DNA from: a candidate division NC10 bacterium CSP1-5
GTDB taxonomy: Bacteria; Methylomirabilota; Methylomirabilia; Methylomirabilales; CSP1-5
Assembly: GCA_001443495.1 (NCBI GenBank)
Contig: LDXR01000011.1
Coordinates: forward strand, 43,840 to 107,839
Direction: 5' to 3'
DNA: 64,000 nucleotides
Shown in pieces: positions 1-64,000 of this stretch; within the stretch, counting starts at the first letter, position 1, and each line of letters opens with the position of its first letter. Both the position numbers and the translations under genes were made by a program. Under the pieces are notes generated by a model. The model saw only the letters and a program-made list of their open reading frames with translations. It had not been told where the DNA came from and made no database searches.

Positions 1-3000
1 CTGGGTCCTTGTCCTCTTTGGCGATCGTCACCGCCTTCTTGAGCATAGGGCCGGTGATTTTAGCGTATGTTTCCACCATCTCAGGACTCATCGGAATACG
101 CTCAATGTGCTCGTGGAGAGGCGGCAACTGGTAGCCCAGGTCGGTAATCCTTGCAAACAAGGTGATGGGCAAGAGAAACCTTATGACCGAGGGCATGATG
201 CCGGGAAGCTCTGTGGATCGATAGTTCCAACGCTTGATGTTGGTCGTGGCTCCCCGATCCCCTGGCCGGGGTGCTTCGTCCTGAGAGTAGGTGTATTTCA
301 ACAAACCATGGTGATTGACCCATAGACTGTGGCCGTCCTCATAGGAGTAGTTCTGTCTCACTTCTGGATTTCTCCGGTAGAGCAGATAGAACAGAGAGGA
401 GGCGGTTCCACCGAACAGAGTGCCAGTCAAAGCAATCGAGTACCGAGTGCCGGCAATGAACCGGGAGTCGGCCACGCCGATGTCTGTGCGGGCCGCCTGG
501 GCCTTATGCACTTCATCGGCGATGTAAATCTTGAACAGATGTCTGAATTTCTTCTGGATAAGACGGGCAACCCCTTCCCGGCGCCATCTCGACATCTCAA
601 ATAGAGGGGTCTGACACTTACCCTCAACCTTTTGCCACTTCCACTTTCCTTCCTTCCCATCGGTCCGCTCAGATTCATCGAAGTGCCAGTAGCCCTTGTC
701 CACCTTCCCGGCACAGAAGTCAGGAATCTTGTTCCAGTCCATGTAGTGACAGCCACATATGGGGCACTGGAACGCTCTGACTTTCCTCTCTTCCTCAACA
801 GCACTCTTACCGTCCTCACTATCGACGACGGTGATGCCTTTCTTCCAGCGCAGTAGAAGCCGTTCCTTGAGAACCTCACCGGCTCCAAACAGGGCCGGGA
901 TGGGCCGGACATCCTTGTCATCCTGAGTTCTATCCCAGGGTGTGTAATGCTTGGACGGCCCCATCTTGGAGGAGTAGTGCTCTGGCACTATCTGGACCGC
1001 TCCAGCCCCATACTTGCCAGGGTCAAACGCAACGATGGCGACGGCCCTCTTTCCAAGCCGGCCTGCCTGCCAGTCAGACGCGAAATCGAACAGGGTGTAC
1101 TCATCCTGATCGAAGTAATGTGCCTGGAAGCCATCGATGGTGAATTGGGTCGTCATGGTCAGCCTGACACTCGGGCTGCCTGAGTCACCGTTGCGCCTCT
1201 TGGCCCGGAAGGTCACACGGGTGGCCTGTTCCAGCGCCCTGACTAGACGGGTCCTGTTTCGCGGCGAAACGCGGACGGTCAGCCTACAGCGGCCGCCGGA
1301 ATCGCTGTCGGCTATCGGATCGACCTGCGTCCTTTCCCGGCTGGTGACCTCGCCTTCCGCCTCCTCGATGAGAGGCAGAATCACATTGTGGTAGAAGGTT
1401 CGGCCACGGCGCACGGGATCACTGATGATCCGCGCGGCAATCGGCTCATCTGGCTTGGCGATGGCTTCCGTATCCCGACGCCACTTGCCGACCATATGAC
1501 CTGGGCAGTAGATCAGGGCTGGCCACTGGTTCATCTCCCTCACCAGCCCCAGTGTGCTATTCATCAGCACCAAGATGGAGACAGCCATAGCCGTCTTGCC
1601 AATACCCATTTCCCCGTTGATGATCAGGTGGCCATGTTGCTGGAGTACTCTCTTCCCGGCGATGGCAAGATGTCTCTGGGCGTTGAACAAGCCACGCTCG
1701 TCTCTTCCTGGAAGGGGCGGTAGCTGGGCCGCCACGCCGTCCAGGGAACGCCATTCAGATTCAGTGGGGTCGAAGCCATAGGTGGCCGGATTCCTCTGCA
1801 AGATAGCAGAGGCTAGAGGATCGGCATAGCGAGTGATGAGATCGCCCACACTGTTGATGTCGGACACCAGTTCAATTTCTTTGTCCGTGATCGTGGTAAT
1901 GACAGTGCAAGGCTTCTCCCGTTCCTCCACGTTGTAGTGGGTCACCTGTCCTTTACTATCCATGACGGGCAGGGAGGTCTGCACCTTCTGTTTCTGGGAC
2001 AGACCACGCAATAGCATTCGGCGCCCATCGGGCAATATGATCGGGAGTGTTCCAATCTCGCCCGCACCGAGAAGCATACTCACGTGCCCAATCTTGGGCG
2101 GCACGGCTGTCTGGAAGGGAGAGCCGACCGGCTTGACATGAGTCACTTTCCGAAACTCCTCGGCCGCGGTCAGTTTACAGCGCAGGGCGGCATCCACCAT
2201 ATCGGTGTGAGAGACGGGCGCATAACTAAACCGATCCTCATCGGGCCGGGAAGGGATGACCCAGGCAGGCTCATCTTCCTGGCGAGCACGCATGGGCGGG
2301 ATGTCGGTGAAGACCGGCACTTCCACCTTGCGTGTCTTCTCCTCACCAGTCTCTTCATCGGTATAAGACTCTTCCTGTTTCCCCCATCCCATGATCAGGT
2401 GGTCATCGGTCAGGCAGGTGAGTTCCTGAATGGCCTTGCTCCCCGGATGGACATAGGCCGCTCCCCGATTGCAGGCCAGGATCACAATCTGACCGAATTT
2501 CTCATAGTCCTCGCCCGACTTGAATACCTGGAAGGATTCATACCAGCCGGCCAGGTGACGGGCCAGTCGTTCTTCCATCTGACTCTGCCCAATGAGAATC
2601 ACCTGATGGCCGCCTGCGATGATCTTGTCGGTCGTCTTAGTGACGAAGAGGTACTCGTGCCGCAACCTCTTCCCGGACTCGTCCCGTGTCTCCGACCAGT
2701 CGTAAGGTGGATTGTTGAACGCCAGAGAGACAGAGCGTCTCGCCCAGCTCACACCATAGAAGGTGGTAGGCAGCACCCGATCCAGTACCTTAGCAGCCTC
2801 GACCGATCGGGAGTAGGAGAGCTCGATGCCCCAGGTTTCCGCAGATCCGCCGAGAAGGTCCGCGAACTGCCGCAGGGCGGCGCCCATACCGCAGGCCGGA
2901 TCAACCAGGCGAATCGGTGTCTTGACCGTAAACCAGGAAGCAATCATCTCAATGATGGCTGGCTCAGTGGGGTAGTACAACAGTTTGCTCTGTGATTCCA

Positions 3001-3010
3001 AACGTGCCAT
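1..3010 (-). CDS. DNA methyltransferase-helicase fusion, C-terminus beyond window
   Basis: An uninterrupted frame of 1,003 codons begins at ATG 3010-3008 and is still open at the left edge. The N-terminus has adenine methyltransferase motifs: DPACGMG (residues 37-43) and NNPPY (99-103), reminiscent of DUF6094 proteins. A superfamily 2 helicase-like ATPase follows, with Walker A GEMGIGKT (about residue 470), a CPIC...DFC zinc-binding insert (about 750), a DEVH box (about 830) and a TGT motif III. The order methyltransferase then helicase recalls phage P1 DarB and other large antirestriction proteins, so modification or protection of incoming DNA is a reasonable inference; a replication role is the alternative. 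It is the last visible gene of the leftward early operon. Domain calls are solid, the biological role is not. Confidence 0.88.
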   Translation of the reverse strand, partial: MARLESQSKLLYYPTEPAIIEMIASWFTVKTPIRLVDPACGMGAALRQFADLLGGSAETWGIELSYSRSVEAAKVLDRVLPTTFYGVSWARRSVSLAFNNPPYDWSETRDESGKRLRHEYLFVTKTTDKIIAGGHQVILIGQSQMEERLARHLAGWYESFQVFKSGEDYEKFGQIVILACNRGAAYVHPGSKAIQELTCLTDDHLIMGWGKQEESYTDEETGEEKTRKVEVPVFTDIPPMRARQEDEPAWVIPSRPDEDRFSYAPVSHTDMVDAALRCKLTAAEEFRKVTHVKPVGSPFQTAVPPKIGHVSMLLGAGEIGTLPIILPDGRRMLLRGLSQKQKVQTSLPVMDSKGQVTHYNVEEREKPCTVITTITDKEIELVSDINSVGDLITRYADPLASAILQRNPATYGFDPTESEWRSLDGVAAQLPPLPGRDERGLFNAQRHLAIAGKRVLQQHGHLIINGEMGIGKTAMAVSILVLMNSTLGLVREMNQWPALIYCPGHMVGKWRRDTEAIAKPDEPIAARIISDPVRRGRTFYHNVILPLIEEAEGEVTSRERTQVDPIADSDSGGRCRLTVRVSPRNRTRLVRALEQATRVTFRAKRRNGDSGSPSVRLTMTTQFTIDGFQAHYFDQDEYTLFDFASDWQAGRLGKRAVAIVAFDPGKYGAGAVQIVPEHYSSKMGPSKHYTPWDRTQDDKDVRPIPALFGAGEVLKERLLLRWKKGITVVDSEDGKSAVEEERKVRAFQCPICGCHYMDWNKIPDFCAGKVDKGYWHFDESERTDGKEGKWKWQKVEGKCQTPLFEMSRWRREGVARLIQKKFRHLFKIYIADEVHKAQAARTDIGVADSRFIAGTRYSIALTGTLFGGTASSLFYLLYRRNPEVRQNYSYEDGHSLWVNHHGLLKYTYSQDEAPRPGDRGATTNIKRWNYRSTELPGIMPSVIRFLLPITLFARITDLGYQLPPLHEHIERIPMSPEMVETYAKITGPMLKKAVTIAKEDKDP
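1256..1270. repeat. Dispersed inverted repeat, copy 1 (inside a gene)
   Basis: The site reads GTTTCGC-G-GCGAAAC, two 7-bp arms around one G. It lies inside the helicase part of the methyltransferase-helicase gene. The same 15 bases, in the same orientation, occur at three other places in the window (11635, 29729, 61439), so it is a DNA-level element rather than a coding coincidence. Confidence 0.75.
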
Positions 3011-3018
3011 TGAGTTCC

Positions 3019-3963
3019 TTAACCGGCGAGCGTGATCTCGCCGGAATAGAGTGCAAGTCGAATGATGTCTCTCCAAGCATCTGTGCTAGAGCTTACCCGG
3101 ATGGCGTTCCTGATGTCCGAGACACCGACCACGGGCAGACTCTCAATCAGCCCTTCATGTAAGCCGTGCTCGTAAAGAGCACTGCCCCACTCATCCAGGT
3201 AGCCCCAGGGAGTTGCCAGAGCTAGGCGCTGGATAAATTTCCGAACAGGGTCCTCGTGCTCCATAGAGACGACATAGAAATTTTCCAGACCGGCCGGATT
3301 GCCCGCGCCTGGATGAAGCAGGAAGCTGGTCAGTCCTTGCGCCCCTGTTTTGGCTTCCAGGTTGGCGGTGATGACTTGGTAGCCCCTTCGAGCGCCAAGA
3401 AGCTCGACATGCATGGCCGGGCCATTGAGATATAGAAAGCTGTTCTTCCTGTTCACCGACAGACTTGCTCGGACAGCCACCTGTAGTTCTTTCGCATTGG
3501 TCACGATCTGGGCTGCCACGAGGGTCTGTGTTCCAGGATCGTAGGTGGCTCCCACCACCCTGACCATGGCAGACTCGTTTGACAAAGTGTAGGATGGATA
3601 TTTGGGTTCTTCTGTCGTGGTAGTTGACACTTTCAGAGTTTTCTCAATGCCTGCTATGGCCTCGGCAACGACATCACCGTGACATGGATCGGGCTTACAC
3701 CAGCAGACGAGGACAATGTTCTCACCCGCCTTATGCTTGTGCGATAGGCGTAGCAACTCTCGCTTGGCTGGCCCATTCACGCGGTACTGATTTCTCAGCC
3801 AGCCGCGGTAGCGGGCAACCACATCTTCCCGGCTTATCCCTCGTTTGAGCAAGCCCAGAAAGGGATTGGCAAGCGGTGAGGATACCGGGAAGCGGGGCTG
3901 GTTGGCCCACCCGATGTACTCCCCATCCTGCTTCCAGTCACGAGCGTTGACGACGGCGATCAC
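3019..3963 (-). CDS. DUF4326-domain protein
   Basis: The first about 120 residues match the DUF4326 pattern: an N-terminal VVNARD, then YIGWANQ, a LANPF motif, and a Cys/His cluster CWCKPDPCHGD near residue 88. Phage and bacterial DUF4326 proteins are small and of unknown function. Here the domain is followed by about 190 residues I do not recognise, so it is a two-part protein. The Cys/His cluster suggests metal binding. It lies 8 bases downstream of the next gene's stop region and overlaps the preceding gene by an ATGA junction, so it is translated within the early operon. Confidence 0.8.
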   Translation of the reverse strand: MIAVVNARDWKQDGEYIGWANQPRFPVSSPLANPFLGLLKRGISREDVVARYRGWLRNQYRVNGPAKRELLRLSHKHKAGENIVLVCWCKPDPCHGDVVAEAIAGIEKTLKVSTTTTEEPKYPSYTLSNESAMVRVVGATYDPGTQTLVAAQIVTNAKELQVAVRASLSVNRKNSFLYLNGPAMHVELLGARRGYQVITANLEAKTGAQGLTSFLLHPGAGNPAGLENFYVVSMEHEDPVRKFIQRLALATPWGYLDEWGSALYEHGLHEGLIESLPVVGVSDIRNAIRVSSSTDAWRDIIRLALYSGEITLAG

Positions 3964-4235
3964 TTTGCCTCTCTGGCTAGTAGGGAAGCAATCTCTTCCT
4001 TCCTGGCCCTGAGTTGGTGCCTGGCATACTCACCAAGTGCAACATCAATCCCAAGAGAGATGAGAATGCCTGCTACTGAGGCAGGGTTGGTGTCGATCTT
4101 GCTTTTGAACTGGGCCATCGTGACGAGCGTTCTGAGTTCCTGCACTAGGACACTCGGTAGGTTGAACTCGGCTTCACCCTCCAACTCGCCCTGCAGAACG
4201 ATCTTCATGGTGTTTTTCTTAACGACGGCAGGCAT
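3960..4235 (-). CDS. Small hypothetical protein, 91 aa
   Basis: I do not recognise this protein. It is 91 residues, predicted mostly helical in the second half, with a charged C-terminus (RARKEEIASLLAREAK). Its stop overlaps the start of the DUF4326 gene by ATGA, which supports translation. An internal methionine at residue 10 (position 4208) is an alternative start because no strong ribosome binding site precedes the first ATG. Confidence 0.65.
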   Translation of the reverse strand: MPAVVKKNTMKIVLQGELEGEAEFNLPSVLVQELRTLVTMAQFKSKIDTNPASVAGILISLGIDVALGEYARHQLRARKEEIASLLAREAK

Positions 4236-4238
4236 GGG

Positions 4239-4739
4239 CTACTCATCTACTCGGGTGTGTTTGTGAGATGATGCTGTGTTCTTGTGAGTGGTATCCCACC
4301 ACGAGAACACATTCTGATCTCCCCACTCAGCATCGGGGTAGTACAGAACACAGGCTAAGGCGAGCAAGAGCGGGAGATGGGGTTCCCCGCTTGGGCCGCC
4401 GATTCCACCCCAGTAGTATTCGTCTGCATTGTTCCAGGGGGCGATGTCTACTCTGTCTCCCCGGAAGGTGATGGTGTCTTCGTGATGATCACCCATGCGA
4501 TTAAGCGTGTGTCGGAGACAATCAAACGCACCTCTGAAAGTACCCAGGCGGAAGTAAGGGGTAGGCGACATCTTGCGTCGGATGGCCTTGATGATATTCT
4601 CGGCAGTGACCGGCCAATCGTATCCAGGAAGGCCGGCTTCCTGGGCCTGGTCACACTCCACATCGCTGAGCCAGATGCGGATCTGTAGATCGTCGGCTCT
4701 CTTAAAGGGCAGGTTAGACCAACGCGCTATCTTTTTCAT
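4239..4739 (-). CDS. Hypothetical protein, 166 aa
   Basis: Unrecognised. I place the start at ATG 4739 (MKKIARW...) because it overlaps the upstream stop as TGATG; the frame is open further upstream but that part reads as the shadow of the neighbouring gene. The protein is rich in Trp and Tyr, with a WGGIGGPSGEP stretch near residue 120. No catalytic motif is visible. Context is the early accessory operon. Confidence 0.65.
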   Translation of the reverse strand: MKKIARWSNLPFKRADDLQIRIWLSDVECDQAQEAGLPGYDWPVTAENIIKAIRRKMSPTPYFRLGTFRGAFDCLRHTLNRMGDHHEDTITFRGDRVDIAPWNNADEYYWGGIGGPSGEPHLPLLLALACVLYYPDAEWGDQNVFSWWDTTHKNTASSHKHTRVDE

Positions 4740-5095
4740 CACACAAACTCCAGGGGTGGCATAGGGATAGCCCGATGAATAGGCCGCCATAGATGCAGCA
4801 CACCGGGATGGATGTTTATGTACCTGGACTGGGGCGGGTGGTACTGAACGACACACTCCTCGGGCTCCCAGAACAGGTGTCTCACAAAGGACATCTCATC
4901 CCAGGAAGGGATGACTGCCCCTTTCTTAGAGACGGACACGTGCTCCCATTCTCCACCGTCCGAGACGATTAAGTAGAGTAGCTTACCGTGATCGGGACCA
5001 GGGATCAGGAAGGCCCCGTTATTACCGATGGCGCCGGCGTAGCGGCCTCTCTTCACCCGGTAGGGTTCAACCCTCGGATTCGGAGTAGGTCTCAT
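4739..5095 (-). CDS. DUF7694-like phage protein, 118 aa
   Basis: The second half has a recognisable arrangement: WEHVSVS, PSWDEMSFVRHLFW, VVQYHPP and a C-terminal LHLWRP. I associate this set of motifs with the small phage family catalogued as DUF7694, whose function is unknown. I chose ATG 5095 (MRPTPNPR...), which makes a 29-base overlap with the upstream gene; a longer start at 5278 would read through that gene in another frame and is less likely. The family assignment is from memory of motifs. Confidence 0.68.
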   Translation of the reverse strand: MRPTPNPRVEPYRVKRGRYAGAIGNNGAFLIPGPDHGKLLYLIVSDGGEWEHVSVSKKGAVIPSWDEMSFVRHLFWEPEECVVQYHPPQSRYINIHPGVLHLWRPIHRAIPMPPLEFV

Positions 5096-5327
5096 CCGGC
5101 TCTTCTTCCAGGATATACGCCGGCAGGCCACGTACTCGCCGGACGACATTGATCTCTTCCAGGGTGAATGGGCCACACCGGCCTGTGTCTGGGTCTGGGC
5201 CCATATCCACCCACCAATTCTTACATTTGCTACAGCCGCAGGTGTAGGGGTGGTCACTCGCCTCAATGAACGAATCATCGATGCCGAACTGGTGGGCGTA
5301 GTCTCTGAGGATGTCTTCCAGGCTCAT
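5067..5327 (-). CDS. Small acidic Cys-containing protein, 86 aa
   Basis: An acidic protein with a CGCSKC cluster near residue 30 next to NWW, which suggests a single metal site. The C-terminus is very acidic (EEEPDETYSESEG). Its 3' end overlaps the next gene by 29 bases. I do not recognise a family. Translation coupling inside the operon is the main argument that it is real, with codon usage like its neighbours. Confidence 0.62.
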   Translation of the reverse strand: MSLEDILRDYAHQFGIDDSFIEASDHPYTCGCSKCKNWWVDMGPDPDTGRCGPFTLEEINVVRRVRGLPAYILEEEPDETYSESEG

Positions 5328-5414
5328 GTCTTCATCCTATCCGAAAGGTGTGTCACCTAGCGTCACTTCTTGGGCGAGAAGTGCCAGCGGGAGACCCACT
5401 GGAAACGCTTCTCT

Positions 5415-6155
5415 CTACTCTTTTTCACGATCGATCTCCGCAATGGTGAAGGCTCCCTCAACCCAGACATTCTTGACCCGGGGCGGCGGCTCGGCCTTCA
5501 CTCTCTCCGGTAGGGGCAGGCCACGTCTCTCGAGCTCACCTTCCAGGGCAGTAGCCCAAAGCCCTGCCTGGTACTCGATCTCGTCTGCCTCATCCATGGC
5601 CCGTTCTGCTGCATCCTGGGCTCCATCACCGTGAGGGCCCCAGAAGGGATCGTGGTAGAACATCCTGGCCGATGCGATCTTGGCCAGTCTCCGATAGAGT
5701 TGGCGTAAGGCATTGGTGAGATGCCCGGGAGACATGAGTGAGATGGGATGGAGTGAGCCGTCCTTCCCGCGCCAGATGGGGCACTGATGCCTGGCCCTGA
5801 GTCTGTTGACCAGCGCGATCTCAGCCTCTCTCTTCTCATCTGGAGGCTCATCCAGGCCCCACCTTTCTTCCTGGCGTGAACCGTAATACTCAGACCTGCT
5901 ATCGCTGTCGTCCTGCTCAGAAGGCACTTGGTCTCCCCAGTTCTGGGCTTCGACCCAAGCTTTGGCGTCCGCCATTGATGTTCCTGGCTGAAGCTGAAGC
6001 ACCGCCTTAATCCGCATGAGCTTTACCCGAGTGGGGCTAGTAGTGGTGAACTCAGGGTATTCCAATGCTGCGCGCCGATCGACATGGTGAATGTTGAGAC
6101 TAGCGAGCCTGTTATGCGTGACTTCGATGTGGAATCCGAGAAGGTTAGTCTTCAT
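5415..6155 (-). CDS. Hypothetical protein, 246 aa
   Basis: Unrecognised. The start overlaps the upstream helix-turn-helix gene stop by ATGA, a good sign for a real gene. The sequence has an acidic linker around residues 80-110 and a helical, charged middle (KREAEIALVNRLRARHQ). No transmembrane segment or catalytic signature is visible. It sits between a DNA-binding regulator and the small acidic protein. Confidence 0.7.
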   Translation of the reverse strand: MKTNLLGFHIEVTHNRLASLNIHHVDRRAALEYPEFTTTSPTRVKLMRIKAVLQLQPGTSMADAKAWVEAQNWGDQVPSEQDDSDSRSEYYGSRQEERWGLDEPPDEKREAEIALVNRLRARHQCPIWRGKDGSLHPISLMSPGHLTNALRQLYRRLAKIASARMFYHDPFWGPHGDGAQDAAERAMDEADEIEYQAGLWATALEGELERRGLPLPERVKAEPPPRVKNVWVEGAFTIAEIDREKE

Positions 6156-6430
6156 GGTTTGCTTTCTCCCGCTTGAACGCCAAGGGAAGGGGCAGGTTGC
6201 AAGTCGCCCAACCGGATGTCTTTCCGGCTTAAAATGCCCTGCTTGGCAAGGATATTGGCAACATGCGTCCTGACCGTCTCTACACTGATGCAGAGCCGGT
6301 TAGCAATCTCTTTGTTTCGCAGGCCGGCTACAACCAGGGTCGCCACTTCTTGCTCACGAGGAGTGAGTGGTTCCTGAAGGAGGTCGGACATCTCATCATA
6401 CCAGACTCGGTACTTGGGTTGGCTACCCAT
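6152..6430 (-). CDS. LuxR/GerE-type helix-turn-helix protein, 92 aa
   Basis: Residues about 20-75 form a textbook LuxR-family DNA-binding domain: LTPREQEVATLVVAGLRNKE followed by IANRLCISVETVRTHV. There is no receiver or ligand-binding domain, so it is a stand-alone DNA-binding module like GerE. ATG 6430 is chosen because it gives an 8-base overlap with the RNase H gene and a domain-only protein; a longer frame exists upstream. It may regulate phage or host promoters. A sensor kinase is encoded at 56,240 but nothing links them except co-presence. Domain identity is near certain. Confidence 0.9.
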   Translation of the reverse strand: MGSQPKYRVWYDEMSDLLQEPLTPREQEVATLVVAGLRNKEIANRLCISVETVRTHVANILAKQGILSRKDIRLGDLQPAPSLGVQAGESKP

Positions 6431-6935
6431 CACTCTCCTCCTGTCTGGGTTGGTAGCCTGGGTCCGGCTCGTAAGCCTCTTCGGCTCCTTGCTGGGCCAG
6501 CTTGTCACACCGCTCGTTATCGGGGTCCCCGTTGTGGCCCCTCACCCACTCAAACCTGACCGAGAAGTGTGAATCAATCATGTTCAGGAGCCGGCTCACA
6601 AGGTCAACGTTCTTGGCCAACTGTGGGACGGTGGCCCTGGGATCAAGGTACCATCCTTGTGCCTTCCACTTCCTGGCCCACCCTTGCCCGAACATATTGA
6701 CCAGGTACTTGCTGTCACTCCTGATGATGACATGACATGGCCTCTTGAGTGCTTCCAGGGCCGTGAGTGCCCCGTAGAGTTCCATCCGAGGCGCATTGGT
6801 CATCAGGAAACCGCCGACAATCTCTTTGGTGCTCTCTCCATAGCGTAGGACGGCGGCATAGCCACCTGTCCCGGCTGAGTTAGGCACCGGGAAGCAACAG
6901 CCATCGGTGTAGATGATGAGCTTGAACCTTATCAT
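6423..6935 (-). CDS. rnhA: Ribonuclease HI
   Basis: This enzyme cuts the RNA strand of RNA-DNA hybrids, typically removing primers or R-loops during phage replication. The four acidic catalytic residues are visible: the Asp of YTDG (about residue 11), the Glu of RMELYGAL, the Asp of SDSKYLVN and the late Asp of DNERCDKLA. The GHNGDPDNE segment is the usual substrate loop. Start ATG 6935 overlaps the upstream stop as ATGA; the extra upstream codons are a neighbour's shadow. At 170 residues it is slightly longer than the 155-residue bacterial enzyme because of a short acidic tail. Confidence 0.95.
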   Translation of the reverse strand: MIRFKLIIYTDGCCFPVPNSAGTGGYAAVLRYGESTKEIVGGFLMTNAPRMELYGALTALEALKRPCHVIIRSDSKYLVNMFGQGWARKWKAQGWYLDPRATVPQLAKNVDLVSRLLNMIDSHFSVRFEWVRGHNGDPDNERCDKLAQQGAEEAYEPDPGYQPRQEESDG

Positions 6936-7339
6936 GGCTCGGTCACCTGCTGGATGTCTTCCAGGATGAACAACTCCTGCCAAACAGTCGCCTTATGGTT
7001 TGGCTGACCACATGACCAGTAAGAAACCATCGGCTCAAAGCCCAGGTGCATCTTCCACTCGGGATCCACCGGTGTCCAGCCGATTCCGTAGTGATACTCC
7101 GCGACCGATCGTTTGCCGCATTCACAGACGACCAGCTTGGGATAATTCAGTAAGGCCGTCTCGGGTCTGCGGATCCAATCTTCAGGGTATCCGATGTAGG
7201 CAGAGGCCGCGTGCTCTGCAGCTTGCAGGGTATGACCCTCGTCGAGGTCCTCGAATCGCTGTCGCAGGATGGAAGCGAACCTATCAGTGATTCTCTTTCG
7301 GTGCGCTTCACATGCTTCAGAGGCGCTTAGGTGGTTCAT
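6932..7339 (-). CDS. Hypothetical protein with Cys pair, 135 aa
   Basis: Unrecognised. A CECGKR motif near residue 73 and a later CGQPNHK near 110 could form one zinc site. The N-terminal third is helical. It is coupled to the RNase H gene by an ATGA overlap and lies directly downstream of the RadC-like gene, so it belongs to the same early operon. Confidence 0.65.
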   Translation of the reverse strand: MNHLSASEACEAHRKRITDRFASILRQRFEDLDEGHTLQAAEHAASAYIGYPEDWIRRPETALLNYPKLVVCECGKRSVAEYHYGIGWTPVDPEWKMHLGFEPMVSYWSCGQPNHKATVWQELFILEDIQQVTEP

Positions 7340-7353
7340 CGCTATGTTCTCCT

Positions 7354-8073
7354 TTATTCAAAGGCCAGGCCGCGTTCCCTGAGTGAGATGAAACGCTGAT
7401 GGCCGATGATGAGATGATCGAGTACCTCGATGTCCAGCAACTTCCCGGCGTTGATGATCTCCTTCGTGAGGCTGATGTCCTCTGAGGAAGGAGATGGATC
7501 ACCGCTTGGATGATTGTGCGCGACAATGATGGCGGCCCCGTCTCTGGAGATGCACGGCTTGAATACTTCGGCTGTGCGAATCCAGGTTGTGTTCAGAGAT
7601 CCCTTGTAGATGGTGGGTACTGCCAGGATTCGATTGCGTGTGTCCAACACCATCACACGCAGTTCTTCCTGGGTCAGATTCTGCATGTCGGCCATGAAGA
7701 TGTCGCCGGCATCGGCGGGTGCGCGGATCTGTGTCCTCTCAATAGGCGCTGTGGTGAGGGAACGTCGTCCCAGTTCCAGAGCGGCCAATATCTGGTAGGA
7801 ACGCTTCCTCCCGATTCCCTTGGTCTTGGTCATCTCGGCGCAACTCATCTTCATCATGTCGGCAATGTCATTGCTGGCCAGTAGGTTTGCAGCAGCTTCG
7901 GCGTCGCCCGTGACGAGGGACAAGAGCTCCAGGGTTGATAACGACTTCACGCCTATGTTATCGGCTCGCCAGGTCACGTTCTCTCGGGCAATGACTTCTC
8001 GGATTACTCTTTTAGGTTTTTCAGTGTGGGTTCCATCTTGAACTACGAAGGACAATTGTCCTTCATCAGGCAT
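7354..8073 (-). CDS. radC: RadC-like JAB/MPN metalloprotein
   Basis: The C-terminal half carries the RadC/JAB metal-binding signature HNHPSGDPSPSSEDISLT, and the region before it has the helix-hairpin-helix-like segment KTKGIGRKRSYQI (about residue 85). Despite its name, RadC is not an established repair enzyme; in mobile elements it usually travels with antirestriction genes. ATG 8073 (MPDEGQLSF) is preferred and overlaps the upstream gene by 8 bases. At 239 residues it is normal for the family. Function in the phage is inferred as DNA metabolism or defence evasion. Confidence 0.93.
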   Translation of the reverse strand: MPDEGQLSFVVQDGTHTEKPKRVIREVIARENVTWRADNIGVKSLSTLELLSLVTGDAEAAANLLASNDIADMMKMSCAEMTKTKGIGRKRSYQILAALELGRRSLTTAPIERTQIRAPADAGDIFMADMQNLTQEELRVMVLDTRNRILAVPTIYKGSLNTTWIRTAEVFKPCISRDGAAIIVAHNHPSGDPSPSSEDISLTKEIINAGKLLDIEVLDHLIIGHQRFISLRERGLAFE

Positions 8074-8392
8074 GGGCACTCCTGGGTCGTGTCGTGTATC
8101 TCTGCATGGTGGACACCCGAGCAAAGGCCCATTCTGGGATATTGCCCGTCTCGAAGAGGAGTTCCCTCTTCCCGCGTAGGGTTTCGGTGTGAGAGATACA
8201 CCGAAATCCTGCCCGGCGCTGGAAGTAAACAGTGAACTCCACTTCGTCTGGAGCGACGATGAGCTTCCTCACCTCGTAGTCACGCGATCGGGCGATGGAC
8301 CGATCGTAATAGTCTACGGCGATCAGGCCGCCCAGCATGAGCGTGATGAGGGTCATGATGGATAGAAAGATGGTTGTTGAAGAGGGATCCAT
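8066..8392 (-). CDS. Single-pass membrane protein, 108 aa
   Basis: Residues about 8-28 form a hydrophobic segment (TIFLSIMTLITLMLGGLIAV) after a very short N-terminus, followed by a positively charged, soluble domain. This suggests an inner-membrane protein with a cytoplasmic domain. An AAGGAG site precedes the ATG, although with long spacing. No family recognised. It overlaps the RadC-like gene by 8 bases. Confidence 0.7.
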   Translation of the reverse strand: MDPSSTTIFLSIMTLITLMLGGLIAVDYYDRSIARSRDYEVRKLIVAPDEVEFTVYFQRRAGFRCISHTETLRGKRELLFETGNIPEWAFARVSTMQRYTTRPRSAHA

Positions 8393-8424
8393 GGTGGTGT
8401 GGTCTCCTTTGCACTGTGGGTTCT

Positions 8425-8661
8425 TCAGTCCTTCTTGGGGGTCGCGTACCAGCGCGCGACCGTCCTTTCCTTTCCCGGTGCCCCATAGGTGTTAATGTGC
8501 CGGACAAGGTAGCCCTCGTTCTCCCAGGTCTGGAGCATGACAGCGGCCTGCGCCTGGAAGAGACCGGTGTGCTTGGCAATCTCGGCCAGTGTCCGGCCCT
8601 GCTCTTCGGCTTCCTGGACAAATTGCAATATGACCTTCTCGGGTCTGAGATCGGAGCTCAT
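8425..8661 (-). CDS. Winged-helix-like small DNA-binding protein, 78 aa
   Basis: The pattern EQGRTLAEIAKHTGLFQAQA then LQTWENEGYLVRH reads as a short winged helix-turn-helix, with a turn at residues 25-40 and a wing at about 50-75. It is probably a small transcriptional regulator or DNA-binding accessory. Its start overlaps the upstream stop as ATGA. Family not identified. Confidence 0.68.
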   Translation of the reverse strand: MSSDLRPEKVILQFVQEAEEQGRTLAEIAKHTGLFQAQAAVMLQTWENEGYLVRHINTYGAPGKERTVARWYATPKKD

Positions 8662-8915
8662 TTGATTTGCTCTGTCACGATGCTATTCTTCACAACTGCC
8701 CACAGGAATGACTTCCAGCGATCGAATGTGGGGTCTTTCGCCTCATCGGTGAGGATGCGCTCAAGGCCAATGTATTGCACGTTGGCTTCCTGGAAAGACT
8801 GATCGATCAGAGCTGTATCTCGCTCTGTGCGCGGATAGCACTCATCATATCGGAGCATGTCGAGTGGGAAGGAGCCTAACCCGGTGACTTGGAATGTTTG
8901 TCGATAGACTTTCAT
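8658..8915 (-). CDS. Small hypothetical protein, 85 aa
   Basis: Unrecognised cytoplasmic protein with a CYPRTERD segment near residue 26 and a Trp-containing helix near residue 67. It is coupled by an ATGA overlap to the winged-helix gene downstream. No motif points to a function. Confidence 0.6.
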   Translation of the reverse strand: MKVYRQTFQVTGLGSFPLDMLRYDECYPRTERDTALIDQSFQEANVQYIGLERILTDEAKDPTFDRWKSFLWAVVKNSIVTEQIK

Positions 8916-8919
8916 GATT

Positions 8920-9084
8920 TCACCTCAGCAGGAGTATGGCGACTACCGTTGCTACGATCAGAAGCCGCAGCGTTGAGCTGGGATAGCCTTGTCCATCGAA
9001 AGGCCCGGGTCCCTTCCAGGCCCTTCGCAAGCGATGGTAGTCGATGACCAGAAACATGATGAGTGCGAAGAATAGCCAGATCAT
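8920..9084 (-). CDS. Small two-segment membrane peptide, 54 aa
   Basis: ATG 9084 opens MIWLFFALIMFLVIDYH, a hydrophobic helix, followed by a basic stretch (RLRRAWKG) and a second hydrophobic helix at the C-terminus ending ILLLR. This hairpin-like topology fits a small inner-membrane protein. A competing frame (8912-9181) overlaps it but encodes a low-complexity Pro/Arg sequence, so I prefer this one. Function unknown; superinfection exclusion is one possibility for such phage peptides. Confidence 0.55.
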   Translation of the reverse strand: MIWLFFALIMFLVIDYHRLRRAWKGPGPFDGQGYPSSTLRLLIVATVVAILLLR

Positions 9085-9182
9085 GATTTGAATAGCTCCT
9101 CCACACACCAGAGCACTTGTTCGGCGCGCGCGGCGTCGGCGTCGGCATCGGTGGCGGCGGCTCGTTGTCGCAACGAGGCACG

Positions 9183-9530
9183 CTAACTCATTCTATCGTA
9201 GCAATCCAGGCAAGATGTCCCGGTTGAGGCCATCATGCTCTGCCCAGCCGGAACGCTGTGACCGCAATCACAGTGTACCACTGTCACTGACGGGGCATCG
9301 CGTTTTCGGCCAATCACCCCATATGAGTGATCATAGTAGAAGTTCGGTGACTGACACCACTTGACTGCCTTGCCCGATTCCAGAATGGCGATGATCTGCT
9401 CTCTGGTTTTTCCTTCGATCTTCATCGCGCCCTGGATTGCCTTCTCTAGATCAGCGAGCGTTGGGGTTTTCCAGGTTTTCCCAAATGAGCCGACATATCC
9501 ATCAGTCATCGTCATGTGTTCGAGTTCCAT
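9183..9530 (-). CDS. Zinc-ribbon-tailed hypothetical protein, 115 aa
   Basis: The C-terminus has CDCGHS and, about 16 residues later, CLDCYDRM, a likely zinc ribbon. The N-terminal part is a helical domain (ADLEKAIQGAMKIEGKTREQ). ATG 9530 is chosen since a GGGAG sits 6 bases upstream; ATG 9536 and a longer frame are alternatives. It is the second gene after the promoter at 10,167. Confidence 0.62.
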   Translation of the reverse strand: MELEHMTMTDGYVGSFGKTWKTPTLADLEKAIQGAMKIEGKTREQIIAILESGKAVKWCQSPNFYYDHSYGVIGRKRDAPSVTVVHCDCGHSVPAGQSMMASTGTSCLDCYDRMS

Positions 9531-9665
9531 GCTCATCTCCCGCGCTATCACGGGTACTCCCGGCGGCTTCTTGAGCGAGCCGCTGAGCGTTCGGGTCAAT
9601 CCCCTGGTCGGGATTCGGGCCACAACGCCAGAAAACGCCTTATCTCAGCAGGAAGAACAGCCAGA

Positions 9666-9992
9666 TCACTCTACACCGCCCACGACAAACTGAGGGGGGA
9701 CGCTGGAGTCATGAATAAAGTAGACGGCTGGTACATTGTGCCATCCCAGCGCTTCCATCTCGAGCGCCATCCAATAGGCCGCCACGCTCAACTTTGGCGG
9801 GATAATGGCGACAATCTCCGAGATGTCTTGCACGGTGTCATTCAGCAGGGTCTCCACTTCTCGGCGCAGGTTGCCCGTGACCATATCGAACTGGACAGGC
9901 TTATATACTTCGGTGAAGTGGCCAAGCTGCTCTGAGAGATCCTTGTACTGATATTCGGTCAGCGGATGTGAGAAGTTGATGACGCAATTCAT
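9666..9992 (-). CDS. csx15: Csx15-like CRISPR-associated protein
   Basis: The N-terminus MNCVINFSHPLTEYQ, the QFD near residue 34 and the later IIPPKLSVAAY and VPAVYF...PPQFVV segments match the Csx15 family as I know it. Csx15 proteins are normally neighbours of type III CRISPR loci, where the second messenger is cyclic oligoadenylate. No cas gene or CRISPR array is present here, so a phage-borne copy is most simply read as a CRISPR antagonist that binds or removes the messenger, as the phage ring nuclease AcrIII-1 does. It is the first gene after a near-consensus promoter, consistent with very early expression. Family recognition is by motif memory; the antagonist role is inference. Confidence 0.75.
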   Translation of the reverse strand: MNCVINFSHPLTEYQYKDLSEQLGHFTEVYKPVQFDMVTGNLRREVETLLNDTVQDISEIVAIIPPKLSVAAYWMALEMEALGWHNVPAVYFIHDSSVPPQFVVGGVE

Positions 9993-10382
9993 GACCTATT
10001 CCTTCTCGGACAGGGGAGAATCGAAACGGAGCGCAATGTCCACACGTGGGTAAGAAGGATGAGAGAACACTCGCACATTCAATCCTCAGCCAGGAAGAGG
10101 GTAGGGGAGTCAATACGAAGGTATCCCCAGTCGGCTTGCTTCTCCCCTTCCCCATTCTTGGACTTGATTATACACCCAATCAAGAGTTTGTCAAGGGGGA
10201 AAATACGCCGGCCGGGATTCTCGTCGGGTACGATCAACCGGTTTTTACACCGTCTCAGAGGGTGTCCGGGAAGCTGAAATGCCTGGCGTGACACACGACA
10301 CAGGTAAAAGGCTTCTTTGGAGGGTTCTGGACGGATTAACCGGTACTGATCGGGGCTGCAACCCCGACCGGCGTGGCGCCCG
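9993..10382. other. Gene-free control region
   Basis: This 390-base stretch holds no convincing gene. It contains the strong leftward promoter at 10167-10194, a leader of about 165 bases running to the Csx15-like gene with an AGAAGGA ribosome binding site, and upstream a small hairpin, CGGGG-ctgcaa-CCCCG, near 10,350. I see no poly-T terminator for the incoming operon, so read-through from the right is possible. Confidence 0.6.
10167..10194 (-). promoter_or_regulatory. Sigma-70-type promoter for the early leftward operon
   Basis: On the minus strand a perfect TTGACA (10194-10189) is followed after 16 bases by a perfect TATAAT (10172-10167). Transcription would start near 10,160 and run left into the Csx15-like gene and the 10 kb behind it. 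It is the best host-type promoter in the window. Confidence 0.85.
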
Positions 10383-10586
10383 TTACAGAATGGTCAGCAT
10401 GGCGAGGGGTGAGTATACCGTCTCTTCCTCGGAGACCTGGAAGGTCACTCTCTCATCCCCTATCAGGGGGAACATACCGAGGTAGCCATTCAGCATCAAG
10501 TTCATGACCATCTCGTCGCTGGTGCCTACGATGAGGACTGCCGGCACATTGGGCCGGGCATTGATTTTGATACGAGTTTGCTTCAT
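10383..10586 (-). CDS. Small hypothetical protein, 67 aa
   Basis: Unrecognised small protein beginning MKQTRIKINARPN. GGAG lies 8 bases before the ATG, and the start overlaps the upstream stop. It is the last gene of the operon to the right of the control region. Confidence 0.62.
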   Translation of the reverse strand: MKQTRIKINARPNVPAVLIVGTSDEMVMNLMLNGYLGMFPLIGDERVTFQVSEEETVYSPLAMLTIL

Positions 10587-11374
10587 CGTCTTATCTCCTG
10601 GGTCGCCACATTCACCTGAACGTGGCGTGGTAGGATCCTCATGGGTCGCTGGACGCCTCTGTACTCAACGACCTTGGAGCCGTTCGCCCTGATCCAGGCA
10701 TCCACTTCGGGTGGGCAGGAGCGAATGTGGCGATTCTTCTCAGCCTTGATGCGTTCGTGCGCCCTCTCAATGGCGCCTTCGATGTAGTTCCAGATGGTAT
10801 CCGGGATGTACTTCGGCAACAGCGCCTTCACACTGACGAGTTGCTGCGTCCGATTGTCAAAGGCGTCGGCCTCATCGGCCAGCTTGCACAGGTCATCGAG
10901 TGACTTGGCCTGAGTGGCCCGCTCCCGGATGGACTGAGCCAACTTCATCGACTGCCCTTTCCGGTCATAGGCTTCCGCCCGGGTGCAGTCACGCATGGCC
11001 TTGACCGCGGCTTCCAGCCCTTCCCGTTCACATTTCAGAGCGGGCCGGGCCTTCTCCATGTGCCACCGGGAAGTACGGTCGATCATGTACTGCCGGTAGG
11101 TGTCGCTGTCCAGTTCGTCCAGGGTAGCACTCCAAGCATTGCGATCGGCCTGGCGCAGTGCCTCCAGGCGGTCGAATAGCTCGTCGTTGTACTCACTGGA
11201 TTCACTTACGTTCTCGATCTCAATCCAATCGCCTACGCTCCCATTATGGAAACGGTAGCGATTCTCACGCTGAGGCTCGACCTCTTCACCCGTTTCCGTG
11301 ACTGCCTCAAAGTCACGGGGAGCGGGGGGCGTGGCCGGGAAGAATGCCGGCTGTGCCCAGATTCCGATGTTCAC
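10583..11374 (-). CDS. Hypothetical charged protein, 263 aa
   Basis: I place the start at GTG 11374, where AAAGGAG sits 5 bases upstream; an ATG at 11413 in the same frame has no such site. The protein is strongly charged and mostly helical, with runs such as KLAQSIRERATQAKSLDDLC and a Cys pair far apart. It resembles no family I know. A structural or DNA-associated role is possible; nothing decides it. Confidence 0.7.
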   Translation of the reverse strand: MNIGIWAQPAFFPATPPAPRDFEAVTETGEEVEPQRENRYRFHNGSVGDWIEIENVSESSEYNDELFDRLEALRQADRNAWSATLDELDSDTYRQYMIDRTSRWHMEKARPALKCEREGLEAAVKAMRDCTRAEAYDRKGQSMKLAQSIRERATQAKSLDDLCKLADEADAFDNRTQQLVSVKALLPKYIPDTIWNYIEGAIERAHERIKAEKNRHIRSCPPEVDAWIRANGSKVVEYRGVQRPMRILPRHVQVNVATQEIRR

Positions 11375-11420
11375 TCTGTCTCCTTTCGTCTCTGCCAGAT
11401 TGTCCGCTGGCATCGGGGTT

Positions 11421-11510
11421 TCACAAACTGGTGACGATACGCACGATCAGGGCTGCCATGGATAGCACAAAACCCCAGATGGCGATCTTCTCGGGAATGT
11501 CCAATTTCAT
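11421..11510 (-). CDS. 29-aa single-pass membrane peptide
   Basis: ATG 11510 opens a 29-residue peptide, MKLDIPEKIAIWGFVLSMAA then LIVRIVTSL, essentially one membrane helix. GAGGTGAGAC precedes the ATG, a good ribosome binding site. It lies between a hairpin and the 263-aa gene. Peptides of this size are easily missed; its role is unknown. Confidence 0.55.
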   Translation of the reverse strand: MKLDIPEKIAIWGFVLSMAALIVRIVTSL

Positions 11511-11522
11511 GTCTCACCTCAT

Positions 11523-11560
11523 ACAAAAGGCAAAGGGGAATGGATTTCTCCATCCCCCTT
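11523..11560 (-). terminator. Hairpin with T-rich tail, probable terminator
   Basis: On the minus strand the stem GGGG-ATGGA pairs with TCCAT-CCCC around a GAAA loop and is followed by TTTGCCTTTTG. It lies after the 103-aa gene and before the 29-aa membrane peptide. The interrupted T run makes it a moderate terminator at best. Confidence 0.5.
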
Positions 11561-11623
11561 CCTTCATCGGCGGCAGCCACTCAGGGCTCTTTACAGGTTC
11601 AGCTTCCCTACTTCACTCGTTTC

Positions 11624-11660
11624 GTCTTCTAAACGTTTCGCGGCGAAACGTTTAGAAGAC
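11624..11660. repeat. Perfect 37-bp inverted repeat containing dispersed repeat copy 2
   Basis: The 15-base core at 11635-11649 (GTTTCGCGGCGAAAC) is extended on both sides to 18-bp perfect arms (GTCTTCTAAACGTTTCGC and its complement) around one G. It is intergenic, downstream of the 103-aa gene. As RNA it would make a very stable stem; as DNA it is an ideal site for a dimeric binding protein. The extension is unique to this copy. Confidence 0.85.
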
Positions 11661-11706
11661 GCAGGTTCGGGTAACCTACTGCTTTCAGGGCCGCAGCCCC
11701 TTCCGC

Positions 11707-12018
11707 CTAGAAGCGATTGGCACGGTTCGCGGACGACCTGGACTCCTGGACCTGGAAGAACGGTTCGCTTTTGGCCAGTATCTGGCGCAGGTCGGCCATC
11801 TTGAGTGTCTTCTCGGTGCTGGCCTGTAGCTTGTCCAGGAAGTCCTGCAATTCACTGTTATCAATGGCCGCCAGGCGTTCCTTTCCCGGCCACACTCCTC
11901 GGCCACTGGTGACAATGGGTTTCCCGTCCTCAAGCATGATGGTGAGGATACATTGGTGTCGTTTGCTGCCCTCACTGAATTGGATCCGAATGGTACCGTT
12001 ATAGGTAGAGACTTCCAC
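11707..12018 (-). CDS. Hypothetical protein, 103 aa
   Basis: Starts at GTG 12018 with GAGGTGAAAC just upstream. It is a small soluble protein with a beta-rich first half (MEVSTYNGTIRIQFSEG) and a helical second half. A longer frame overlaps on the same strand but has biased composition and is rejected. Its leader is the structured stretch at 12046-12208. Confidence 0.65.
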   Translation of the reverse strand: MEVSTYNGTIRIQFSEGSKRHQCILTIMLEDGKPIVTSGRGVWPGKERLAAIDNSELQDFLDKLQASTEKTLKMADLRQILAKSEPFFQVQESRSSANRANRF

Positions 12019-12045
12019 GTTTCACCTCGGAAGAAAATGCCCACA

Positions 12046-12208
12046 AAGCGAACGTCCCGATTGTCCGGTCTTCACGGCCACGTCATGGGCCGTACACCGC
12101 CACGGGACGTCCGCTTGGTGGGGAGTTACCGCTTGGGAGTCGAACCCTCGTCCGGCTGGCCGCAGCCAACCTTCAATGGCTTAGGGAGTCCAATCCGCTC
12201 ACCCCCAG
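12046..12208 (-). ncRNA. Structured RNA: long hairpin plus tRNA-like arm
   Basis: Bases 12046-12059 pair with 12103-12116 over 14 bp; the one imperfect position is a G-U wobble on the minus strand and a mismatch on the plus strand, pointing to a minus-strand RNA. An inner stem pairs 12074-12079 with 12088-12093. Just upstream in the RNA is a tRNA-like T-arm (GGGTTCGACTCCC, 12135-12147) and a GGTTGGC/GCCAGCC stem. I could not close a full cloverleaf, so it is not called a tRNA. It may be a regulatory leader of the 103-aa gene or a free RNA. Confidence 0.5.
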
Positions 12209-12230
12209 GGAAGGTCATCTTCCCGGCCAT

Positions 12231-12440
12231 TCAGCGGTAATGTTCACTCTGCTCTGCTGTGATGCACTGTTCCATCCCCAATCTGGGGAAAGAGCCGTGC
12301 TCAGTATCAAGGAGGTAGTTGTCATCGAGCCTATTGATGCGATGAATCTGATGCAGATGGCCGGCTCCATCTCTCAGGAACATAGCGTATCTGGGCCGAC
12401 CAAAGGCATTGGTTTGCTCGTAGGCTTCGCTGACGGTCAT
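12231..12440 (-). CDS. Small hypothetical protein, 69 aa
   Basis: ATG 12440 (MTVSEAYEQTN) overlaps the upstream stop as ATGA. Central residues GRPRYAMFLRDGAGHLHQIH look like a small beta-rich fold. No family recognised. Member of a four-gene block of small proteins joined by ATGA overlaps. Confidence 0.65.
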   Translation of the reverse strand: MTVSEAYEQTNAFGRPRYAMFLRDGAGHLHQIHRINRLDDNYLLDTEHGSFPRLGMEQCITAEQSEHYR

Positions 12441-12667
12441 CGCGGGATCTCCAGCTTGGTCGCCAGATTCTTCCACCACCAAAGCTCGTGCCCGTGGTAG
12501 GTACGGCTCATGCTTTTGGAGCCGGCCGAGGCGTTCAGAGTATTGACCGCTTCCTCCACAAGTCGGCGGATGGCGTATGTCTCGGCATTCTCTAGGGTGG
12601 CCGCGTTCACGTGCAGCACTTCGGTTGTCGGATCGGCATAGGGGTACAGGACGTTGAGGATGATCAT
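12437..12667 (-). CDS. Small hypothetical protein, 76 aa
   Basis: Begins MIILNVLYPYADP and ends near a WWWKNLATKL segment. Both ends are joined by ATGA overlaps to neighbours. Unrecognised; probably cytoplasmic. Confidence 0.63.
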   Translation of the reverse strand: MIILNVLYPYADPTTEVLHVNAATLENAETYAIRRLVEEAVNTLNASAGSKSMSRTYHGHELWWWKNLATKLEIPR

Positions 12668-12909
12668 TGTCCCATCTCCGAGTAGGCGATCCTCACCGAC
12701 GCGACCAGTGGCTCGTCGAACGGGATCATGGCGACGACCAGCTCGGCCAGGAATTCCGGCAGATACTCGTGGGTGACCGATCCGTTGTGCAGTGTTCGGA
12801 CGATGGCGACACTCCGGCCATAGCCGCTGGTAGGCACGTGCAACTGCATGGTCGAGGACACTGGGCCGTGCTGAAAGATGGGTGGAAATGTCGTTGTGGT
12901 GTACATCAT
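12664..12909 (-). CDS. Small hypothetical protein, 81 aa
   Basis: A Thr-rich N-terminus (MMYTTTTFPPIFQHG) leads to a soluble domain. Joined to both neighbours by ATGA overlaps. No recognisable motif. Confidence 0.62.
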   Translation of the reverse strand: MMYTTTTFPPIFQHGPVSSTMQLHVPTSGYGRSVAIVRTLHNGSVTHEYLPEFLAELVVAMIPFDEPLVASVRIAYSEMGQ

Positions 12910-13118
12910 GCCTCCTTTATCTTGGTTGCAGCCTTCTCGGCCACAATCCGATCGTGTTCAGTGCTCGCTTGTATGGCGGTTCGCTTCCACTCGCCACATT
13001 CTTCCCCGTCAATGAGGGCTCGGTAGGGCGGCTCCCCTCGCCTGTCCCTTACTGGGTCTTTGATGTACTTCACGATGTACTTCATAGGCTGCCCTCTGAT
13101 GACGACACGTCTCTTCAT
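12906..13118 (-). CDS. Small basic hypothetical protein, 70 aa
   Basis: First gene of the four-gene block. It is basic (MKRRVVIRGQPMKYIVKYIK) and preceded by GGAGGCAACCG. A second ATG at residue 12 (MKYIVKYIKDP) could be the start. No family recognised. Confidence 0.6.
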   Translation of the reverse strand: MKRRVVIRGQPMKYIVKYIKDPVRDRRGEPPYRALIDGEECGEWKRTAIQASTEHDRIVAEKAATKIKEA

Positions 13119-13156
13119 CGGTTGCCTCCCTTCCAGGCAATGTGTTCCTTATCTCA

Positions 13157-13234
13157 CTATCCCATTGCCGAAACAATAGGATAGATCGCCCGTTTGGGTT
13201 TGAGGCCAGTATGAATGCCCGATAGCCTCAAACC
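13157..13234 (-). promoter_or_regulatory. Two leader hairpins ahead of the small-gene block
   Basis: An 11-bp stem pairs 13157-13167 with 13174-13184; its one odd pair is a G-U wobble on the minus strand only. A second, 10-bp stem pairs 13197-13206 with 13225-13234. Both fall in the leader of the 70-aa gene. They could protect the RNA end or attenuate translation; neither has a terminator-type T run on the minus strand. Confidence 0.5.
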
Positions 13235-13263
13235 AAAAAGCGTCTATACTGCTCATGAAAGCG

Positions 13264-13327
13264 TGCTGGCGGGAGTCGAACCCGCACATTACGAGTGGAT
13301 GACCAGTCCACTCGGCCACAGCCGGCC
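13264..13327 (-). tRNA. Degenerate tRNA-like sequence
   Basis: The minus strand has a perfect T-arm (GCGGG-TTCGACT-CCCGC, 13285-13269) and a D-arm-like GCCGAGTGGACTGGT. A 5-bp stem, GTGGA/TCCAC, could present anticodon GGT, while a canonical-looking loop CTCGTAA could present CGT; both would be threonine. The element is about 63 nt, has no clean acceptor stem and no encoded CCA, so it is either a decayed tRNA or a tRNA mimic. Confidence 0.35.
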
Positions 13328-13329
13328 AC

Positions 13330-14135
13330 GTAGTCACACGAACCTAACTGTGACGGCAGTTTCCAGCGTAGGAATTATCGTCCACACGCCTCCACTGCCT
13401 GCCTTGAAGCCCTTCTCGGCCATCGGACACATGAGAGAAACAGGTCATGGGAGCCAGCCAGGAAGAGCCCGTCGCCCTGGTGCCGAAACACCGGCGGTCA
13501 TAGACTCTTCCCGGCCTCTCCCCCACCATCCATCACGGCCCTCAAAGTCCGGCTTAGGATTGTGCTGCGTGCCCAGGGTTAGAGACACGCCCGGCAGAAC
13601 TCCCTTGACAGGGCGCGTGCACGCATTCCCTGCTCAAGCCTGCCTTTCCCCGCATAGTGATCACGGGACCAGAGGCTACTCTAGCCATTACTTGCCGGCT
13701 GCATGATTCAAGCGCATGCACGCCCCGCAGGGCCTTCCACCCCACCGTGGCAGAACTGTGTCCGCCTCGGCAGACTATGAGGGCAGTCCGCACGGGCCAC
13801 CTCACGTTCAGTCCGCACGGCACCACTCACGTCACGACTCGTGAGAGCCCGCTCCAGGGTGACTCCCCTCATAATCTGCCGACGCCTACTCAGTCCCGCC
13901 TCAATAGAACGCCCGTTCTACCACCGTGTACTTCCCGGAAGTTCCAACGGGCCACAGGGATTGCACCCCTTCAGGGCCCCTGGTGTGCCCCTGGGTGACC
14001 CTCATGCGAGAGCCTGTTGCCTTTTTAAGGACAGATTCCCTAAGAGCAGCCTGGGATGATATTTGGAACGGTCATCGGGGTGAGGGTTTTGGCCTGCTTT
14101 AATACCCCGCCCGTCATCTGGGGCTGCTCTCAGGG
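13330..14135 (-). ncRNA. Candidate large structured noncoding RNA
   Basis: This roughly 800-base stretch lacks a convincing gene on either strand, in a genome that otherwise leaves few gaps. It is full of pairings: 13768-13783 with 13865-13881 (about 16 bp, with one G-U wobble on the minus strand that is a mismatch on the plus strand), 14043-14051 with 14122-14130 (9 bp), 13905-13910 with 13915-13920, CTTGACAGGG with CCCTG(C)TCAAG near 13,605-13,640, and a direct repeat CAGTCCGCACGG within 13784-13820. One small stem pairs better on the plus strand, so strand is not proven. Length, phage setting and a tRNA-like neighbour recall GOLLD or ROOL RNAs; I claim no sequence match. Confidence 0.6.
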
Positions 14136-14144
14136 CACCTGTTC

Positions 14145-14183
14145 AAAAGAGGGGAGCCGGCACCCGCCGCGGGCACCGGCTCC
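14145..14183 (-). terminator. Rho-independent terminator
   Basis: On the minus strand the 8-bp stem GGAGCCGG/CCGGCTCC (14183-14176 with 14160-14153) is followed by CCTCTTTTG. It sits just past the stop of the 36-aa membrane peptide and would end the operon coming from the right, separating it from the noncoding region. Confidence 0.7.
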
Positions 14184-14195
14184 ATAGCCATGTTG

Positions 14196-14306
14196 TTAGG
14201 GGATGATGGCTATCACCAGTGACCCAGGGCTGGAGTGATAGCCAGATGTAGCCGTTGCAAGCAACCCAGCGGCCAGTAGGATGAGTTCGGACAGGCTGAG
14301 TTTCAT
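14196..14306 (-). CDS. 36-aa hydrophobic peptide
   Basis: ATG 14306 opens MKLSLSELILLAAGLLATAT, then a short polar part and a hydrophobic end. GGAAGGA precedes the start by 8 bases. The N-terminus could be a signal or a membrane anchor. It is the last gene before the terminator at 14,145-14,183. Function unknown. Confidence 0.5.
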   Translation of the reverse strand: MKLSLSELILLAAGLLATATSGYHSSPGSLVIAIIP

Positions 14307-14371
14307 GGTTCGATTCCTTCCAGGAAAGGGTGGGGGGGGAGGGGCCCTATGTCGGACCCCTCCACTGTGGG

Positions 14372-14695
14372 CTACAGAGTGAACGCGGGGACGCCCGCCC
14401 AGACAACGCGGCCGGTGCTGTACACGGTCACGCTGGCCTTGTCACCCCGGGCGCGACTGATGCCGGCCAGGAGGATATTGGCCTTGCCCGTCGCCGGGTT
14501 CATGCTGTTGGCGATGGCGCGGTCGTTGGGCTCCAGCTTGGGGTACGTCGCTTCCAGCTTGGCCGCGAACGCCTCGAGCTGCGTCACGTTGATGTCGGTC
14601 GTGGCTACGGGCTGCCGCGGGCCGGGCGTACCGGTACCGGGCTTGCCAGCGACCTTCGCCTTCAGGTCAACGTCACGGTTCAGGAACTTGGACAT
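14372..14695 (-). CDS. Hypothetical protein, 107 aa
   Basis: Begins MSKFLNRDVDLKAKVAGKPG and has a Gly/Pro-rich linker near residues 18-28. The second half alternates short strands and helices. An AGGAAAGGTGGTGT site precedes the start. No family recognised. It lies directly downstream of the RNA-polymerase-like gene after a hairpin-rich gap. Confidence 0.65.
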   Translation of the reverse strand: MSKFLNRDVDLKAKVAGKPGTGTPGPRQPVATTDINVTQLEAFAAKLEATYPKLEPNDRAIANSMNPATGKANILLAGISRARGDKASVTVYSTGRVVWAGVPAFTL

Positions 14696-14852
14696 GCTAC
14701 ACCACCTTTCCTATAGGAGTTTGCTTCCTCTCGGAGCTTTAGTGCGGCGTTAGCCCCAGGGGGAAGACGGCGGTAGCCCGGAAGTAGGCTGCCGTGCCCC
14801 GTGGGAGGGAGAGTGTGGTGAGACTCCACGCTAGAGAAGGTAAGTTCCTTCC

Positions 14853-14915
14853 CGGCTTCTGGATGGGCTTTCACCTACCCAGAAGCCGAGAGCCGATCCG
14901 AAGATCGGCCTCGGA
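14853..14915 (-). other. Tandem hairpins after the polymerase-like gene
   Basis: Two stable stems follow the stop codon at 14,923: 14886-14898 pairs with 14903-14915 (CCGAG and CCGATC arms around CGAA) and 14853-14862 pairs with 14879-14888. There is no T run, so they may block RNA decay or separate expression of the polymerase-like gene from the 107-aa gene. The rest of 14,696-14,852 shows weaker pairing only. Confidence 0.45.
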
Positions 14916-14922
14916 ACCTATG

Positions 14923-17325
14923 CTACTGGCAGATGCAATCAGCGAACCAGGACTTCTTGGTGCGCCGGGTGACCTTGACGGTCACCTTCAGCCCATTCTC
15001 GGGCGACGGGTGATCCGAAGCAAAGACGGCAATCGCGCCCGGGTAGTTGATGTCGGGCATATGGGGTAGGCCCGAGTTACCGTCCACCAAGCACTTGCGG
15101 ATGACGGTCCGGCCGGACTGTGAGTCCTTGCGTTTGAACTCCCGAACGGTGCCCTGGATGACCGTCTCCTCGGTCACTTCGGGCAGGCCGAGGATGACAC
15201 CAGACACCAACTTGGAGAGGCCGGGCTTATCCCGGAGAATATCCAGTACTTCTTCCGGGAAGGCCATGAACACAGACGACGCCCCGGCGTATTTGCTCCG
15301 CATGTCATGGGCCGCGCGCCAGATAGCAGCGCAGGCTAGGGTGTCATCCAGGCCCATCTCGTTCTTCCAGGTGGCGACCTTCTCGGCCCACCACTGGCTG
15401 AAGCGGACGACATCCTGGGGCCACTCCCAGTTGACGCGCTGGGACTCGGCTACGAACATCTTCTGGAGACCGATCGCGGGCCCCAGAACACTGTCCGGCA
15501 CAACCAGGGCCCATCTCTGGAAGTCATGCAGCGGCCGCACAGCCAGGGTATGGCTCAGCATCGCGCTGAGGGCGAGCAGGGTCAGCCTCATGATCTGGAC
15601 GATGGTCCCGTCGTACCAGGAATTGGTAGGAACGGCATTCTTCCGAACAGGATCGTCGCTCTTCAGGTGACCCATCTCGTCCTCGTTCCAGAAGGACGGG
15701 ACGCCGTGCGTGAAGGCCCAGTCGTTGGGCCAGCTCACCCACGGCGGCAGCGTACCGAGCACATTGACCAGCTTGCTCTGGAACCGAGAGAGATCTTGCA
15801 TGAGCTGCTTGGTGTCGACAGACACCTTGAAGAGATCCGTGCCTGCTTTCACCCAGTAATTCAGGGCGTTATCCAGGGCAGCCTCACTCGCATAGCCCAG
15901 GCGGTGGGCCATCTCTTCCCGGTTGGCCGTGACAAACGTCGCAGCCATGAGGTTGACTGCCATGCCGACCACATTCAGCATGGATTTCTCAGCCAACTCA
16001 CCCCGGATGTCCTCGTCCTCCAGCTTCGTGTGAGTCTTGATGAGCTTGGGCGTGGGCTGGAGCCCAAACCCGCTAACCGCCTCCCACAGGCGGGGCAACT
16101 CACTGCAATCGGCGATCAACGCCAGATCGCCGTCGCAATCACCGCCCTGGTCGGCCCAGAACTTCGTATTCACACCGACCGCCTCGCCCTGGGCAAACCA
16201 CTGGGTCACCGAGACCACGATCTCCGCCTTGATGTCCACCAACTTCTTGTCACCCATCTTGATGTCCTTCGTGCACAACACGAAGTCGGCATCGAGGAGA
16301 TCATCGTCAACGATCCCGGCGCAGCCTTTAGCCGAGAAGGGATGGTCACCCATGGAGGTCATGCCATACTGAATGACCTCCATCTGGGCAATCCGCTCCA
16401 TCTCGGCAATCCGCTCCATCTCGGCTTCCACGGTGTTGAGCGTGTTGTTGTTCGCCCGGATGGAGTTCTTGGCATCGATCGGGTAGCGCGTGCTCAGTGT
16501 TTTCCCGTCCACAGCGATGTTGGGGACGTTCGCGGGCACAGTAACCTTCACCGCGTGATTCAGGGGGACCGTCGTGGCCGCCCGGGCCAGGATGTCTGAG
16601 GACACCCTCATGAGCATGTTCGCCACATACGGGTGCTCAGCCATCAACGGCTCGGCTTCGACCAGGTGGCGGCGACCCTGATCGCGGTCGCCTAACTGCC
16701 TCAACATCCACAACCCGGGGTCACCAGCCTCCACCAGGTTGTCACGCAGAAGCGGCTCCAGCTCTTCCTGGATCTCGGATGTCCAGGGAATGCGCTGCCA
16801 CCAGTGCGACGAGTCGCGCGCGGTGCCGAACTTGATCTTGTCGTGTCCGGCATTCATCTTCTCGGCCACCGAGCGTCTCACATACCCGAAGCCGTCCGCC
16901 ACCGGGCCGGCCAGGGTCTGAGTCCCTTCGGGCACGAACTTGATGTGCAGCTCACCCTTCCCGGCCCCATACAGGCCGTTGGCAAGGAACGCCCGACCGA
17001 ATCGGTGGGCGTCCTCACAGCAGTTCAGCAATCCCGTGTCCACCAGCAGGTCACGGGTCAGGCCCACAGTGTATCCGCGCTTGACGCTGCTGCCCCAGGC
17101 CCAGTCACCACGGTACTCGTTGCCGCCGTGGCGGATCGGCCGGCGCAACTCTTCAGCGGTGGGCGCCTTCGCGCCCTCGTACTTCCAGTTCACCATGACG
17201 ATCTTCTCGTCAGGGAACAGGGCGTCGATCGGGCTGTTAGAGAGAATCCTTTCCTCTCCGGTGGGTCGCCCGAAGCGGTCCACCACAACCACCTTACGGG
17301 TAGAGCGAAATGACGTGAACGACAT
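14923..17325 (-). CDS. Two-barrel RNA-polymerase-like protein, 800 aa
   Basis: The key motif is GGDCDGDLALIAD, whose D396-C-D398-G-D400 matches the metal-binding D-x-D-G-D of two-barrel RNA polymerases (cellular beta-prime, YonO, crAss-like phage enzymes, QDE-1). An STRYPID segment about 120 residues earlier fits the conserved Arg-Pro region before that motif, and basic residues in DILARAATTVPLNHAVKV lie where the first barrel would be. At 800 residues it is similar in size to YonO. It would transcribe phage DNA with catalytic Mg2+ held by the three Asp. It is encoded among small leftward genes, has AAAGGAGAACAGCC before its ATG and is followed by hairpins. Whether it is a polymerase, a primase-like relative or a decayed copy is not settled by motifs alone. 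Confidence 0.72.
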   Translation of the reverse strand: MSFTSFRSTRKVVVVDRFGRPTGEERILSNSPIDALFPDEKIVMVNWKYEGAKAPTAEELRRPIRHGGNEYRGDWAWGSSVKRGYTVGLTRDLLVDTGLLNCCEDAHRFGRAFLANGLYGAGKGELHIKFVPEGTQTLAGPVADGFGYVRRSVAEKMNAGHDKIKFGTARDSSHWWQRIPWTSEIQEELEPLLRDNLVEAGDPGLWMLRQLGDRDQGRRHLVEAEPLMAEHPYVANMLMRVSSDILARAATTVPLNHAVKVTVPANVPNIAVDGKTLSTRYPIDAKNSIRANNNTLNTVEAEMERIAEMERIAQMEVIQYGMTSMGDHPFSAKGCAGIVDDDLLDADFVLCTKDIKMGDKKLVDIKAEIVVSVTQWFAQGEAVGVNTKFWADQGGDCDGDLALIADCSELPRLWEAVSGFGLQPTPKLIKTHTKLEDEDIRGELAEKSMLNVVGMAVNLMAATFVTANREEMAHRLGYASEAALDNALNYWVKAGTDLFKVSVDTKQLMQDLSRFQSKLVNVLGTLPPWVSWPNDWAFTHGVPSFWNEDEMGHLKSDDPVRKNAVPTNSWYDGTIVQIMRLTLLALSAMLSHTLAVRPLHDFQRWALVVPDSVLGPAIGLQKMFVAESQRVNWEWPQDVVRFSQWWAEKVATWKNEMGLDDTLACAAIWRAAHDMRSKYAGASSVFMAFPEEVLDILRDKPGLSKLVSGVILGLPEVTEETVIQGTVREFKRKDSQSGRTVIRKCLVDGNSGLPHMPDINYPGAIAVFASDHPSPENGLKVTVKVTRRTKKSWFADCICQ

Positions 17326-17337
17326 GGCTGTTCTCCT

Positions 17338-17475
17338 TTATGTAGGTTGATTCCTGCCTATCAGGTCGTTCAATCGGCTGTAACGCGGCCAAGCGCTGCC
17401 TTTCGGCATGATATGGCACATGCCTCTCTTGCATGTCCAGACACCAGTGGCGTCATTGGAGTGCACAAGAGGCAC
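17338..17475 (-). CDS. Possible 45-aa zinc-finger peptide
   Basis: A GTG at 17475 opens a 45-residue frame with GVWTCKRGMCHIMPKGS and then WPRYSRLND, a CxxxxC pattern and a conserved-looking aromatic tail. The ribosome binding site is weak and internal ATGs (17418, 17406) are alternatives. It fills the gap between two real genes and ends just before the ribosome binding site of the polymerase-like gene. Confidence 0.42.
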   Translation of the reverse strand: MPLVHSNDATGVWTCKRGMCHIMPKGSAWPRYSRLNDLIGRNQPT

Positions 17476-17494
17476 GTGTGTTGTTTTGCTCGTG

Positions 17495-17914
17495 CTAGAA
17501 CGGCAGGACTTCATCTTCCTGGAAGGCTTTAGCCTGCGGCTGCCCATCCAGGAAGAGGGCCACCCAGTTCTCGGCGATCACCTTCAGACCGCCGAGCAGG
17601 ATGTGCTTGCAGATGGGCAGGCCCCGATAGAGAGGCAAGGCACTCCCCTCAACCGGCATCCCGAGCTCCTGGAGCATGTCGAAGTGCTTCATCGAGGACT
17701 CGAAGTCCTCACAGAAGCACATCCGATCCATGAGGTAAGCCTTGCCCTCGTGCACCTGGAACCGAAGGTGCACGTCATACCGCCCACCCGCGCTGGAGAT
17801 GACCTTCAGGTGGACGGCCCGCTTCCTGGCGTCGTACCACAACAACACTGGGAAGGGATCTGACTGCGCCAAGAGGCTAGCGCTCGTCAGACGGACCCGT
17901 ACATACTTATCCAC
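17495..17914 (-). CDS. Hypothetical protein, 139 aa
   Basis: Starts at GTG 17914, with AGGAGG four bases upstream, an optimal site. The protein is soluble, beta-rich at first (YVRVRLTSASLLAQ) and contains three cysteines (CFCEDF and a later CKH). No family recognised. Expression should be efficient given the site. Confidence 0.68.
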   Translation of the reverse strand: MDKYVRVRLTSASLLAQSDPFPVLLWYDARKRAVHLKVISSAGGRYDVHLRFQVHEGKAYLMDRMCFCEDFESSMKHFDMLQELGMPVEGSALPLYRGLPICKHILLGGLKVIAENWVALFLDGQPQAKAFQEDEVLPF

Positions 17915-17922
17915 TGTTCCTC

Positions 17923-18417
17923 CTATCGCACTCTGTAGAGGGTCTCCTCACCCATACCGCGGGCGAGGTCGGGATCGGGGCAAGCCCGGAGGATGCGGCG
18001 GTGCATCTCTTTGCTGGATGGCAAGTCGAGAGGCCGCTCCTCGTTGATGGCTTCCCGGAGGCGGCCCAAGGTCTCGGAGGCACCGTACATGCCGCACATA
18101 TCCATGACCATCCAGCGGAACTCCACATTAGCCTCAGAGACCCAGATGTGATACAGCTCCCGAACTTCTGGGGTGTTGCCGAATTGGACATAGAAGTCCT
18201 CACGGCACACGCCGGCATACTCATCACCCGTGCATATCTCGGCATCGTGCCCGCCCATGACACCGCAGATGGGGCACTCATCCCCTTCCTGGGAGCTCGG
18301 CTCGTAATACTCCCGCAAGTCCAGCTCGTAGAAGGGGTTGCGATTGCGGACGATCAGCTCATGGATAGCAACAAGCAGAGCTGCAACACAGAACCAGAAC
18401 AACGGATTGTGTAACAT
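17923..18417 (-). CDS. Membrane-anchored Cys-rich protein, 164 aa
   Basis: The N-terminus MLHNPLFWFCVAALLVAIHE is a membrane anchor. A CPICGVMGGHDAEIC cluster around residue 50 suggests zinc binding, followed by a helical soluble domain. AGAAAGGAG precedes the ATG. The gene is headed by the first of three related hairpin leaders (18441-18517). Function unknown. Confidence 0.68.
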   Translation of the reverse strand: MLHNPLFWFCVAALLVAIHELIVRNRNPFYELDLREYYEPSSQEGDECPICGVMGGHDAEICTGDEYAGVCREDFYVQFGNTPEVRELYHIWVSEANVEFRWMVMDMCGMYGASETLGRLREAINEERPLDLPSSKEMHRRILRACPDPDLARGMGEETLYRVR

Positions 18418-18440
18418 GGCTACTACTCCTTTCTGTTTGC

Positions 18441-18517
18441 CTGGGCTCTAGTCCCAGAAGCAGACCAGAGCCGCCCTCGCAGGAGAGTGGCTCTGGTCTG
18501 CTCCCATGAGGGAGCAG
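18441..18517 (-). promoter_or_regulatory. Covarying hairpin leader, copy A
   Basis: Three stems stand in a row: 18441-18445 with 18453-18457 around loop ACTAGAG (minus strand), 18460-18472 with 18489-18501 (13 bp), and an 8-bp CTGCTCCC/GGGAGCAG stem that shares bases with the second. The shared bases mean stems two and three exclude each other, as in attenuators. It precedes the ribosome binding site of the 164-aa gene. Confidence 0.65.
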
Positions 18518-18549
18518 GGGTGAAGCGATATTTGGTTGTCTATAGCTTG

Positions 18550-18819
18550 CTACTTATTGGGGTCAGGGACGGGTGTAGCAACCAGGGCTTCGGCCTGCTG
18601 CTTGCCCTGATTGAGTGTCTTGTTGAGAGACTCAGCAGCATCTCTCTTGGCCTCAACGCACGCCTTGAGTGTGTCCGCATCCGGATCAGCCCCATCGTTG
18701 GCGGCCTTGTACTCCCGGATACAGGAGGTCGTCCAGCCTGCCTCTTTCGAGGCATCACAGGCCGTGAAGGCCAGCATCAGCCCGACCAGCACCAGCACGA
18801 AGATGATCTTGTGAGACAT
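18550..18819 (-). CDS. Small lipoprotein, 89 aa
   Basis: MSHKIIFVLVLVGLMLAFTAC is a signal peptide ending in a lipobox (F-T-A-C), so the mature protein would be lipid-anchored at Cys21. The rest is helical and charged with two more cysteines. AAAAGGAGAAACCC precedes ATG 18819. It could be a superinfection-exclusion or cell-surface lipoprotein, or an outer spanin-type subunit, though no partner is evident. Confidence 0.75.
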   Translation of the reverse strand: MSHKIIFVLVLVGLMLAFTACDASKEAGWTTSCIREYKAANDGADPDADTLKACVEAKRDAAESLNKTLNQGKQQAEALVATPVPDPNK

Positions 18820-18839
18820 GGGTTTCTCCTTTTCTCTGC

Positions 18840-18912
18840 TTCGGGCTCTAGTCCCGAAAGGCAGAGGCTTGGATACCGTGATACCCAAGCCTCTGCCTTC
18901 CCGGAGGGGAAG
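18840..18912 (-). promoter_or_regulatory. Covarying hairpin leader, copy B
   Basis: Same layout as copy A with different stem bases: TTCGGG/CCCGAA around the identical ACTAGAG loop (18840-18858), a 13-bp stem pairing 18860-18872 with 18885-18897, and a CTTCCC/GGGAAG stem at 18897-18912. Loop conserved, stems changed in pairs: this is direct covariation. It heads the lipoprotein gene. Confidence 0.68.
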
Positions 18913-18930
18913 ACAGAAGTAGATTGACGA

Positions 18931-19125
18931 CTACTTGCCGCCCTTGCTGGCAGCCATGTAGAGCTTGCCCAGCTTGACCTGAGCCTGGATGGTGAGGCGG
19001 TCGCTGTAAAGAGCGGCCTGGTAGCATGCCTCAGTCAGCCAGTGTAGGTGCAGGCCGATGGCCTTGCTCATGCGTTGCTCCCAGATGGTAGCGTAGTCGT
19101 TGGTGTAGCCTTTCGGGTACGTCAT
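18931..19125 (-). CDS. Small hypothetical protein, 64 aa
   Basis: ATG 19125 (MTYPKGYTNDYATIWEQ) follows AAAAGGAGAATCACC. The peptide is helical and amphipathic with several aromatic residues, and ends AASKGGK. No family recognised. It is flanked by hairpin leaders on both sides. Confidence 0.62.
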   Translation of the reverse strand: MTYPKGYTNDYATIWEQRMSKAIGLHLHWLTEACYQAALYSDRLTIQAQVKLGKLYMAASKGGK

Positions 19126-19146
19126 GGTGATTCTCCTTTTCTCTGC

Positions 19147-19229
19147 TCTGGGCTCTAGTCCCAGAAAGCAGAGCAGGCCCATCCTCCTCCGAGAGAATGA
19201 GCCTGCTCTGCCTTCCTGGAAGAAGGCAG
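19147..19229 (-). promoter_or_regulatory. Covarying hairpin leader, copy C
   Basis: Third copy of the layout: TCTGGG/CCCAGA around loop ACTAGAG (19147-19165), an 11-bp stem pairing 19068+100 region bases 19168-19178 with 19201-19211, and an 8-bp CTGCCTTC/GAAGGCAG stem at 19208-19229 sharing bases with the second. It heads the 64-aa gene. Looser relatives without the ACTAGAG loop occur near 19,460-19,520 and 19,810-19,870. Confidence 0.66.
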
Positions 19230-19240
19230 ATATTCGATTG

Positions 19241-19432
19241 TTAGCGAGCAACGAGGGAGCGATAGCGAGCCGGGACATCCCCTAGGCTGACCTTGCCTGA
19301 GATCCACGCCTGTCTCCAGGCTTCGGCCTCAGACTGAGGCTGGTAGCTGGGTCTTGGGTTGCTCTCCATCATACGTTCGTATGCTCTCCGAGTAGCTTCT
19401 GAAGCTACCCGGTCCTGGATAACTGTACGCAT
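19241..19432 (-). CDS. Small hypothetical protein, 63 aa
   Basis: ATG 19432 is chosen because AAAGGAG lies 8 bases upstream; two upstream ATGs lack this. The protein has an Arg-rich helix (VASEATRRAYERMME) and a Trp-rich patch (AEAWRQAWISGK). Unrecognised. Confidence 0.62.
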   Translation of the reverse strand: MRTVIQDRVASEATRRAYERMMESNPRPSYQPQSEAEAWRQAWISGKVSLGDVPARYRSLVAR

Positions 19433-19536
19433 GACTCTTTCTCCTTTATGCGACATGGGTTTACCGGGCTTGAGACCGGTATGCCGCATTAGAGCTAAGC
19501 CTATGGCCTAGCCCCTCTCTGCGATATTCAGTTGTT

Positions 19537-19782
19537 TTACAGATTGCCGAGATAGGCCGCAATAGCGAACAGCGCCGGGTTGGCGATGTCCTTCTCTGCG
19601 GCCAACTGGCGCAGTTCAAGAGCGGCGGCATGGCACACCCGCTGCTCAACCTGGATGGTGGGCTGCCCTGCCTGCAGGGCATACCGACCGATACCCCAAG
19701 CAGACGGTTGCGCCTTGCCCACGAAGTCCATCAGTTTCGCGGCCTCGATTGTCCTGATCTCGACATGGTTGATCTGCAACAT
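19537..19782 (-). CDS. Small hypothetical protein, 81 aa
   Basis: Begins MLQINHVEIRTIEAAKL with AAAGGAGAACAGCC upstream, the same site as the polymerase-like gene. It is a soluble, helical, Ala-rich protein. No family recognised. Confidence 0.63.
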   Translation of the reverse strand: MLQINHVEIRTIEAAKLMDFVGKAQPSAWGIGRYALQAGQPTIQVEQRVCHAAALELRQLAAEKDIANPALFAIAAYLGNL

Positions 19783-19882
19783 GGCTGTTCTCCTTTCCAG
19801 GATTCTTGGTATAGCCTTTCGGCTGAATCCCAGAGGGCGAGGGACACAACCTTTCGGTTGCCCCTCTGCCTCTGCTATTCAG

Positions 19883-19990
19883 TTAGAAGCCCATCGTGAA
19901 CAGTTGCCCGATGATGACGCCTGCGCCACCACCAGCCAGAATGAACACGGCGGCCACGACCAACAGAATGAACGAACCAACCTGTGACAT
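19883..19990 (-). CDS. 35-aa single-pass membrane peptide
   Basis: ATG 19990 opens MSQVGSFILLVVAAVFILAG and then GGGAGVIIGQ, one long Gly-kinked membrane helix. AAAGGAGAAAGTGTC precedes it. First gene of the leftward operon from the promoter at 20,056-20,084. Function unknown. Confidence 0.58.
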   Translation of the reverse strand: MSQVGSFILLVVAAVFILAGGGAGVIIGQLFTMGF

Positions 19991-20055
19991 GACACTTTCT
20001 CCTTTCCTGGATGTGGACAGAAAGCCCTATACTTCACTAAAAGGCCATCTGTTCT

Positions 20056-20084
20056 TATATATTTCTCCCTTTTCCGGCGGCCAA
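20056..20084 (-). promoter_or_regulatory. Probable promoter of the leftward small-gene operon
   Basis: On the minus strand TTGGCC (20084-20079), a 17-base spacer and TATATA (20061-20056) form a plausible sigma-70 promoter about 60 bases upstream of the first gene. It lies in the divergent gap between leftward and rightward blocks. Confidence 0.55.
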
Positions 20085-20159
20085 GTTGTATGCGTGGGTG
20101 AGGCCGAGAAGGGTGGGGAGTGGTAGAATAGGGGGACTCTGTAAGAGGAGGTGTGAGGG

Positions 20160-20339
20160 ATGGTGACCGAAGAGAGTTTGAGGCCGTTGGGGGTGGGGGA
20201 GTTGAGGGCGCTGATAGAGAGGGCGTCGATGATGAGAGCGAACGCGCCAAGGCGTCTGGTGGCGCAGTGGGACGAGTGGATACGGGTGACGGAAGCGTTG
20301 GTAGCCCTGATGGAGCAGGTGGGGTGGGGTGGGGGATGA
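20160..20339 (+). CDS. Small hypothetical protein at start of virion operon, 59 aa
   Basis: GAGGAGG lies 8 bases before ATG 20160. The peptide is helical (VGELRALIERASMMRANAP) with several Trp and ends in a Gly run. Its stop overlaps the next start by ATGA. Position, first in the rightward virion block just ahead of terminase, is where small terminase subunits often lie, but no such fold is visible. Confidence 0.62.
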   Translation: MVTEESLRPLGVGELRALIERASMMRANAPRRLVAQWDEWIRVTEALVALMEQVGWGGG

Positions 20340-20605
20340 GGCCAGTGGCTTTTGGGTTAGCGAACAAGGTCTTGTTTCCAAGCAGTCACAGTTACTCGGA
20401 GAGGGTAGGGGGAGTGGTGCCGCTGGCAGTATGGTCAGATGGGGAGCAGTGCGTATCCTGCTGGCGGCTGAGTTTGCGAGAAAGGCTATCGGCTCTAGTA
20501 TTTGGGCGGGTGTGGTTAGCACTGTTGTCGGGCTGGACACAGCCGCCTGCGTACATTCAGGCAAGTCGAGAATATCTCAAGGAGGGGCAAGATGCAGCAG
20601 CATGA
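20336..20605 (+). CDS. Conserved-type phage protein, 89 aa
   Basis: The segment CWRLSLRERLSALVFGRVWLA followed by TQPPAYIQASREYL has the look of a widespread small phage protein of unknown role (Trp-Arg-x-Ser-x-x-Glu-Arg-Leu motif, then a Pro-Pro). I know the pattern from phages with terminase nearby but no name for it. Coupled by ATGA to the gene before and overlapping the next by 14 bases. Confidence 0.68.
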   Translation: MRPVAFGLANKVLFPSSHSYSERVGGVVPLAVWSDGEQCVSCWRLSLRERLSALVFGRVWLALLSGWTQPPAYIQASREYLKEGQDAAA

Positions 20606-20861
20606 CCAGATGGCTAAACAGACACACATGCAGGAGGTACTGGTTAAGCTGGATGTGAGCCTGGAGCAACTCCAGAAGGGTCTGGGGAGACTGGAGGGGC
20701 GGCTGTCGGGCGTCATGCGGCCGATGATGGAGGCGCCGACGCTCAGGGAGCAGTCGAATGGGGTGTATGTGGCGTTGGCAAACCAGTTTCAGGAACGGGT
20801 CACGCGCCTGGAGGAGTTGGTAAGGCAGGTTGAGAGTATAACGGAGGCTCTCGAGGTATGA
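20592..20861 (+). CDS. Coiled-coil protein, 89 aa
   Basis: AAGGAGGGG precedes ATG 20592. Almost the whole protein is predicted coiled coil: heptads run through VLVKLDVSLEQLQKGLGRLE and again through FQERVTRLEELVRQVESIT. It ends in ATGA overlap with the next gene. It may be a small terminase-like or packaging accessory; the fold alone does not decide. Confidence 0.66.
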   Translation: MQQHDQMAKQTHMQEVLVKLDVSLEQLQKGLGRLEGRLSGVMRPMMEAPTLREQSNGVYVALANQFQERVTRLEELVRQVESITEALEV

Positions 20862-21046
20862 GTGACGGATTTCGGGACAAGCTGACGGTGTTGCTGAACG
20901 AGAACAGCATGGAGAATCGGTCGGACACGCCGGACTTCATCCTGGCGCAGTTTCTAATTAGCTGTCTGGACGCCTTTGATGAGGCGGTCTCCAGACGCAC
21001 GGAATGGTGGGGCAAGACTCCACCTGTAGGGAAGGGGGATGGATGA
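20858..21046 (+). CDS. Small hypothetical protein before terminase, 62 aa
   Basis: Begins MSDGFRDKLTVLLNENSMEN; the LAQFLISCLDAFDEAV segment is helical. ATGA overlaps on both sides tie it to the coiled-coil gene and terminase. Unrecognised; its constant place beside terminase suggests a packaging accessory. Confidence 0.65.
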   Translation: MSDGFRDKLTVLLNENSMENRSDTPDFILAQFLISCLDAFDEAVSRRTEWWGKTPPVGKGDG

Positions 21047-22902
21047 GGGCGGACGAGAGGGCGTTATCGAGGTGGATGAAGCGATTTGAGTCGCTGGCGG
21101 AGCCGTCAGACATGCGGGTATTGAAGGAGGCACGCGACGGTGACCTGAATGTGCTGACGAACTACTACATGCGCTTGCCAGGCGGGGGGACTCGCTGGCG
21201 GGCGGAAGGGGGTGAGACTGGCCATTACCGGTCTCTTTTTGAGTACGGTCAGTTGCACGAGATGTGGGTACAGGCGGGCCGGCCGGAGCAGGAGATGAAA
21301 CTGGAGGTCGAGGGGTTTGGCCTCATGCGTATTGAGACGCGCTGGACAGAGCTGGCTGAGCCAGACTTCTTGTATCCGCATGGGTATCTCTTTTTGCCGT
21401 GGGTGATACAGAATGGGTTGATCGATCCGAGTGTGGCGGTCGTGCTGGCCATCACGGGGACCGGGACGAGCAAGACGAGTGCGGTAGCCGTGGCGGGCCT
21501 GGGGTGCTGTGCGTTGTATCCGGGCTTCCGGTTCCTGAACGTGGCGCCCACCGAGAATCAGGCCGTATTGATGGTGGAAGAGTTGACAAAGTGGTGCACC
21601 GATACGCCCTTCACGAAATTTGTAGAGATGACTCGTGGGGGCGAGTTGTTTGTCTCAAAGCCACACCCGACCGTGGTGATTCGGAGTCCCTTTGGGCCGC
21701 AATATGAGAGCCGGTTTGTGTGTCAAACGATTGGGCGAGATGGCACAGCGCAGAACATTACCGGGAAGAATGTGGATTGGCTGAATGTGGACGAGGTGCA
21801 GTACCTCATGGGTATTGTGGCCGCTTTGGGAACACTCATGACCCGTTCGCGCGGACAACGGGCGAATGGTGAGGATATGTGGTCGAAACTGACCATGCTG
21901 ACGAACCCACCCGAAGACGGGATGTTGAATCCTGAGTTGGAAGTGCTCAAAGGACGCATCAGGACGCTGGCCGAGAAGAACGATCCTTTGGTGAAGGCAC
22001 GCTACGTGGAGGGGATTCACCGAGACGCGAACGTCTACATCACCGATCGGCAGAAGGCATTTCATGGGGCCTTGCTATCTGAGGCCGAGCAGAGGCGTTG
22101 GTTGGGTGGGGATACGAACTCCTCGAGCCTGAATCGGCTATTGCCAGAAGTGCTTTTCAATCGGTGCCACGATGAAGAGATGGATAAGGACTTACTGGCC
22201 GAGCGGATCCCGTCTGAGAGTCGAGGGGAAATGGGCGTCATCCGGTATCGAGTGCCGCCAATTGCGCGACATAGCTACATTGTGGTGGGCGATCCGGGAA
22301 AGTCGTATCCGGCCCAGCTGAGTGACCAGAATGTGCCGACCGTATTGGCGCTTGATTTGACGACCTTCATGGTGAAACCAATCCCGTTAGTCTATTTTGG
22401 GATGCTGGATGGGGATGGGACTTACGATCCGTGGCTGAGCGCGTTCAAGCAGTGCATGGATGATTACGCAGCCATGGGCTATTACGACGCGACCAATCTG
22501 GGACTGACCGGGTTCGAGGACAGTGGTGTTTTCGCTAGCTATCAGACTGTGCCGGTCACGTTTGCCGGTAACAACAAAGCCTGGGCTCGGTCTCTATTTA
22601 CGCTCTTGGCGCAAGATAGTCATTTTGCCTGGCCGAAGCTGACCGCTCTTTGGTATCAAGGCGGCGTTTACCGGGAAAAGGGGCCGGGGCACGATAAGTT
22701 GTCCGATGACGTGATTGCCTCTTTGTTTGTATACTGCTTGGCGGTCAGGTACGAAGGGACTCTTTGGAGTAGGGTGGTCGATAAGTTCAGGATCAACGAA
22801 GATCTGAAACCCATGCCGGCCAGTGATGACGAAGAGATGGTGAGGCTGCCGAGAAGCTCCTATCGAGGAGCACGAACACAGACCCGGAGGGATCGGCGAT
22901 GA
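21043..22902 (+). CDS. terL: Terminase large subunit
   Basis: This is the motor that packages DNA into the procapsid and cuts it. The ATPase half has Walker A ITGTGTSKTSA (about residue 150) and Walker B WLNVDEVQ (about 250). The nuclease half shows VVGDPGKS (about 413), YYDATN and a late DKLSDDVIASL, the three acidic sites of the RNase H-like domain. ATG 21043 overlaps the upstream stop; a longer frame from 21004 is a shadow. At 619 residues it is a normal length. The Walker A is the GxGxSKT variant. Confidence 0.93.
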   Translation: MRADERALSRWMKRFESLAEPSDMRVLKEARDGDLNVLTNYYMRLPGGGTRWRAEGGETGHYRSLFEYGQLHEMWVQAGRPEQEMKLEVEGFGLMRIETRWTELAEPDFLYPHGYLFLPWVIQNGLIDPSVAVVLAITGTGTSKTSAVAVAGLGCCALYPGFRFLNVAPTENQAVLMVEELTKWCTDTPFTKFVEMTRGGELFVSKPHPTVVIRSPFGPQYESRFVCQTIGRDGTAQNITGKNVDWLNVDEVQYLMGIVAALGTLMTRSRGQRANGEDMWSKLTMLTNPPEDGMLNPELEVLKGRIRTLAEKNDPLVKARYVEGIHRDANVYITDRQKAFHGALLSEAEQRRWLGGDTNSSSLNRLLPEVLFNRCHDEEMDKDLLAERIPSESRGEMGVIRYRVPPIARHSYIVVGDPGKSYPAQLSDQNVPTVLALDLTTFMVKPIPLVYFGMLDGDGTYDPWLSAFKQCMDDYAAMGYYDATNLGLTGFEDSGVFASYQTVPVTFAGNNKAWARSLFTLLAQDSHFAWPKLTALWYQGGVYREKGPGHDKLSDDVIASLFVYCLAVRYEGTLWSRVVDKFRINEDLKPMPASDDEEMVRLPRSSYRGARTQTRRDRR

Positions 22903-23126
22903 TCAAACGTATGGGACTTTGGTCACTGGACAAGGTTCAGTCAATGTTACGCCGAATGTTGCAGATTGTTATACGCTGGCAGGCCCAGCTCATCGAAGAC
23001 ACTGCAAATCCTCAGATTCAGGTCGAGCCGAGAAGCCGAGGCGGTCTGCGGTCGGTTAGAGCAAGCGGAAGGTTCAGGCGCGTGGTCACGAGACGCCATA
23101 TTGACAAACGACAGAGATTCTTGTAA
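22899..23126 (+). CDS. Possible basic protein after terminase, 75 aa
   Basis: The start overlaps the terminase stop by ATGA, the main support. It begins with an amphipathic helix (MLRRMLQIVIRWQAQLIED) and ends very basic (RRVVTRRHIDKRQRF), as a nucleic-acid-binding tail might. No family recognised; it may be spurious. Confidence 0.45.
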   Translation: MIKRMGLWSLDKVQSMLRRMLQIVIRWQAQLIEDTANPQIQVEPRSRGGLRSVRASGRFRRVVTRRHIDKRQRFL

Positions 23127-23156
23127 GATGTTCCACAATTGGGTTGAGGGCGATGG

Positions 23157-23363
23157 ATGCCGAACGGCTCCTATCGGGCAGAGTGTAAAAGCAGACCATG
23201 TGTGAACAGGCTGACCGACCGAGGAAAGAAACCAAGATTCCTCTACAACCTGACCTTCGACATGGAACAAGGCATAGTGATGATTGAGTTGAACTGTCCT
23301 GAGTGCAATTCGGTTCAAGTCGATCGTTACCCGATTCCTTCCCCCACCACGACCACAAGTTAG
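23157..23363 (+). CDS. Com-like zinc-ribbon protein, 68 aa
   Basis: Two Cys pairs, CKSRPC near the start and CPECNSV near residue 48, are spaced as in small phage zinc ribbons of the Mu Com type. Com proteins bind RNA to control translation of a neighbouring gene. No strong ribosome binding site precedes ATG 23157; an internal ATG at 23281 would lose the first pair. Lies between terminase and portal. Confidence 0.58.
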   Translation: MPNGSYRAECKSRPCVNRLTDRGKKPRFLYNLTFDMEQGIVMIELNCPECNSVQVDRYPIPSPTTTTS

Positions 23364-23424
23364 GCCAGGGCTTTAGAGAAGCCGAGAAATCAGAGCGCAG
23401 GAAGGCGCTACTGAGGTTCGGCTT

Positions 23425-25041
23425 TTGGCACGCTTTGGCCTGGTCAAGAATCCAGACGAAGAACTCTACAATTCAGACGAGTGGGCTGCCCGGCGAACCG
23501 CCTACGCGGATTATCTGTCGTGGTTTCGCGGGGACTCCATTCGTGATCCTGAGTCTAGTATCTCCGATCCGGCGACCGGAGATCGCCCCAAGCTCTATCC
23601 CCTTGCCCTGAACCCGATCGGGAAAGTGTGTCGCGTCCACCGTGACGTACTGATCGGGATTCAGCCTCACAATGTCCTCTCAAACCCTGTCCAGATCGTC
23701 GTGAAACCGGGCGGTGATAGTAGCACCTCACGAGCTGAGGCGACCTCTATTCAGGACCTCTTACGCTCCACTTGGGATGACTCAGAAGCGACTGCGCTCA
23801 TTCAGAGGGTGGGCTTGATGACCCAGGTGTTCGGCGGGTATGGCCTGCAAGTCCTGTGGCAACCCCAAGATACTGAGTTAGCGACCCGCCTGCGTATCTT
23901 CCCGGTCACACCAGGAACGCTGCTACCCGTTTACGACAAGGGCCAATGGTGGAACCTGCGGGAGTGCTACATTGGCTATCTGATCTCATCTGTGGATGCC
24001 GCACGCTACGGGGTCAAGGTTGATGAGAATGAAGATGCCCTCTACATGGAGCACTGGACGCCGGACAGCTATGTCATTCGGGTGAACGGCAAAGTGGCCC
24101 AAGTTGAAGGATACGGTATCCTGGAAGGGCCACACCCATTCAAGAGAGTGCCCATCGTCTATATCCCCCACATTCGAGACGATGGATTCTGGGGCAATAG
24201 TCACATTCCCGACCTGGTAGGATTGACGCGAGAGAAGAATTTCAGATCGGCTGACAAAGGGGATGCCGTCCGGGAAGTCACCCATCCGATCATGACTGTT
24301 GCCAATGTTGAGAAGGGTCTGAAGATGCAGCCCGTTCTCGATGAGCATGGCCGGGAAGTATCGACTGCTCTCAATTTGGGCGTGAAGAGAGCAGCTCCCA
24401 ACTCAGGCGATCCCAAGGCCGACTTCCTGCGCTATCCCGAAGTGCCAGCCAGTCTTGCCAATTACGATGCTGAGCTTTGGAACGAGATCCGCCGGCAGGC
24501 CGACATTGCAGCCGTCGCTCTGGGTGACGATGATGTGTCGGGCGGCCGGATCACGGGCCCGGTGACGGCTTACCGGATGTGGCCGACGATGGCGCACACA
24601 CAAGCTGAGCGCATCGACTTCTCGACCGCCATGCGGCACTTAAATCGCATCATCTTGGCCGGCCTGATGGGCTATGGAAATGCATTGACCCAGGCCGGCG
24701 TTACTTTGCCAGTCAACCTCTCGGAAGACCATCTTCGCCTCAATCAACTATTGATCTGGAATCCTCAAATCCCCCTGGAAGTAAGCGAACGAGCCGACAT
24801 GCTCAATAACCGCCTCACGAAGGGCGGTATCAGTCTCCTGAGCTACCTGACCGAGATTGGCGTCCACGATCCCGAAGCAGAGCAGGACCGCATCCGGGCC
24901 GACATGGAATTTGAGAACGAGCTTGAGATCAAACGGGCTACGGCGATCGCGGAATCGAAGCCGGCTCCCTTCGGGGGTGGCCAGCCGTCCGGGAATGGGC
25001 AGAACGCGCCCGTACCTGTTCCTGCAGGAGTACCCAAATGA
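23425..25041 (+). CDS. Portal protein
   Basis: The portal is the twelve-subunit ring through which DNA enters and leaves the head. This 538-residue protein has the right size, place (after terminase) and character: helical arms, a mixed middle, and a disordered Pro/Gly-rich C-terminus. The frame opens at a TAG near 23,372 and the only usual start before the conserved part is TTG 23425, so translation probably begins there. Its stop overlaps the next gene by ATGA. Identification rests on context and general pattern such as PLALNPIGKVCRVHRDVLIG. Confidence 0.82.
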   Translation: MARFGLVKNPDEELYNSDEWAARRTAYADYLSWFRGDSIRDPESSISDPATGDRPKLYPLALNPIGKVCRVHRDVLIGIQPHNVLSNPVQIVVKPGGDSSTSRAEATSIQDLLRSTWDDSEATALIQRVGLMTQVFGGYGLQVLWQPQDTELATRLRIFPVTPGTLLPVYDKGQWWNLRECYIGYLISSVDAARYGVKVDENEDALYMEHWTPDSYVIRVNGKVAQVEGYGILEGPHPFKRVPIVYIPHIRDDGFWGNSHIPDLVGLTREKNFRSADKGDAVREVTHPIMTVANVEKGLKMQPVLDEHGREVSTALNLGVKRAAPNSGDPKADFLRYPEVPASLANYDAELWNEIRRQADIAAVALGDDDVSGGRITGPVTAYRMWPTMAHTQAERIDFSTAMRHLNRIILAGLMGYGNALTQAGVTLPVNLSEDHLRLNQLLIWNPQIPLEVSERADMLNNRLTKGGISLLSYLTEIGVHDPEAEQDRIRADMEFENELEIKRATAIAESKPAPFGGGQPSGNGQNAPVPVPAGVPK

Positions 25042-25370
25042 AGCAGGTCTTCCTATCGGTGCTGGACACAAACGGTGATCGCATTTCACCCCTGTTTGAG
25101 AACCTCCTGACCGGGGATGCTGAGATGATGCAATACGAGATGGAGCTGCCAGCCTCGGCCAGCGCAGTCGATCTCTTCCCGGCCCCTCTGTCAAGCGTCA
25201 CCTCTCTTTTCCTGTCGAGTGACGAAGTGATTGAGCTCCGGCTGAACGGGGCTGTCTCAGGGTATGACTGCACGGTCGCTTACCTAGGAGGCGCTACCTT
25301 GACCGGCGTTTCCGTGGTGGCTCCCCTGGGAGCCACACTCAAGATTGTACTTCTGGGGGTACTCGAATGA
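25038..25370 (+). CDS. Hypothetical virion-region protein, 110 aa
   Basis: Coupled to the portal gene by ATGA and to the next gene likewise. Beta-rich with a hydrophobic C-terminal half (TLTGVSVVAPLGATLKIVLL). No family recognised. Position suggests a head or neck accessory. Confidence 0.68.
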   Translation: MKQVFLSVLDTNGDRISPLFENLLTGDAEMMQYEMELPASASAVDLFPAPLSSVTSLFLSSDEVIELRLNGAVSGYDCTVAYLGGATLTGVSVVAPLGATLKIVLLGVLE

Positions 25371-25726
25371 GCCAAAGCATGTCAAGACTGTTCGTACTTC
25401 CTGTTCATTTCGCCGCGGCAGGCACACTGTCCGAGGCAGTCTCTCTGAATGGTCTGCTGCTTGTCGGGATTGAGATGCCGGCAGAGTGGACGGCCGCCGA
25501 TTTTACCTTCCTGGCGGGCTCCGTCCCGGATGTCGTTCGGGATCTCTACGGAGACGATGACAATGAGGTTACGGTACAGGCCGCAGAGGATCGCTACATC
25601 ACCCTCGCCAATCCGTTACGATTTGCAGGCGTCAAGTTTCTCCAGGTCAGGAGTGGCACGGCGGCTACGCCTGTTGAACAAGAAGAAGCTCGGCTCGTCA
25701 ATATGATCGTGCGCCAATGGCCCTAA
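25367..25726 (+). CDS. Hypothetical virion-region protein, 119 aa
   Basis: A beta-sandwich-like sequence with phrases such as LLVGIEMPAEWTAADFTFLA and GVKFLQVRSGTAATPVEQ that I associate with phage head or tail accessory proteins. Coupled by ATGA upstream. Name not known. Confidence 0.68.
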   Translation: MSQSMSRLFVLPVHFAAAGTLSEAVSLNGLLLVGIEMPAEWTAADFTFLAGSVPDVVRDLYGDDDNEVTVQAAEDRYITLANPLRFAGVKFLQVRSGTAATPVEQEEARLVNMIVRQWP

Positions 25727-25729
25727 TCT

Positions 25730-26008
25730 ATGAGCACGAGACGTATTACCCAAGTTGATGTCGATGTTGAGGTTCAAGAGCCCGCCAGTCGGCGTACTAC
25801 CCAGACCGGTGTCAATGTCGAGATTCAAGAGCCCCGAAAACGACAACTGTCAACTCTAATGGTCATGCTTGAATTAGGCCCGATGGGGCAGGGCAAGAAG
25901 ACGAAGGACAAGGGAGGCAGTGGAGGAGGCGGCAAGAAAAAGGTTGGCCCAGGCGGGGCTGACCTCATGAATGTGAACGACTCCATTACGATCTATCAAC
26001 CAGGATGA
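25730..26008 (+). CDS. Short-repeat protein, paralog of the 68-aa protein at 56,014
   Basis: The N-terminus MSTRRITQVDVDVEVQEPAS is followed by a second, near-identical unit (RRTTQTGVNVEIQEP), then a Gly/Lys-rich linker and a short C-terminus. The same opening (MSTRRITQ) and the same kind of Q-E-P beta repeats recur in the gene at 56,014-56,220, at the other end of the virion block. Probably a small beta-structured virion component; not recognised beyond that. Confidence 0.68.
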   Translation: MSTRRITQVDVDVEVQEPASRRTTQTGVNVEIQEPRKRQLSTLMVMLELGPMGQGKKTKDKGGSGGGGKKKVGPGGADLMNVNDSITIYQPG

Positions 26009-26011
26009 TCG

Positions 26012-27673
26012 ATGGCCTCCTATTTGCCGCCCAAGAAGAATACAGAGTTCATCTTTTACATTGGTCTCACTAGCCAATTTAACACGAAGCTCTTCCAGGT
26101 GAATCCAACCTTGGCGGCGGGCGATGTCAAGGTAAGCCTGGATGGAGGGCCCTTTAACAACCTAGCCACACTACCAGTCGTTACCCCCGCGAGCGGAACG
26201 ATGGTCAAGGTCACGTTGTCGGCCTCAGAGATGAACGCCGACAACATAAATATCACATTCAGTGATGTAGCTGGGAATGAATGGTGTGATCTAAGCGTCA
26301 ACATTCAGACGAGCACCAATCAGATCGATGCTCTCTCCACAGCCGCGGCACTCGCTACTGTGCAAGCTGACACAGACGATCTCCAGACCAAGATTGGCAC
26401 GCCCACGGGCGTTTCTGTGGCCGCCGACATTGCAGACGTCGAGGGCAAAGTCGATGACCTGGAAGGGAGGCTTACGGACACTCGCGCTGGCTACCTGGAT
26501 AACCTCTCGGCGGGCGCAGTGACCCTGGAGAGCACCGCTCAATCCATCTTGGCCGACACGGACGACATCCAGGCCAAGATCGGAACGCCCACAGGAGGTT
26601 CCTTCTCGGCAGACTTAGCCGACATCGAATCAAAAGTAGATGACCTGGAAGGACGGTTGACCACACTGCGCGCTGGCTACCTGGATAATCTATCAGCCGG
26701 GGCAGTCGCACTGGAAGCTACGGCTCAGTCTATCGTGACGGCGACCGATGATCTGGAGGGACGATTGACCGCCGTGCGCGCGGCTTACTTGGATAACCTG
26801 TCAGGTGGTGCTGTGGCGCTACAAAGTACCGCCACAGAAATTCTGGCCGACACGGACGATCTTCAGACCAAGCTAGGGACGCCAACGGGCATTTCCTTCT
26901 CGGCAGACTTAGCCGACATCGAGTCGAAAGTCGATGACCTGGAAGGGCGATTAACTGACTTGCGGGCCGGCTACCTGGACAATCTGTCGGGCGGTGCAGT
27001 CGCCCTGGAGAGTACCGCCGTGAGTATCCAGGCCGACACCGATGATCTTCAGACAAAGCTCGGGACGCCAGTTGGGACATCCTTCTCGGCGGACCTGGCT
27101 GACATCGAGAGCAAGGTAGATGACCTGGAGGGCCGACTCACTGAACTACGTGCCGGCTATCTGGACAACTTGTCAGCGGGCGCTACAGCTCTGGAAAGCA
27201 CCGCTCAATCCGTTTTGGCCGACACAGACGATCTCCAGACTAAGGTAGGGACGCCGACCGGTGCTTCTGTTTCGGCAGACCTGGCCGATATTGAATCAAA
27301 GGTGGACGACCTGGAAGGAAGGCTGACTGCCTTACGAGCCGGCTATCTCGATAACCTATCGGCCGGGGCCGCAGCACTGGAGAGTACCGCGCAATCTATC
27401 TTGGCCGATACCGGAACCGATGGAGTTGCCCTGACGGTCGCAGAGAGGAACGCGGTCGCAGACGCCCTGCTGGATCGGGTAGATGCAATTGAGGTGGGCC
27501 TGACGTTTCGACAGGCTGTGGCGATCATGGCCGCAGCCCTGGCCGGGAAGCTCTCCGGCCTACCAGGTCTCAGTCCCATCTTCCGCAATGCGGTGGCCGA
27601 TAGCAAGAATCGTATCTCGGCCACCGTGGACGCGGACGGGAATCGCCTGACCATTACCTATGATCTCACGTGA
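26012..27673 (+). CDS. Repetitive coiled-coil virion protein, 553 aa
   Basis: After an N-terminal Ig-like domain (residues 1-100) come five copies of a unit of about 62 residues and one short copy of about 36. The unit reads ADTDDLQTKIGTPTG, then DLADIESKVDDLEGRLT and RAGYLDNLSAGAVALEST, heptad-like and ideal for a trimeric shaft. The last 90 residues (ERNAVADALLDRVD, AIMAAALAGKLSG, VDADGNRLTITYD) are a recurring phage C-terminal domain. It may be a head or neck fibre, given its place far from the tail genes. The DNA repeats are partly diverged. Confidence 0.78.
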   Translation: MASYLPPKKNTEFIFYIGLTSQFNTKLFQVNPTLAAGDVKVSLDGGPFNNLATLPVVTPASGTMVKVTLSASEMNADNINITFSDVAGNEWCDLSVNIQTSTNQIDALSTAAALATVQADTDDLQTKIGTPTGVSVAADIADVEGKVDDLEGRLTDTRAGYLDNLSAGAVTLESTAQSILADTDDIQAKIGTPTGGSFSADLADIESKVDDLEGRLTTLRAGYLDNLSAGAVALEATAQSIVTATDDLEGRLTAVRAAYLDNLSGGAVALQSTATEILADTDDLQTKLGTPTGISFSADLADIESKVDDLEGRLTDLRAGYLDNLSGGAVALESTAVSIQADTDDLQTKLGTPVGTSFSADLADIESKVDDLEGRLTELRAGYLDNLSAGATALESTAQSVLADTDDLQTKVGTPTGASVSADLADIESKVDDLEGRLTALRAGYLDNLSAGAAALESTAQSILADTGTDGVALTVAERNAVADALLDRVDAIEVGLTFRQAVAIMAAALAGKLSGLPGLSPIFRNAVADSKNRISATVDADGNRLTITYDLT

Positions 27674-27676
27674 CCC

Positions 27677-27904
27677 ATGTTTCCCGATCTGTTATTTCCA
27701 GCCAGTTATTTTCCGAATGGCTATTTTCCACCGGGCAGTGAGTTCAACGAGACAGTTTTCTTGACCCTGGACGACATGCCGACACTAACCCTAGCCAGTC
27801 TGACCTTTTCTTTGACTCTACTTAGTCTTCCTGGCCTGACCCTGGAAAATGTTCCCGTGCTCACTCTGGAAGAAGAGCCGGGCGGACCAGGAGAGGAACA
27901 CTAA
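27677..27904 (+). CDS. Small Phe/Pro-rich virion-region protein, 75 aa
   Basis: Begins MFPDLLFPASYFPNGYFPPG, a pattern seen in other phage small proteins next to fibre-like genes. The rest is Thr/Leu-rich beta repeats (TLTLASLTFSLTLLSLPG). Its stop overlaps the next start. Unnamed. Confidence 0.65.
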   Translation: MFPDLLFPASYFPNGYFPPGSEFNETVFLTLDDMPTLTLASLTFSLTLLSLPGLTLENVPVLTLEEEPGGPGEEH

Positions 27905-28236
27905 TGGCCACCGCCATCATCGACTATCGAAAGGTTGTCGAAGACAAACGGGTACATGGCGTCGAGGCCAAGGTGGCCTATGCCATCACCATCCCAGCCT
28001 CCTGGGGTCTTGAGGACCCCACCTCATTTGTCGCAAAAGTCTACGATGTGACGGGTGGCGGATTCAAAGATGTGACGACGGCCAGCACGCAGGGGAGTGG
28101 GAGTGCCGTAGGACGATTACTCACGACTCCTCTCGTCAAGAGCCTGGCACACAACAAGGACTATCGTATTTATTGGATTTTCAACATGGACGGTAACACC
28201 TTATCCGCCTGGTACGAGGTGAGAGGAAAGAGGTGA
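27904..28236 (+). CDS. Hypothetical virion-region protein, 110 aa
   Basis: A beta-rich protein (AYAITIPASWGLEDPTSFVA; KDYRIYWIFNMDGNTLSAW) that looks like an Ig-type accessory domain. Directly coupled to the gene before. No family name. Confidence 0.66.
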   Translation: MATAIIDYRKVVEDKRVHGVEAKVAYAITIPASWGLEDPTSFVAKVYDVTGGGFKDVTTASTQGSGSAVGRLLTTPLVKSLAHNKDYRIYWIFNMDGNTLSAWYEVRGKR

Positions 28237-28241
28237 TTCCT

Positions 28242-28406
28242 ATGGCAGGACACCGATACACCAAGAATCGTTCTCGCTCGTCTTCCCGGTCTCGTGGCTC
28301 TTTCTATAGTGGCCGGAAGAGTAGTAGCAACTCAATGATGACCAGAGGAAGACATATGAAGATGCCAAAGAGCATGGGCCGTATGCGAATGAAAGGATCG
28401 ACCTGA
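28242..28406 (+). CDS. Very basic Ser/Arg-rich peptide, 54 aa
   Basis: GAGGTGATTCCT precedes ATG 28242. The peptide begins MAGHRYTKNRSRSSSRSRGS and continues with Lys, Arg and Met, with no acidic residues in the first 50. It looks like a nucleic-acid condensing or core peptide packed with DNA in the head. Two strongly basic small proteins occur within 700 bases of each other here. Confidence 0.6.
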   Translation: MAGHRYTKNRSRSSSRSRGSFYSGRKSSSNSMMTRGRHMKMPKSMGRMRMKGST

Positions 28407-28408
28407 TC

Positions 28409-28741
28409 ATGAGCACACAGTCCGTGGGACTGGAAAGCCGGGAAGAAGTACAGAAAAAGGCCGAGCGTATTGGGCGACTACGCATTATGTCTCAAGGTAC
28501 AGGGCACGAGACCCACATCTACGTCTTGGGAGAATCAGGGCAAGCCGAGATTGAGCTGGCCGTGGTCGATGCCTCCGTCTTCATCCCGGTGACCGGCCCC
28601 GTGGTCGCCCGACTGACCGTGCATGTCGTCGATCTAGACGTCCAGGCCGATTTCCATGCCCGGGACGACCTGGAGTTCCAACCGGTTCTTTTTAGAGGCA
28701 GACCACCTGGTGAGTGGGATGAGGAGGAGGACGATGGCTAA
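28409..28741 (+). CDS. Hypothetical virion-region protein, 110 aa
   Basis: Acidic, beta-rich protein beginning MSTQSVGLESREEVQKK and ending in an acidic tail (EWDEEEDDG). It lies between two basic peptides, which it could balance or chaperone. No family recognised. Confidence 0.64.
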   Translation: MSTQSVGLESREEVQKKAERIGRLRIMSQGTGHETHIYVLGESGQAEIELAVVDASVFIPVTGPVVARLTVHVVDLDVQADFHARDDLEFQPVLFRGRPPGEWDEEEDDG

Positions 28742-28934
28742 GCGAAAACGCAGGAGCGGTATCCACATCAAGAAGTCGCGTGAGGGCAGCTTCACGGCTT
28801 GGTGCAAGCGGCAAGGGTACGGCGGTGTGACGTCCGCCTGTATCGCTGCCGGGAAGAGGGCCAAGAGTACGGCCATTCGCAAGAAGGCGAATTTTGCATC
28901 CAACGCCCGGAAGTGGTCTCACAAGAGGAGATGA
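28734..28934 (+). CDS. Basic virion-associated DNA-binding peptide, 66 aa
   Basis: The sequence HIKKSREGSFTAWCKRQGYG, then CIAAGK and RKKANFASNARKW, fits a small basic protein pattern (I-K-x-S-x-x-G-x-F-T ... R-K-x-A-x-F-A-x-N-A-x-K-W) found in many viral structural modules. It is predicted to bind DNA. ATG 28734 overlaps the previous gene by 8 bases. I know the pattern but not a confirmed function. Confidence 0.75.
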   Translation: MAKRKRRSGIHIKKSREGSFTAWCKRQGYGGVTSACIAAGKRAKSTAIRKKANFASNARKWSHKRR

Positions 28935-28936
28935 GC

Positions 28937-29176
28937 ATGGTTCTCTATCCAGGACTGGTCAGGGGCCGAGAAGACATCGTGGAGGCCCTCAAGAAAGTGA
29001 ATGCGGTCCCGCCCATTCAACGCGGCCTCTACCTGAACTCCTTGAAGAGGCAGGTCGAAACCCTTCGGACTTTTCAGAAGATCACCACTGCAGAAGGTGC
29101 TCAATTTCTGGGCGAGATCCGGCAGAAGAGACAGCCACACTCAGGGCCCCTGATCCAGATGAGGCAAAATGGCTGA
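28937..29176 (+). CDS. Small helical protein, 79 aa
   Basis: AGGAG six bases before ATG 28937 decides this start over the ATG at 28931. The protein is helical and charged (VRGREDIVEALKKVNAVPPI). Overlaps the next gene by 8 bases. Unrecognised. Confidence 0.62.
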   Translation: MVLYPGLVRGREDIVEALKKVNAVPPIQRGLYLNSLKRQVETLRTFQKITTAEGAQFLGEIRQKRQPHSGPLIQMRQNG

Positions 29177-29522
29177 CGAACCACGCCAGATTAAGTCCGG
29201 TGACGATGAATACGATTTCGTCTTCGGCTTATGGGAAAAGAATGGCCGACCTGCTCAGTTTGACTATGAGTCCTCGGCAGGAGGCGCCATCTATCACGTC
29301 ATCGACCGGCATCTCGACCAACCCACCTTCTCGGTCTGGGCAGAAGGGCCTGGCGAGCTATGGGATGACGAGGTGGATGGAGACATGCCCGTGCGGGTCG
29401 GTTTTGGACAGCACACTAACCGAACCGGGCGATTCAAACTATTTCTCCAGGGACCTGCCCGAAACCAGCGACTATTGGCAAGGACAGAAGCCCCGATCCG
29501 GGAAAGGACAGATTTGACGTGA
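29169..29522 (+). CDS. Hypothetical protein, 117 aa
   Basis: Acidic protein starting MADEPRQIKSGDDEYDFVFG. No motif recognised. Overlaps both neighbours (8 and 4 bases), so it is translated in series with them. Confidence 0.62.
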   Translation: MADEPRQIKSGDDEYDFVFGLWEKNGRPAQFDYESSAGGAIYHVIDRHLDQPTFSVWAEGPGELWDDEVDGDMPVRVGFGQHTNRTGRFKLFLQGPARNQRLLARTEAPIRERTDLT

Positions 29523-29782
29523 GGTACGACTACGAGTGTCAGGCGTGTCAGGACGTGTTCGAGGTACAGAGGATGATGGAGGATTCTTCGCCGGTCGTTT
29601 GCAAGTGTGGCTCGACGAAAACCATTCGCGTCATCACTCGCACTCCGTTGATTCACGTCGCCTGGCGAAACACGCTTGGCTTAGGCCATAGTGGGCAAAT
29701 TGTGATGTCTGCTGTGGATAATCGATCCGTTTCGCGGCGAAACGGAAGGAGGCGAATGCATGAAAACCCGATTTCAAGCTAA
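29519..29782 (+). CDS. FmdB-type zinc-ribbon protein, 87 aa
   Basis: Starts at GTG 29519. The pattern YDYECQACQDVFEV ... VCKCGS matches the FmdB/CxxC putative regulatory zinc ribbon, common in small phage proteins. The C-terminal 20 codons run through the dispersed inverted repeat at 29,726 and overlap the next gene by 23 bases, so the true end may have been shaped by that DNA element. Confidence 0.78.
   Translation: MRYDYECQACQDVFEVQRMMEDSSPVVCKCGSTKTIRVITRTPLIHVAWRNTLGLGHSGQIVMSAVDNRSVSRRNGRRRMHENPISS
29726..29746. repeat. Dispersed inverted repeat, copy 3
   Basis: The 15-base core GTTTCGCGGCGAAAC (29729-29743) is extended to 10-bp arms by TCC/GGA. It stands just ahead of the AAGGAGG ribosome binding site of the head protein at 29,760, inside the end of the FmdB-like gene. 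A bound protein or RNA stem here could affect expression of the capsid cluster. Confidence 0.78.
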
Positions 29783-30365
29783 TACCGGGCTGAGACGCCT
29801 GACGGCTACTGTGACCGATGCCGATGTTGACGACGTGGAACTCTTTGAGCTACCACGGGACGCCATGGTGGTCGGAACGCTGTTGGGCGTGCAGGACGCG
29901 CCGGCCGAGAACGCCACTCTCAAGGTCGGCTACAAGGGCGGGACGGAAACGGAACTGGTCAATGCCGCTGTCGTCGGCGCCAGGAAGTACAGCGCGGCCA
30001 CGATCTCGGCGGCTGAGACCGATAACTCCTACAACGATTCGGCGGCTGCCTTCCCGACCTGGATTTCACAGGGGGACTCCATCGTCGTGGCGGGCTTCAC
30101 AGGAGACGTGAGCAACAACGGCACGAAGGTAGTCGTCTCGGCCACGCCCTCCAAGATCATAGTGGATGCCACCCTGGTCGATGACGCTGCCGGCGAGACT
30201 GTCACGATCACCGAAGCGGTCGGCGCGCAGCAGTTGGTGATGCCCGGTTCACCCGTGACCACCGACCGCGTGCGGACGATTGTGGCGACTTTGTCGGACA
30301 AGACGGCGGCTGCCATTATCGACATCACCGTCCTGTTCGCGCTCATGAAGGATACATCACTCTAA
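29760..30365 (+). CDS. Head protein with inserted beta domain, 201 aa
   Basis: GGAAGGAGG precedes the ATG. Residues about 75-150 (KYSAATISAAETDNSYNDSA ... GETVTI) form a beta domain that recurs, diverged, in the tail tube protein at 34,455. The flanking parts look like a small capsid decoration or head-stabilising protein. The shared insert may be an exposed surface domain. Role inferred from place before the scaffold and capsid genes. Confidence 0.7.
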   Translation: MKTRFQANTGLRRLTATVTDADVDDVELFELPRDAMVVGTLLGVQDAPAENATLKVGYKGGTETELVNAAVVGARKYSAATISAAETDNSYNDSAAAFPTWISQGDSIVVAGFTGDVSNNGTKVVVSATPSKIIVDATLVDDAAGETVTITEAVGAQQLVMPGSPVTTDRVRTIVATLSDKTAAAIIDITVLFALMKDTSL

Positions 30366-30379
30366 GGAGGCTATAGAAC

Positions 30380-30925
30380 ATGCCTACTCCAACGACTCTG
30401 TTAGTTCCTAAGCGCGGTACCGTTGACACGGGCCTGATCCCGGTCTCAACACCGGAGCGGCCCCAGACAGCTTGGGTCCAGGTTGAGCGAACACGCGATG
30501 AGTATTCCGGGAAGCATCTGATGGAATACTACATCAGCGCCGAGTTCGACTTCAACGACCTGCCGGCCTGCACGGGTACCGGTGGCGTCAGCGGCGGCGC
30601 CGGAACGAAAGTCAGCCTAGGTGAGCTACCCAAGAAGCTGCGTCTTCTCGGCGGCTACCTGGAAACAGTGACCGCCTGGGTCAACGACGCGGCCAGCGAA
30701 GAGATCGACGGCGTCTTTCTCGGCTCAGATGCACTTCTGGCCGACGCCGACATCACGGCTGCGGCTGGCTTCGTGGATCTCGCAGCCGCGGCCACACCCA
30801 TCCCGCCCAAGATTTACGCGACCCCGCAAGAACTGATCGTGTATTTCGCCGGCGCGGCCACCAAAGTCTACACAGCCGGGAAGAGCCGGCTGTACCTGAA
30901 AGTTCTCAGCTACTTTGAGGACTAA
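30380..30925 (+). CDS. Head-region structural protein, 181 aa
   Basis: AAGGAGG lies before ATG 30380. A beta-rich protein with a GTGGVSGGAGT loop near residue 70 and an aromatic C-terminus (SRLYLKVLSYFED). It lies directly upstream of the scaffold. Could be a second decoration protein; not recognised by name. Confidence 0.68.
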   Translation: MPTPTTLLVPKRGTVDTGLIPVSTPERPQTAWVQVERTRDEYSGKHLMEYYISAEFDFNDLPACTGTGGVSGGAGTKVSLGELPKKLRLLGGYLETVTAWVNDAASEEIDGVFLGSDALLADADITAAAGFVDLAAAATPIPPKIYATPQELIVYFAGAATKVYTAGKSRLYLKVLSYFED

Positions 30926-30947
30926 TCCACATCAAGGAGCTTGAGAA

Positions 30948-31733
30948 ATGCCACCCGATGGAACGACTGCAACAGACCCTGGAGTGACCACGCTGCCTGC
31001 TACACCGGCCGCGCCGCCGCCCGCAGTGCCTGCCCCTCAGCCACAAGTCTTTGGTCAGGCGGAACCGCCTCCCTTTGCCTCGTCCCGACAGTTGAGACAG
31101 GCCGGTGAGACTGAGCCTGGTGATACTTCCCCTGAATACTGGCGTGCCAAGTACGACGGTGTCATCGGCGCTGCCCAGGAACGCTGGAGGAAGATGACTG
31201 GCCAGATCGAAGCGGGCCAGATGGAGGTTCGTGCCCGAGATGACCAGATTGCCCGAATAACTACCGACCTGGAGGCCGTGCGTGCCCAGGCGGCCACTCT
31301 GGTCACCACACAGCAAGCTCTGGAAGCCGCAAACGCACAGATAGCCCAACTGCAAGGGCAGGTTGCTCGCCAAGCTGTCCTGATGAAGCACCCAAAACTT
31401 CTGTCCGCCACAGTGAAGGCCGAGGATGGAACGGAATCGAATCCGATCCTCGACTTGATCATGAACTCCAAGATGACCGCCGAGGAACTTGAGACGAAGG
31501 CCGTGGCCCTTGCGGCCACTCTGCAGCAGGTGTCTCCCTCGGTCGTTCTTCCCGGCACCGTTCCCCCTCCTCCCGAGCAATCCGTTGGAGAGGGGACACC
31601 GGAGTTCTATCACCAGAAGGCGATGGCCGCGCACGAGTCCTGGATTGCAGGCGGCATGAAAGACAAGGCACTCCAGGAAGAAGAGAGAAAGAATTGGGAG
31701 CTCAAAAGGACTGCATTGGTCGGCAAGCAGTAA
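30948..31733 (+). CDS. Capsid scaffolding protein
   Basis: The protein has a disordered Pro/Ala-rich start (residues 1-65), a long coiled coil (about 80-145: ARDDQIARITTDLEAVRAQA ...) and a charged C-terminal helix, the usual build of scaffolds that fill the procapsid and leave before packaging. It sits immediately upstream of the major capsid gene. No protease motif is visible. Scaffold identity is by architecture and place. Confidence 0.8.
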   Translation: MPPDGTTATDPGVTTLPATPAAPPPAVPAPQPQVFGQAEPPPFASSRQLRQAGETEPGDTSPEYWRAKYDGVIGAAQERWRKMTGQIEAGQMEVRARDDQIARITTDLEAVRAQAATLVTTQQALEAANAQIAQLQGQVARQAVLMKHPKLLSATVKAEDGTESNPILDLIMNSKMTAEELETKAVALAATLQQVSPSVVLPGTVPPPPEQSVGEGTPEFYHQKAMAAHESWIAGGMKDKALQEEERKNWELKRTALVGKQ

Positions 31734-31754
31734 TCTCAAACTTAGGAGGCCACA

Positions 31755-33179
31755 GTGGCACTCGAACTAGCACAATATCTCGACATTCACCCCATGGCGG
31801 CCTGGAACCGTGGTACGTGGGATGAACGAGACGCATCGGTGGACACGCGGTTCCACCAAGCCGACGTGATGTTCACACCCTGGGCGGATTACGTCCAGGT
31901 TCCCGTAGGGGTCGGCCTGAACAACTTCTTCTACACGGGTCGTGAGCTGATCCCATCGCACGCCAATCACAACCCGATTGGCTGGTACCAGCGCTACACG
32001 TCTGGTATCTACGTTGACACCCGTGAGCGGCGCCTGCGTTCCCGGTTCCGCTACGGCGGCAAGGCGCAATGGGACAAGGCCGACGAGTTGGTCACCCGTT
32101 TCGGAAACGACACGGACGCCTTCATCCGGGCGGCCATGAACGCGCAGCTTCTCAACAATGTCGTTGAGGTACACGAGAAGATCGCCCGAGATGCCGTGCT
32201 CAACAACGCTATGTACAAGTTCCTGGGCAACGGCGCAGTCTGGTCATCGGCCAACGACTTCGGGACACTGGACAGGTCGGGCACGTACAAGTTCGACATC
32301 CAGTACCTGGAAGAGATGTCGCTGCGTATGGCGATCCGCAGCAAGGATACACTGAAGCAACACGGTGATTACGCCAACCCGGTTCCCGGCCAGGACTTCC
32401 GCAGCAACGTCCTGATCTCGGTCCCGACTTCAGTTTACTGGGATCTATGGAACTCACCGGCGCGTGACTGGATGATTGACCTACGGCAGTTGAACGATCA
32501 GCGCATCATCAATGGTGGGGTCATCCAGTACCGCAACATCACGATCCAGGACTACGGGGTCGGGATGTCCTTGTGGTGTGCCGGCAAGATCGACAAACAG
32601 GTGAACATCACCAGCCCGGTGAACTGGGGCGATGGCGCCCCCGATCCCGAGACCGGCTCGGTCGACGGCATCTGGCTCACCGGTCAGGGCGGCACAGCCG
32701 TCACCCACTACGTCCAGTGTTCCGACTTCTCAGATGGTGACTTTGCGGTCGGTGACTTCGTGGCGCTGCATGCGTCCCGAACCAGTGATTGGGGAATCAC
32801 GAACGGCGTGAACTTCCTGGACGGCAAGACGATCATCATGGAAGTTCAGGCTGTGGATACAACCAATAATCGACTGGTGTTCCGCTATCCGATCACCGAA
32901 GAGTTCAACGAGGCGGTCACCGCGGGCGTGTACGGCTACGTCACCAAGGCGCAGCATGTGTACCCCGTGTACGCAGTCGGCGCTCGTGGGATGGTGGTCT
33001 GGGCAGGACGCGAGAAGATCGTTTGGAATCGTCCAACGGACGAGAACGCCGACTTCCCCTCGATCGAGCGCGTCACCTGGCAGGAGCGCGGCGAAATGAA
33101 TCAGCAGAACCCGGACGTGTACGAGGTCCTCTTCTGTGAAGGGTCATTCGCCAATCGTGGTGCAGTGAGCATCCAGTAA
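31755..33179 (+). CDS. Major capsid protein
   Basis: Starts at GTG 31755 behind TTAGGAGGCCACA. At 474 residues, placed after the scaffold and before connectors, it is the expected HK97-fold shell subunit. The N-terminus (LDIHPMAAWNRGTWDERDAS) and the long beta-rich middle fit larger HK97-type subunits; residues about 310-400 look like an inserted domain. I do not recognise a closer relative. No separate protease is seen, so cleavage of the subunit is not predicted. Confidence 0.85.
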   Translation: MALELAQYLDIHPMAAWNRGTWDERDASVDTRFHQADVMFTPWADYVQVPVGVGLNNFFYTGRELIPSHANHNPIGWYQRYTSGIYVDTRERRLRSRFRYGGKAQWDKADELVTRFGNDTDAFIRAAMNAQLLNNVVEVHEKIARDAVLNNAMYKFLGNGAVWSSANDFGTLDRSGTYKFDIQYLEEMSLRMAIRSKDTLKQHGDYANPVPGQDFRSNVLISVPTSVYWDLWNSPARDWMIDLRQLNDQRIINGGVIQYRNITIQDYGVGMSLWCAGKIDKQVNITSPVNWGDGAPDPETGSVDGIWLTGQGGTAVTHYVQCSDFSDGDFAVGDFVALHASRTSDWGITNGVNFLDGKTIIMEVQAVDTTNNRLVFRYPITEEFNEAVTAGVYGYVTKAQHVYPVYAVGARGMVVWAGREKIVWNRPTDENADFPSIERVTWQERGEMNQQNPDVYEVLFCEGSFANRGAVSIQ

Positions 33180-33183
33180 TTTC

Positions 33184-33849
33184 ATGAGCACGACCTGGGG
33201 CACGATCAACGATAAGCTCAGTTACTTCCTGGATGACGTGACTGTGACCGATGTCACGCCGCAACACGTCACTCCAATGAGGATTGCGGCCTGGAACTGG
33301 GCGCAGGATGCTTTCTGCGCCCATACCGCCCGCGAACGAGAGCAAAGCCTGGTTATCCGGGAAGGAGGCCGGCTGGCCGACCTACCCGTCGACTTCTTCG
33401 AGATGGGCATGATCTACGATCCCGCCAACTCGAAGATATGGGCAAAGAGACGCTTCCAAGAAGACGGTTACCGAAGCGAGACCGATCAGGAGTTGGCCTT
33501 CTGGGTGTGGGGAAATGTTCTACACCTGGAGACGCCATCGAGCAATCGGGAACTGGTTCTGCACTACTACGCTACCTGGCCAGCGATAGAGTATCGCCTG
33601 GACGGGGATGGGAATGTTCTCGTGGTGCAGCCTGAGATCTACATTCCCATGTGGGCCGAGCACCCGCTTTCCTTCCTGGCCGGGGCGTTCATCCTGCAGC
33701 CGCAGGCGGTCGCCTCGTCCATGAATCGAGAGTACAACATCAAGCTTGACTCCGGGACGCCTGTGGACAACTCACGGGCGGCCCAGGCCCGCGAGATGTG
33801 GAACTGGTATAAGAACCTGATCGCACTCCATCCTCCTCAGACGAGGTAG
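33184..33849 (+). CDS. Head-tail adaptor (connector) protein
   Basis: A helical, Trp-rich 221-residue protein just after the capsid gene, starting MSTTWGTINDKLSYFLDD. Adaptors that dock under the portal are of this size and place, and the pattern of an early helix with a central strand region (ELVLHYYATWPAIEYRL) fits. Identification mostly by position. Confidence 0.7.
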   Translation: MSTTWGTINDKLSYFLDDVTVTDVTPQHVTPMRIAAWNWAQDAFCAHTAREREQSLVIREGGRLADLPVDFFEMGMIYDPANSKIWAKRRFQEDGYRSETDQELAFWVWGNVLHLETPSSNRELVLHYYATWPAIEYRLDGDGNVLVVQPEIYIPMWAEHPLSFLAGAFILQPQAVASSMNREYNIKLDSGTPVDNSRAAQAREMWNWYKNLIALHPPQTR

Positions 33850-33852
33850 GGT

Positions 33853-34422
33853 ATGTCGGCCATCAAGCACCTGCTGAATGTGCGAATCCTGGACACCCTG
33901 AAAAAGGTCTGCATGACCGACCTGTCGGCTAACAATACGACGCGGGTGGACGGGGTATACCTCAGAACGCAGGGAAATCCTGGAAAGGATCGGATCGCAC
34001 TCGTGTTGCTCAACTTCGATCCCATCCTGGATACAGCCTGGACGGACGGCACACTGGCAGACCGGAGGGCCAACACGCTCGGTCTCCACATGCCACCGGC
34101 CATAATCGGCGGTGATACCTCCGAGTTCATCCGGGGGGTCGTCGAGGCGGTCGGGCTCCTCACCCGATCTCGTGAGGACCCCGTTGAGGCGGACGCCGTG
34201 ATCCAGGAAGCACTGGCGCGTGCTAAGTTTGCTCTCAGAAATATGGATATACGGGACTTGGTGGATGAGTACGGGGAGAGAGTACACCTCTTCCTGGTCG
34301 CAGGTGTGGTGGAGTACGACTCTGGAGCGAAGACGGCGAATACCACCCGCTTCTTCCTTCGCTGGTCTGCGCTCACCACGACTGGGCCAAAGCCTTATCC
34401 CACCGGCATCCCCTTGTCGTGA
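33853..34422 (+). CDS. Neck or tail-completion protein, 189 aa
   Basis: Lies between the adaptor and the tail tube gene, where neck and tail-terminator proteins are encoded. It begins MSAIKHLLNVRILDTLKKVC and has a mixed fold. No definite family. Function assigned by order only. Confidence 0.62.
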   Translation: MSAIKHLLNVRILDTLKKVCMTDLSANNTTRVDGVYLRTQGNPGKDRIALVLLNFDPILDTAWTDGTLADRRANTLGLHMPPAIIGGDTSEFIRGVVEAVGLLTRSREDPVEADAVIQEALARAKFALRNMDIRDLVDEYGERVHLFLVAGVVEYDSGAKTANTTRFFLRWSALTTTGPKPYPTGIPLS

Positions 34423-34454
34423 TCGCAACCTAAGTCGTCAACAGGAGAATCCCA

Positions 34455-35801
34455 ATGGGACAAATTCACATCGCAGCAGCATCCCAGTTCGGTCTTGCCA
34501 TTCAGAGGGACCACAACCTCATGAGTGCGACACCCGCCTGGCGAAAGTTTCCCTTTACCGCAGCGCCGTTCGGCCCCACACAGCCTTCCCGGAACCTACC
34601 CCTAGAAGCGGGCTCGGACATCACGCCACGCGGTATGTACAAGACCGGTGTCTGGGGAGCCGGCCAACTCGCCTTCCTGCCTCGTCTCCAGGATGACATC
34701 GGTCATATACTCCTGGCGGCCATGGGCAAGGATACTGTCACAGACAACTTCGCCTTCAACATCGACGGCGGCGGCGCCGACTCAGCCGAGACCGGCTCGT
34801 ACATCCACACCTTCACCCACGACTCGGCCCAGACCAACTACACGCCGTATATGTCTGTGCGGCGCTTCCTGGAAGGGGTGACGGCCACGGGCGTAGATGC
34901 TCTGGGCGAGCAGATGCAGGACGCTCGTATCGGCAGCCTAGAGCTCAACCTGCCGTCGATGGGCGTGCTCTCGGCCACCATGGACTTGATGGCACGCTCG
35001 CCGGAAGACGAAGACCTGTTCGTCCCGAAACGCTACACGGCGGCCACGATCTCTGTGAGTGCCACAGACGACAGCTTCAACGACTCGGCATCCGGTTTCC
35101 AGCGCTTCGAGCCGGGCGACTCCATCGTCACGTCGGGCTTCACGGAAGCGGGTAACAATGGCACGTTCACCGTCGTCACGGCGACGACGGCCAAGATCAC
35201 GGTGGCCGAGGCCCTGACAACCGAGATCGCCGGCGCTGGCCATAGTGTGAACATCAACTGGCTCACCGATGCTTACGACTCCGACGATGCGTTTTCAATC
35301 GCAGCCGATCCGAAGTCGCAGGTCATCATTGAGGGCGAGCAGTTGCAGTGTTCGGGTCTGACGGTGACCATCACGAACTCTCTGCTGCCGGTCGAGCAGG
35401 CCATGATCATCGGGGAGTACAGTCCTCTAGACTTCCCGAACATCACACGCCAGATCACGTTCCGGGCGACAGCCCTGATCAGCAACTACGATCTATATCG
35501 GGCTCTGATCACCAACTCGACGACCGGGAAGCGATTCTCGGCCTCTCCCTTCACGGGAGACGTGGACTTCCGGGCTTACAGTCCCCTGACTTACCTATCG
35601 GGCGCACGGCAGTTCGCCCTGAATGTTCGCACCACCCAGGGGAATGTGTCCTGGGCGTTGCAGGGTGCTCTGCCGTTCACGGCTGGACAGCCAGTGATCA
35701 TCACTCTTCTCGGCACCGTCCAGAAGCCGGTGAGCCCCCCTTACGCCGAGGTGCGCTTCCAGAATACCGTCAGCGCAGCGTATGCCATACCGACCAGCTA
35801 A
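34455..35801 (+). CDS. Major tail (tube) protein with inserted beta domain
   Basis: This 448-residue protein stands where the tail tube subunit is always found, before chaperone and tape measure genes. Residues about 190-270 hold the beta domain shared with the head protein at 29,760 (RYTAATISVSATDDSFNDSA ... ), and the outer parts are beta-rich. AACAGGAGAATCCCA precedes the ATG. The insert would decorate the tube surface. A strong hairpin follows the stop codon. Confidence 0.78.
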   Translation: MGQIHIAAASQFGLAIQRDHNLMSATPAWRKFPFTAAPFGPTQPSRNLPLEAGSDITPRGMYKTGVWGAGQLAFLPRLQDDIGHILLAAMGKDTVTDNFAFNIDGGGADSAETGSYIHTFTHDSAQTNYTPYMSVRRFLEGVTATGVDALGEQMQDARIGSLELNLPSMGVLSATMDLMARSPEDEDLFVPKRYTAATISVSATDDSFNDSASGFQRFEPGDSIVTSGFTEAGNNGTFTVVTATTAKITVAEALTTEIAGAGHSVNINWLTDAYDSDDAFSIAADPKSQVIIEGEQLQCSGLTVTITNSLLPVEQAMIIGEYSPLDFPNITRQITFRATALISNYDLYRALITNSTTGKRFSASPFTGDVDFRAYSPLTYLSGARQFALNVRTTQGNVSWALQGALPFTAGQPVIITLLGTVQKPVSPPYAEVRFQNTVSAAYAIPTS

Positions 35802-35808
35802 TCGAGCC

Positions 35809-35834
35809 GGGTAGGGGGAGCAATCCCCCTACCC
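35809..35834 (+). terminator. Perfect hairpin after the tail tube gene
   Basis: GGGTAGGGGGA pairs perfectly with TCCCCCTACCC around a GCAA loop, 8 bases after the tube stop. There is no T run, so it is probably an RNA-stabilising or partial-attenuation hairpin that keeps tube expression above that of the tape measure. Confidence 0.6.
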
Positions 35835-35847
35835 ACCAGGAGATACC

Positions 35848-36324
35848 ATGGATCTCGCACTCTATCCGACCATCAGTGAGCCGATCAAATTGGCCGACAT
35901 CTCGCCAGCTTTCAAGTCCCTGGAAGACCAACAGTTGGACGGCCTTCCTGACGAGGAACGGGACGCCAAACGGGTGTGGGTCGTTGTCCGGCAGGCGACC
36001 GAAGAAGATCAGATCCGGAGAACGGATTTGCAGTCGAAACGAGAGGTACGATACACCGGGGCCGACGAAAGCGGATTGGCCGTGTCTGAAGTGATTGATG
36101 ATAACTGGCGTGAGCGGATCCAGCACGAAGCCTACTGGACTCTGCAAGACGTGGGCAACCTGGAACGCAACGGAAAGCCGGTCTTCCCCAAGATGCCGGC
36201 CAACATCATGAAGTGGGAGGAGTTCACCTCGATATGGGGCAAGCTCCACCCGTTGGTTGCCCAGACCATCCATCGGGCGGTTCGTCAGTTCAATCCAGAC
36301 TGGGACTGGCAGCAAGCAAAATGA
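35848..36324 (+). CDS. Tail assembly chaperone candidate 1, 158 aa
   Basis: Two small genes joined by overlap between tube and tape measure are the standard tail chaperone pair, which coats the tape measure during assembly. This first one is acidic and helical (MDLALYPTISEPIKLADISP). CAGGAGATACC precedes ATG 35848. Assigned by context. Confidence 0.7.
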   Translation: MDLALYPTISEPIKLADISPAFKSLEDQQLDGLPDEERDAKRVWVVVRQATEEDQIRRTDLQSKREVRYTGADESGLAVSEVIDDNWRERIQHEAYWTLQDVGNLERNGKPVFPKMPANIMKWEEFTSIWGKLHPLVAQTIHRAVRQFNPDWDWQQAK

Positions 36325-36683
36325 TGAGCGCCCACTATCGCCAGATTCAGGAGGCGGTAGCGGGTGCACTCAAGTACGAGTATTACCAAGCCGAACGCCT
36401 CAAGTTCGGCAACACCTTCTCCATGGTGCCTGAGTCAGCCCTCTTCCCGGAGGGAGTTCAGAAGATGCCAGAGGTCTACTGGCTCTATCGCAAGTGCCGA
36501 ACCTGGAACAGCCTGTGGTGGCCAGGTGGTGTTGCCTCACAGCCACACATCCTGATGAACGAGTTCGAGGCGTGCGCCTCGGGCGAGTCCGACTTCCGAG
36601 AGTGGATGGATCAAGTCCTGGAGCAGAAGTTCCAACAAGGGAACGGCAAGAATGATCTTCAAAACCTCTTCAACCGGACCTAG
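36321..36683 (+). CDS. Tail assembly chaperone candidate 2, 120 aa
   Basis: ATG 36321 overlaps the stop of the first chaperone-like gene. In many phages the second product is made by ribosomal frameshifting; here the overlap GCAAAATGATG lacks a classical X-XXY-YYZ slip site, so reinitiation is more likely. It is helical with many Tyr and Trp (EYYQAERLKFGNTF). Assigned by context. Confidence 0.62.
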   Translation: MMSAHYRQIQEAVAGALKYEYYQAERLKFGNTFSMVPESALFPEGVQKMPEVYWLYRKCRTWNSLWWPGGVASQPHILMNEFEACASGESDFREWMDQVLEQKFQQGNGKNDLQNLFNRT

Positions 36684-36685
36684 CG

Positions 36686-39600
36686 ATGCCTCCTCCTGAT
36701 CGTCCCGAAGTCAGACCGAGCGCGGCCGCTTATTCCGCTAAAGGCTGGCCCTACCTCTCCAGCGATCCCAAGCAGGGTTTCTGGTCATCTGAAGACATCA
36801 AGCACGGTGAAGAGTTCGATCAGTTTGTCTCAGACACACTGATCCCCTTCGTAAAAGCCCATCCTGAGACTCTTTCCGGGACGGGCGTTGCGCGTATCTC
36901 CACTCAGATCAAGGGGCTGACCGGCAGAGCTTACGATATTCCCTATAAGGGACGGCCTGACGTCGTGCTCTGGAACGGTGGCGATAAGATCATCAACGTC
37001 TCAGACGTTAAGGTCTCCACGCCCACCGAGAAGGTCCACTTCCAGCCTGAGAAATACACCGGCACCCCGAAGGAAGAGGGCTATTTTCTCCAGCCCCAAA
37101 TGTATGCCCACGCACTCCGAGAAAGCCTTGCCCCAGGAGCAAAGGCCAGCCTGTTCTTTGCTCCCAAGACCATTGCGACAGACATCATCGTCGCTTGGCA
37201 CGGCCTGAACGAAGAGAACCGGGTTGAGTACGCCCGCCAGATCATGAGGCGTATGACGGGTCAGAACGTCGAGGAAATCCCTCATCTTTCCTCGGAGCTA
37301 GTACCGGTTAAGAACATCACCTATTCTGAGCGGCCTGTGGCCGAGGCCAAAGAGTTTCAGCCCGGCGGCACTCTCTATACCCCCATCCGTGCCGCCTCTG
37401 ATGAGGCAGGTCTCATTGAGAAGTGGACTGGATTTCACCCCCATCGACTGAGTGAGTTCGAGAGAGGCACTGGCGAACCCGGCTCGCCTGTCATCCCGTT
37501 TGCTTGGCGGCGAGATATGCGGGCGCTGTACGAGATCGCCGGCATGCTGGCGAAGGGCGCCCGGAAGGGAGACTTCTCGGAAGAAGAGGCTATCAAAGAG
37601 CTTCAATCTCATATGCAAGAGATCGGGGTCAGTAGCTTTGATCCGACCCGTCTCCCGCAGAGGGCTGCCGAAAAGCCAACCGAGCCAGTTGCCGAAACAT
37701 CCCCTCTGGGCTTTGCACGTGTGGCCTACGGCCGCGTCAAAGAGATTCTGGGAGCCAAGTCCATTCTCACCCAGGGCGGCCGCTTCATTCTGCCCGACAT
37801 TGCCTCCGAGAAGGAAACGGGGGAGATGCCGGTCGTCCAGGAAGGGCGATTGGGTGAGTTCCGTGGCCAGCCGACGATCGATGATGTGCTTGTCACGCCC
37901 GTCCAGTTTGAAGCCGGCATGAGGCCCGTCCAGCCCGAGATCTTCTCGGAGTTGATGCACGTGTGGCGTAAATCCATTGGAGAGGGGATGACTCCCCGGG
38001 CGGCCATGCGTCTCGTGAACGAGAGACGCCGCAAGCTCATGGAAGGGATGCCCAGAGTCGGGCCTGTCTTTGGCGAGACGTCGACCGCGGCCGGAGAAGC
38101 CCTGAACCAGTTGGCTGTGAAGATCAACCAAGTAGGTCAGGAACGCGAGTCTGGCGACCCGATGACCGTCCAGAGATGGTACGAGAAGTCGGGCGGCCTG
38201 GTGGCACGTGGACGTGATCCAAGCTTGGGCTATGACATTGAGCAACTCAACAAGGCTCTTCCCGGCCATGTTTCTACGCCGGGAAGAATCAGAGCGGGTC
38301 TTCTGCTGGAGCAGATTGCCAAGATCCGCAAACGGGTGTCGATGGCTGCACGCCGGGACTACATGCTCTCGGCGGCCCCTGAAACGGGTCGGAACATCAT
38401 CTCCCCGTTCCGCATGGAAGGAGCTCCTCGTTCTGAGCGAGGCATCCACTTCAATGTGGGGTACACCCCGAACTTGCCAGAAGGCATGATGTTGATGGAC
38501 GCCGCAACCATGCGGCAGATGGATGCCCAGGGCGGCTTTGTCCTTCCCCACCAGGAAGACATCCCTCTTCCTTCGGGTGTGGACTTTACACCGGACGAGG
38601 AAGCCTATCGCCGGCAGACCGGTGGCTCAATCCCCCTGGGGCGGCTGGGGCACGCCCGGGAGATAGCGTTCAAGGCCAAGCAGTTCATGCAGTTTGCAGT
38701 CAATCGCGCCTTCCAGCATTATGAGAGTGGCGAGTCCATGCTGCGGGTGGAGGGCGTGGGGAAGGTTAGCGGTGAGCAGGAGTTGATCAAGTCCTGGCTC
38801 GGAAACAAAGCGGTTGGCATGGCCTACGAGGACTTGAATAAACGGGTTGAGGGGGGTGCCCTGAACATTGAAGCGCTGATGCCAGTTGCACAAGCGCCTC
38901 GTCAGGAACTTTTCTCGCTGGTGAGTGACTATTACGCTACCAAGAAACGCGGCTTTGAGCTGTTAACTAAAACGCTTCAGTCGATGGGTCTTGACCCTTA
39001 CAAAGAAGGATTGGTCGAGGACTATGATCCCGAAGAACGGGAGTGGGCCCGGAAGAGCAAGGCGGCCATCACCGGCAAACGCCTGATCTGGGGCGAAAAA
39101 CTAGACCCCTACATCATCCAAATCGGACGAGCCATTCAGCAGCAGATGGTGAAGCAGAACGTCCGCATGAGTATCCCGGTCAGCTACGAGGAGGCCGAAA
39201 CCTACGCCCGTGTTCATGGGCGGGAGTCGTTGGGCCAGATCGACTGGGATGACTGGCGGCAGAATCGGAACGAGCGTCGGGAAGTCACCTTCCAGGGGGC
39301 GATGCCGGTCGGCGGCCGCATGTTCCAGATGGAGAAACTCTGGACGGGCCGGGCTCAGGCCACGCTCGGTGAGTTGCAGGCCATGCCGCCTCGTATGGCC
39401 GAAAGGGCACTCCGGGAAGGAGGGCACCAGCGCCAGTATTACGAGAGTCTGCTGAAATCGGCTACTGCCTCACGGGACCCAACCACTCGCGAGGACATGA
39501 ATGTCGTCAGCCTAGCAGACCTCCGAGAAGAGATCGCCAAGCTACCATCTGAGCTCTCGTTTGTTGAGAAGATGGCTCAGGTTACGCCAGGCCGGTATGT

Positions 39601-42600
39601 TGACATTGGGGGCGGAGTGATCACTCCGCCATTGCCGCAGATGTCGATCATGAGCGTTCCGAGTGAAGTCACGGGAATGGTCAACCCCATTCCCGGCACC
39701 GAGAAGGACGTGTTCCCCCAAGAGGAACATAACGCGATCATCCACTATTACGAGACGCTCGTCAAAGCCCGGGCCGGCTCAAATGAAGAGGCGCGTGCCT
39801 TCGGCCAGGTACGTGATCGGATGAATCGACTGATGGGCACAAAGGCCGTGGCGAAAGGGTTGGTCTCCTCAGATGTGACAGGTCGCATGGGGACAGAAGG
39901 GACGTATGCCTTCATTCCCGGCGCCCGTCCTATGGAAGTCATCGTTGGTGAAAAAGCGTTGCGGGAACTGACCGGTATGCCTTCAGGGGATATGAGCCAG
40001 GAGGCACTGGATCGGTACGTTGAGACAGGTATGACCGCCTTGGGCCAGAGGCGACCAGACGTGCTACAAGGCGTAACGTCCATGCCGGGCTTCCGGATCG
40101 TGACGACCGCCGAGGCGGGCCGCTTGGGAATCCCCGTTCCTCGGAACTTCCAGGGGATGGCTTTCTCCCAGATGATCGCCAACCGCTTCCAAGGGGACGC
40201 AGATGGGGACCAGGTGGCTCTCTTCCTGGCCACCGTGTTCAAGATTGGCAAGTCCATCACCACGCCGGGCGAGGCCGCCAGGAGATCCACAGAGGAAGAG
40301 TTCCTGGAACGGCAGTTCCGGTTCCTGGAGCTGGTGACCGGTGAGCAGGTACACGGTCAGCGCACTTGGGAGAACTACTTGACGGTTGAGGATGATCTGG
40401 TCAGACGAACCGGCATGAAGGCATCCGAACTCGCCAAGTGGATGCAGAATGTCGGCAAGGCGCCCAAGACGGCCGATGAGTTCTTTGGTAGCCTGGAGCA
40501 GATGAACGCCTCGGTCACCACCAAGGACGCTCGTCAGGCATACCTCGTCGAGCAGATTGCCCAGAAGCAGCGGGGCGATGTGTTCAACCCGTTTGTAAGG
40601 AACCTGTCCATCGCGATGAAGTCGATGGGTATGAACACCCAGAGCGAACAGGATACTCTGGCGCGTACCTCCTATTTCGCCTATCAAGCTTCTCTGGACG
40701 AGCCGGTCTCGTCCGGCATGAGAACCCTGATGGGCATCATGAACTCCTATTCGTTGAGGACGGGCGGGGAAGACGACCCGACCAGCCGAGGTCGGGTACG
40801 CGGCAAGATTCGGGAAACCCTCGATCCCACAATGGGCAAGCCGCCCGAGCGAGAAGTTGACTTCCAGGCCCTCCCCAAGGAGATCATCCGGGCTGTCCTG
40901 GAAGCCGAGGAGTTCCGTGGCTTTGCCGACCCCACTAAAGAACAGCTCAACAAAGCCTGGCATCGGGACGTGGCAACCCTCCTTTCGTCCAATCCTGAGA
41001 CGAGAACAGGAATTGCCAAGAGGCTTGAGGGGGTCACCCGTGACGACGTGACCGAAGAGCTGGTCAACGACCTAATTCAGGGGATGGGCGGTGAGCAGGG
41101 CTTCTGGAAAGAGGCAGGCCCTCTGACAGCCGTGATTGGCACTCGTATCACCAACCGGGGTGTTCAGAGTAAAGCGCCCTGGCTGCGTGGCATCATGCGA
41201 GATGTCATCAACAATCCACAGTACACCAACTTCCAGCAGACCGCTAAGGGACGGCAGCCGACCGGTGGATTCGGCTTCTTCGAGCGCCTAGCAACCCCGA
41301 TGCTAGCCGCCCAACGTCTGGAAAGCGGCAATATCGCGCCTTGGGTGACAGGCGAAAAGTCTGAGGACGAGGAAGAGAGAGCTCGTGGACTATTGTCCGA
41401 CCTGGCTTCCGCTGGCCTGCTTCCGACTTACGTGACTGAGACAGTCTCCCGTGGCCTGGAAGCGTTCCGCCAGAAATCCTGGGAGGCGATGCAGCGTATC
41501 CGTCTGGGAGTGGGAGTTCCAAGCCTCGATGAGTATGACAATCCAGGTTCTTCTGGGAACCTAGCCAACATAAACGACGAAGAACGCGAGCTACTAGAGG
41601 CGCGGCGGAAGATAGCCAAGGAGGAACGGGATCGGCTGGACGCGGCCATGAAGGCTCGTGTGTCTGGTGAGTTGAGCCCTGAAGAACTAGCAGCTCGTTT
41701 CGATCCGACTGCCCCAGCGCCAACTCCTCGTGCCCAGGGAGGCGGTGGACGCAAGCCACCCAGTAGAAGACCGCCTGTGATGGCAATACCACCTGAGCCT
41801 GAGACACCACCCGAGCCGAGGCTCACGCCCCAGACACCAGGTGGGGTTACCCCTGGAGAATCGGCTCGCGCAGCCGGCATCTTCCAGGAAGGAAGCGGGA
41901 TTGAGACGGCTGAATTTGTTGCTCGTCGGCGAGCACAAGCAAAAGCCGAACGGGAAGCCTCGACGACGACCGGCTACAAAGAGCCGGGCCAGGTTCCAGC
42001 CGACATTGCCGCACAGTCGATGGGTGATTTCGTCAAGCTCCTCACCGAGGAAGGGGGAGATGTTGGGAGAGCCATCGGTCGGGTTCTTATGTACCAGGGA
42101 CGTCCAAAGAATCTTGGTTATAAGTACGGGGGTGAGCGCTTTCAGGAGCAGTTGTCGATCATCAGACAGCGCATCAAAGAGGGACAGACTTTCGGCCAGG
42201 CCATGGCAGAAACATTCCCGCCTGGCACAACTGAAGGAGGAGAAAGATACGAAGGCGGTGTACTTGAGCAGATGTTCCAAGGCAAGATGACTCCGGCCGC
42301 GGCCGAGACGTTCCGCCGTCTCGAATCGGGCCGGGTGACCGAGAAGTTCATTGCAGAACGATTCGCGGAAATGAAGACACTCGGTGGTGGGGCAGTGGGG
42401 CCCGAGTCGACCGCCGAGAACTTCCGGCAGATTGCGGCCGCCGCGATCCAACAGAAGGAGACGAACAAGTATCTCAAAGATTTCGGAGAGACCCTTCAAA
42501 CGGCACGCCGACACACTGAGGATTTCGGGGATGTCCTGAAGCGCATCCAGCAGGGTAGGGAGGCTCCTGCTGAACGGAAATGGGCACAGGAGATGATGGC

Positions 42601-45600
42601 CGCGGCCGGCCCGCAGGGGGACATACAGGCCGCACGCAGCCTGCGGGGCCTCTTCCAGGAATTGGGATTCACGCCTGAGCAGAGAAGAGCGGTTGGACAA
42701 CAAATCGTCCAACTCCGGGAAGCGGGCGCCGAGGATCAAGACCCGCTATCCAGGGCCGCTCTCCAACGATCGGCGCGCAGCGCCATGGGTCGTATCTTTG
42801 GTGAGGGCGATGTCAGTCAGATCGCCTTTGCCGCCTGGAACCTGCAACGTGCCTGGCGTATGACAGGCGGCCAGATTACAGGGCGCATGGACGATTACGC
42901 CAAGTTCCTAGGTGGCCAACAGCAGGACGTTGCTATGATGGGCGGACCCGCTGGCTTCTTTGGGCCAGCCGGAACCGTCAGACGTGGGCAGGTTGCGGCT
43001 CAAAGGTTTGGTCTGTCGGTCGGTCGGGCTGGATGGGACATCATGGGACCCGTCATGGAGGCCACCTCGGGCGTTCTTGGAATGGAAGATCCTGATCAGC
43101 CCTCACTGGGCTCTTACGCCCTGGCCGCTGGTGGCTTAGGACTGGGTAGTCTTTTTGCTCTGGCCGGTGGCGGTCGCCTTGCAAGTATGGCGGGTCTTGG
43201 TGTTTTGGGTCGGCCCATGACGGGCCTGGCCGAGAATATCGCAGGTGGGGTGGTGGGTCGTGCAGGCGGCTTGGCACGTGGTGTGCGTGGACTTGGTGAG
43301 ACAGCGGCCCTGAGAGGAATGTATGCCCTGGAAGGACGTGCCCTGGGGCGATTGGCGCTACGGGGGGCTGGTGTAGGGGGTGGCCTTGTGGGAGGTGCCC
43401 TTGGCATAGGACTGCTGGGCGGCGAGCTCTTGGGAGAGGCTGGAGCAAACATTGGAGAGGCACAAGGAGGCGAGACGGGCGCTTCCATAGGGCGAGTTGC
43501 TGGGACGGGAGCCGGCATCCTGGGCACCCGTGCTCTTCTCGGCGCTCGTCTTGCCGGTGGAGGCGCTATTACAGGGCCTCTGACAGGTGGGATTGCGCTC
43601 GGTGGCGCCATCTACGATGAGACGATTGGCCGGCAACAGGGGATAACCGCTGGTCAGATCGTCAACCAGCTTCTCGGTGGAATCGACACGGGTGCACGTC
43701 TCCTGGTGGCAAGTCTCTCACAAAGCGCAGATGTCTGGAAGGATGCACAACGCACGGGCGCGATGTGGGCAGAACGGGCCGAAGGGTCGAGCCGAGAAGG
43801 GTCCAAGGCCACTCAGGAAGCTGCCGAGCAGATGAAGAAATTTGCCGACTACTCCCGGTTCGGCAAAGAACTTGAAGCCCGCATGGAAGCGATCCGGCAG
43901 CCGATGGAAGCGGGCACAGGTGTCAAGGTGGGCGCCTTGCTGGCTCAGGCAACTGGGATGGACTTGCAGACGATGATGCGGCCTGAGTCCATCAAGGCGA
44001 TGCAGCAATTGATGCTCTTGCCGCCTGAGCTCCAACAGCAGCGCATGGGGCTCGGCGTGGGCATGGCAAGAGCGGCCGGCATGGAATGGGGCGGGGCCGG
44101 CTTTGCTGGAACAATTCAGCAGGCGATTTCGCTCACCCCACAACAGCAACTCAGGGCCCAGTTCAATCTCGGCCAGATCAGTCCTATCGGCGGCTTAGCG
44201 CAGCAGTATGGCGTCCAACTGCCAGCCCTGACACCCGACCTGATCACCAACCTGTCTCCTGAGCAGAGAACCATGCTCACCCGGGTTGGATCGCTCGACC
44301 CGGTTGCCATCAGCCGGGAAGCGACCCGCCTTCAGGGGATGCAGCCGCAGTTGCAGCAGGCCCAGTTTGCCCAGAACCTTCGAGCCGAAGCAACCCGGAT
44401 GCAGGACATGACACTGGCGCAGCAGAACATTACTCAGGAGGCAAGAGAGCAGAGAGATAGGGATCGCTCTCTCATGCAGCAAGGGGCGAGCTTCCTCTTC
44501 CCGGAAACAGCCATCCGGGCCGCAGCGGTCGGTGGGCAAAGAGGCATCTTCGGGGCCGGGCAAGCCATCGCTGCCCAAATGGGACAGGTACAGCAGGTCA
44601 TCCAGAGAGCCATCCCGACTACGCAACCAGACTTCCGATCACTGATTCAGGTTGAGCCGGAAACGCTTCAGAGGGCCGGGACGACGGATGTCTCCATGTT
44701 CGCCCCGTCCGATTGGGCAATGGGCCAACGGCTGTACGGCCGGACGACAGCCCCTATCGACACGGGCATGAATCTGGTTCAGGCGCAATCACAGGCACGC
44801 ATGGCCGACCGCGCCTATCAGCAGTTCCAGTACCAGCAACAGTTGGCGCAACTGGGGCGGCAACAGGTCTACCAGCTGGGCGGTCAGATCGGCGGCTACG
44901 ACTTCACAGGCGGCTTCAACATTGAGCAGGCGCAACTTGGGGAAGGCGCCCGGGCGCAGAGACGCCAATTCCAGTTGCAGGCCGGGACGATGAACTACGG
45001 CTGGCTGGGCCGGGGCGCCGATGCCTTCCAGGGGATGGGCGGTGAGTATGCTGACCTGGAACGCATGGGAGCCGCTGGCCTGGGCTATCGGCAGTTCTAC
45101 GAGAATTTGGAGCAGCAGAGGAGAGTATCCGGCATACAGCGGGGCCGCACCGAAGAGGACGTTCAACGGCAGTACCAGCGGCAGATGACTGGGTTGGGCT
45201 GGCAGGAGCAGGATCTGACGGTGAATTTCGAGCGCAGCATGACGCGCTTCACCCAGAGCTTGCAAGACCTGACGACCAACTTCCAACGTGGACAGACTCA
45301 ATTTGGATGGCAGCGTGAGAACCTGGCCTTCCAGGGGTCGCAGCAAGCTCTCTCCTTCGGCTGGCAGATGGAGGACATTGACACGGCCATGCGCTACGCC
45401 ACGGGCCGGGAAAGAAGGCAGTTGTCCCGACAGCGGGAACGCGGCGTCGTTGGATATGGGATGCAGGTTGAGCAGTTGGGCCGGGAAGGGGAACGCTTAG
45501 AAGAACGACAGCAGTGGGCCCAAGAAGATTTCAACCGGGAACGCAACCGGCTCGAAGAACGTCGGGGCTGGGCCGAAGAGGACTTCGGCAAAGAGAAGGA

Positions 45601-46147
45601 TCGTATCGACACACGCCGGGAATGGGCTGAAGAGGATCTGGCGCGTGCCTTGGAACGATTGCTTGAGCAGGGCAAGCTGGACGAAGAGCAGTTCGGCTTA
45701 CGCGCCAAGCAGTTTGAGGAAGACCAGAAGATGGCGAAACTTCGCCATGACGAATCGGTCAAGCACTTTAGCATCACCAATGGCCTGCAGGTCAAAGCCT
45801 TCGAGGACCGGAAGAAGCAGTTCGAGATTGAGAGTGCAGCCCAGGCCGTCTCGCTGATCAAGACCATGCTGCACACAGCGGAAGTCATTCGCCTTCAGGA
45901 TCAGATAGGCGTCCTGACCTCGGCCATGAGCTATCGGTTCGATCGTTTCTCAGAAGACATCAAGGACCCGAACGGGAAGCTGGCAAACTCACTGAACGCG
46001 ATCGTGCTAGACATCAGTGGGGCGCTGGGCAGCGCCCACCAGCCCTACTTCAAGGGACACGATACTGTTTTCCGTGCCTTCGAGCGATTGACTGAGGCGG
46101 TCGTCGCAAATGTAAATCGGGCTGTTCAGGAGTTGACGAGTGGCTAG
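36686..46147 (+). CDS. Giant tape measure fused to nuclease and RNA-polymerase-like domains
   Basis: At 3,153 residues this is the largest gene. Residues 30-190 are a RecB/Cas4-type PD-(D/E)XK nuclease: D92 (GRPDVV), D107-x-K109 (SDVKVS) and Q136-x-x-x-Y140. Around residue 1,171 the stretch NRFQGDADGDQVALF has the D-A-D-G-D metal motif and, with the preceding GRLGIPVPRNFQG, resembles the beta-prime active-site barrel. Residues about 2,110-2,340 are Gly-rich and hydrophobic, as in tape measures that enter the membrane. The C-terminus is a long Gln- and Glu-rich coiled coil. Tape measures set tail length and are ejected first, so the enzyme domains would enter the cell with the DNA. Place after the chaperones supports this. 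The polymerase reading is motif-based. Confidence 0.82.
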   Translation: MPPPDRPEVRPSAAAYSAKGWPYLSSDPKQGFWSSEDIKHGEEFDQFVSDTLIPFVKAHPETLSGTGVARISTQIKGLTGRAYDIPYKGRPDVVLWNGGDKIINVSDVKVSTPTEKVHFQPEKYTGTPKEEGYFLQPQMYAHALRESLAPGAKASLFFAPKTIATDIIVAWHGLNEENRVEYARQIMRRMTGQNVEEIPHLSSELVPVKNITYSERPVAEAKEFQPGGTLYTPIRAASDEAGLIEKWTGFHPHRLSEFERGTGEPGSPVIPFAWRRDMRALYEIAGMLAKGARKGDFSEEEAIKELQSHMQEIGVSSFDPTRLPQRAAEKPTEPVAETSPLGFARVAYGRVKEILGAKSILTQGGRFILPDIASEKETGEMPVVQEGRLGEFRGQPTIDDVLVTPVQFEAGMRPVQPEIFSELMHVWRKSIGEGMTPRAAMRLVNERRRKLMEGMPRVGPVFGETSTAAGEALNQLAVKINQVGQERESGDPMTVQRWYEKSGGLVARGRDPSLGYDIEQLNKALPGHVSTPGRIRAGLLLEQIAKIRKRVSMAARRDYMLSAAPETGRNIISPFRMEGAPRSERGIHFNVGYTPNLPEGMMLMDAATMRQMDAQGGFVLPHQEDIPLPSGVDFTPDEEAYRRQTGGSIPLGRLGHAREIAFKAKQFMQFAVNRAFQHYESGESMLRVEGVGKVSGEQELIKSWLGNKAVGMAYEDLNKRVEGGALNIEALMPVAQAPRQELFSLVSDYYATKKRGFELLTKTLQSMGLDPYKEGLVEDYDPEEREWARKSKAAITGKRLIWGEKLDPYIIQIGRAIQQQMVKQNVRMSIPVSYEEAETYARVHGRESLGQIDWDDWRQNRNERREVTFQGAMPVGGRMFQMEKLWTGRAQATLGELQAMPPRMAERALREGGHQRQYYESLLKSATASRDPTTREDMNVVSLADLREEIAKLPSELSFVEKMAQVTPGRYVDIGGGVITPPLPQMSIMSVPSEVTGMVNPIPGTEKDVFPQEEHNAIIHYYETLVKARAGSNEEARAFGQVRDRMNRLMGTKAVAKGLVSSDVTGRMGTEGTYAFIPGARPMEVIVGEKALRELTGMPSGDMSQEALDRYVETGMTALGQRRPDVLQGVTSMPGFRIVTTAEAGRLGIPVPRNFQGMAFSQMIANRFQGDADGDQVALFLATVFKIGKSITTPGEAARRSTEEEFLERQFRFLELVTGEQVHGQRTWENYLTVEDDLVRRTGMKASELAKWMQNVGKAPKTADEFFGSLEQMNASVTTKDARQAYLVEQIAQKQRGDVFNPFVRNLSIAMKSMGMNTQSEQDTLARTSYFAYQASLDEPVSSGMRTLMGIMNSYSLRTGGEDDPTSRGRVRGKIRETLDPTMGKPPEREVDFQALPKEIIRAVLEAEEFRGFADPTKEQLNKAWHRDVATLLSSNPETRTGIAKRLEGVTRDDVTEELVNDLIQGMGGEQGFWKEAGPLTAVIGTRITNRGVQSKAPWLRGIMRDVINNPQYTNFQQTAKGRQPTGGFGFFERLATPMLAAQRLESGNIAPWVTGEKSEDEEERARGLLSDLASAGLLPTYVTETVSRGLEAFRQKSWEAMQRIRLGVGVPSLDEYDNPGSSGNLANINDEERELLEARRKIAKEERDRLDAAMKARVSGELSPEELAARFDPTAPAPTPRAQGGGGRKPPSRRPPVMAIPPEPETPPEPRLTPQTPGGVTPGESARAAGIFQEGSGIETAEFVARRRAQAKAEREASTTTGYKEPGQVPADIAAQSMGDFVKLLTEEGGDVGRAIGRVLMYQGRPKNLGYKYGGERFQEQLSIIRQRIKEGQTFGQAMAETFPPGTTEGGERYEGGVLEQMFQGKMTPAAAETFRRLESGRVTEKFIAERFAEMKTLGGGAVGPESTAENFRQIAAAAIQQKETNKYLKDFGETLQTARRHTEDFGDVLKRIQQGREAPAERKWAQEMMAAAGPQGDIQAARSLRGLFQELGFTPEQRRAVGQQIVQLREAGAEDQDPLSRAALQRSARSAMGRIFGEGDVSQIAFAAWNLQRAWRMTGGQITGRMDDYAKFLGGQQQDVAMMGGPAGFFGPAGTVRRGQVAAQRFGLSVGRAGWDIMGPVMEATSGVLGMEDPDQPSLGSYALAAGGLGLGSLFALAGGGRLASMAGLGVLGRPMTGLAENIAGGVVGRAGGLARGVRGLGETAALRGMYALEGRALGRLALRGAGVGGGLVGGALGIGLLGGELLGEAGANIGEAQGGETGASIGRVAGTGAGILGTRALLGARLAGGGAITGPLTGGIALGGAIYDETIGRQQGITAGQIVNQLLGGIDTGARLLVASLSQSADVWKDAQRTGAMWAERAEGSSREGSKATQEAAEQMKKFADYSRFGKELEARMEAIRQPMEAGTGVKVGALLAQATGMDLQTMMRPESIKAMQQLMLLPPELQQQRMGLGVGMARAAGMEWGGAGFAGTIQQAISLTPQQQLRAQFNLGQISPIGGLAQQYGVQLPALTPDLITNLSPEQRTMLTRVGSLDPVAISREATRLQGMQPQLQQAQFAQNLRAEATRMQDMTLAQQNITQEAREQRDRDRSLMQQGASFLFPETAIRAAAVGGQRGIFGAGQAIAAQMGQVQQVIQRAIPTTQPDFRSLIQVEPETLQRAGTTDVSMFAPSDWAMGQRLYGRTTAPIDTGMNLVQAQSQARMADRAYQQFQYQQQLAQLGRQQVYQLGGQIGGYDFTGGFNIEQAQLGEGARAQRRQFQLQAGTMNYGWLGRGADAFQGMGGEYADLERMGAAGLGYRQFYENLEQQRRVSGIQRGRTEEDVQRQYQRQMTGLGWQEQDLTVNFERSMTRFTQSLQDLTTNFQRGQTQFGWQRENLAFQGSQQALSFGWQMEDIDTAMRYATGRERRQLSRQRERGVVGYGMQVEQLGREGERLEERQQWAQEDFNRERNRLEERRGWAEEDFGKEKDRIDTRREWAEEDLARALERLLEQGKLDEEQFGLRAKQFEEDQKMAKLRHDESVKHFSITNGLQVKAFEDRKKQFEIESAAQAVSLIKTMLHTAEVIRLQDQIGVLTSAMSYRFDRFSEDIKDPNGKLANSLNAIVLDISGALGSAHQPYFKGHDTVFRAFERLTEAVVANVNRAVQELTSG

Positions 46148-46577
46148 TATCATCCACAACCACATACACCTCTTCCTGGACAGTGACGATGAACCGGTAC
46201 ATGACTCAACGATGTACCATGTGGCCCAGCCCGGACCCGAGGAACGCTTGACCGCAGCCGTCTCCCAGGAACGCAGTCTGACGGGTGCATTGCATGTCCA
46301 TCGCTTGAGGAACGCTGGAGACATTGTAACGTTCCGGGATGCCATCATGCAGGTGACTGCCACGCCCGCCGAGAAGGACGCCTTGATTGCCCTGTCCGGC
46401 GAGACCTGCTACTACATGCCCATCCTGCACGACGACGCTCCCACTTTCCCGGTCAATCGAGATGCCGGGAATGGCTACCGGTGTCTGATGGTCATTGAGC
46501 CTCCTATTCGACAACTCACCCCGGCCCAGGAATACTGGACAGTCACGATCCGGGTCATGGAGGACACCCTTACATGA
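46140..46577 (+). CDS. Tail protein, 145 aa
   Basis: Starts at GTG 46140, overlapping the giant gene by 8 bases. A beta-rich protein (MYHVAQPGPEERLTAAVSQE) in the place of distal or baseplate hub accessory proteins. Its stop overlaps the next start. No family named. Confidence 0.65.
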   Translation: MASIIHNHIHLFLDSDDEPVHDSTMYHVAQPGPEERLTAAVSQERSLTGALHVHRLRNAGDIVTFRDAIMQVTATPAEKDALIALSGETCYYMPILHDDAPTFPVNRDAGNGYRCLMVIEPPIRQLTPAQEYWTVTIRVMEDTLT

Positions 46578-49500
46578 TCTCGCAGGCGGAAAGCGGATTG
46601 ACGGCTGCCCAGTACACTGCATTGCTTGCGGCGGTGGATGACGCGCACGCAGCCCCATCCCTGAAAGTCACCCTGAAGCCTTACGCGCCCAACTGGAGCA
46701 ACCGGCCCCACTTCTACACGACCTCTTTATCTGATTTCGATGCCGCGATTGGGCTGTACTCGGGGGTGAGCAACATCGTTGCCGCATTTGCAGACCCGAC
46801 CGACAACACCATTCTGAGATTGCGCCGGCTGAGCCTGGAAGATTCAGGCGATCAGACTTGGCAAAATGCTGGCTCGTACACCGAGTCGTTTGGCGTGTTT
46901 GGCGTGTCCGCAGCACAGAGTCTCGCTTCGCCCGCCATCACGGACATTGTGCATACAGAAGTGGCGGGCGCATTTCTCTACGTCAAGCGCTTCCAGAACG
47001 GCTCCCTCATCTCTTCCACAACCGACATCGTTCAGGGCATGACGCCCTATACGGGCATGCTCAAGAAGACTGCCGTTGTGGACGATCACCAGATGCACGT
47101 GATTGCTGTCACAAACAATGGGAATTGGCGTCTGGGGTATGTAGACTCGACCGGTGGGACCAACGAGTACATCTGGTCGTGGAGCGAGATTCTTTGGCCA
47201 TACCAGGTACGCAGCTTTGACGCCGTGCGGTTACCCAGTAAGGGGTACGACATCATTGCGATGGTGACCGACTTGCCGCCGATCACAGACTACACCGTGA
47301 GCGGCACCAAGATGGTTGCCGTTGAGCAGAGGGTGCAGGGCATTGTCCTGTTTAAGTTCGATTACGTGAACAAAACCTGGTCGGATCACCGACTGTTTGA
47401 CGTGGCCGACAACAAGAAAGCTATCGTGCGCGAGAACGTGAAACTGTCCCGATATGTCGATGGGGACGAGGTGTTCATGACTTACGCCAAAGAGTACGGT
47501 GGGGTAGTGGGGCAGGCCATCACGAAAAGTCTGGATGGGGTCAACTGGGAGAACCCCATCTTTTACATGGACATCGGCACTAAGGCGAATGTGGATGCCT
47601 GTTTCCCGATGCCGATCGTGCGGAACGGGCGATTCATGTATCTCGTCGGTGGTGAGTACCAAGCTGATAGTTCTGGGATGGGTGTCAAGAGAGCAAACGC
47701 GACCTCCTTTATCCCGGACCCGGACGATCAGTTGGTGGAAGATGTGACGCCTTACGTCCTGAGCCTGGGCGGCCAGATCACGGCCTCTCGTCAGATCAGT
47801 CTCGTCCTCTCCAATCCAGAGGAGGTATTGACCCAACCGAGCCGTCTTCTCGGCTCTTCTCCGCTGAGAGCGTTACGCGCTGAGATAAAGGCCGGCTTCT
47901 GGACCAGTGTGGGGGAGTGCTTGGTTTCTGTCCTGGAAGGGGATGTCATCAGTGTCGATGAAGATCATTCCCTGCCCGTCATCCGACTTCCGATTGCGGT
48001 GCGGGACTCCAGCAATCTTCCCGGCTTGGTCGGTACATCGGACGCGACTGAGTGGCCAGGCTTGGCCTTCGGGGGTGACAACTATGCTCCCAGGACGACA
48101 GACGATACTCTGGGTGCCTCGGGCTTGGGGCATACGGCCTTGCATGGCGGATCCTGGACGGGCAGTACTGGCGGCCTGTCGATGGAAGCAAATGGGAAAG
48201 AAGGGGCTGCCTATACTACATTCATCAGCCGTGCCTTCCTAGGGACACTGACGGCTGAGATTTCATTCTATAAGTCCATCAACCAGGTCAACATGAGTGT
48301 CCTGGGGATACAGCCAACCCAGGTTGCTTCTGGGACAGAGTATGCAGGTTTGGGCTTTCGTATCCAGGACAACGATAATCTGTGGTTTGTTCGTTACAAG
48401 CCGGGAAAGGAGACGGCTGCCCCGCCAAACAACATCTTTACGTTTGAGCTGGTCAAACGCACCAAAGGTGTCACGACGAACATCGAGACAGTCGTAGCGA
48501 CCACGACTCGGAACGTCAACAACTCATACCCCAAATACTATTCTTCCCGGCTGATCATCGTCTGGAAGTACAGTCTCATTAAGGTGTTCTGGATGACCGA
48601 CCCAACACAAGCCGGTGCCCCTGAGCAACTATTCGAGGCCGAGGCTTACGGGATGGGTGACAATGATTTTATGGATGGAGACAACCCACGCAGTGTCACC
48701 ATGGAAGGGGGCACTATGGGGCGTCCCTTCACGATTGGGGCAGCCGGCTTCCTAGCCTACTCTGCTTTGTCCGACAGGCTAGACATAGCTGTGAACGGGG
48801 ATGCCGAGGATGGGACAACGACCAATTGGCTGAGCGACAATAACGCCACCGTGATCAATACAGCCGCGGTCCCTGAAGGACGGTCACCCCGCTGCATTAA
48901 GGTGACGACTGACCCCGACTCAAACAACTCAGGCGTTCATTACCTGATGACGGGCCTGACAGGGCAGGGGTTGAAACTCCAGATCAAAGCCTACGTCTGG
49001 ATCGAGTCGGGCGACGAGGACACTTCTGATGACGCCCAGGTTGAAGTCCGAGTACGACTGTTCTACACAGATGGCTCAAAGGTCAAGTCCTCAACGACGA
49101 CGTTTAAGTCACGGGCACAGTGGGAAGAGTGGGTTTGGAACGTTGAGACAGACCAGGCCAAGAACATTAGCTATTGTGAAGTCTGGTTTATGGACAAGAG
49201 AGGCTTCTGGTTAACCGATCTTCCTACGGTCTACTATGTGGACGACGTTTCCATTTCCAAAGAGGTCACCCCACCGCGAATCTACTTCGGCAACGCGGAC
49301 TTCTCGGACGGCCAGCCAGTGTACAGTGCCCAGGATGCCATTCACGCGCTGTACGCTTTCTCCGGCCAACATCTTGTGGATCGGCGTGCAGCCCTGGAGG
49401 ATCGGTGTACTGCCGATGTAGATACCACGAAATGGACGGTGATCAACCCGATGACCGAGGTTCTGGGCCAGTATACCGGCACGGGCACCATCGCCTCGAT

Positions 49501-50488
49501 TCTCACATTCCCGCTGCCAATCATCTTCCAGGCTGAAATCTTCTCAGACTTTGGGCGGGTCGGCCTGACGGCCGGTGATCCCGCCAGCGCTTGGCCTATT
49601 GAGGTCAAGTGGACAGATACCGAGACTCATCTGGCGGTCAATACAGGAGCCGGCACATTCGTCCGGGAAGTCCCGCACGGGTTGGGACGCGGGCTACTGA
49701 AGGTTGCAGTCACCACTCGACGGTACGAAGGGCTATCGTTTGCCAAGGACAAGGATGCCGCCAACGTCCTTGACTGGCTGACCGTGGCCGTCTACATGAA
49801 CGATACCCTTGTGCTGTGCGGCTCGGCCCCTCTTTTCAATGCCGCATCGTCCGCCTACAAGGTTTGCTTCGCGGGCAATGGGGCCAACGCGATCACCCTG
49901 GACAACATCTGGGTGGATGAACTTCACCGGCTGGTGCCCTACTTCTCGGTCGATCCAGGCGAGAGGGTAGGGGCTGGCCTGGGCCGCATTGTGGGTGCTT
50001 CCCGGAGCGTACCCCTGGCCCGGTTCAATGATCATGTGCTGATTGGCCGAATCCCTATTGAGGACCCGAGTGGTGGCGGCTGGACACCAGACTGGGCAAT
50101 CCCTCTTGGCCGAGGCCGAAAGTCTAATATCAAAAACGATATGCTCGTTCCCTCTCACTATCGGCTGGTGGGAGCCTGGACAGAGCGGGATGTATTCGAC
50201 AGCGTTGGGCTACATCGGACGTGGAGACACTTCTTCGTCAAGAAGGATGATCCGAATCTGATGACCGACCCGGAAATTGCCGCCGAGGAAGCCTATGTGC
50301 TGCGGGATTTGATTGCCGCCCGCTCCCGCATGGGCATCTCAACCCAGTTCCACCCGCTCTTGGAAATGGGGGACTCAATCTCTTACGACGGCCGGAACTG
50401 GCAAGTCGAAGCAGTCGAATGGACAATCAACAAGGCCGCCAACGATAGCGTGGTGTCCGGCAGCACCATCACGGTTCACGAGATCTAA
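46574..50488 (+). CDS. Large baseplate or tail-tip protein, 1,304 aa
   Basis: Follows the tape measure cluster and precedes fibre genes, so it is the likely tail-tip hub or minor tail protein. Residues about 100-400 look like repeated beta blades; about 500-750 include a lectin-like domain; the C-terminus (PLLEMGDSISYDGRNWQVEA) resembles the end of tail hub proteins that contact fibres. No lytic or protease motif is visible. Assigned by place and size. Confidence 0.72.
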   Translation: MISQAESGLTAAQYTALLAAVDDAHAAPSLKVTLKPYAPNWSNRPHFYTTSLSDFDAAIGLYSGVSNIVAAFADPTDNTILRLRRLSLEDSGDQTWQNAGSYTESFGVFGVSAAQSLASPAITDIVHTEVAGAFLYVKRFQNGSLISSTTDIVQGMTPYTGMLKKTAVVDDHQMHVIAVTNNGNWRLGYVDSTGGTNEYIWSWSEILWPYQVRSFDAVRLPSKGYDIIAMVTDLPPITDYTVSGTKMVAVEQRVQGIVLFKFDYVNKTWSDHRLFDVADNKKAIVRENVKLSRYVDGDEVFMTYAKEYGGVVGQAITKSLDGVNWENPIFYMDIGTKANVDACFPMPIVRNGRFMYLVGGEYQADSSGMGVKRANATSFIPDPDDQLVEDVTPYVLSLGGQITASRQISLVLSNPEEVLTQPSRLLGSSPLRALRAEIKAGFWTSVGECLVSVLEGDVISVDEDHSLPVIRLPIAVRDSSNLPGLVGTSDATEWPGLAFGGDNYAPRTTDDTLGASGLGHTALHGGSWTGSTGGLSMEANGKEGAAYTTFISRAFLGTLTAEISFYKSINQVNMSVLGIQPTQVASGTEYAGLGFRIQDNDNLWFVRYKPGKETAAPPNNIFTFELVKRTKGVTTNIETVVATTTRNVNNSYPKYYSSRLIIVWKYSLIKVFWMTDPTQAGAPEQLFEAEAYGMGDNDFMDGDNPRSVTMEGGTMGRPFTIGAAGFLAYSALSDRLDIAVNGDAEDGTTTNWLSDNNATVINTAAVPEGRSPRCIKVTTDPDSNNSGVHYLMTGLTGQGLKLQIKAYVWIESGDEDTSDDAQVEVRVRLFYTDGSKVKSSTTTFKSRAQWEEWVWNVETDQAKNISYCEVWFMDKRGFWLTDLPTVYYVDDVSISKEVTPPRIYFGNADFSDGQPVYSAQDAIHALYAFSGQHLVDRRAALEDRCTADVDTTKWTVINPMTEVLGQYTGTGTIASILTFPLPIIFQAEIFSDFGRVGLTAGDPASAWPIEVKWTDTETHLAVNTGAGTFVREVPHGLGRGLLKVAVTTRRYEGLSFAKDKDAANVLDWLTVAVYMNDTLVLCGSAPLFNAASSAYKVCFAGNGANAITLDNIWVDELHRLVPYFSVDPGERVGAGLGRIVGASRSVPLARFNDHVLIGRIPIEDPSGGGWTPDWAIPLGRGRKSNIKNDMLVPSHYRLVGAWTERDVFDSVGLHRTWRHFFVKKDDPNLMTDPEIAAEEAYVLRDLIAARSRMGISTQFHPLLEMGDSISYDGRNWQVEAVEWTINKAANDSVVSGSTITVHEI

Positions 50489-50490
50489 AG

Positions 50491-51366
50491 ATGCCACTCG
50501 GACAGCCTCACTCAGACACTAAAGCAGCCTTCTCGGGTGCGATTGAGAATCAATCGCAAACCCGTACCTGGCGAGCACGTGTCCTGGATGCTAATACGAT
50601 CGATGGGACATGCTTGGTACGGGTGTCAGGTGGCTCGGTTGAGCGGGCCCGGGTCCCGATTGGCGTGAGTGTGGCCTACAACTCAGAGGTGTTTGTTGAG
50701 CGGATTCCGGGAAGCAATATGTTGGTCGTCTCAAACAGCGGTGTGGCTGCCGATGCACAAGCACAAGCGGTCGTTCCGGCTGGCTCTGTGGCGATGGGCT
50801 TGGAGCCGCACGAACTGGATAGCATCTATCACCTGGGCCAACTACATGATGCTCAAGCTCCCCAGTTCCTTAAAATTGACGGTAGTCGTGACCTGGAAGG
50901 AAACCTGGGAGTCGATCCAGGCATCACAATCGACGGAGTGGACATCTCCGAGATGGCGGCTGGGATTGCCCGAAATAACATTGTCCTGTTCAAAGACGGC
51001 ACTCGAACGGGCTACGATGCGACCCAGGCGGGCCTGGTGGCGGCCCTGGCGGCTGCTTTGCCACGCAGCGCCGTGCGGCTTCCTTCCAGGGAAATCACAA
51101 TGACGGCCGGCATTACCGTCCCTGAAGGAGTTGCCCTGACCGGGTTATCCAAGAAGGCTTACCTGAACTTCTCCGGCTTCAATGGGACGGCCATCACAAT
51201 GGCGCTGGACGCAGTTTGTCATGGCTTCTCGGTGAAGTTCGTATCGAACGGCGCAAACGCCATCGGAATTAACGGTCACTATCCTGGTACGCTCATCTCA
51301 GATTGTCCAGTAAGCGTCAAGGGCGGCACCGTGCTGAATCATGGCATCTGGACGGGAGAGGACTGA
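50491..51366 (+). CDS. Baseplate/fibre-associated protein, 291 aa
   Basis: Starts MPLGQPHSDTKAAFSGAIEN. Residues about 20-80 read like an OB-type hub domain (RARVLDANTIDGTCLVRVSG) and the C-terminus has beta-helix-like stretches (TLISDCPVSVKGGT). Stop overlaps the next start as TGATG. Likely connects hub and fibre. Confidence 0.66.
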   Translation: MPLGQPHSDTKAAFSGAIENQSQTRTWRARVLDANTIDGTCLVRVSGGSVERARVPIGVSVAYNSEVFVERIPGSNMLVVSNSGVAADAQAQAVVPAGSVAMGLEPHELDSIYHLGQLHDAQAPQFLKIDGSRDLEGNLGVDPGITIDGVDISEMAAGIARNNIVLFKDGTRTGYDATQAGLVAALAAALPRSAVRLPSREITMTAGITVPEGVALTGLSKKAYLNFSGFNGTAITMALDAVCHGFSVKFVSNGANAIGINGHYPGTLISDCPVSVKGGTVLNHGIWTGED

Positions 51367-53858
51367 TGGCCTTCCCGGAAACTCCCATCCTGGATGATTT
51401 CAATCGGGCGAATGAGGGCCCACCACCGAGTTCCTCATGGGCTACACCAAGCGGAGCGCCTGGCATCAAGGTTATCTCCGGTCAAGTTGGAGAGGATGGA
51501 CCGGGCGGACAGGCAGTTTGGAACACTCAATATGGGCCCGATCTGGAGGCTTATGTTGATGTCCCCACACTGGCTTGGGATGGCATCGGTGGCCACACGG
51601 AGTATTTCCGTCTGTACTTCCGGGCCTCTGCTCCAGATGCAGGCACCACTTCAAGTGGCTACTTCATCCTTGCTTGGAACTCTAGTCCCAACGATAGCAT
51701 TGGTCTCTGGAGCTACACCCCCAGTGGTGTTGATTATCTCACTCACGTTCAAGTTGCGGGCCTGACTTCAGGTAGCTCTGTTGGACTATCTGTCATAGGA
51801 GATCTCATTAGGGTTTATCACAAGCCCCCAGCTGGGTCCTGGGCTGAAGTCTTCAACTACACAGATCCAACATACGACAACGCTGGCTATCTCCTTCTTT
51901 ACATCAGCCAAGGTGGACCCGATCTTCGTCTTGATAATTTTGGTGGAGGAACGCTAGGAGGTTCCCCGCCCACCATCACCACAACCAGCCTGGAAGATGG
52001 TATCGTTGAAACGGCCTACAGTCAGACCGTTCAAGCGACGGGCGGCGTCACACCCTACACCTGGTCCATCTCGGCGGGTACTCTTCCTGGCGGACTCAAC
52101 CTGAACTCATCCACAGGCGAAATTTCGGGAACACCCACGACCGGCCCTCGCATCTCCTATTTCACGGTTCGCTGCACAGCCACAGGCGGCCTCTACGATG
52201 ATCAGGCTCTTTCGATCACCATCTATGGCGATCTGATCGTCACGACGGACTCCCTGGGAGATGCTGAGCAGAACGAAGCCTACAGCCAAACATTAGCCTA
52301 TGCAGGCGGAAAGGAACCGATCTCTTGGAGTATCGTGGTAGGCTCTTTGCCCACTGGCCTAAACCTGACACAGGCAACAGGCGAGATCTCGGGCACACCC
52401 ACGGGCAGCCCAGGAACATCCAACTTCACGGTCCGCGCCACAGACTCCATGGACACGCCCCAGACGGACGACCAGGCCCTTTCGATCACGGTCGCCATAG
52501 GCTTGCCGGCAGTTCCCACGAATCTGAATGTCGAGATTCTATCGACTACCCGGCGTTTGACCTGGACAGATAACGCCAATAACGAAGTCGATTTTGCCAT
52601 CGAGAGACGAACGGCGGCCGGTGACTGGGAACTCTATGCAACGGTGAGTGCCAACGTCACCCAGTTCACAGATAGTGCCCTGGGAGGGCTGTATTGGTAT
52701 TATCGGGTGAAGGCACGCAATGCAGTCGGGTCATCGGCCTATTCCAACATTGGCCCTGTGCCACAAGCGCCCGTACTCATTACCGCGCTGGCGCACATCA
52801 CAGATTCCAATCGGATTGACTTGTACTGGCAGGACAACACCTTCAATGAGGACTACTTCCAGGTAGAACGCAGCACAGATGGAAACGACTTCAACTGGCT
52901 GAACACAGTCGATTCCAATGTGCGGACGTATCGAGATTTGACGTGCAACCCCAACACAACCTATTGGTATCGGGTATCTGCCTACGATCCCGTTTACGGG
53001 TTCTCGGACTACTCAAATGTCCTATCGGCCAAGACCGTCGCGGGCGGGGGTGACGGGGGCGGGGAGGGCGAGCCGCCTGGTGGGCAAGAGCCACCCTGGG
53101 AACCTACAGGTGGACCCAGCTACGTCGTGAACTGTCACCATATATCGGCAGAAGGGCTTGGCGCCCGTGGTATACGGGTGACTGGGGTAGCCTACCTCAT
53201 GCAGTCCCGGATGGTCGCAGACACAGACGGCATTGACCTGGAAGTCGACGAGGACTCTGAGGCCAGAGTCCTGGGATCCCAATTTAGTCGATATACAGGA
53301 TTGGGGCTTATCAACCCGATTCACGGAGATCGGTCGGCTTGGAACACCAGTGCTTATCCAGGAAGACACGCCAAGGACATCTCGGATGGGATACTAGTTC
53401 GACATCTGCCCACTGCCACAGTCACCGGACATGTACCTTCCTGGGATGGCACGAAATGGGTGCCGACTGATGTCGCTACACAGGACGAACTGGATGACCA
53501 CGAAGCGGCCGCGGATCCCCATCCCGGCTATATGACACCTGCAGAACATACAGCGATCGGAGACAGCAGCCCACATCATGCACCGGTGATACTGCATGGT
53601 GATTTAGAATCTTCACTGATGGCGCTCAACGGGCAGCAACTTGACCTTGACCTGCAGACTGCTAATCTTGTCCTGGCTGGCCCGTCCAGTGGCGGATCGG
53701 CCAAGCCCACCTTTCGATCATTGGTGGCTGCCGACATTCCTGGTGGGGCAGTGGGGGGCAAATACCGCCAATTTGTGTATACCGTCAGTGGTAACGACTT
53801 TCAATTCGTGAAGCTCGATGACGGAACGCCTATATTCGTTCTCATGGACTTGGAGTAA
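51366..53858 (+). CDS. Multi-domain tail fibre with Ig and FN3 modules
   Basis: ATG 51366 (MAFPETPILDDFNRANEG) begins a lectin-like domain of about 200 residues. Two putative Ig (He_PIG) domains follow, each with the signature P-Y-x-W-S-I ... LPxGLxLN ... GEISGTPT, then two fibronectin type III domains, a Gly/Pro hinge (GGGDGGGEGEPPGG) and a C-terminal domain typical of fibre trunks. It would bind cell-surface carbohydrate. A longer frame upstream is a shadow. Confidence 0.85.
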   Translation: MAFPETPILDDFNRANEGPPPSSSWATPSGAPGIKVISGQVGEDGPGGQAVWNTQYGPDLEAYVDVPTLAWDGIGGHTEYFRLYFRASAPDAGTTSSGYFILAWNSSPNDSIGLWSYTPSGVDYLTHVQVAGLTSGSSVGLSVIGDLIRVYHKPPAGSWAEVFNYTDPTYDNAGYLLLYISQGGPDLRLDNFGGGTLGGSPPTITTTSLEDGIVETAYSQTVQATGGVTPYTWSISAGTLPGGLNLNSSTGEISGTPTTGPRISYFTVRCTATGGLYDDQALSITIYGDLIVTTDSLGDAEQNEAYSQTLAYAGGKEPISWSIVVGSLPTGLNLTQATGEISGTPTGSPGTSNFTVRATDSMDTPQTDDQALSITVAIGLPAVPTNLNVEILSTTRRLTWTDNANNEVDFAIERRTAAGDWELYATVSANVTQFTDSALGGLYWYYRVKARNAVGSSAYSNIGPVPQAPVLITALAHITDSNRIDLYWQDNTFNEDYFQVERSTDGNDFNWLNTVDSNVRTYRDLTCNPNTTYWYRVSAYDPVYGFSDYSNVLSAKTVAGGGDGGGEGEPPGGQEPPWEPTGGPSYVVNCHHISAEGLGARGIRVTGVAYLMQSRMVADTDGIDLEVDEDSEARVLGSQFSRYTGLGLINPIHGDRSAWNTSAYPGRHAKDISDGILVRHLPTATVTGHVPSWDGTKWVPTDVATQDELDDHEAAADPHPGYMTPAEHTAIGDSSPHHAPVILHGDLESSLMALNGQQLDLDLQTANLVLAGPSSGGSAKPTFRSLVAADIPGGAVGGKYRQFVYTVSGNDFQFVKLDDGTPIFVLMDLE

Positions 53859-53860
53859 CT

Positions 53861-55015
53861 ATGCCCACCTCAGCCAACCTGGAAGATCTCATCTTGCGTG
53901 ATACGGCGGCGAACCGGCCTGCGGCAGGCACGCCAGGGCGGATTTTCTACGATACGACAAACGAGAAATGGCAGCGCGATACCGGCTCTTCCTGGGAGGA
54001 CTGCGAGCCGGCACCCGGCTCATTCTCATTGGCCGACGTAAAAGACTCCGTGCGGGCCGCGACGACAGCTAACATCACACTGTCCGGTGAGCAGACAATT
54101 GATGGTGTTTCCGTGGTAGCCGTGGATCGGGTGCTGGTCAAAGATCAAAGCGCAGGCGCAGAGAATGGTATCTATGTGGCTGCGTCTGGAGCATGGAGTC
54201 GGGCGATCGATGCCAATACCAGCGCCGAAGTTACGCCTGGAATGTTTGTGTTCGTCGAGGAAGGCACAGTCAATGGTGATCAGGGCTTCGTCCTGACGAC
54301 TAATGCGCCTATCACATTGGGTACAACGGCTCTCTCATTCACACAATTTTCGGGCGGTGGAGGCTCGGATACAACCGCCATCCATGACGACGCGGCCGGT
54401 GAGATCGCCGCGATTACCGAGAAGGCATCTCCCGTTTCAGGAGACTTGTTACTCATTGAGGACAGCGCCGCCTCAAACGCCAAGAAACGAGTGCAGATCG
54501 GTAACCTTCCCGGAGGTACAGACGCAGCAGCCATTCACGATGACACTGCGGGCGAGATTGCCGCGATCACCGAGAAGACAACACCGGTTGCGGCGGATCT
54601 GTTCCTCATTGAAGATAGCGCCGCCTCAAACGCGAAAAAGCGAGTGCAAATCGGTAACCTACCGAAACTCAACTCGCAACTCCTGTCTTCAATCGAAGGA
54701 GTGCTTGTCGTCACAACCGGGAAGTTGCGCTTCTACAACGAGACGGGGCGAACGCTGACTATCAGCAAGGTCAAGTTGGCCGTAGATACAGCTCCTGTGG
54801 GGGCTGCAATCATCGTGGACGTTCATAAGAACGGAGTGACTGTTTTCACGACTCAATCGAACCGGCCGCAGATTGCTGCGGCTGCGAATGAGGGTGAGAG
54901 CACGACCATCGAGGTACCTTCCTGGGCAGATGGAGACTACCTGACGGTGGATGTCGATCAAATCGGCTCGAGCACGGCAGGCTCAGACCTGACTGTGCAT
55001 GTTATCTATAGCTAG
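53861..55015 (+). CDS. Tail fibre with tandem duplication, 384 aa
   Basis: Starts two bases after the previous stop. The N-terminus has a common phage fibre motif (ANRPAAGTPGRIFYDTTNE) and a second known block (VLVKDQSAGAENGIYVA). Residues about 170-265 contain two near-identical units of about 48 residues (AIHDD-AGEIAAITEK ... KKRVQIGNLP), a recent duplication also visible in DNA. The C-terminus is a beta domain that may bind the receptor. Confidence 0.82.
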   Translation: MPTSANLEDLILRDTAANRPAAGTPGRIFYDTTNEKWQRDTGSSWEDCEPAPGSFSLADVKDSVRAATTANITLSGEQTIDGVSVVAVDRVLVKDQSAGAENGIYVAASGAWSRAIDANTSAEVTPGMFVFVEEGTVNGDQGFVLTTNAPITLGTTALSFTQFSGGGGSDTTAIHDDAAGEIAAITEKASPVSGDLLLIEDSAASNAKKRVQIGNLPGGTDAAAIHDDTAGEIAAITEKTTPVAADLFLIEDSAASNAKKRVQIGNLPKLNSQLLSSIEGVLVVTTGKLRFYNETGRTLTISKVKLAVDTAPVGAAIIVDVHKNGVTVFTTQSNRPQIAAAANEGESTTIEVPSWADGDYLTVDVDQIGSSTAGSDLTVHVIYS

Positions 55016-55025
55016 GAGGCTTGTC

Positions 55026-56012
55026 ATGACGCGCATTTTCACAGAAGGCTTTGAGGCAGGAGACACATTATTCTGGGGCGTCGCCGGGAATGGGAGTGTC
55101 TCGACGACAACGCCCCGGAGCGGATCACGATGCTGGCAGTCAGGTGGTACTGCTGCACAAAAGAGTATATCGGCGATCTCCGAGGGCTACGTCCGCCTTG
55201 GGCTTTTTGCAACCGGGATCGCAGCCCAGGTAATAATGAGATGGTACGCTAGCGGCACTGAGCTTGGCTCCCTGCGTCTGAGTTCCGCAGGAAATCTTCA
55301 GCTTTACACGAGCACGGGAACTCTGGTCGCGACGGGAAGCGTTGCGATCCAGCTCAATACTTGGTATCTCGTCGAGGTGAGAATCAAGATCGCTGACGCT
55401 GGAGGTGTTTTGGAAGTGAAAGTGGATGGAACGGTGGACGCCACGTTCTCTGGCGATACAAAGCCGGGAGCGGACACGACATTCAATCTCATCTACATCC
55501 TCCACACGGGCGCAAGTGTGTGGCGCATAGATGATTTCGCGCTGAACGACACGGCGGGCGGAGTCGATGATGGCTACCCAGGGGACGGCAAGGTGGTCAT
55601 GCTTACTCCAAATGGTAACGGAGACTCATCACAGCTCGTCGGGAATGACGGCAATAGTGTAGACAATTACCTTCTCGTGGATGAAATCCCCTCTGACAGC
55701 GACACGACCTACGTTGAGTCAGCTACGGCAACCGAGAAGGATTTGTACGGCATGACGACATATACGCTGGAAAGCGGCCAAACTGTCTTGCGTTTGTGGG
55801 TTGAGGCACGCGCAAGGGAACTGACTGCGGCCGGAGATGGGATTCAGCTTGGGGTCAAGTCGGGCGCGACCGAATCCTTCTCGGCCACACGCCCGATCGG
55901 AACGTCTTACGCCCGCTACGTCGGGGACGATCTCAAGACCGACCCTAACACGGCAGCCGCCTGGACACAGGGCGGTCTGGATGCGCTCCAGGCAGGTGTC
56001 AAAGTAGCATGA
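55026..56012 (+). CDS. Lectin-like fibre protein, 328 aa
   Basis: TAGGAGGCTTGTC precedes ATG 55026. Residues 1-190 fit a concanavalin A-like lectin fold (MTRIFTEGFEAGD ... LNTWYLVEVRIKIADAGG ... DDFALND), and the rest is a second beta domain (GDGKVVMLTPNGNGDSS). Likely binds surface glycans at the tail tip. Confidence 0.78.
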   Translation: MTRIFTEGFEAGDTLFWGVAGNGSVSTTTPRSGSRCWQSGGTAAQKSISAISEGYVRLGLFATGIAAQVIMRWYASGTELGSLRLSSAGNLQLYTSTGTLVATGSVAIQLNTWYLVEVRIKIADAGGVLEVKVDGTVDATFSGDTKPGADTTFNLIYILHTGASVWRIDDFALNDTAGGVDDGYPGDGKVVMLTPNGNGDSSQLVGNDGNSVDNYLLVDEIPSDSDTTYVESATATEKDLYGMTTYTLESGQTVLRLWVEARARELTAAGDGIQLGVKSGATESFSATRPIGTSYARYVGDDLKTDPNTAAAWTQGGLDALQAGVKVA

Positions 56013-56013
56013 C

Positions 56014-56220
56014 ATGAGCACACGACGGATCACTCAGCTCGATGCCAGTATTGAATACCAGCAGCCCGCCTTGCGTAAGGTGACGCAGTTGCTCACACAG
56101 GTTGAGTATCAGCAGCCCGCCTTACGCAAGGTGACACAGTTGTTCATCATGATAGAACTCTCTCCGCCAGGGGAAAGCGTGGGACGGAAATACGGACCCG
56201 CTGTTCAAATGATGGGCTGA
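56014..56220 (+). CDS. Short-repeat protein, paralog of the 92-aa protein at 25,730
   Basis: The peptide opens MSTRRITQLDASIEYQQPAL and contains a near-exact internal repeat (RKVTQL and VEYQQPALRKVTQL). The opening matches the gene at 25,730. The two copies stand at opposite ends of the virion block, one after the portal and one after the fibres. Role unknown; probably a small virion part. Confidence 0.65.
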   Translation: MSTRRITQLDASIEYQQPALRKVTQLLTQVEYQQPALRKVTQLFIMIELSPPGESVGRKYGPAVQMMG

Positions 56221-56239
56221 AACGGGAAGACAGGAAGAG

Positions 56240-57169
56240 ATGAGAAGATATTCATACGAAGGTGCGATCCAGGTTGTCCAGACTATCATAGCTCTCCTCG
56301 TTATGGCCGCACTTCCGTTTACGATAGCTACAACAATTATCTATGCCATGAGTGCCGCACAGGAGAGTCTTGTCCTGTGGGCACTGAACCTTACCCAGTT
56401 TGCGATCGGCGCGTTCTTCCTGACACTGCTGATACGATTGCGATCAGGAATCATAGTACGCAAGGAGCGAGACAGAATACGAAAATCCACGCTTACAATG
56501 CTTCACCACGAATTTCGCACCCCCGCTACCTTCCTGGTGGGAGGCGTCCATCTTCTCCGGGATCCATCTATCACTGGCTCTGATAGAAAGATGCTTATTG
56601 GCAAGCTCTCACTGGGCATCGATCGATTGATGTTGTTGATCGATGAGTTTCTATCACTCAACGACATTCTATACAGCGATGCGAAATTAGCCTATGCCGC
56701 ACACCGAGAAGAATTTCGGGAGTGGCAGGTGGCTATCGATCATGTCCTGCCAAAGCATCAGACTCTTCTGGAAAGGAAAGGGTTGAAACTCTTGATTCGT
56801 ATTGCGAGCGATTTGCCCGCTGTCTGTGCATTCAGCCTGCAGATTGAACAGGCCATCAGCCATCTTCTCGGAAACGCAATCAAGTTTACAGAAGCGGGTA
56901 TGATCCAGATCTCGGTCTTCGAGATAGACCGAGGTGTAAGGTGTGAGGTCGTGGACACCGGTATAGGTCTGTCACAGGAGTACATAGAGATCATCTTTAC
57001 TCCATTTGAGCAGATCGACCGTGAGAAGCGTGAGCAACAGGGGATCGGCCTTGGCCTGGCTATTGTCAAGGGCTTGATTGAGATTCACGGTGGCCGGTTG
57101 GAAGTCAAAAGCTGGCCGGGAAAGGGAAGTGTTTTCGCATTCTGGCTTCCAGAGATAGACCTGGGATGA
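56240..57169 (+). CDS. Membrane sensor histidine kinase
   Basis: Two membrane helices (about residues 12-38 and 47-66) lead to a kinase core with all boxes: H-box HHEFRTP (phospho-acceptor H90), N-box ISHLLGNAIKFT (N212), G1 VDTGIGL (D239), F-box IFTPFEQ and G2 GIGLGLA (268-274). There is no sensory domain beyond the short loop and no receiver domain. Bacterial kinases of this type relay phosphate to a response regulator; none is encoded in the window, so the partner would be in the host or elsewhere in the phage. Its place between fibres and lysis-type genes is unusual for a regulator. Confidence 0.93.
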   Translation: MRRYSYEGAIQVVQTIIALLVMAALPFTIATTIIYAMSAAQESLVLWALNLTQFAIGAFFLTLLIRLRSGIIVRKERDRIRKSTLTMLHHEFRTPATFLVGGVHLLRDPSITGSDRKMLIGKLSLGIDRLMLLIDEFLSLNDILYSDAKLAYAAHREEFREWQVAIDHVLPKHQTLLERKGLKLLIRIASDLPAVCAFSLQIEQAISHLLGNAIKFTEAGMIQISVFEIDRGVRCEVVDTGIGLSQEYIEIIFTPFEQIDREKREQQGIGLGLAIVKGLIEIHGGRLEVKSWPGKGSVFAFWLPEIDLG

Positions 57170-57774
57170 TGCCACCTGACGATGCATCTCTGAGCCACGT
57201 GCTCAAGGTACTCACGTCACAGTACCAAGTCACGGGCGCCCAAATCCTGGATCTGGCACGTCGCCTGGATGACCTACGTGATCGCTTGGGTGCCTATAAT
57301 GAGCAGAACATTGAGAGGTTCAATGGCCACGGAGATCGAATTGAGGAAGTCGAGAAGGCACTAGGAAAGCTCTCTCCAATGGTTGAGACGATCAGCAAAT
57401 CTCTGGGCGAGCTACGTCCCATGATTGAGGCTCAGCTCACCAATGCTGTCCGAGTGGGCGAACGAGCCGAAAGGGTAGCAGCCGATGGGATTGCTCGCTA
57501 TCAGCAATCCTTAACGGCTGTTCAGGACGATTTCGATGAACGGCAGGCTTCCACAAGAGGGGAGATCATGGTTCTGGTCGATAGCCAGAAACTTCGGCTG
57601 GACAGGCTAGAAGTCGAAAAGCAGAAGGGCCGATCTGACGAGACAGAGATCACCAAGACACGTATTCTCTCACGTGCTAATGTCCAAGTGGCCTTGCTGA
57701 CTCTTCTCGGCAGTAGTATAGTGGCCGGCATCGTCTCGGTTGTGATTGAACTCATCAAAAGAGGAAATCCATGA
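57166..57774 (+). CDS. Coiled-coil protein with C-terminal membrane anchor, 202 aa
   Basis: Start overlaps the kinase stop by ATGA. A long coiled coil (about residues 25-160) ends in a membrane helix (ALLTLLGSSIVAGIVSVVIE). This architecture occurs in phage holin-associated and spanin-like proteins. A late-lysis role is plausible from its neighbours; not recognised by family. Confidence 0.68.
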   Translation: MMPPDDASLSHVLKVLTSQYQVTGAQILDLARRLDDLRDRLGAYNEQNIERFNGHGDRIEEVEKALGKLSPMVETISKSLGELRPMIEAQLTNAVRVGERAERVAADGIARYQQSLTAVQDDFDERQASTRGEIMVLVDSQKLRLDRLEVEKQKGRSDETEITKTRILSRANVQVALLTLLGSSIVAGIVSVVIELIKRGNP

Positions 57775-58220
57775 AGCGGAGGAAACACATGAAGAAAAGA
57801 GGTACCGTCGATACACGGGTAGATCCGGGGAGCCCCATCGCCGTTCTTCTCGGACCGGGTGTCAGTCTGAGCCTGTCGCTGCGTGTGATGAAGGCAGTCG
57901 TGCGGGGCAACTACAAAGCACTTCTCACCTGGAACCCGCACGATGCCGGCGTGGGACGCCGAGCCGTGATTGCGGTGCTCGCCAGCTCCTTCCCGGCCCC
58001 GGCCATCAATCAGAACTGGTTCGACACCCAGTACTCGGGAGTGATCACATTCAGAAGCCTGGAAGGAGACGATGAGACTGTCCTCCAATTGCTGGAGCAG
58101 GCACTTCACGAGACACCACAACCAGCCCTGAGTCTTGAACCGGAGTTCAATCCCTATGCCGACCGGGAGGACGCTTTTCCCTATACAGGCCCCAGTTTAC
58201 CCGACGAAGGAGGGGGGTGA
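57771..58220 (+). CDS. Hypothetical protein, 149 aa
   Basis: Begins very basic (MKRRKHMKKRGTVDTRVDPG); the second ATG at residue 7 is an alternative start. Middle residues (AVLLGPGVSLSLSLRVMKAV) are hydrophobic but not a clear membrane segment. Coupled by ATGA upstream. No lysin motif is seen. Function unknown. Confidence 0.62.
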   Translation: MKRRKHMKKRGTVDTRVDPGSPIAVLLGPGVSLSLSLRVMKAVVRGNYKALLTWNPHDAGVGRRAVIAVLASSFPAPAINQNWFDTQYSGVITFRSLEGDDETVLQLLEQALHETPQPALSLEPEFNPYADREDAFPYTGPSLPDEGGG

Positions 58221-58327
58221 TCCTTATACTATCAACGGCTAAGCAAGCATCAAACATAAAAAGGATTTCGTTCAAAACTCTCGTCCGCCTGGGTGACGGT
58301 TTCGCCCTACCCCCATGGAGATCTGTC

Positions 58328-58783
58328 ATGAAGAAACGCATCCTGCTATTCGTTGTGCTCGTCACTCTTCTCGGTGTGGTCGCCTCTGGAGTCATGGCCT
58401 CACCGATGACTTTCCAATCACCAGTCGAGCCGCCGCCACTCCCGGAACTCTCACCAGAGCTCCTGGCAACCATCGCCGGCACGGCACTCTCGCTGGCCCT
58501 GAGTTACATCCCGGGCCTCAATGTGGGATATGCAGGTCTGAACCGGGAACAGAAGCAACTCATCATGCTCGGCCTTCTGGTGCTTGCTTCTGTCGGGATA
58601 CTCGGCCTGGCTTGTACACCGGTTTTGGGGCTTGTGATTGTGGAGTGCTCGGCGACCGGCGCTGTCAGGGTGGTCACGGTACTCATCGCTGCCCTGATCG
58701 CTAACCAGGGTGTCCACAGCATTACTCCCGAAGCAAGCGCGGTACGCAAAGCCAAGGCGAGGGCAGCCGGCCCAAAAGGGTGA
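58328..58783 (+). CDS. Holin candidate, 151 aa
   Basis: ATG 58328 is preceded by GGAG at 7 bases; an upstream GTG in frame adds an unlikely leader. The N-terminus MKKRILLFVVLVTLLGVVAS is a signal peptide or anchor, followed by a Pro-rich linker and two more hydrophobic helices (LGLLVLASVGILGLACTPVL; VVTVLIAALIANQGV). It is the last gene of the rightward block, where holins usually lie, and no endolysin is in the window. The call rests on topology and position. Confidence 0.68.
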   Translation: MKKRILLFVVLVTLLGVVASGVMASPMTFQSPVEPPPLPELSPELLATIAGTALSLALSYIPGLNVGYAGLNREQKQLIMLGLLVLASVGILGLACTPVLGLVIVECSATGAVRVVTVLIAALIANQGVHSITPEASAVRKAKARAAGPKG

Positions 58784-58852
58784 TGCCGCCAGCGGCAGGT
58801 CCCCCTATGCCGCCGTCTCCTAGATAGCCCGGCCTGCTTACTTACATATGCG

Positions 58853-58886
58853 AAAAAGAGGGTGATCGAATGATCACCCTCTTTTT
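58853..58886. terminator. Bidirectional rho-independent terminator
   Basis: A perfect 15-bp stem (AAAAAGAGGGTGATC with GATCACCCTCTTTTT) around loop GAAT stands between convergent genes. Its A and T flanks give a T run in both directions, so it ends the virion operon rightward and the methyltransferase operon leftward. Confidence 0.95.
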
Positions 58887-58898
58887 AACAGACCGAAC

Positions 58899-59756
58899 TC
58901 ATAGAACACCCCCATAGACTAGGATGAGACCAATCCAAAACAGCCAGGAAAGCGCCCAGGCCACGATCATGTAGAACCGATTATGGAGTAGGCTCAGGAG
59001 GAGTACATTCCAAGTGTAGGGTGACACATGAGGGCTGACAAGCACGCCCACCGGATAAGCAGCCTTAATGCGCCCTTCCCGGACTGAATAAATCAAGGCG
59101 AAAAAACCGATGGGGACACTCCAGGGGAAAAACCTGAGCCCGTAAGCCTGGGCGGCCGGGGACATAGCGCCTGTCAAGGACTGTAACCAATGGGGATATA
59201 TCAAAAATGATATACCCATGACGAGGACAGTCGGCCATACAGCCCTGACAACCCCCCTGCCCTGCCCTTCCTTCCAGGTCTGCCATAGGCGAAAAAAGAT
59301 CACCCCAATGGCAAACTGTGGCTTGAGTAGCATCAGTGGTAGACCCATGGGTAATGGCAAAGAGATACCGAGAAGCGGGAGCCAGTCCACATTCCCGGAC
59401 ATCATCTCAATCACCCAAAAGGGCGTGGTGAGAAACAGAGCTGCCGGGAGGAGGTCCGCTTCCAGGCATCGAAGTGCCCATACGGTCACCAGGATGGTTA
59501 GGGCCAGGAAGAGACCACGCCCAAGGCTATCCGGTAACAAGAGAGGGGTCAGGAACGGGATGAGCCAGGGTGGACTGAAGAAACCCTCGACCTGGTAGGG
59601 GTCAATACCCGAAAAAACGGCCTGGACTGCCGGCCTGAAGAACCGGTCAATGTCTATGGCTGTAGGTGAAATGAGAGCACCTATCCCGACGAGAACCAAG
59701 AAAGCTAGAACAGCCGCTGCTGTTTTGACCGCTTCCGTGTGTTTGGAGAAATCCAT
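58899..59756 (-). CDS. GT-C-like polytopic membrane protein
   Basis: A protein of 285 residues with about eight membrane helices. The first loop has IDIDRFFRPAVQAVFSGIDP with Y next and then SPPWLIPFLTPLLL, matching the D-x-x-x-x-x-x-A...G-x-D-P-Y...PP layout of the DUF2029/family 87 polyprenol-sugar-dependent glycosyltransferases. Such an enzyme could change host surface glycans and block later phages. It is shorter than typical members (about 400). It overlaps the upstream methyltransferase by 52 bases. Enzyme activity is inferred. Confidence 0.6.
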   Translation of the reverse strand: MDFSKHTEAVKTAAAVLAFLVLVGIGALISPTAIDIDRFFRPAVQAVFSGIDPYQVEGFFSPPWLIPFLTPLLLPDSLGRGLFLALTILVTVWALRCLEADLLPAALFLTTPFWVIEMMSGNVDWLPLLGISLPLPMGLPLMLLKPQFAIGVIFFRLWQTWKEGQGRGVVRAVWPTVLVMGISFLIYPHWLQSLTGAMSPAAQAYGLRFFPWSVPIGFFALIYSVREGRIKAAYPVGVLVSPHVSPYTWNVLLLSLLHNRFYMIVAWALSWLFWIGLILVYGGVL

Positions 59757-60526
59757 AGTTGCTCTAGCATGTTTCGGTTGCCATTGGAGCGAGCCGGATG
59801 AGTCACCAGTGACCAGCCCACATACAACCGATCGTACAGCCGGGAAGGATAGCTACTCACGATCGCCATGCCCTGAATATCGTTCAGGAGCTCGGCCAGT
59901 AGGATGTGATCCTTCCTGGTCATCTCGTGCTGGTATGCCTTTTTCCCCCATCGGGCACTGCGAACACCGGCCGGGTAAGGAGGATCACAGTAGAACAGGG
60001 TATCGGGCGTATCGTATCGCTGGATGACTTTCGTAGCCTCATCGTTCTCCAGACCTACATCCTTCAGGCGGCCCGTAGTTTCGACAAGATGCTCGACATC
60101 TCTCCACAAATAAACGATACTTGACCAAGAATCGTTCTCTCTCTGGAAACGCCAGCCCGATCGCACTTGGGCCGAGGGGCCTGAGAAAGACTGGTGGGCC
60201 CGGACGTAGAAACGCCGGGCCCTCTCCAGTGGGTCGGCAGAGGGCTGATAGGACAAATCTAGCTCGGCACGCGAGAAGGGTGTGAGCTGCAGCAAACGCA
60301 GCAACTCGCTCGTATCTTCCCGGAGTACCCGGAAGAAGTTCACAACGTCCCCATCCAGGTCGTTGTAAACCTCCAGGCGGGAGGGTGTCTTTTGCAGCAA
60401 GACACTCATCCCGCCGCCGAAGGGCTCGACATAGATGTCATGATCCGGGAAGGATTCAATGATCCAGGATGCAATTCGCCACTTCCCGCCGTGGTATCGT
60501 AAGGGGGGTCTACTTGGCGGCGGCAA
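59705..60526 (-). CDS. D12-class DNA adenine methyltransferase
   Basis: Methylates adenine in a short DNA site using S-adenosylmethionine. The order of motifs is that of Dam/DpnIIA enzymes: LRYHGGKWRIA near the start, EPFGGGMSVLL (about residue 34) as the cofactor site and YCDPPYPAG (about residue 180) as the catalytic DPPY. The 273-residue length is normal. Phages use such enzymes against host restriction. Its N-terminal end abuts the small lipoprotein gene. Confidence 0.94.
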   Translation of the reverse strand: MPPPSRPPLRYHGGKWRIASWIIESFPDHDIYVEPFGGGMSVLLQKTPSRLEVYNDLDGDVVNFFRVLREDTSELLRLLQLTPFSRAELDLSYQPSADPLERARRFYVRAHQSFSGPSAQVRSGWRFQRENDSWSSIVYLWRDVEHLVETTGRLKDVGLENDEATKVIQRYDTPDTLFYCDPPYPAGVRSARWGKKAYQHEMTRKDHILLAELLNDIQGMAIVSSYPSRLYDRLYVGWSLVTHPARSNGNRNMLEQLWISPNTRKRSKQQRLF

Positions 60527-60623
60527 GTTGCGACCCCGCAGGAACAGGACTGTCGTCTACTGTCCCACCGCCCCCACAACCAGCCAAGAAGACGATGAGC
60601 AGGATCAGTAAGAGGCGCTTCAT
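60510..60623 (-). CDS. 37-aa lipoprotein
   Basis: MKRLLLILLIVFLAGC is a signal peptide with a lipobox L-A-G-C, leaving a mature peptide of about 22 residues starting GGGG. AAGGAG precedes ATG 60623, which overlaps the upstream stop. Very small secreted lipoproteins in phages include Rz1-type spanins and exclusion factors; no partner is seen. Confidence 0.65.
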   Translation of the reverse strand: MKRLLLILLIVFLAGCGGGGTVDDSPVPAGSQLAAAK

Positions 60624-60991
60624 AGGATGTGCTCCTTATTACAGGCTGTACAACTGAAAATCCTCGACCCGTCTTCACTAGCCGTGGATCGGACGAGAAA
60701 CATTCTCTTCCCGCAATCGGGACAGGTCGCCCCGGTATTTGGGTCGTAACCGGGAACAACAAAGGTTCGGATCGTCGGTGAAGTCTGGAAAGCCGTCTGA
60801 TCGCCCAGGCGTAGCAGGATGTTGGAGGCACACATACGCGCCTTGACGAGATTGTCCATCAAGGGTTGCACCTCCCTGAACTCATCAGGACCAAAGGCCG
60901 TATCGGTCTCGACGATCAGGATCAGATCGTCCAGATCTTTGACAATTCTGCGACCACGTGCGATTCTGCCTGCTTTTTCTTTGTTGAACAT
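60620..60991 (-). CDS. Zinc-ribbon protein, 123 aa
   Basis: The C-terminus has CPDCGKRM and, about 20 residues later, CTACNKEHIL, a good zinc ribbon like those of topoisomerase C-termini. The N-terminal part is helical and begins basic (MFNKEKAGRIARGRRIV). Coupled by ATGA to the lipoprotein gene. Three CTTGAG repeats (61019, 61037, 61050) lie in its upstream region. Confidence 0.7.
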   Translation of the reverse strand: MFNKEKAGRIARGRRIVKDLDDLILIVETDTAFGPDEFREVQPLMDNLVKARMCASNILLRLGDQTAFQTSPTIRTFVVPGYDPNTGATCPDCGKRMFLVRSTASEDGSRIFSCTACNKEHIL

Positions 60992-61073
60992 TCCTCCACT
61001 CCTTCTAGGGCTTGTGTTCTTGAGTTAAACCAATTTCTTGAGCATCTCGCTTGAGACTATTGGAGAGAGGGGC

Positions 61074-61102
61074 TTGACATCCCTTCTTGGTTCATGTATA
61101 AA
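61074..61102 (+). promoter_or_regulatory. Near-consensus promoter opposite the local genes
   Basis: TTGACA (61074-61079), exactly 17 bases, then TATAAA (61097-61102) on the plus strand, while all neighbouring genes are on the minus strand. An inverted repeat, CCCTTCTTG with CAAGGAAGGG, spans the spacer and start region and could be an operator. Transcription would start near 61,109. Confidence 0.82.
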
Positions 61103-61108
61103 CAAGGA

Positions 61109-61160
61109 AGGGCGCAACCACTCCACTCACGGGACGCCGTGAGGGGGTGGTTGTGTTTTA
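61109..61160 (+). ncRNA. Short noncoding RNA ending in its own terminator
   Basis: Directly after the promoter comes a 16-17 bp hairpin (61115-61132 with 61137-61153, one bulged A, loop GACG) followed by TGTTTTA. The transcript would be about 50 nt and contains no reading frame. It lies in the gap between two leftward genes, so it may act in trans, or as antisense to the leader of the 123-aa gene. Confidence 0.65.
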
Positions 61161-61415
61161 GTCCAGGTCCCACTTCCCTACCCTAGCACGCAAGATCGCT
61201 AGGGAGTCCTTCATGCGCTGTATGTCCCTCTCGGCGCGATTGACCCGGGCCATGTAGCCGCCACGCTGCTCAGGGCGAGCCTTCCTTGCCATCCGAGCGT
61301 AGCGCTTGACCTCTTCCCGGTAGTCCCTGATCTTCTTCCGCGTGAAGTTGATGTCGTCCTGGAAGAGCGGGACGCCATTGATCATCCCGACACATTTTCT
61401 CTTGTCTCGGGCCAT
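61158..61415 (-). CDS. Small basic coiled-coil protein, 85 aa
   Basis: Basic helical protein starting MARDKRKCVGMINGVPLFQD with long Arg/Lys-rich helices (KIRDYREEVKRYARMARKAR). It may bind nucleic acid. It overlaps the LexA-like gene by 34 bases. Not recognised. Confidence 0.66.
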   Translation of the reverse strand: MARDKRKCVGMINGVPLFQDDINFTRKKIRDYREEVKRYARMARKARPEQRGGYMARVNRAERDIQRMKDSLAILRARVGKWDLD

Positions 61416-61732
61416 TTCTCTTTCTCCTCTTCACCATCGTTTCGCGGCGAAACGTTCCAGGGCCACAGCCCTTCCCTCTCCAGGACTTCCAGGATACGTT
61501 GGGATGGCTTCCACTCCCCGTCTACGGTAATGCCACGTGCCCTTCCCGGCTCCAGCTTGATCAGCCCATACATGTTCAGTCTTTCCAAATGGTGACGAGC
61601 CACGCTCGTCGAGTGCCAGCCAAACTCAGACATGAGCTCTCGCATGGTCGGCGGATAGCCTAGTACGTCAAGCCGCATGACAATGAACTGGAGAACCAGG
61701 AGTGTCTTCCGGGAAGGGGGTCTCTTTACCAC
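61382..61732 (-). CDS. LexA-type DNA-binding domain protein, 116 aa
   Basis: Residues 8-70 (TLLVLQFIVMRLDVLGYPPT, MRELMSEFGWHSTSVARHHL, GLIKLEPGRARGITV) match the winged helix of LexA in order and spacing. The autoprotease half of LexA is missing; the remaining 45 residues are acidic. It may repress phage or host SOS-type promoters without being cleavable. One copy of the dispersed inverted repeat lies inside its coding end (61,439), which could be an autoregulatory site, though none is seen in front of the gene. Confidence 0.82.
   Translation of the reverse strand: MVKRPPSRKTLLVLQFIVMRLDVLGYPPTMRELMSEFGWHSTSVARHHLERLNMYGLIKLEPGRARGITVDGEWKPSQRILEVLEREGLWPWNVSPRNDGEEEKEKWPETRENVSG
61438..61454. 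repeat. Dispersed inverted repeat, copy 4
   Basis: GTTTCGCGGCGAAAC at 61439-61453, extended by one C/G pair. It lies in the end of the LexA-like gene, close to the start of the 85-aa gene. Same orientation as the other three copies. Confidence 0.75.
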
Positions 61733-62034
61733 AATTCTTCCTCTCTGGGAGGATTCAAGGAGGAGGACCAGCCTGTTTTGTCGCGGCAGGCATGTACCTG
61801 CTTAACCTTCTCCGGCTCAATCCAGCATTGGAGTCCGCGGCGAATGACGATCTTGGCAATCTCGGCGGCAATACCGAGATCGGGAGTAGTCAACACCTCA
61901 ACGTCGTGCTTCCAGGGAGACCACTCAGGAGGCAGCATGGCCTCAACCCGGACCAGGTAGCCGACGTGATTCACAATCCGGTAAAGCCACTTCTCACGCG
62001 GAGGGGGTCCCATCATTTCCTTTATCCATCCCAC
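61726..62034 (-). CDS. Hypothetical protein, 102 aa
   Basis: Begins MGWIKEMMGPPPREKWLYRI, is beta-rich with several Trp and ends acidic. Overlaps the neighbours on both sides (7 and 13 bases). Unrecognised. Confidence 0.63.
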   Translation of the reverse strand: MGWIKEMMGPPPREKWLYRIVNHVGYLVRVEAMLPPEWSPWKHDVEVLTTPDLGIAAEIAKIVIRRGLQCWIEPEKVKQVHACRDKTGWSSSLNPPREEELW

Positions 62035-62552
62035 TTGCGGAAGATGTCATCCCGATCAATAAAAGAGACCGATAAGGGACTGGTTCTCGCGCCAGGCCCG
62101 AACACAATGACGCACGACCCTCTCAGATTGCCGGCCATGGGCTGTATGAAATGAGGATGGAGGAAACCTAGCCGACCGTGAATGAAGGTGATCCCGTGGC
62201 AGCGCGCATCTTCCAGAGCCCGGTAGCGATACTCACCATTCGGCGTTGGGACCAGGTGGACACTCCGAAAGTCAAAGGAAGCCTCGGTGATGGCCTTCTC
62301 AAACCACGGCTCGATGTTGCTGTAGGGCGGATTGTTGAAGCCTGATCGACCGTACAGCGTCCAGGAAGTAAGCCCGGATAGTGCATCCTTTCCCGGATCG
62401 ATGAATCGTTCACACAGCCGACTGTCCACGGCAGACAGATCGACATCGAAATGGTACATGGAGTTTAGCCACGTGTAGATGGGCAGAGGCGTGCGCCATA
62501 GATCGCGCAGCCCATCCTTGGTTGTGGAGTCGTGGTAGCCTTTGCGTGCCAT
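62022..62552 (-). CDS. Phage-type DNA N6-adenine methyltransferase
   Basis: Matches the phage Dam family (PF05869 as I know it): DLWRTPLPIYTWLNS at the start, FDVDLSA (about residue 35), then FNNPPYSNIEPWFEKA (about 73), with NPPY the catalytic motif. At 176 residues it is the right size. It is a separate family from the D12 enzyme at 59,705, so the phage carries two stand-alone adenine methyltransferases plus a fused one. Confidence 0.92.
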   Translation of the reverse strand: MARKGYHDSTTKDGLRDLWRTPLPIYTWLNSMYHFDVDLSAVDSRLCERFIDPGKDALSGLTSWTLYGRSGFNNPPYSNIEPWFEKAITEASFDFRSVHLVPTPNGEYRYRALEDARCHGITFIHGRLGFLHPHFIQPMAGNLRGSCVIVFGPGARTSPLSVSFIDRDDIFRKWDG

Positions 62553-62554
62553 GT

Positions 62555-62779
62555 CTAACCCTTCTTGGTGAACCAGTCGTAGTATCCACTTGGATTGTGT
62601 TTCTTGACGGCCAGGCCGTCGTTGACCAACTGATACAAGGCGCTCTTAACCTGACCTCGGCGGCCGGCACCTGATCGCCCTCGCCACGAGAGACCAGGGT
62701 AGACGCGGTCGTGAACGTCCAGAATCGTTCGAGGTTGGCTATCCAGGGCTTCCAGGACTTTCTGCTGATAGGGTGTCAT
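62555..62779 (-). CDS. Small helix-turn-helix protein, 74 aa
   Basis: MTPYQQKVLEALDSQPRTIL then VKSALYQLVNDGLAVKKH reads as a winged helix with its recognition helix at about residues 40-55. It ends DWFTKKG. A likely transcription regulator next to the methyltransferase. Preceded by GAGAAAGAC before the ATG. Confidence 0.68.
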   Translation of the reverse strand: MTPYQQKVLEALDSQPRTILDVHDRVYPGLSWRGRSGAGRRGQVKSALYQLVNDGLAVKKHNPSGYYDWFTKKG

Positions 62780-62788
62780 GTCTTTCTC

Positions 62789-62992
62789 TCAATCTGATAG
62801 ATACTCTTTGATCCACGAGTCATCGGGCCATACCTTAGTGGCCCGCTCAATCAACTGTTCAAAGAACGACAGCAATTCCTCAGTGGATTCAAAGCGAATC
62901 CCTACGTCAGTGCCACCTGTGTGGAAGACCGCCCCCACATAGTCTGACCCGGCCACGAAGGAAACCGGTAGATGGGCTATGACATTTGTCAT
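62789..62992 (-). CDS. Tandem paralog 1, 67 aa
   Basis: Shares the plan of its neighbour at 63,002: LPVSFVAGSDYVGAVFHTGG, then GIRFESTEELLSFFEQ, and an identical end (SWIKEYLSD). The two genes are a tandem duplication separated by 9 bases with similar start sequences. Function unknown. Confidence 0.72.
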   Translation of the reverse strand: MTNVIAHLPVSFVAGSDYVGAVFHTGGTDVGIRFESTEELLSFFEQLIERATKVWPDDSWIKEYLSD

Positions 62993-63001
62993 GTCTTTCT
63001 C

Positions 63002-63214
63002 TCAGTCTGACAGATACTCTTTGATCCACGAGTTGTCAGGCCACACCTTGACGGCCTGATCCATCATGCGTGAGAAGAACTCCAGCATTTGCTCAGGCGA
63101 CTCGAAGCGAATCCCCAGGGTGGATTCCCCCACGTAGAAGATAGCCGCCACATGATCCTTCTCGGCATAGAACGTGACAGGCAACTGGACGACAGTCGGA
63201 TTTCGGGCTCTCAC
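63002..63214 (-). CDS. Tandem paralog 2, 70 aa
   Basis: LPVTFYAEKDHVAAIFYVGE and GIRFESPEQMLEFFSRMMDQ align with the 67-aa neighbour, and KVWPDNSWIKEYLSD is nearly identical. Probably a small alpha-beta fold. Its start overlaps the upstream stop. Confidence 0.72.
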   Translation of the reverse strand: MRARNPTVVQLPVTFYAEKDHVAAIFYVGESTLGIRFESPEQMLEFFSRMMDQAVKVWPDNSWIKEYLSD

Positions 63215-63393
63215 CTCACCAGCCTCCGCGCCAGGTCTTTGAGATGTAGCTTCATCTGCTCAGTAGCAGCACGCAAGACATCCGCCCGGTAGGCCAGATC
63301 ACGCCGGCAGAGCGACATGACCTTCGGATCTTCCTTGGCCCATTGGGGTAGGATGTTTGGATCAAAGGTTACTTGGATAGTTCTGGGGTTCAT
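63211..63393 (-). CDS. Small basic protein, 60 aa
   Basis: MNPRTIQVTFDPNILPQWAK then RRDLAYRADVLRAATEQMKL; a short strand followed by basic helices. The start has the local cassette GGATTGAGACATG seen at three nearby genes. Unrecognised; may bind nucleic acid. Confidence 0.6.
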   Translation of the reverse strand: MNPRTIQVTFDPNILPQWAKEDPKVMSLCRRDLAYRADVLRAATEQMKLHLKDLARRLVR

Positions 63394-63703
63394 GTCTCAA
63401 TCCTTTAGCCTGCTGCTCAATGGCCTCTCTGATTATTCTTGGGAGATCCCTGTGGATGATCACGTCGCCCTGAACTCGCGGCCCACACCAGCAAAAGGCT
63501 CCCTGGTCGGTTGAGTGCTCAGGCTCACCACTCAGCCCATATTGAGAGTAATCATCCTCTTCAAGACTTGGTTCCTGTTCCTGGAAGGTGAAAGTCTCCA
63601 GGATCTCGAGTGGCCGACCACACCCCAGAAGCGCGGCAATCTGGATACGCCAGTAGACGAGCGTCAGGAACTTCCGCCAGCCGGACTGTCTCTTGATGAT
63701 CAT
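63362..63703 (-). CDS. Hypothetical protein, 113 aa
   Basis: Starts MIIKRQSGWRKFLTLVYWRI with a moderately hydrophobic N-terminal helix, then an acidic middle (EQEPSLEEDDYSQYG). Start cassette GGATTGAGACATG. It overlaps the 60-aa gene by 32 bases. Unrecognised. Confidence 0.58.
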   Translation of the reverse strand: MIIKRQSGWRKFLTLVYWRIQIAALLGCGRPLEILETFTFQEQEPSLEEDDYSQYGLSGEPEHSTDQGAFCWCGPRVQGDVIIHRDLPRIIREAIEQQAKGLRHEPQNYPSNL

Positions 63704-63706
63704 GTC

Positions 63707-63937
63707 TCAATCCTTCCCAATATCTACGGTGCTATTCAGAAATTCGTCCAGGTACCACCACTCATCATTCGGCTGCATGTCTTCTGGCGGAGCCTCATCT
63801 CCTGAGCTGTGCCCCATCGTTTTCACCACCCACCATGGTGAGTGCATACCGTAGCATGGGGTTGCCGTGAACAGCAATCCGTCTCTGAGAACGATGTACT
63901 TCCTATGTGGTTCTGGATGAAGGTCTGATATTCTCAT
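63707..63937 (-). CDS. Hypothetical protein, 76 aa
   Basis: MRISDLHPEPHRKYIVLRDG, then a Trp-rich middle (HSPWWVVKTM; DEWWYLDEF). Begins with the cassette GGATTGAGACATG and overlaps the upstream stop by ATGA. Unrecognised. Confidence 0.6.
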   Translation of the reverse strand: MRISDLHPEPHRKYIVLRDGLLFTATPCYGMHSPWWVVKTMGHSSGDEAPPEDMQPNDEWWYLDEFLNSTVDIGKD

Positions 63938-63999
63938 GTCTCAATCCTCTTGAGAACAGGATCGTAGAAGACCTGTTGGGCCATCCTGACGATCTGGGC
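63934..63999 (-). CDS. C-terminal end of a gene cut by the window edge
   Basis: The frame AQIVRMAQQVFYDPVLKRI ending ET-stop runs in from the right edge and overlaps the next start by ATGA. Only 21 residues are visible, so nothing can be said about function. The frame choice rests on the overlap. Confidence 0.55.
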   Translation of the reverse strand, partial: AQIVRMAQQVFYDPVLKRIET

Positions 64000-64000
64000 G

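Follow-up and report, generated by a model that had tools for sequence, protein, structure and literature searches.

Signatures of an N-terminal PD-(D/E)XK nuclease and of a two-barrel RNA polymerase in a predicted 3,153-residue tape measure protein of an uncultured phage

Results

The window analysed here, a stretch of 64,000 nucleotides, corresponds to positions 43840-107839, the right-hand portion, of a contig of 107,839 bp, which belongs to a genome bin of 2.77 Mb and 40 contigs. Both ends of the contig share an exact direct repeat of 11,867 bp, which gives a phage genome of 95,972 bp and leads us to consider this genome as circularly closed or terminally redundant. This closure of the contig makes a prophage in the host of the bin the less likely reading. 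IMG/VR contains a permuted, near-identical copy (IMGVR_UViG_3300025164_000635, 95,304 bp), in which residues 1-1400 of the giant protein described below are found at 100% identity; we do not count it as independent because it may share the sample of origin.

The genes and features that matter for this study are listed in Table 1. An adaptor-like gene, whose profile match is below the cut-off, also precedes the tape measure gene, and tail-fibre-like genes are located further downstream of it. When 50,697 phage records (phi14:2 included) were searched by tblastn, nothing matched the large terminase subunit (TerL) at E <= 0.01, and no described member of the Crassvirales was found to be related to it by this search. 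Out of 5.8 billion proteins, 7,997 candidates were scored, and these included, besides TerL itself, seven relatives (39-50% identity), which are encoded on contigs of 3.6-23 kb; a search with its conserved peptides recovered only itself in viral contigs and nothing in genome contigs. On these sequence grounds, the phage is a deeply divergent tailed phage. A search of its genome for early promoters revealed no repeated motif, AT-rich or GC-rich, that was convincing.

Table 1. Coordinates (in the window) of the features discussed in the text
Feature	Position	Strand	Basis or remark
Candidate non-virion two-barrel RNA polymerase, 800 aa (P0010)	14923..17325	-	GGDCDGD at residues 394-400
D-C-D-G-D motif of P0010	16126..16140	-	
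Terminase large subunit (TerL)	21004..22902	+	phrog_2, E 5e-8
Portal protein	23425..25041	+	phrog_64, E 4e-12
ORF in tail assembly chaperone position, first of overlapping pair	35848..36324	+	position only
Second ORF of chaperone-position pair	36321..36683	+	ATG overlaps stop of first ORF (ATGA)
Giant protein of 3,153 aa, predicted tape measure with predicted enzymatic cargo at the N-terminus	36686..46147	+	ATG start
Predicted PD-(D/E)XK nuclease domain, residues ~30-190 (approximate boundaries)	36773..37255	+	signature
Nuclease catalytic signature, residues 89-140	36950..37105	+	G89-x-x-D92, D107-x-K109, Q136-x-x-x-Y140
Predicted two-barrel RNA polymerase core, residues ~903-1405 (approximate boundaries)	39392..40900	+	signature, upstream flank
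R-R-P motif, residues 1122-1124	40049..40057	+	
D-A-D-G-D motif, residues 1171-1175, within GDADGDQ	40196..40210	+	
Gly-rich hydrophobic region, residues 2101-2250	42986..43435	+	Kyte-Doolittle
Predicted helical C-terminal tape segment, residues 2829-3150	45170..46135	+	conserved in related phage

The giant gene is the longest of the tail module; it follows the head genes and the chaperone-position pair and precedes the distal tail genes. An overlapping ORF pair just before the tape measure gene is the usual place of the tail chaperones. An earlier note on this DNA, made from the letters alone, had proposed a tape measure protein combining a RecB/Cas4-type nuclease, an RNA-polymerase-like motif and hydrophobic stretches. 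All the motifs that it listed are present (G89-R-P-D92, D107-V-K109, Q136-P-Q-M-Y140 and D1171-A-D-G-D1175), and the hydrophobic stretches are borne out by the Gly-rich region, with Kyte-Doolittle peaks (21-residue mean) above 1.3 at residues 2140-2161, 2223-2244 and 2228-2250. Residues 2701-3000 are proline-free, charged and rich in glutamine. The tape measure assignment is also well supported: the gene position and a match of the C-terminal segment to the giant protein encoded at the same position in a distant relative together make it very likely, on sequence grounds, that we are dealing with the tape measure.

Taken whole, the protein gave nothing above the cut-off in Pfam or NCBIfam (best E 0.07, a chance-level value), no match in PHROGs and nothing meaningful among PDB sequences; with residues 1001-1300 alone, the best values (E 0.16 and 0.17) were again at chance level. 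Neither residues 1-1500 nor residues 1050-1250 have relatives among the candidates scored from the 5.8 billion proteins. The N-terminal 1,400-1,605 residues found no relatives in phages or genome contigs, only themselves in viral contigs, and, their own genome being left aside, none in 59 related genomes or in 94 genomes of the class.

The relative was reached with a degenerate DNA pattern derived from the TerL alignment (hand-made, around GDPGKxNP), whose 29 matched stretches led to one true relative: among the six-frame ORFs of at least 80 aa from loci L012-L221, the TerL profile recovered the phage's own TerL and that of a single 33,252-bp contig (IMGVR_UViG_3300037307_000611, locus L220; E 8.5e-28). 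This contig encodes TerL, a portal (SPP1_portal, E 2e-14) and a capsid protein (PF13252, E 8e-8), then an ORF of 2,673 aa, a length measured from stop to stop. Residues 2309-2664 of the latter match residues 2829-3150 of the 3,153-aa protein with 25% identity over 379 columns (blastp with the low-complexity filter off, 77.8 bits, E 2e-17), against 30.8 bits at best in 200 shuffles of residues 2101-3153. No match was reported when the two whole proteins were compared by phmmer, so the homology is visible solely in the repetitive, charged C-terminal tail. A pattern search with the tape C-terminus found nothing beyond these same two phages.

The relative thus combines a related TerL with a giant protein at the same position and a homologous C-terminal tape, but, in contrast to the 3,153-aa protein, it has neither a DxDxD motif nor a PD-(D/E)XK signature. 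It carries instead HEVGH at residue 933, which we take to be a zinc-peptidase-type motif; no Pfam family was found in the 2,210 residues scanned. Since a relative with a homologous C-terminus has neither signature, the N-terminal cargo looks exchangeable, and the best reading of the two sequences is that it has been swapped between related phages.

The polymerase signature has to be evaluated with reference to the Thermus phage P23-45, whose gp96 joins a tape measure to an RNA polymerase proven by experiment, an association of transcription and tape measure described in 2024 as previously unsuspected (PMC10770324). Matches to gp96 are also present in P74-26, G20c, TSP4 and stolb1-3. In both giant proteins, gp96 and the predicted tape measure studied here, the signature lies towards the N-terminus (DFDGD at 779 of 5,002 aa in gp96, DADGD at 1171 here).

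By itself, D.DGD is weak evidence, because 57 of 2,000 shuffles (about 3%) carry it. The combination of R.P and D.DGD is much rarer (3 of 2,000); in a set of 491 real ORFs, picked so as to contain known polymerases, it gave 12 matches, of which nine are known or candidate polymerases (the 3,153-aa protein being counted) and three are unrelated. The distance from RRP to D1171 is 49 residues, 6-13 more than the 36-43 found in ten proven or candidate two-barrel sequences, from which phi14:2 gp66, having no D.DGD, was left out: 38 in gp96, TSP4, stolb1, P23-45 gp64 and three members of a family designated here as family B, 36 in L045, 37 in L065 and 43 in YonO. The letters RRPD are identical in the 3,153-aa protein and gp64.

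Scanning viral contigs for GDADGDQ gave at least 120 stretches, and for the narrower [EQ]GD[AS]DGDQ a complete set of 36. Among the matches listed, the [EQ]GDADGDQ context is shared by giant ORFs of two other viral families, namely phrog_30979 with its distant relative L045, and family B; it is absent from many short or unrelated ORFs with a GDADGDQ-type motif, some of them long (L012, L083). Family B, itself a candidate and not a proven polymerase family, is a protein of about 2,300 aa found in seven Bacillus/Paenibacillus plasmid records of 200-229 kb.

Similarity around the motif was detected with one of five polymerase profiles, that of family B. When the 260 residues upstream were aligned, anchored on the motif, to a four-member family B profile with loose gap costs, the score of the 3,153-aa protein was reached by 2 of 600 real-protein segments (drawn at random from 22 proteins) and 4 of 600 shuffles, values close to those of the proven gp96 (1 and 3 of 600). 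Tighter gap costs weakened this result: the middle ones gave 18 of 600 in both decoy sets (30 and 35 of 600 for gp96), and the strictest ones 22 of 200 shuffles, gp96 obtaining no score. The downstream flank gave no signal (93, 200 and 37 of 200 shuffles reaching the score). Nor was there any flank signal with the four other profiles, compared in a different way (120-residue flank, single gap setting): 92 of 400 shuffles for the gp96 family, to which the 3,153-aa protein hence shows no flank similarity, 168 for gp64, 183 for L045/L065 and 64 for YonO. By contrast, gp96 itself does score with three of these profiles (3 of 400 with gp64, 2 of 400 with L045/L065 and 13 of 400 with YonO).

Three further comparisons were uninformative. 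In a motif-fixed hmmsearch, the score of the 3,153-aa protein was reached with three profiles by 38 of 999, 72 of 1,000 and 37 of 495 scored shuffles, a test without power, since gp96 and other polymerases or candidates fare no better overall. An ends-free alignment of poor design was tried on five sequences and gave a clear signal with none, and hhalign of the single sequence against family B gave a probability of 0.4%, which is not meaningful. The polymerase claim of the earlier note thus holds at the level of the signature and of the analogy with P23-45, and not at that of the fold: the AlphaFold model of residues 1078-1205 (mean pLDDT 37.5) is too poor for fold testing and retrieved nothing at E <= 0.001. 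The call of a putative polymerase is based on the signature, its spacing, one flank test and the architecture, rather than on general homology. The P23-45 authors state that many polymerase families have no significant similarity beyond the DxDxD region (PMC10770324).

The phage encodes a second DxDGD protein, P0010. The score of its upstream flank with the L045/L065 profile is reached by 3 of 400 shuffles; there is no signal with the gp96 family, gp64 or YonO profiles, no R-x-P within 110 residues upstream of DCDGD, nothing above the Pfam cut-off and no match in PHROGs, PDB or phages. By its sequence we regard P0010 as a candidate RNA polymerase. Its presence mirrors the layout of P23-45, with a minus-strand D.DGD protein (gp64 there, P0010 here) and TerL, portal and tape measure on the plus strand.

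One could still argue that the tape measure contains a PD-(D/E)XK nuclease-like domain but no polymerase, and that GDADGDQ binds a metal or arose by chance. The frequency of D.DGD in shuffles, the silence of four of the five profiles and the long R-x-P spacing all speak for such a view. We nevertheless consider it unlikely, because the paired motifs are rare, the upstream flank and that of gp96 fit family B about equally well, and the polymerase is proven in P23-45, where the architecture is the same.

As regards the nuclease, the GxxD, DxK and QxxxY elements of the RecB/Cas4 type are all present within the first 140 residues, in the right order and with the right spacing. We searched for this signature with a regular expression which was made after the motif had been seen, on the pattern of the family. 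Shuffling residues 1-300 produced a match 4 times in 5,000, and shuffling the whole protein 4 times in 1,000. The expression finds 30 out of 30 PDDEXK_1 control loci, these being the best-scoring ones in the related genomes, with many close copies, and not 30 independent controls. In the background (3,458 ORFs, 895,470 residues) it gave four matches: the 3,153-aa protein itself, one stretch of phi14:2 gp66 counted twice, and one other.

Searched at E <= 10, residues 1-250 matched no Pfam profile, and so no PD-(D/E)XK profile such as PF12705, and nothing among the PDB sequences; they have a single NCBIfam match, at chance level (E 0.15). As Pfam gave no match, we liken the region in function to PF12705 and do not assign it to that family. 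The nuclease proposed by the earlier note is supported by its complete signature, rare in shuffles, and by analogy, and gains no fold match, the AlphaFold model of residues 20-225 (mean pLDDT 35.7) being too poor for fold testing and retrieving nothing at E <= 0.001. The order of elements in this low-confidence model is helix-strand-strand-helix-strand-strand-helix, which fits the PD-(D/E)XK fold and is no evidence for it.

It could be proposed, conversely, that only the tape measure and the two-barrel RNA polymerase are real, the N-terminal signature being due to chance or to a decayed nucleic-acid-binding fold that no longer cuts. Residues 1-250 without a Pfam or PDB match, and an expression designed after the fact with four background matches, are what one would expect from this hypothesis, but it leaves to coincidence or decay a full signature in correct order and spacing within 140 residues of the N-terminus, and we find it improbable. 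As for a large tape measure with lineage-specific domains and two coincidental motifs, that is, no enzyme at all, the lack of any informative database or fold match and the related tape measure with neither signature would agree with it, but it is very improbable, because the same protein has both signatures, neither of them frequent in shuffles, and because the genome plan, which includes another D.DGD protein, resembles that of P23-45.

Discussion

We think that the best explanation of these data is a tape measure of a long-tailed phage that carries, in its N-terminal 1,400 residues, both a PD-(D/E)XK nuclease and a two-barrel RNA polymerase, all three parts being real, and we would give this a probability of roughly 0.6. 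The earlier note considered such a fusion unusual. This has to be qualified, as the fusion of tape measure and polymerase is already known from P23-45 gp96, and what is new is the added PD-(D/E)XK signature, which does remain unusual: in three gp96 proteins, it is missing from the N-terminal 1,330-1,401 residues. The two systems differ in other respects. A metallopeptidase domain has been described in gp96 (PMC10770324), and HExxH is absent from the 3,153-aa protein. The membrane domains described in gp96 in the same paper have a counterpart here in the hydrophobic region.

The same note had looked for a precedent in crAss-like phages. A PDDEXK domain has been described in the large transcription protein of some of them (PMC7886860, PMC10136315), and the transcription-block proteins of Crassvirales (phi14:2 gp66 and relatives) are likewise giant single chains with a two-barrel virion polymerase; gp96 is the nearer precedent. 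The motif of phi14:2 gp66 is DFDID and not D.DGD, and the review of Crassvirales presents them as short-tailed phages with transcription-block proteins as capsid cargo, and does not use the words "tape measure" (PMC10136315). Each pair of parts therefore has a precedent, and the novelty lies in finding all three in one ruler of a long tail. Our search of the open-licence literature found no paper with a tape measure, a polymerase and a PD-(D/E)XK nuclease in one protein.

Because the predicted tail ruler carries both signatures, it would likely deliver a nuclease and a polymerase into the bacterium. In such a scenario, the C-terminal helical part would set the length of the tail, the protein would probably leave the virion before the genome does, and its hydrophobic part would help to make a channel across the envelope. 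In other siphophage rulers, the N-terminal end is at the head-proximal end of the tail. If the same holds here, the N-terminal end of the 3,153-aa protein would leave last, just ahead of the DNA. The polymerase could then start early transcription while the DNA enters and, by analogy with what has been proposed for P23-45, transcribe the first genes, including that of the second polymerase. The nuclease might cut nucleic acid of the host or of a defence system close to where the DNA comes in, which is the least certain step of this scheme.

Family B offers a further comparison. Its members (e.g. WP_162645788.1) combine D[AS]DGD, R-Y-P at -38 and an N-terminal nuclease-like stretch in a tail module, with a tail chaperonin and a glucosaminidase protein as gene neighbours; they are preceded by a separate protein of 1,978 aa and called hypothetical where annotated. 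Unlike the PD-(D/E)XK signature found here, their N-terminal stretch resembles DEDD 3'-5' exonucleases, with matches that are all below the cut-off (RNase_H_2 E 0.0017 and DNA_pol_B_exo2 E 0.0036 in the first member, RNase_H_2 E 0.07 in the other member scanned); the motif had been spotted by eye, and a DEDD regular expression matched none of three members. It is possible, from these sequences, that this stretch and the family B polymerase form a parallel pairing.

This leads to a broader hypothesis, which we put forward only tentatively: the N-terminus of the tape measure would be swappable, the same ruler carrying, in one lineage, either a metalloprotease-like domain or a nuclease with an RNA polymerase, and nuclease-polymerase pairs would have originated on several occasions from nucleases of unrelated fold, PD-(D/E)XK in this phage and DEDD-like in the Bacillus phage-plasmids. 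If this is true, the joint injection of a nuclease and a polymerase at the front of the genome would be a recurrent feature of phages with long tails.

Conclusion

If our preferred reading, a tape measure with both enzymes, is correct, a second phage, without detectable sequence similarity to P23-45 gp96 in our comparisons, would follow the same plan with a nuclease in addition, and the arrangement would be general. The 3,153-aa protein would also provide a defined object for asking how folded enzymes traverse a narrow tail tube, and a system for asking whether the entering genome is transcribed during entry, with the related phage, which has the same ruler C-terminus and a different N-terminus, as a natural comparison.

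Genome ends and other features of the window

Because positions 1-11867 of the 107,839-bp contig LDXR01000011.1 (C11) are repeated exactly, as a direct terminal repeat of 11,867 bp, at 95973-107839 (the right-hand copy being window 52134-64000), the phage genome is 95,972 bp long and circular or terminally redundant. The IMG/VR copy (IMGVR_UViG_3300025164_000635) is permuted with respect to C11, and a short stretch near C11 12860-12943 is absent from it.

At window 18435-19200, a repeated leader is found 5' of three minus-strand genes, and contains paired hairpin-like sequences together with GGGACTAGAGCCC. The latter occurs there in three copies, all on the minus strand and none on the plus strand, and directly precedes a purine-rich, ribosome-binding-like stretch; these are possible regulatory or processing elements.

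The ORF at window 26012-27673 matches coiled-coil profiles. Within the large minus-strand ORF (Table), one region matches the DUF6094 methyltransferase (E 2e-19), and another resembles SNF2 helicases, with a score below the cut-off. Two longer metagenomic relatives of the phage TerL, P0005 and P0006 (785 and 1,031 aa), contain the additional Pfam domains PF14890, PF07591 and PF01079, which are of intein/Hint types.

Coordinates of window features and of loci compared with the tape measure
Feature	Location	Remarks
Phage-plasmid proteins, ~2,300 aa	L142:10705-17628; L138:4687-11553; L140, L141, L139; L154	D[AS]DGD
phrog_30979 and distant relative	L065:7519-12621; L045:7333-11898	R-x-P and GDADGDQ
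Direct-repeat pair, ~265 bp each, 77% identical	window 26452-26715 and 26746-27009	inside ORF 26012-27673
Large ORF, 1,373 aa stop to stop	window 2-3076, extending left to C11 42806	(-)

Candidate polymerases in other records

The PD-(D/E)XK regular expression also matched the C-terminus (residues 2063-2120) of the crAss-like phage transcription protein phi14:2 gp66 (L159); this may be a chance match, or the matched stretch may be akin to the PDDEXK domain that has been reported for transcription proteins of crAss-like phages. The family phrog_30979, of unknown function, and its distant relative look like two-barrel RNA polymerases. Finally, the Bacillus/Paenibacillus phage-plasmid proteins, "hypothetical" wherever annotation exists, combine their aspartate motif with an N-terminal stretch that resembles, by eye, a DEDD exonuclease (FDIE ... 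NFD ... H..D), and are possibly an undescribed family of tail-module RNA polymerases.
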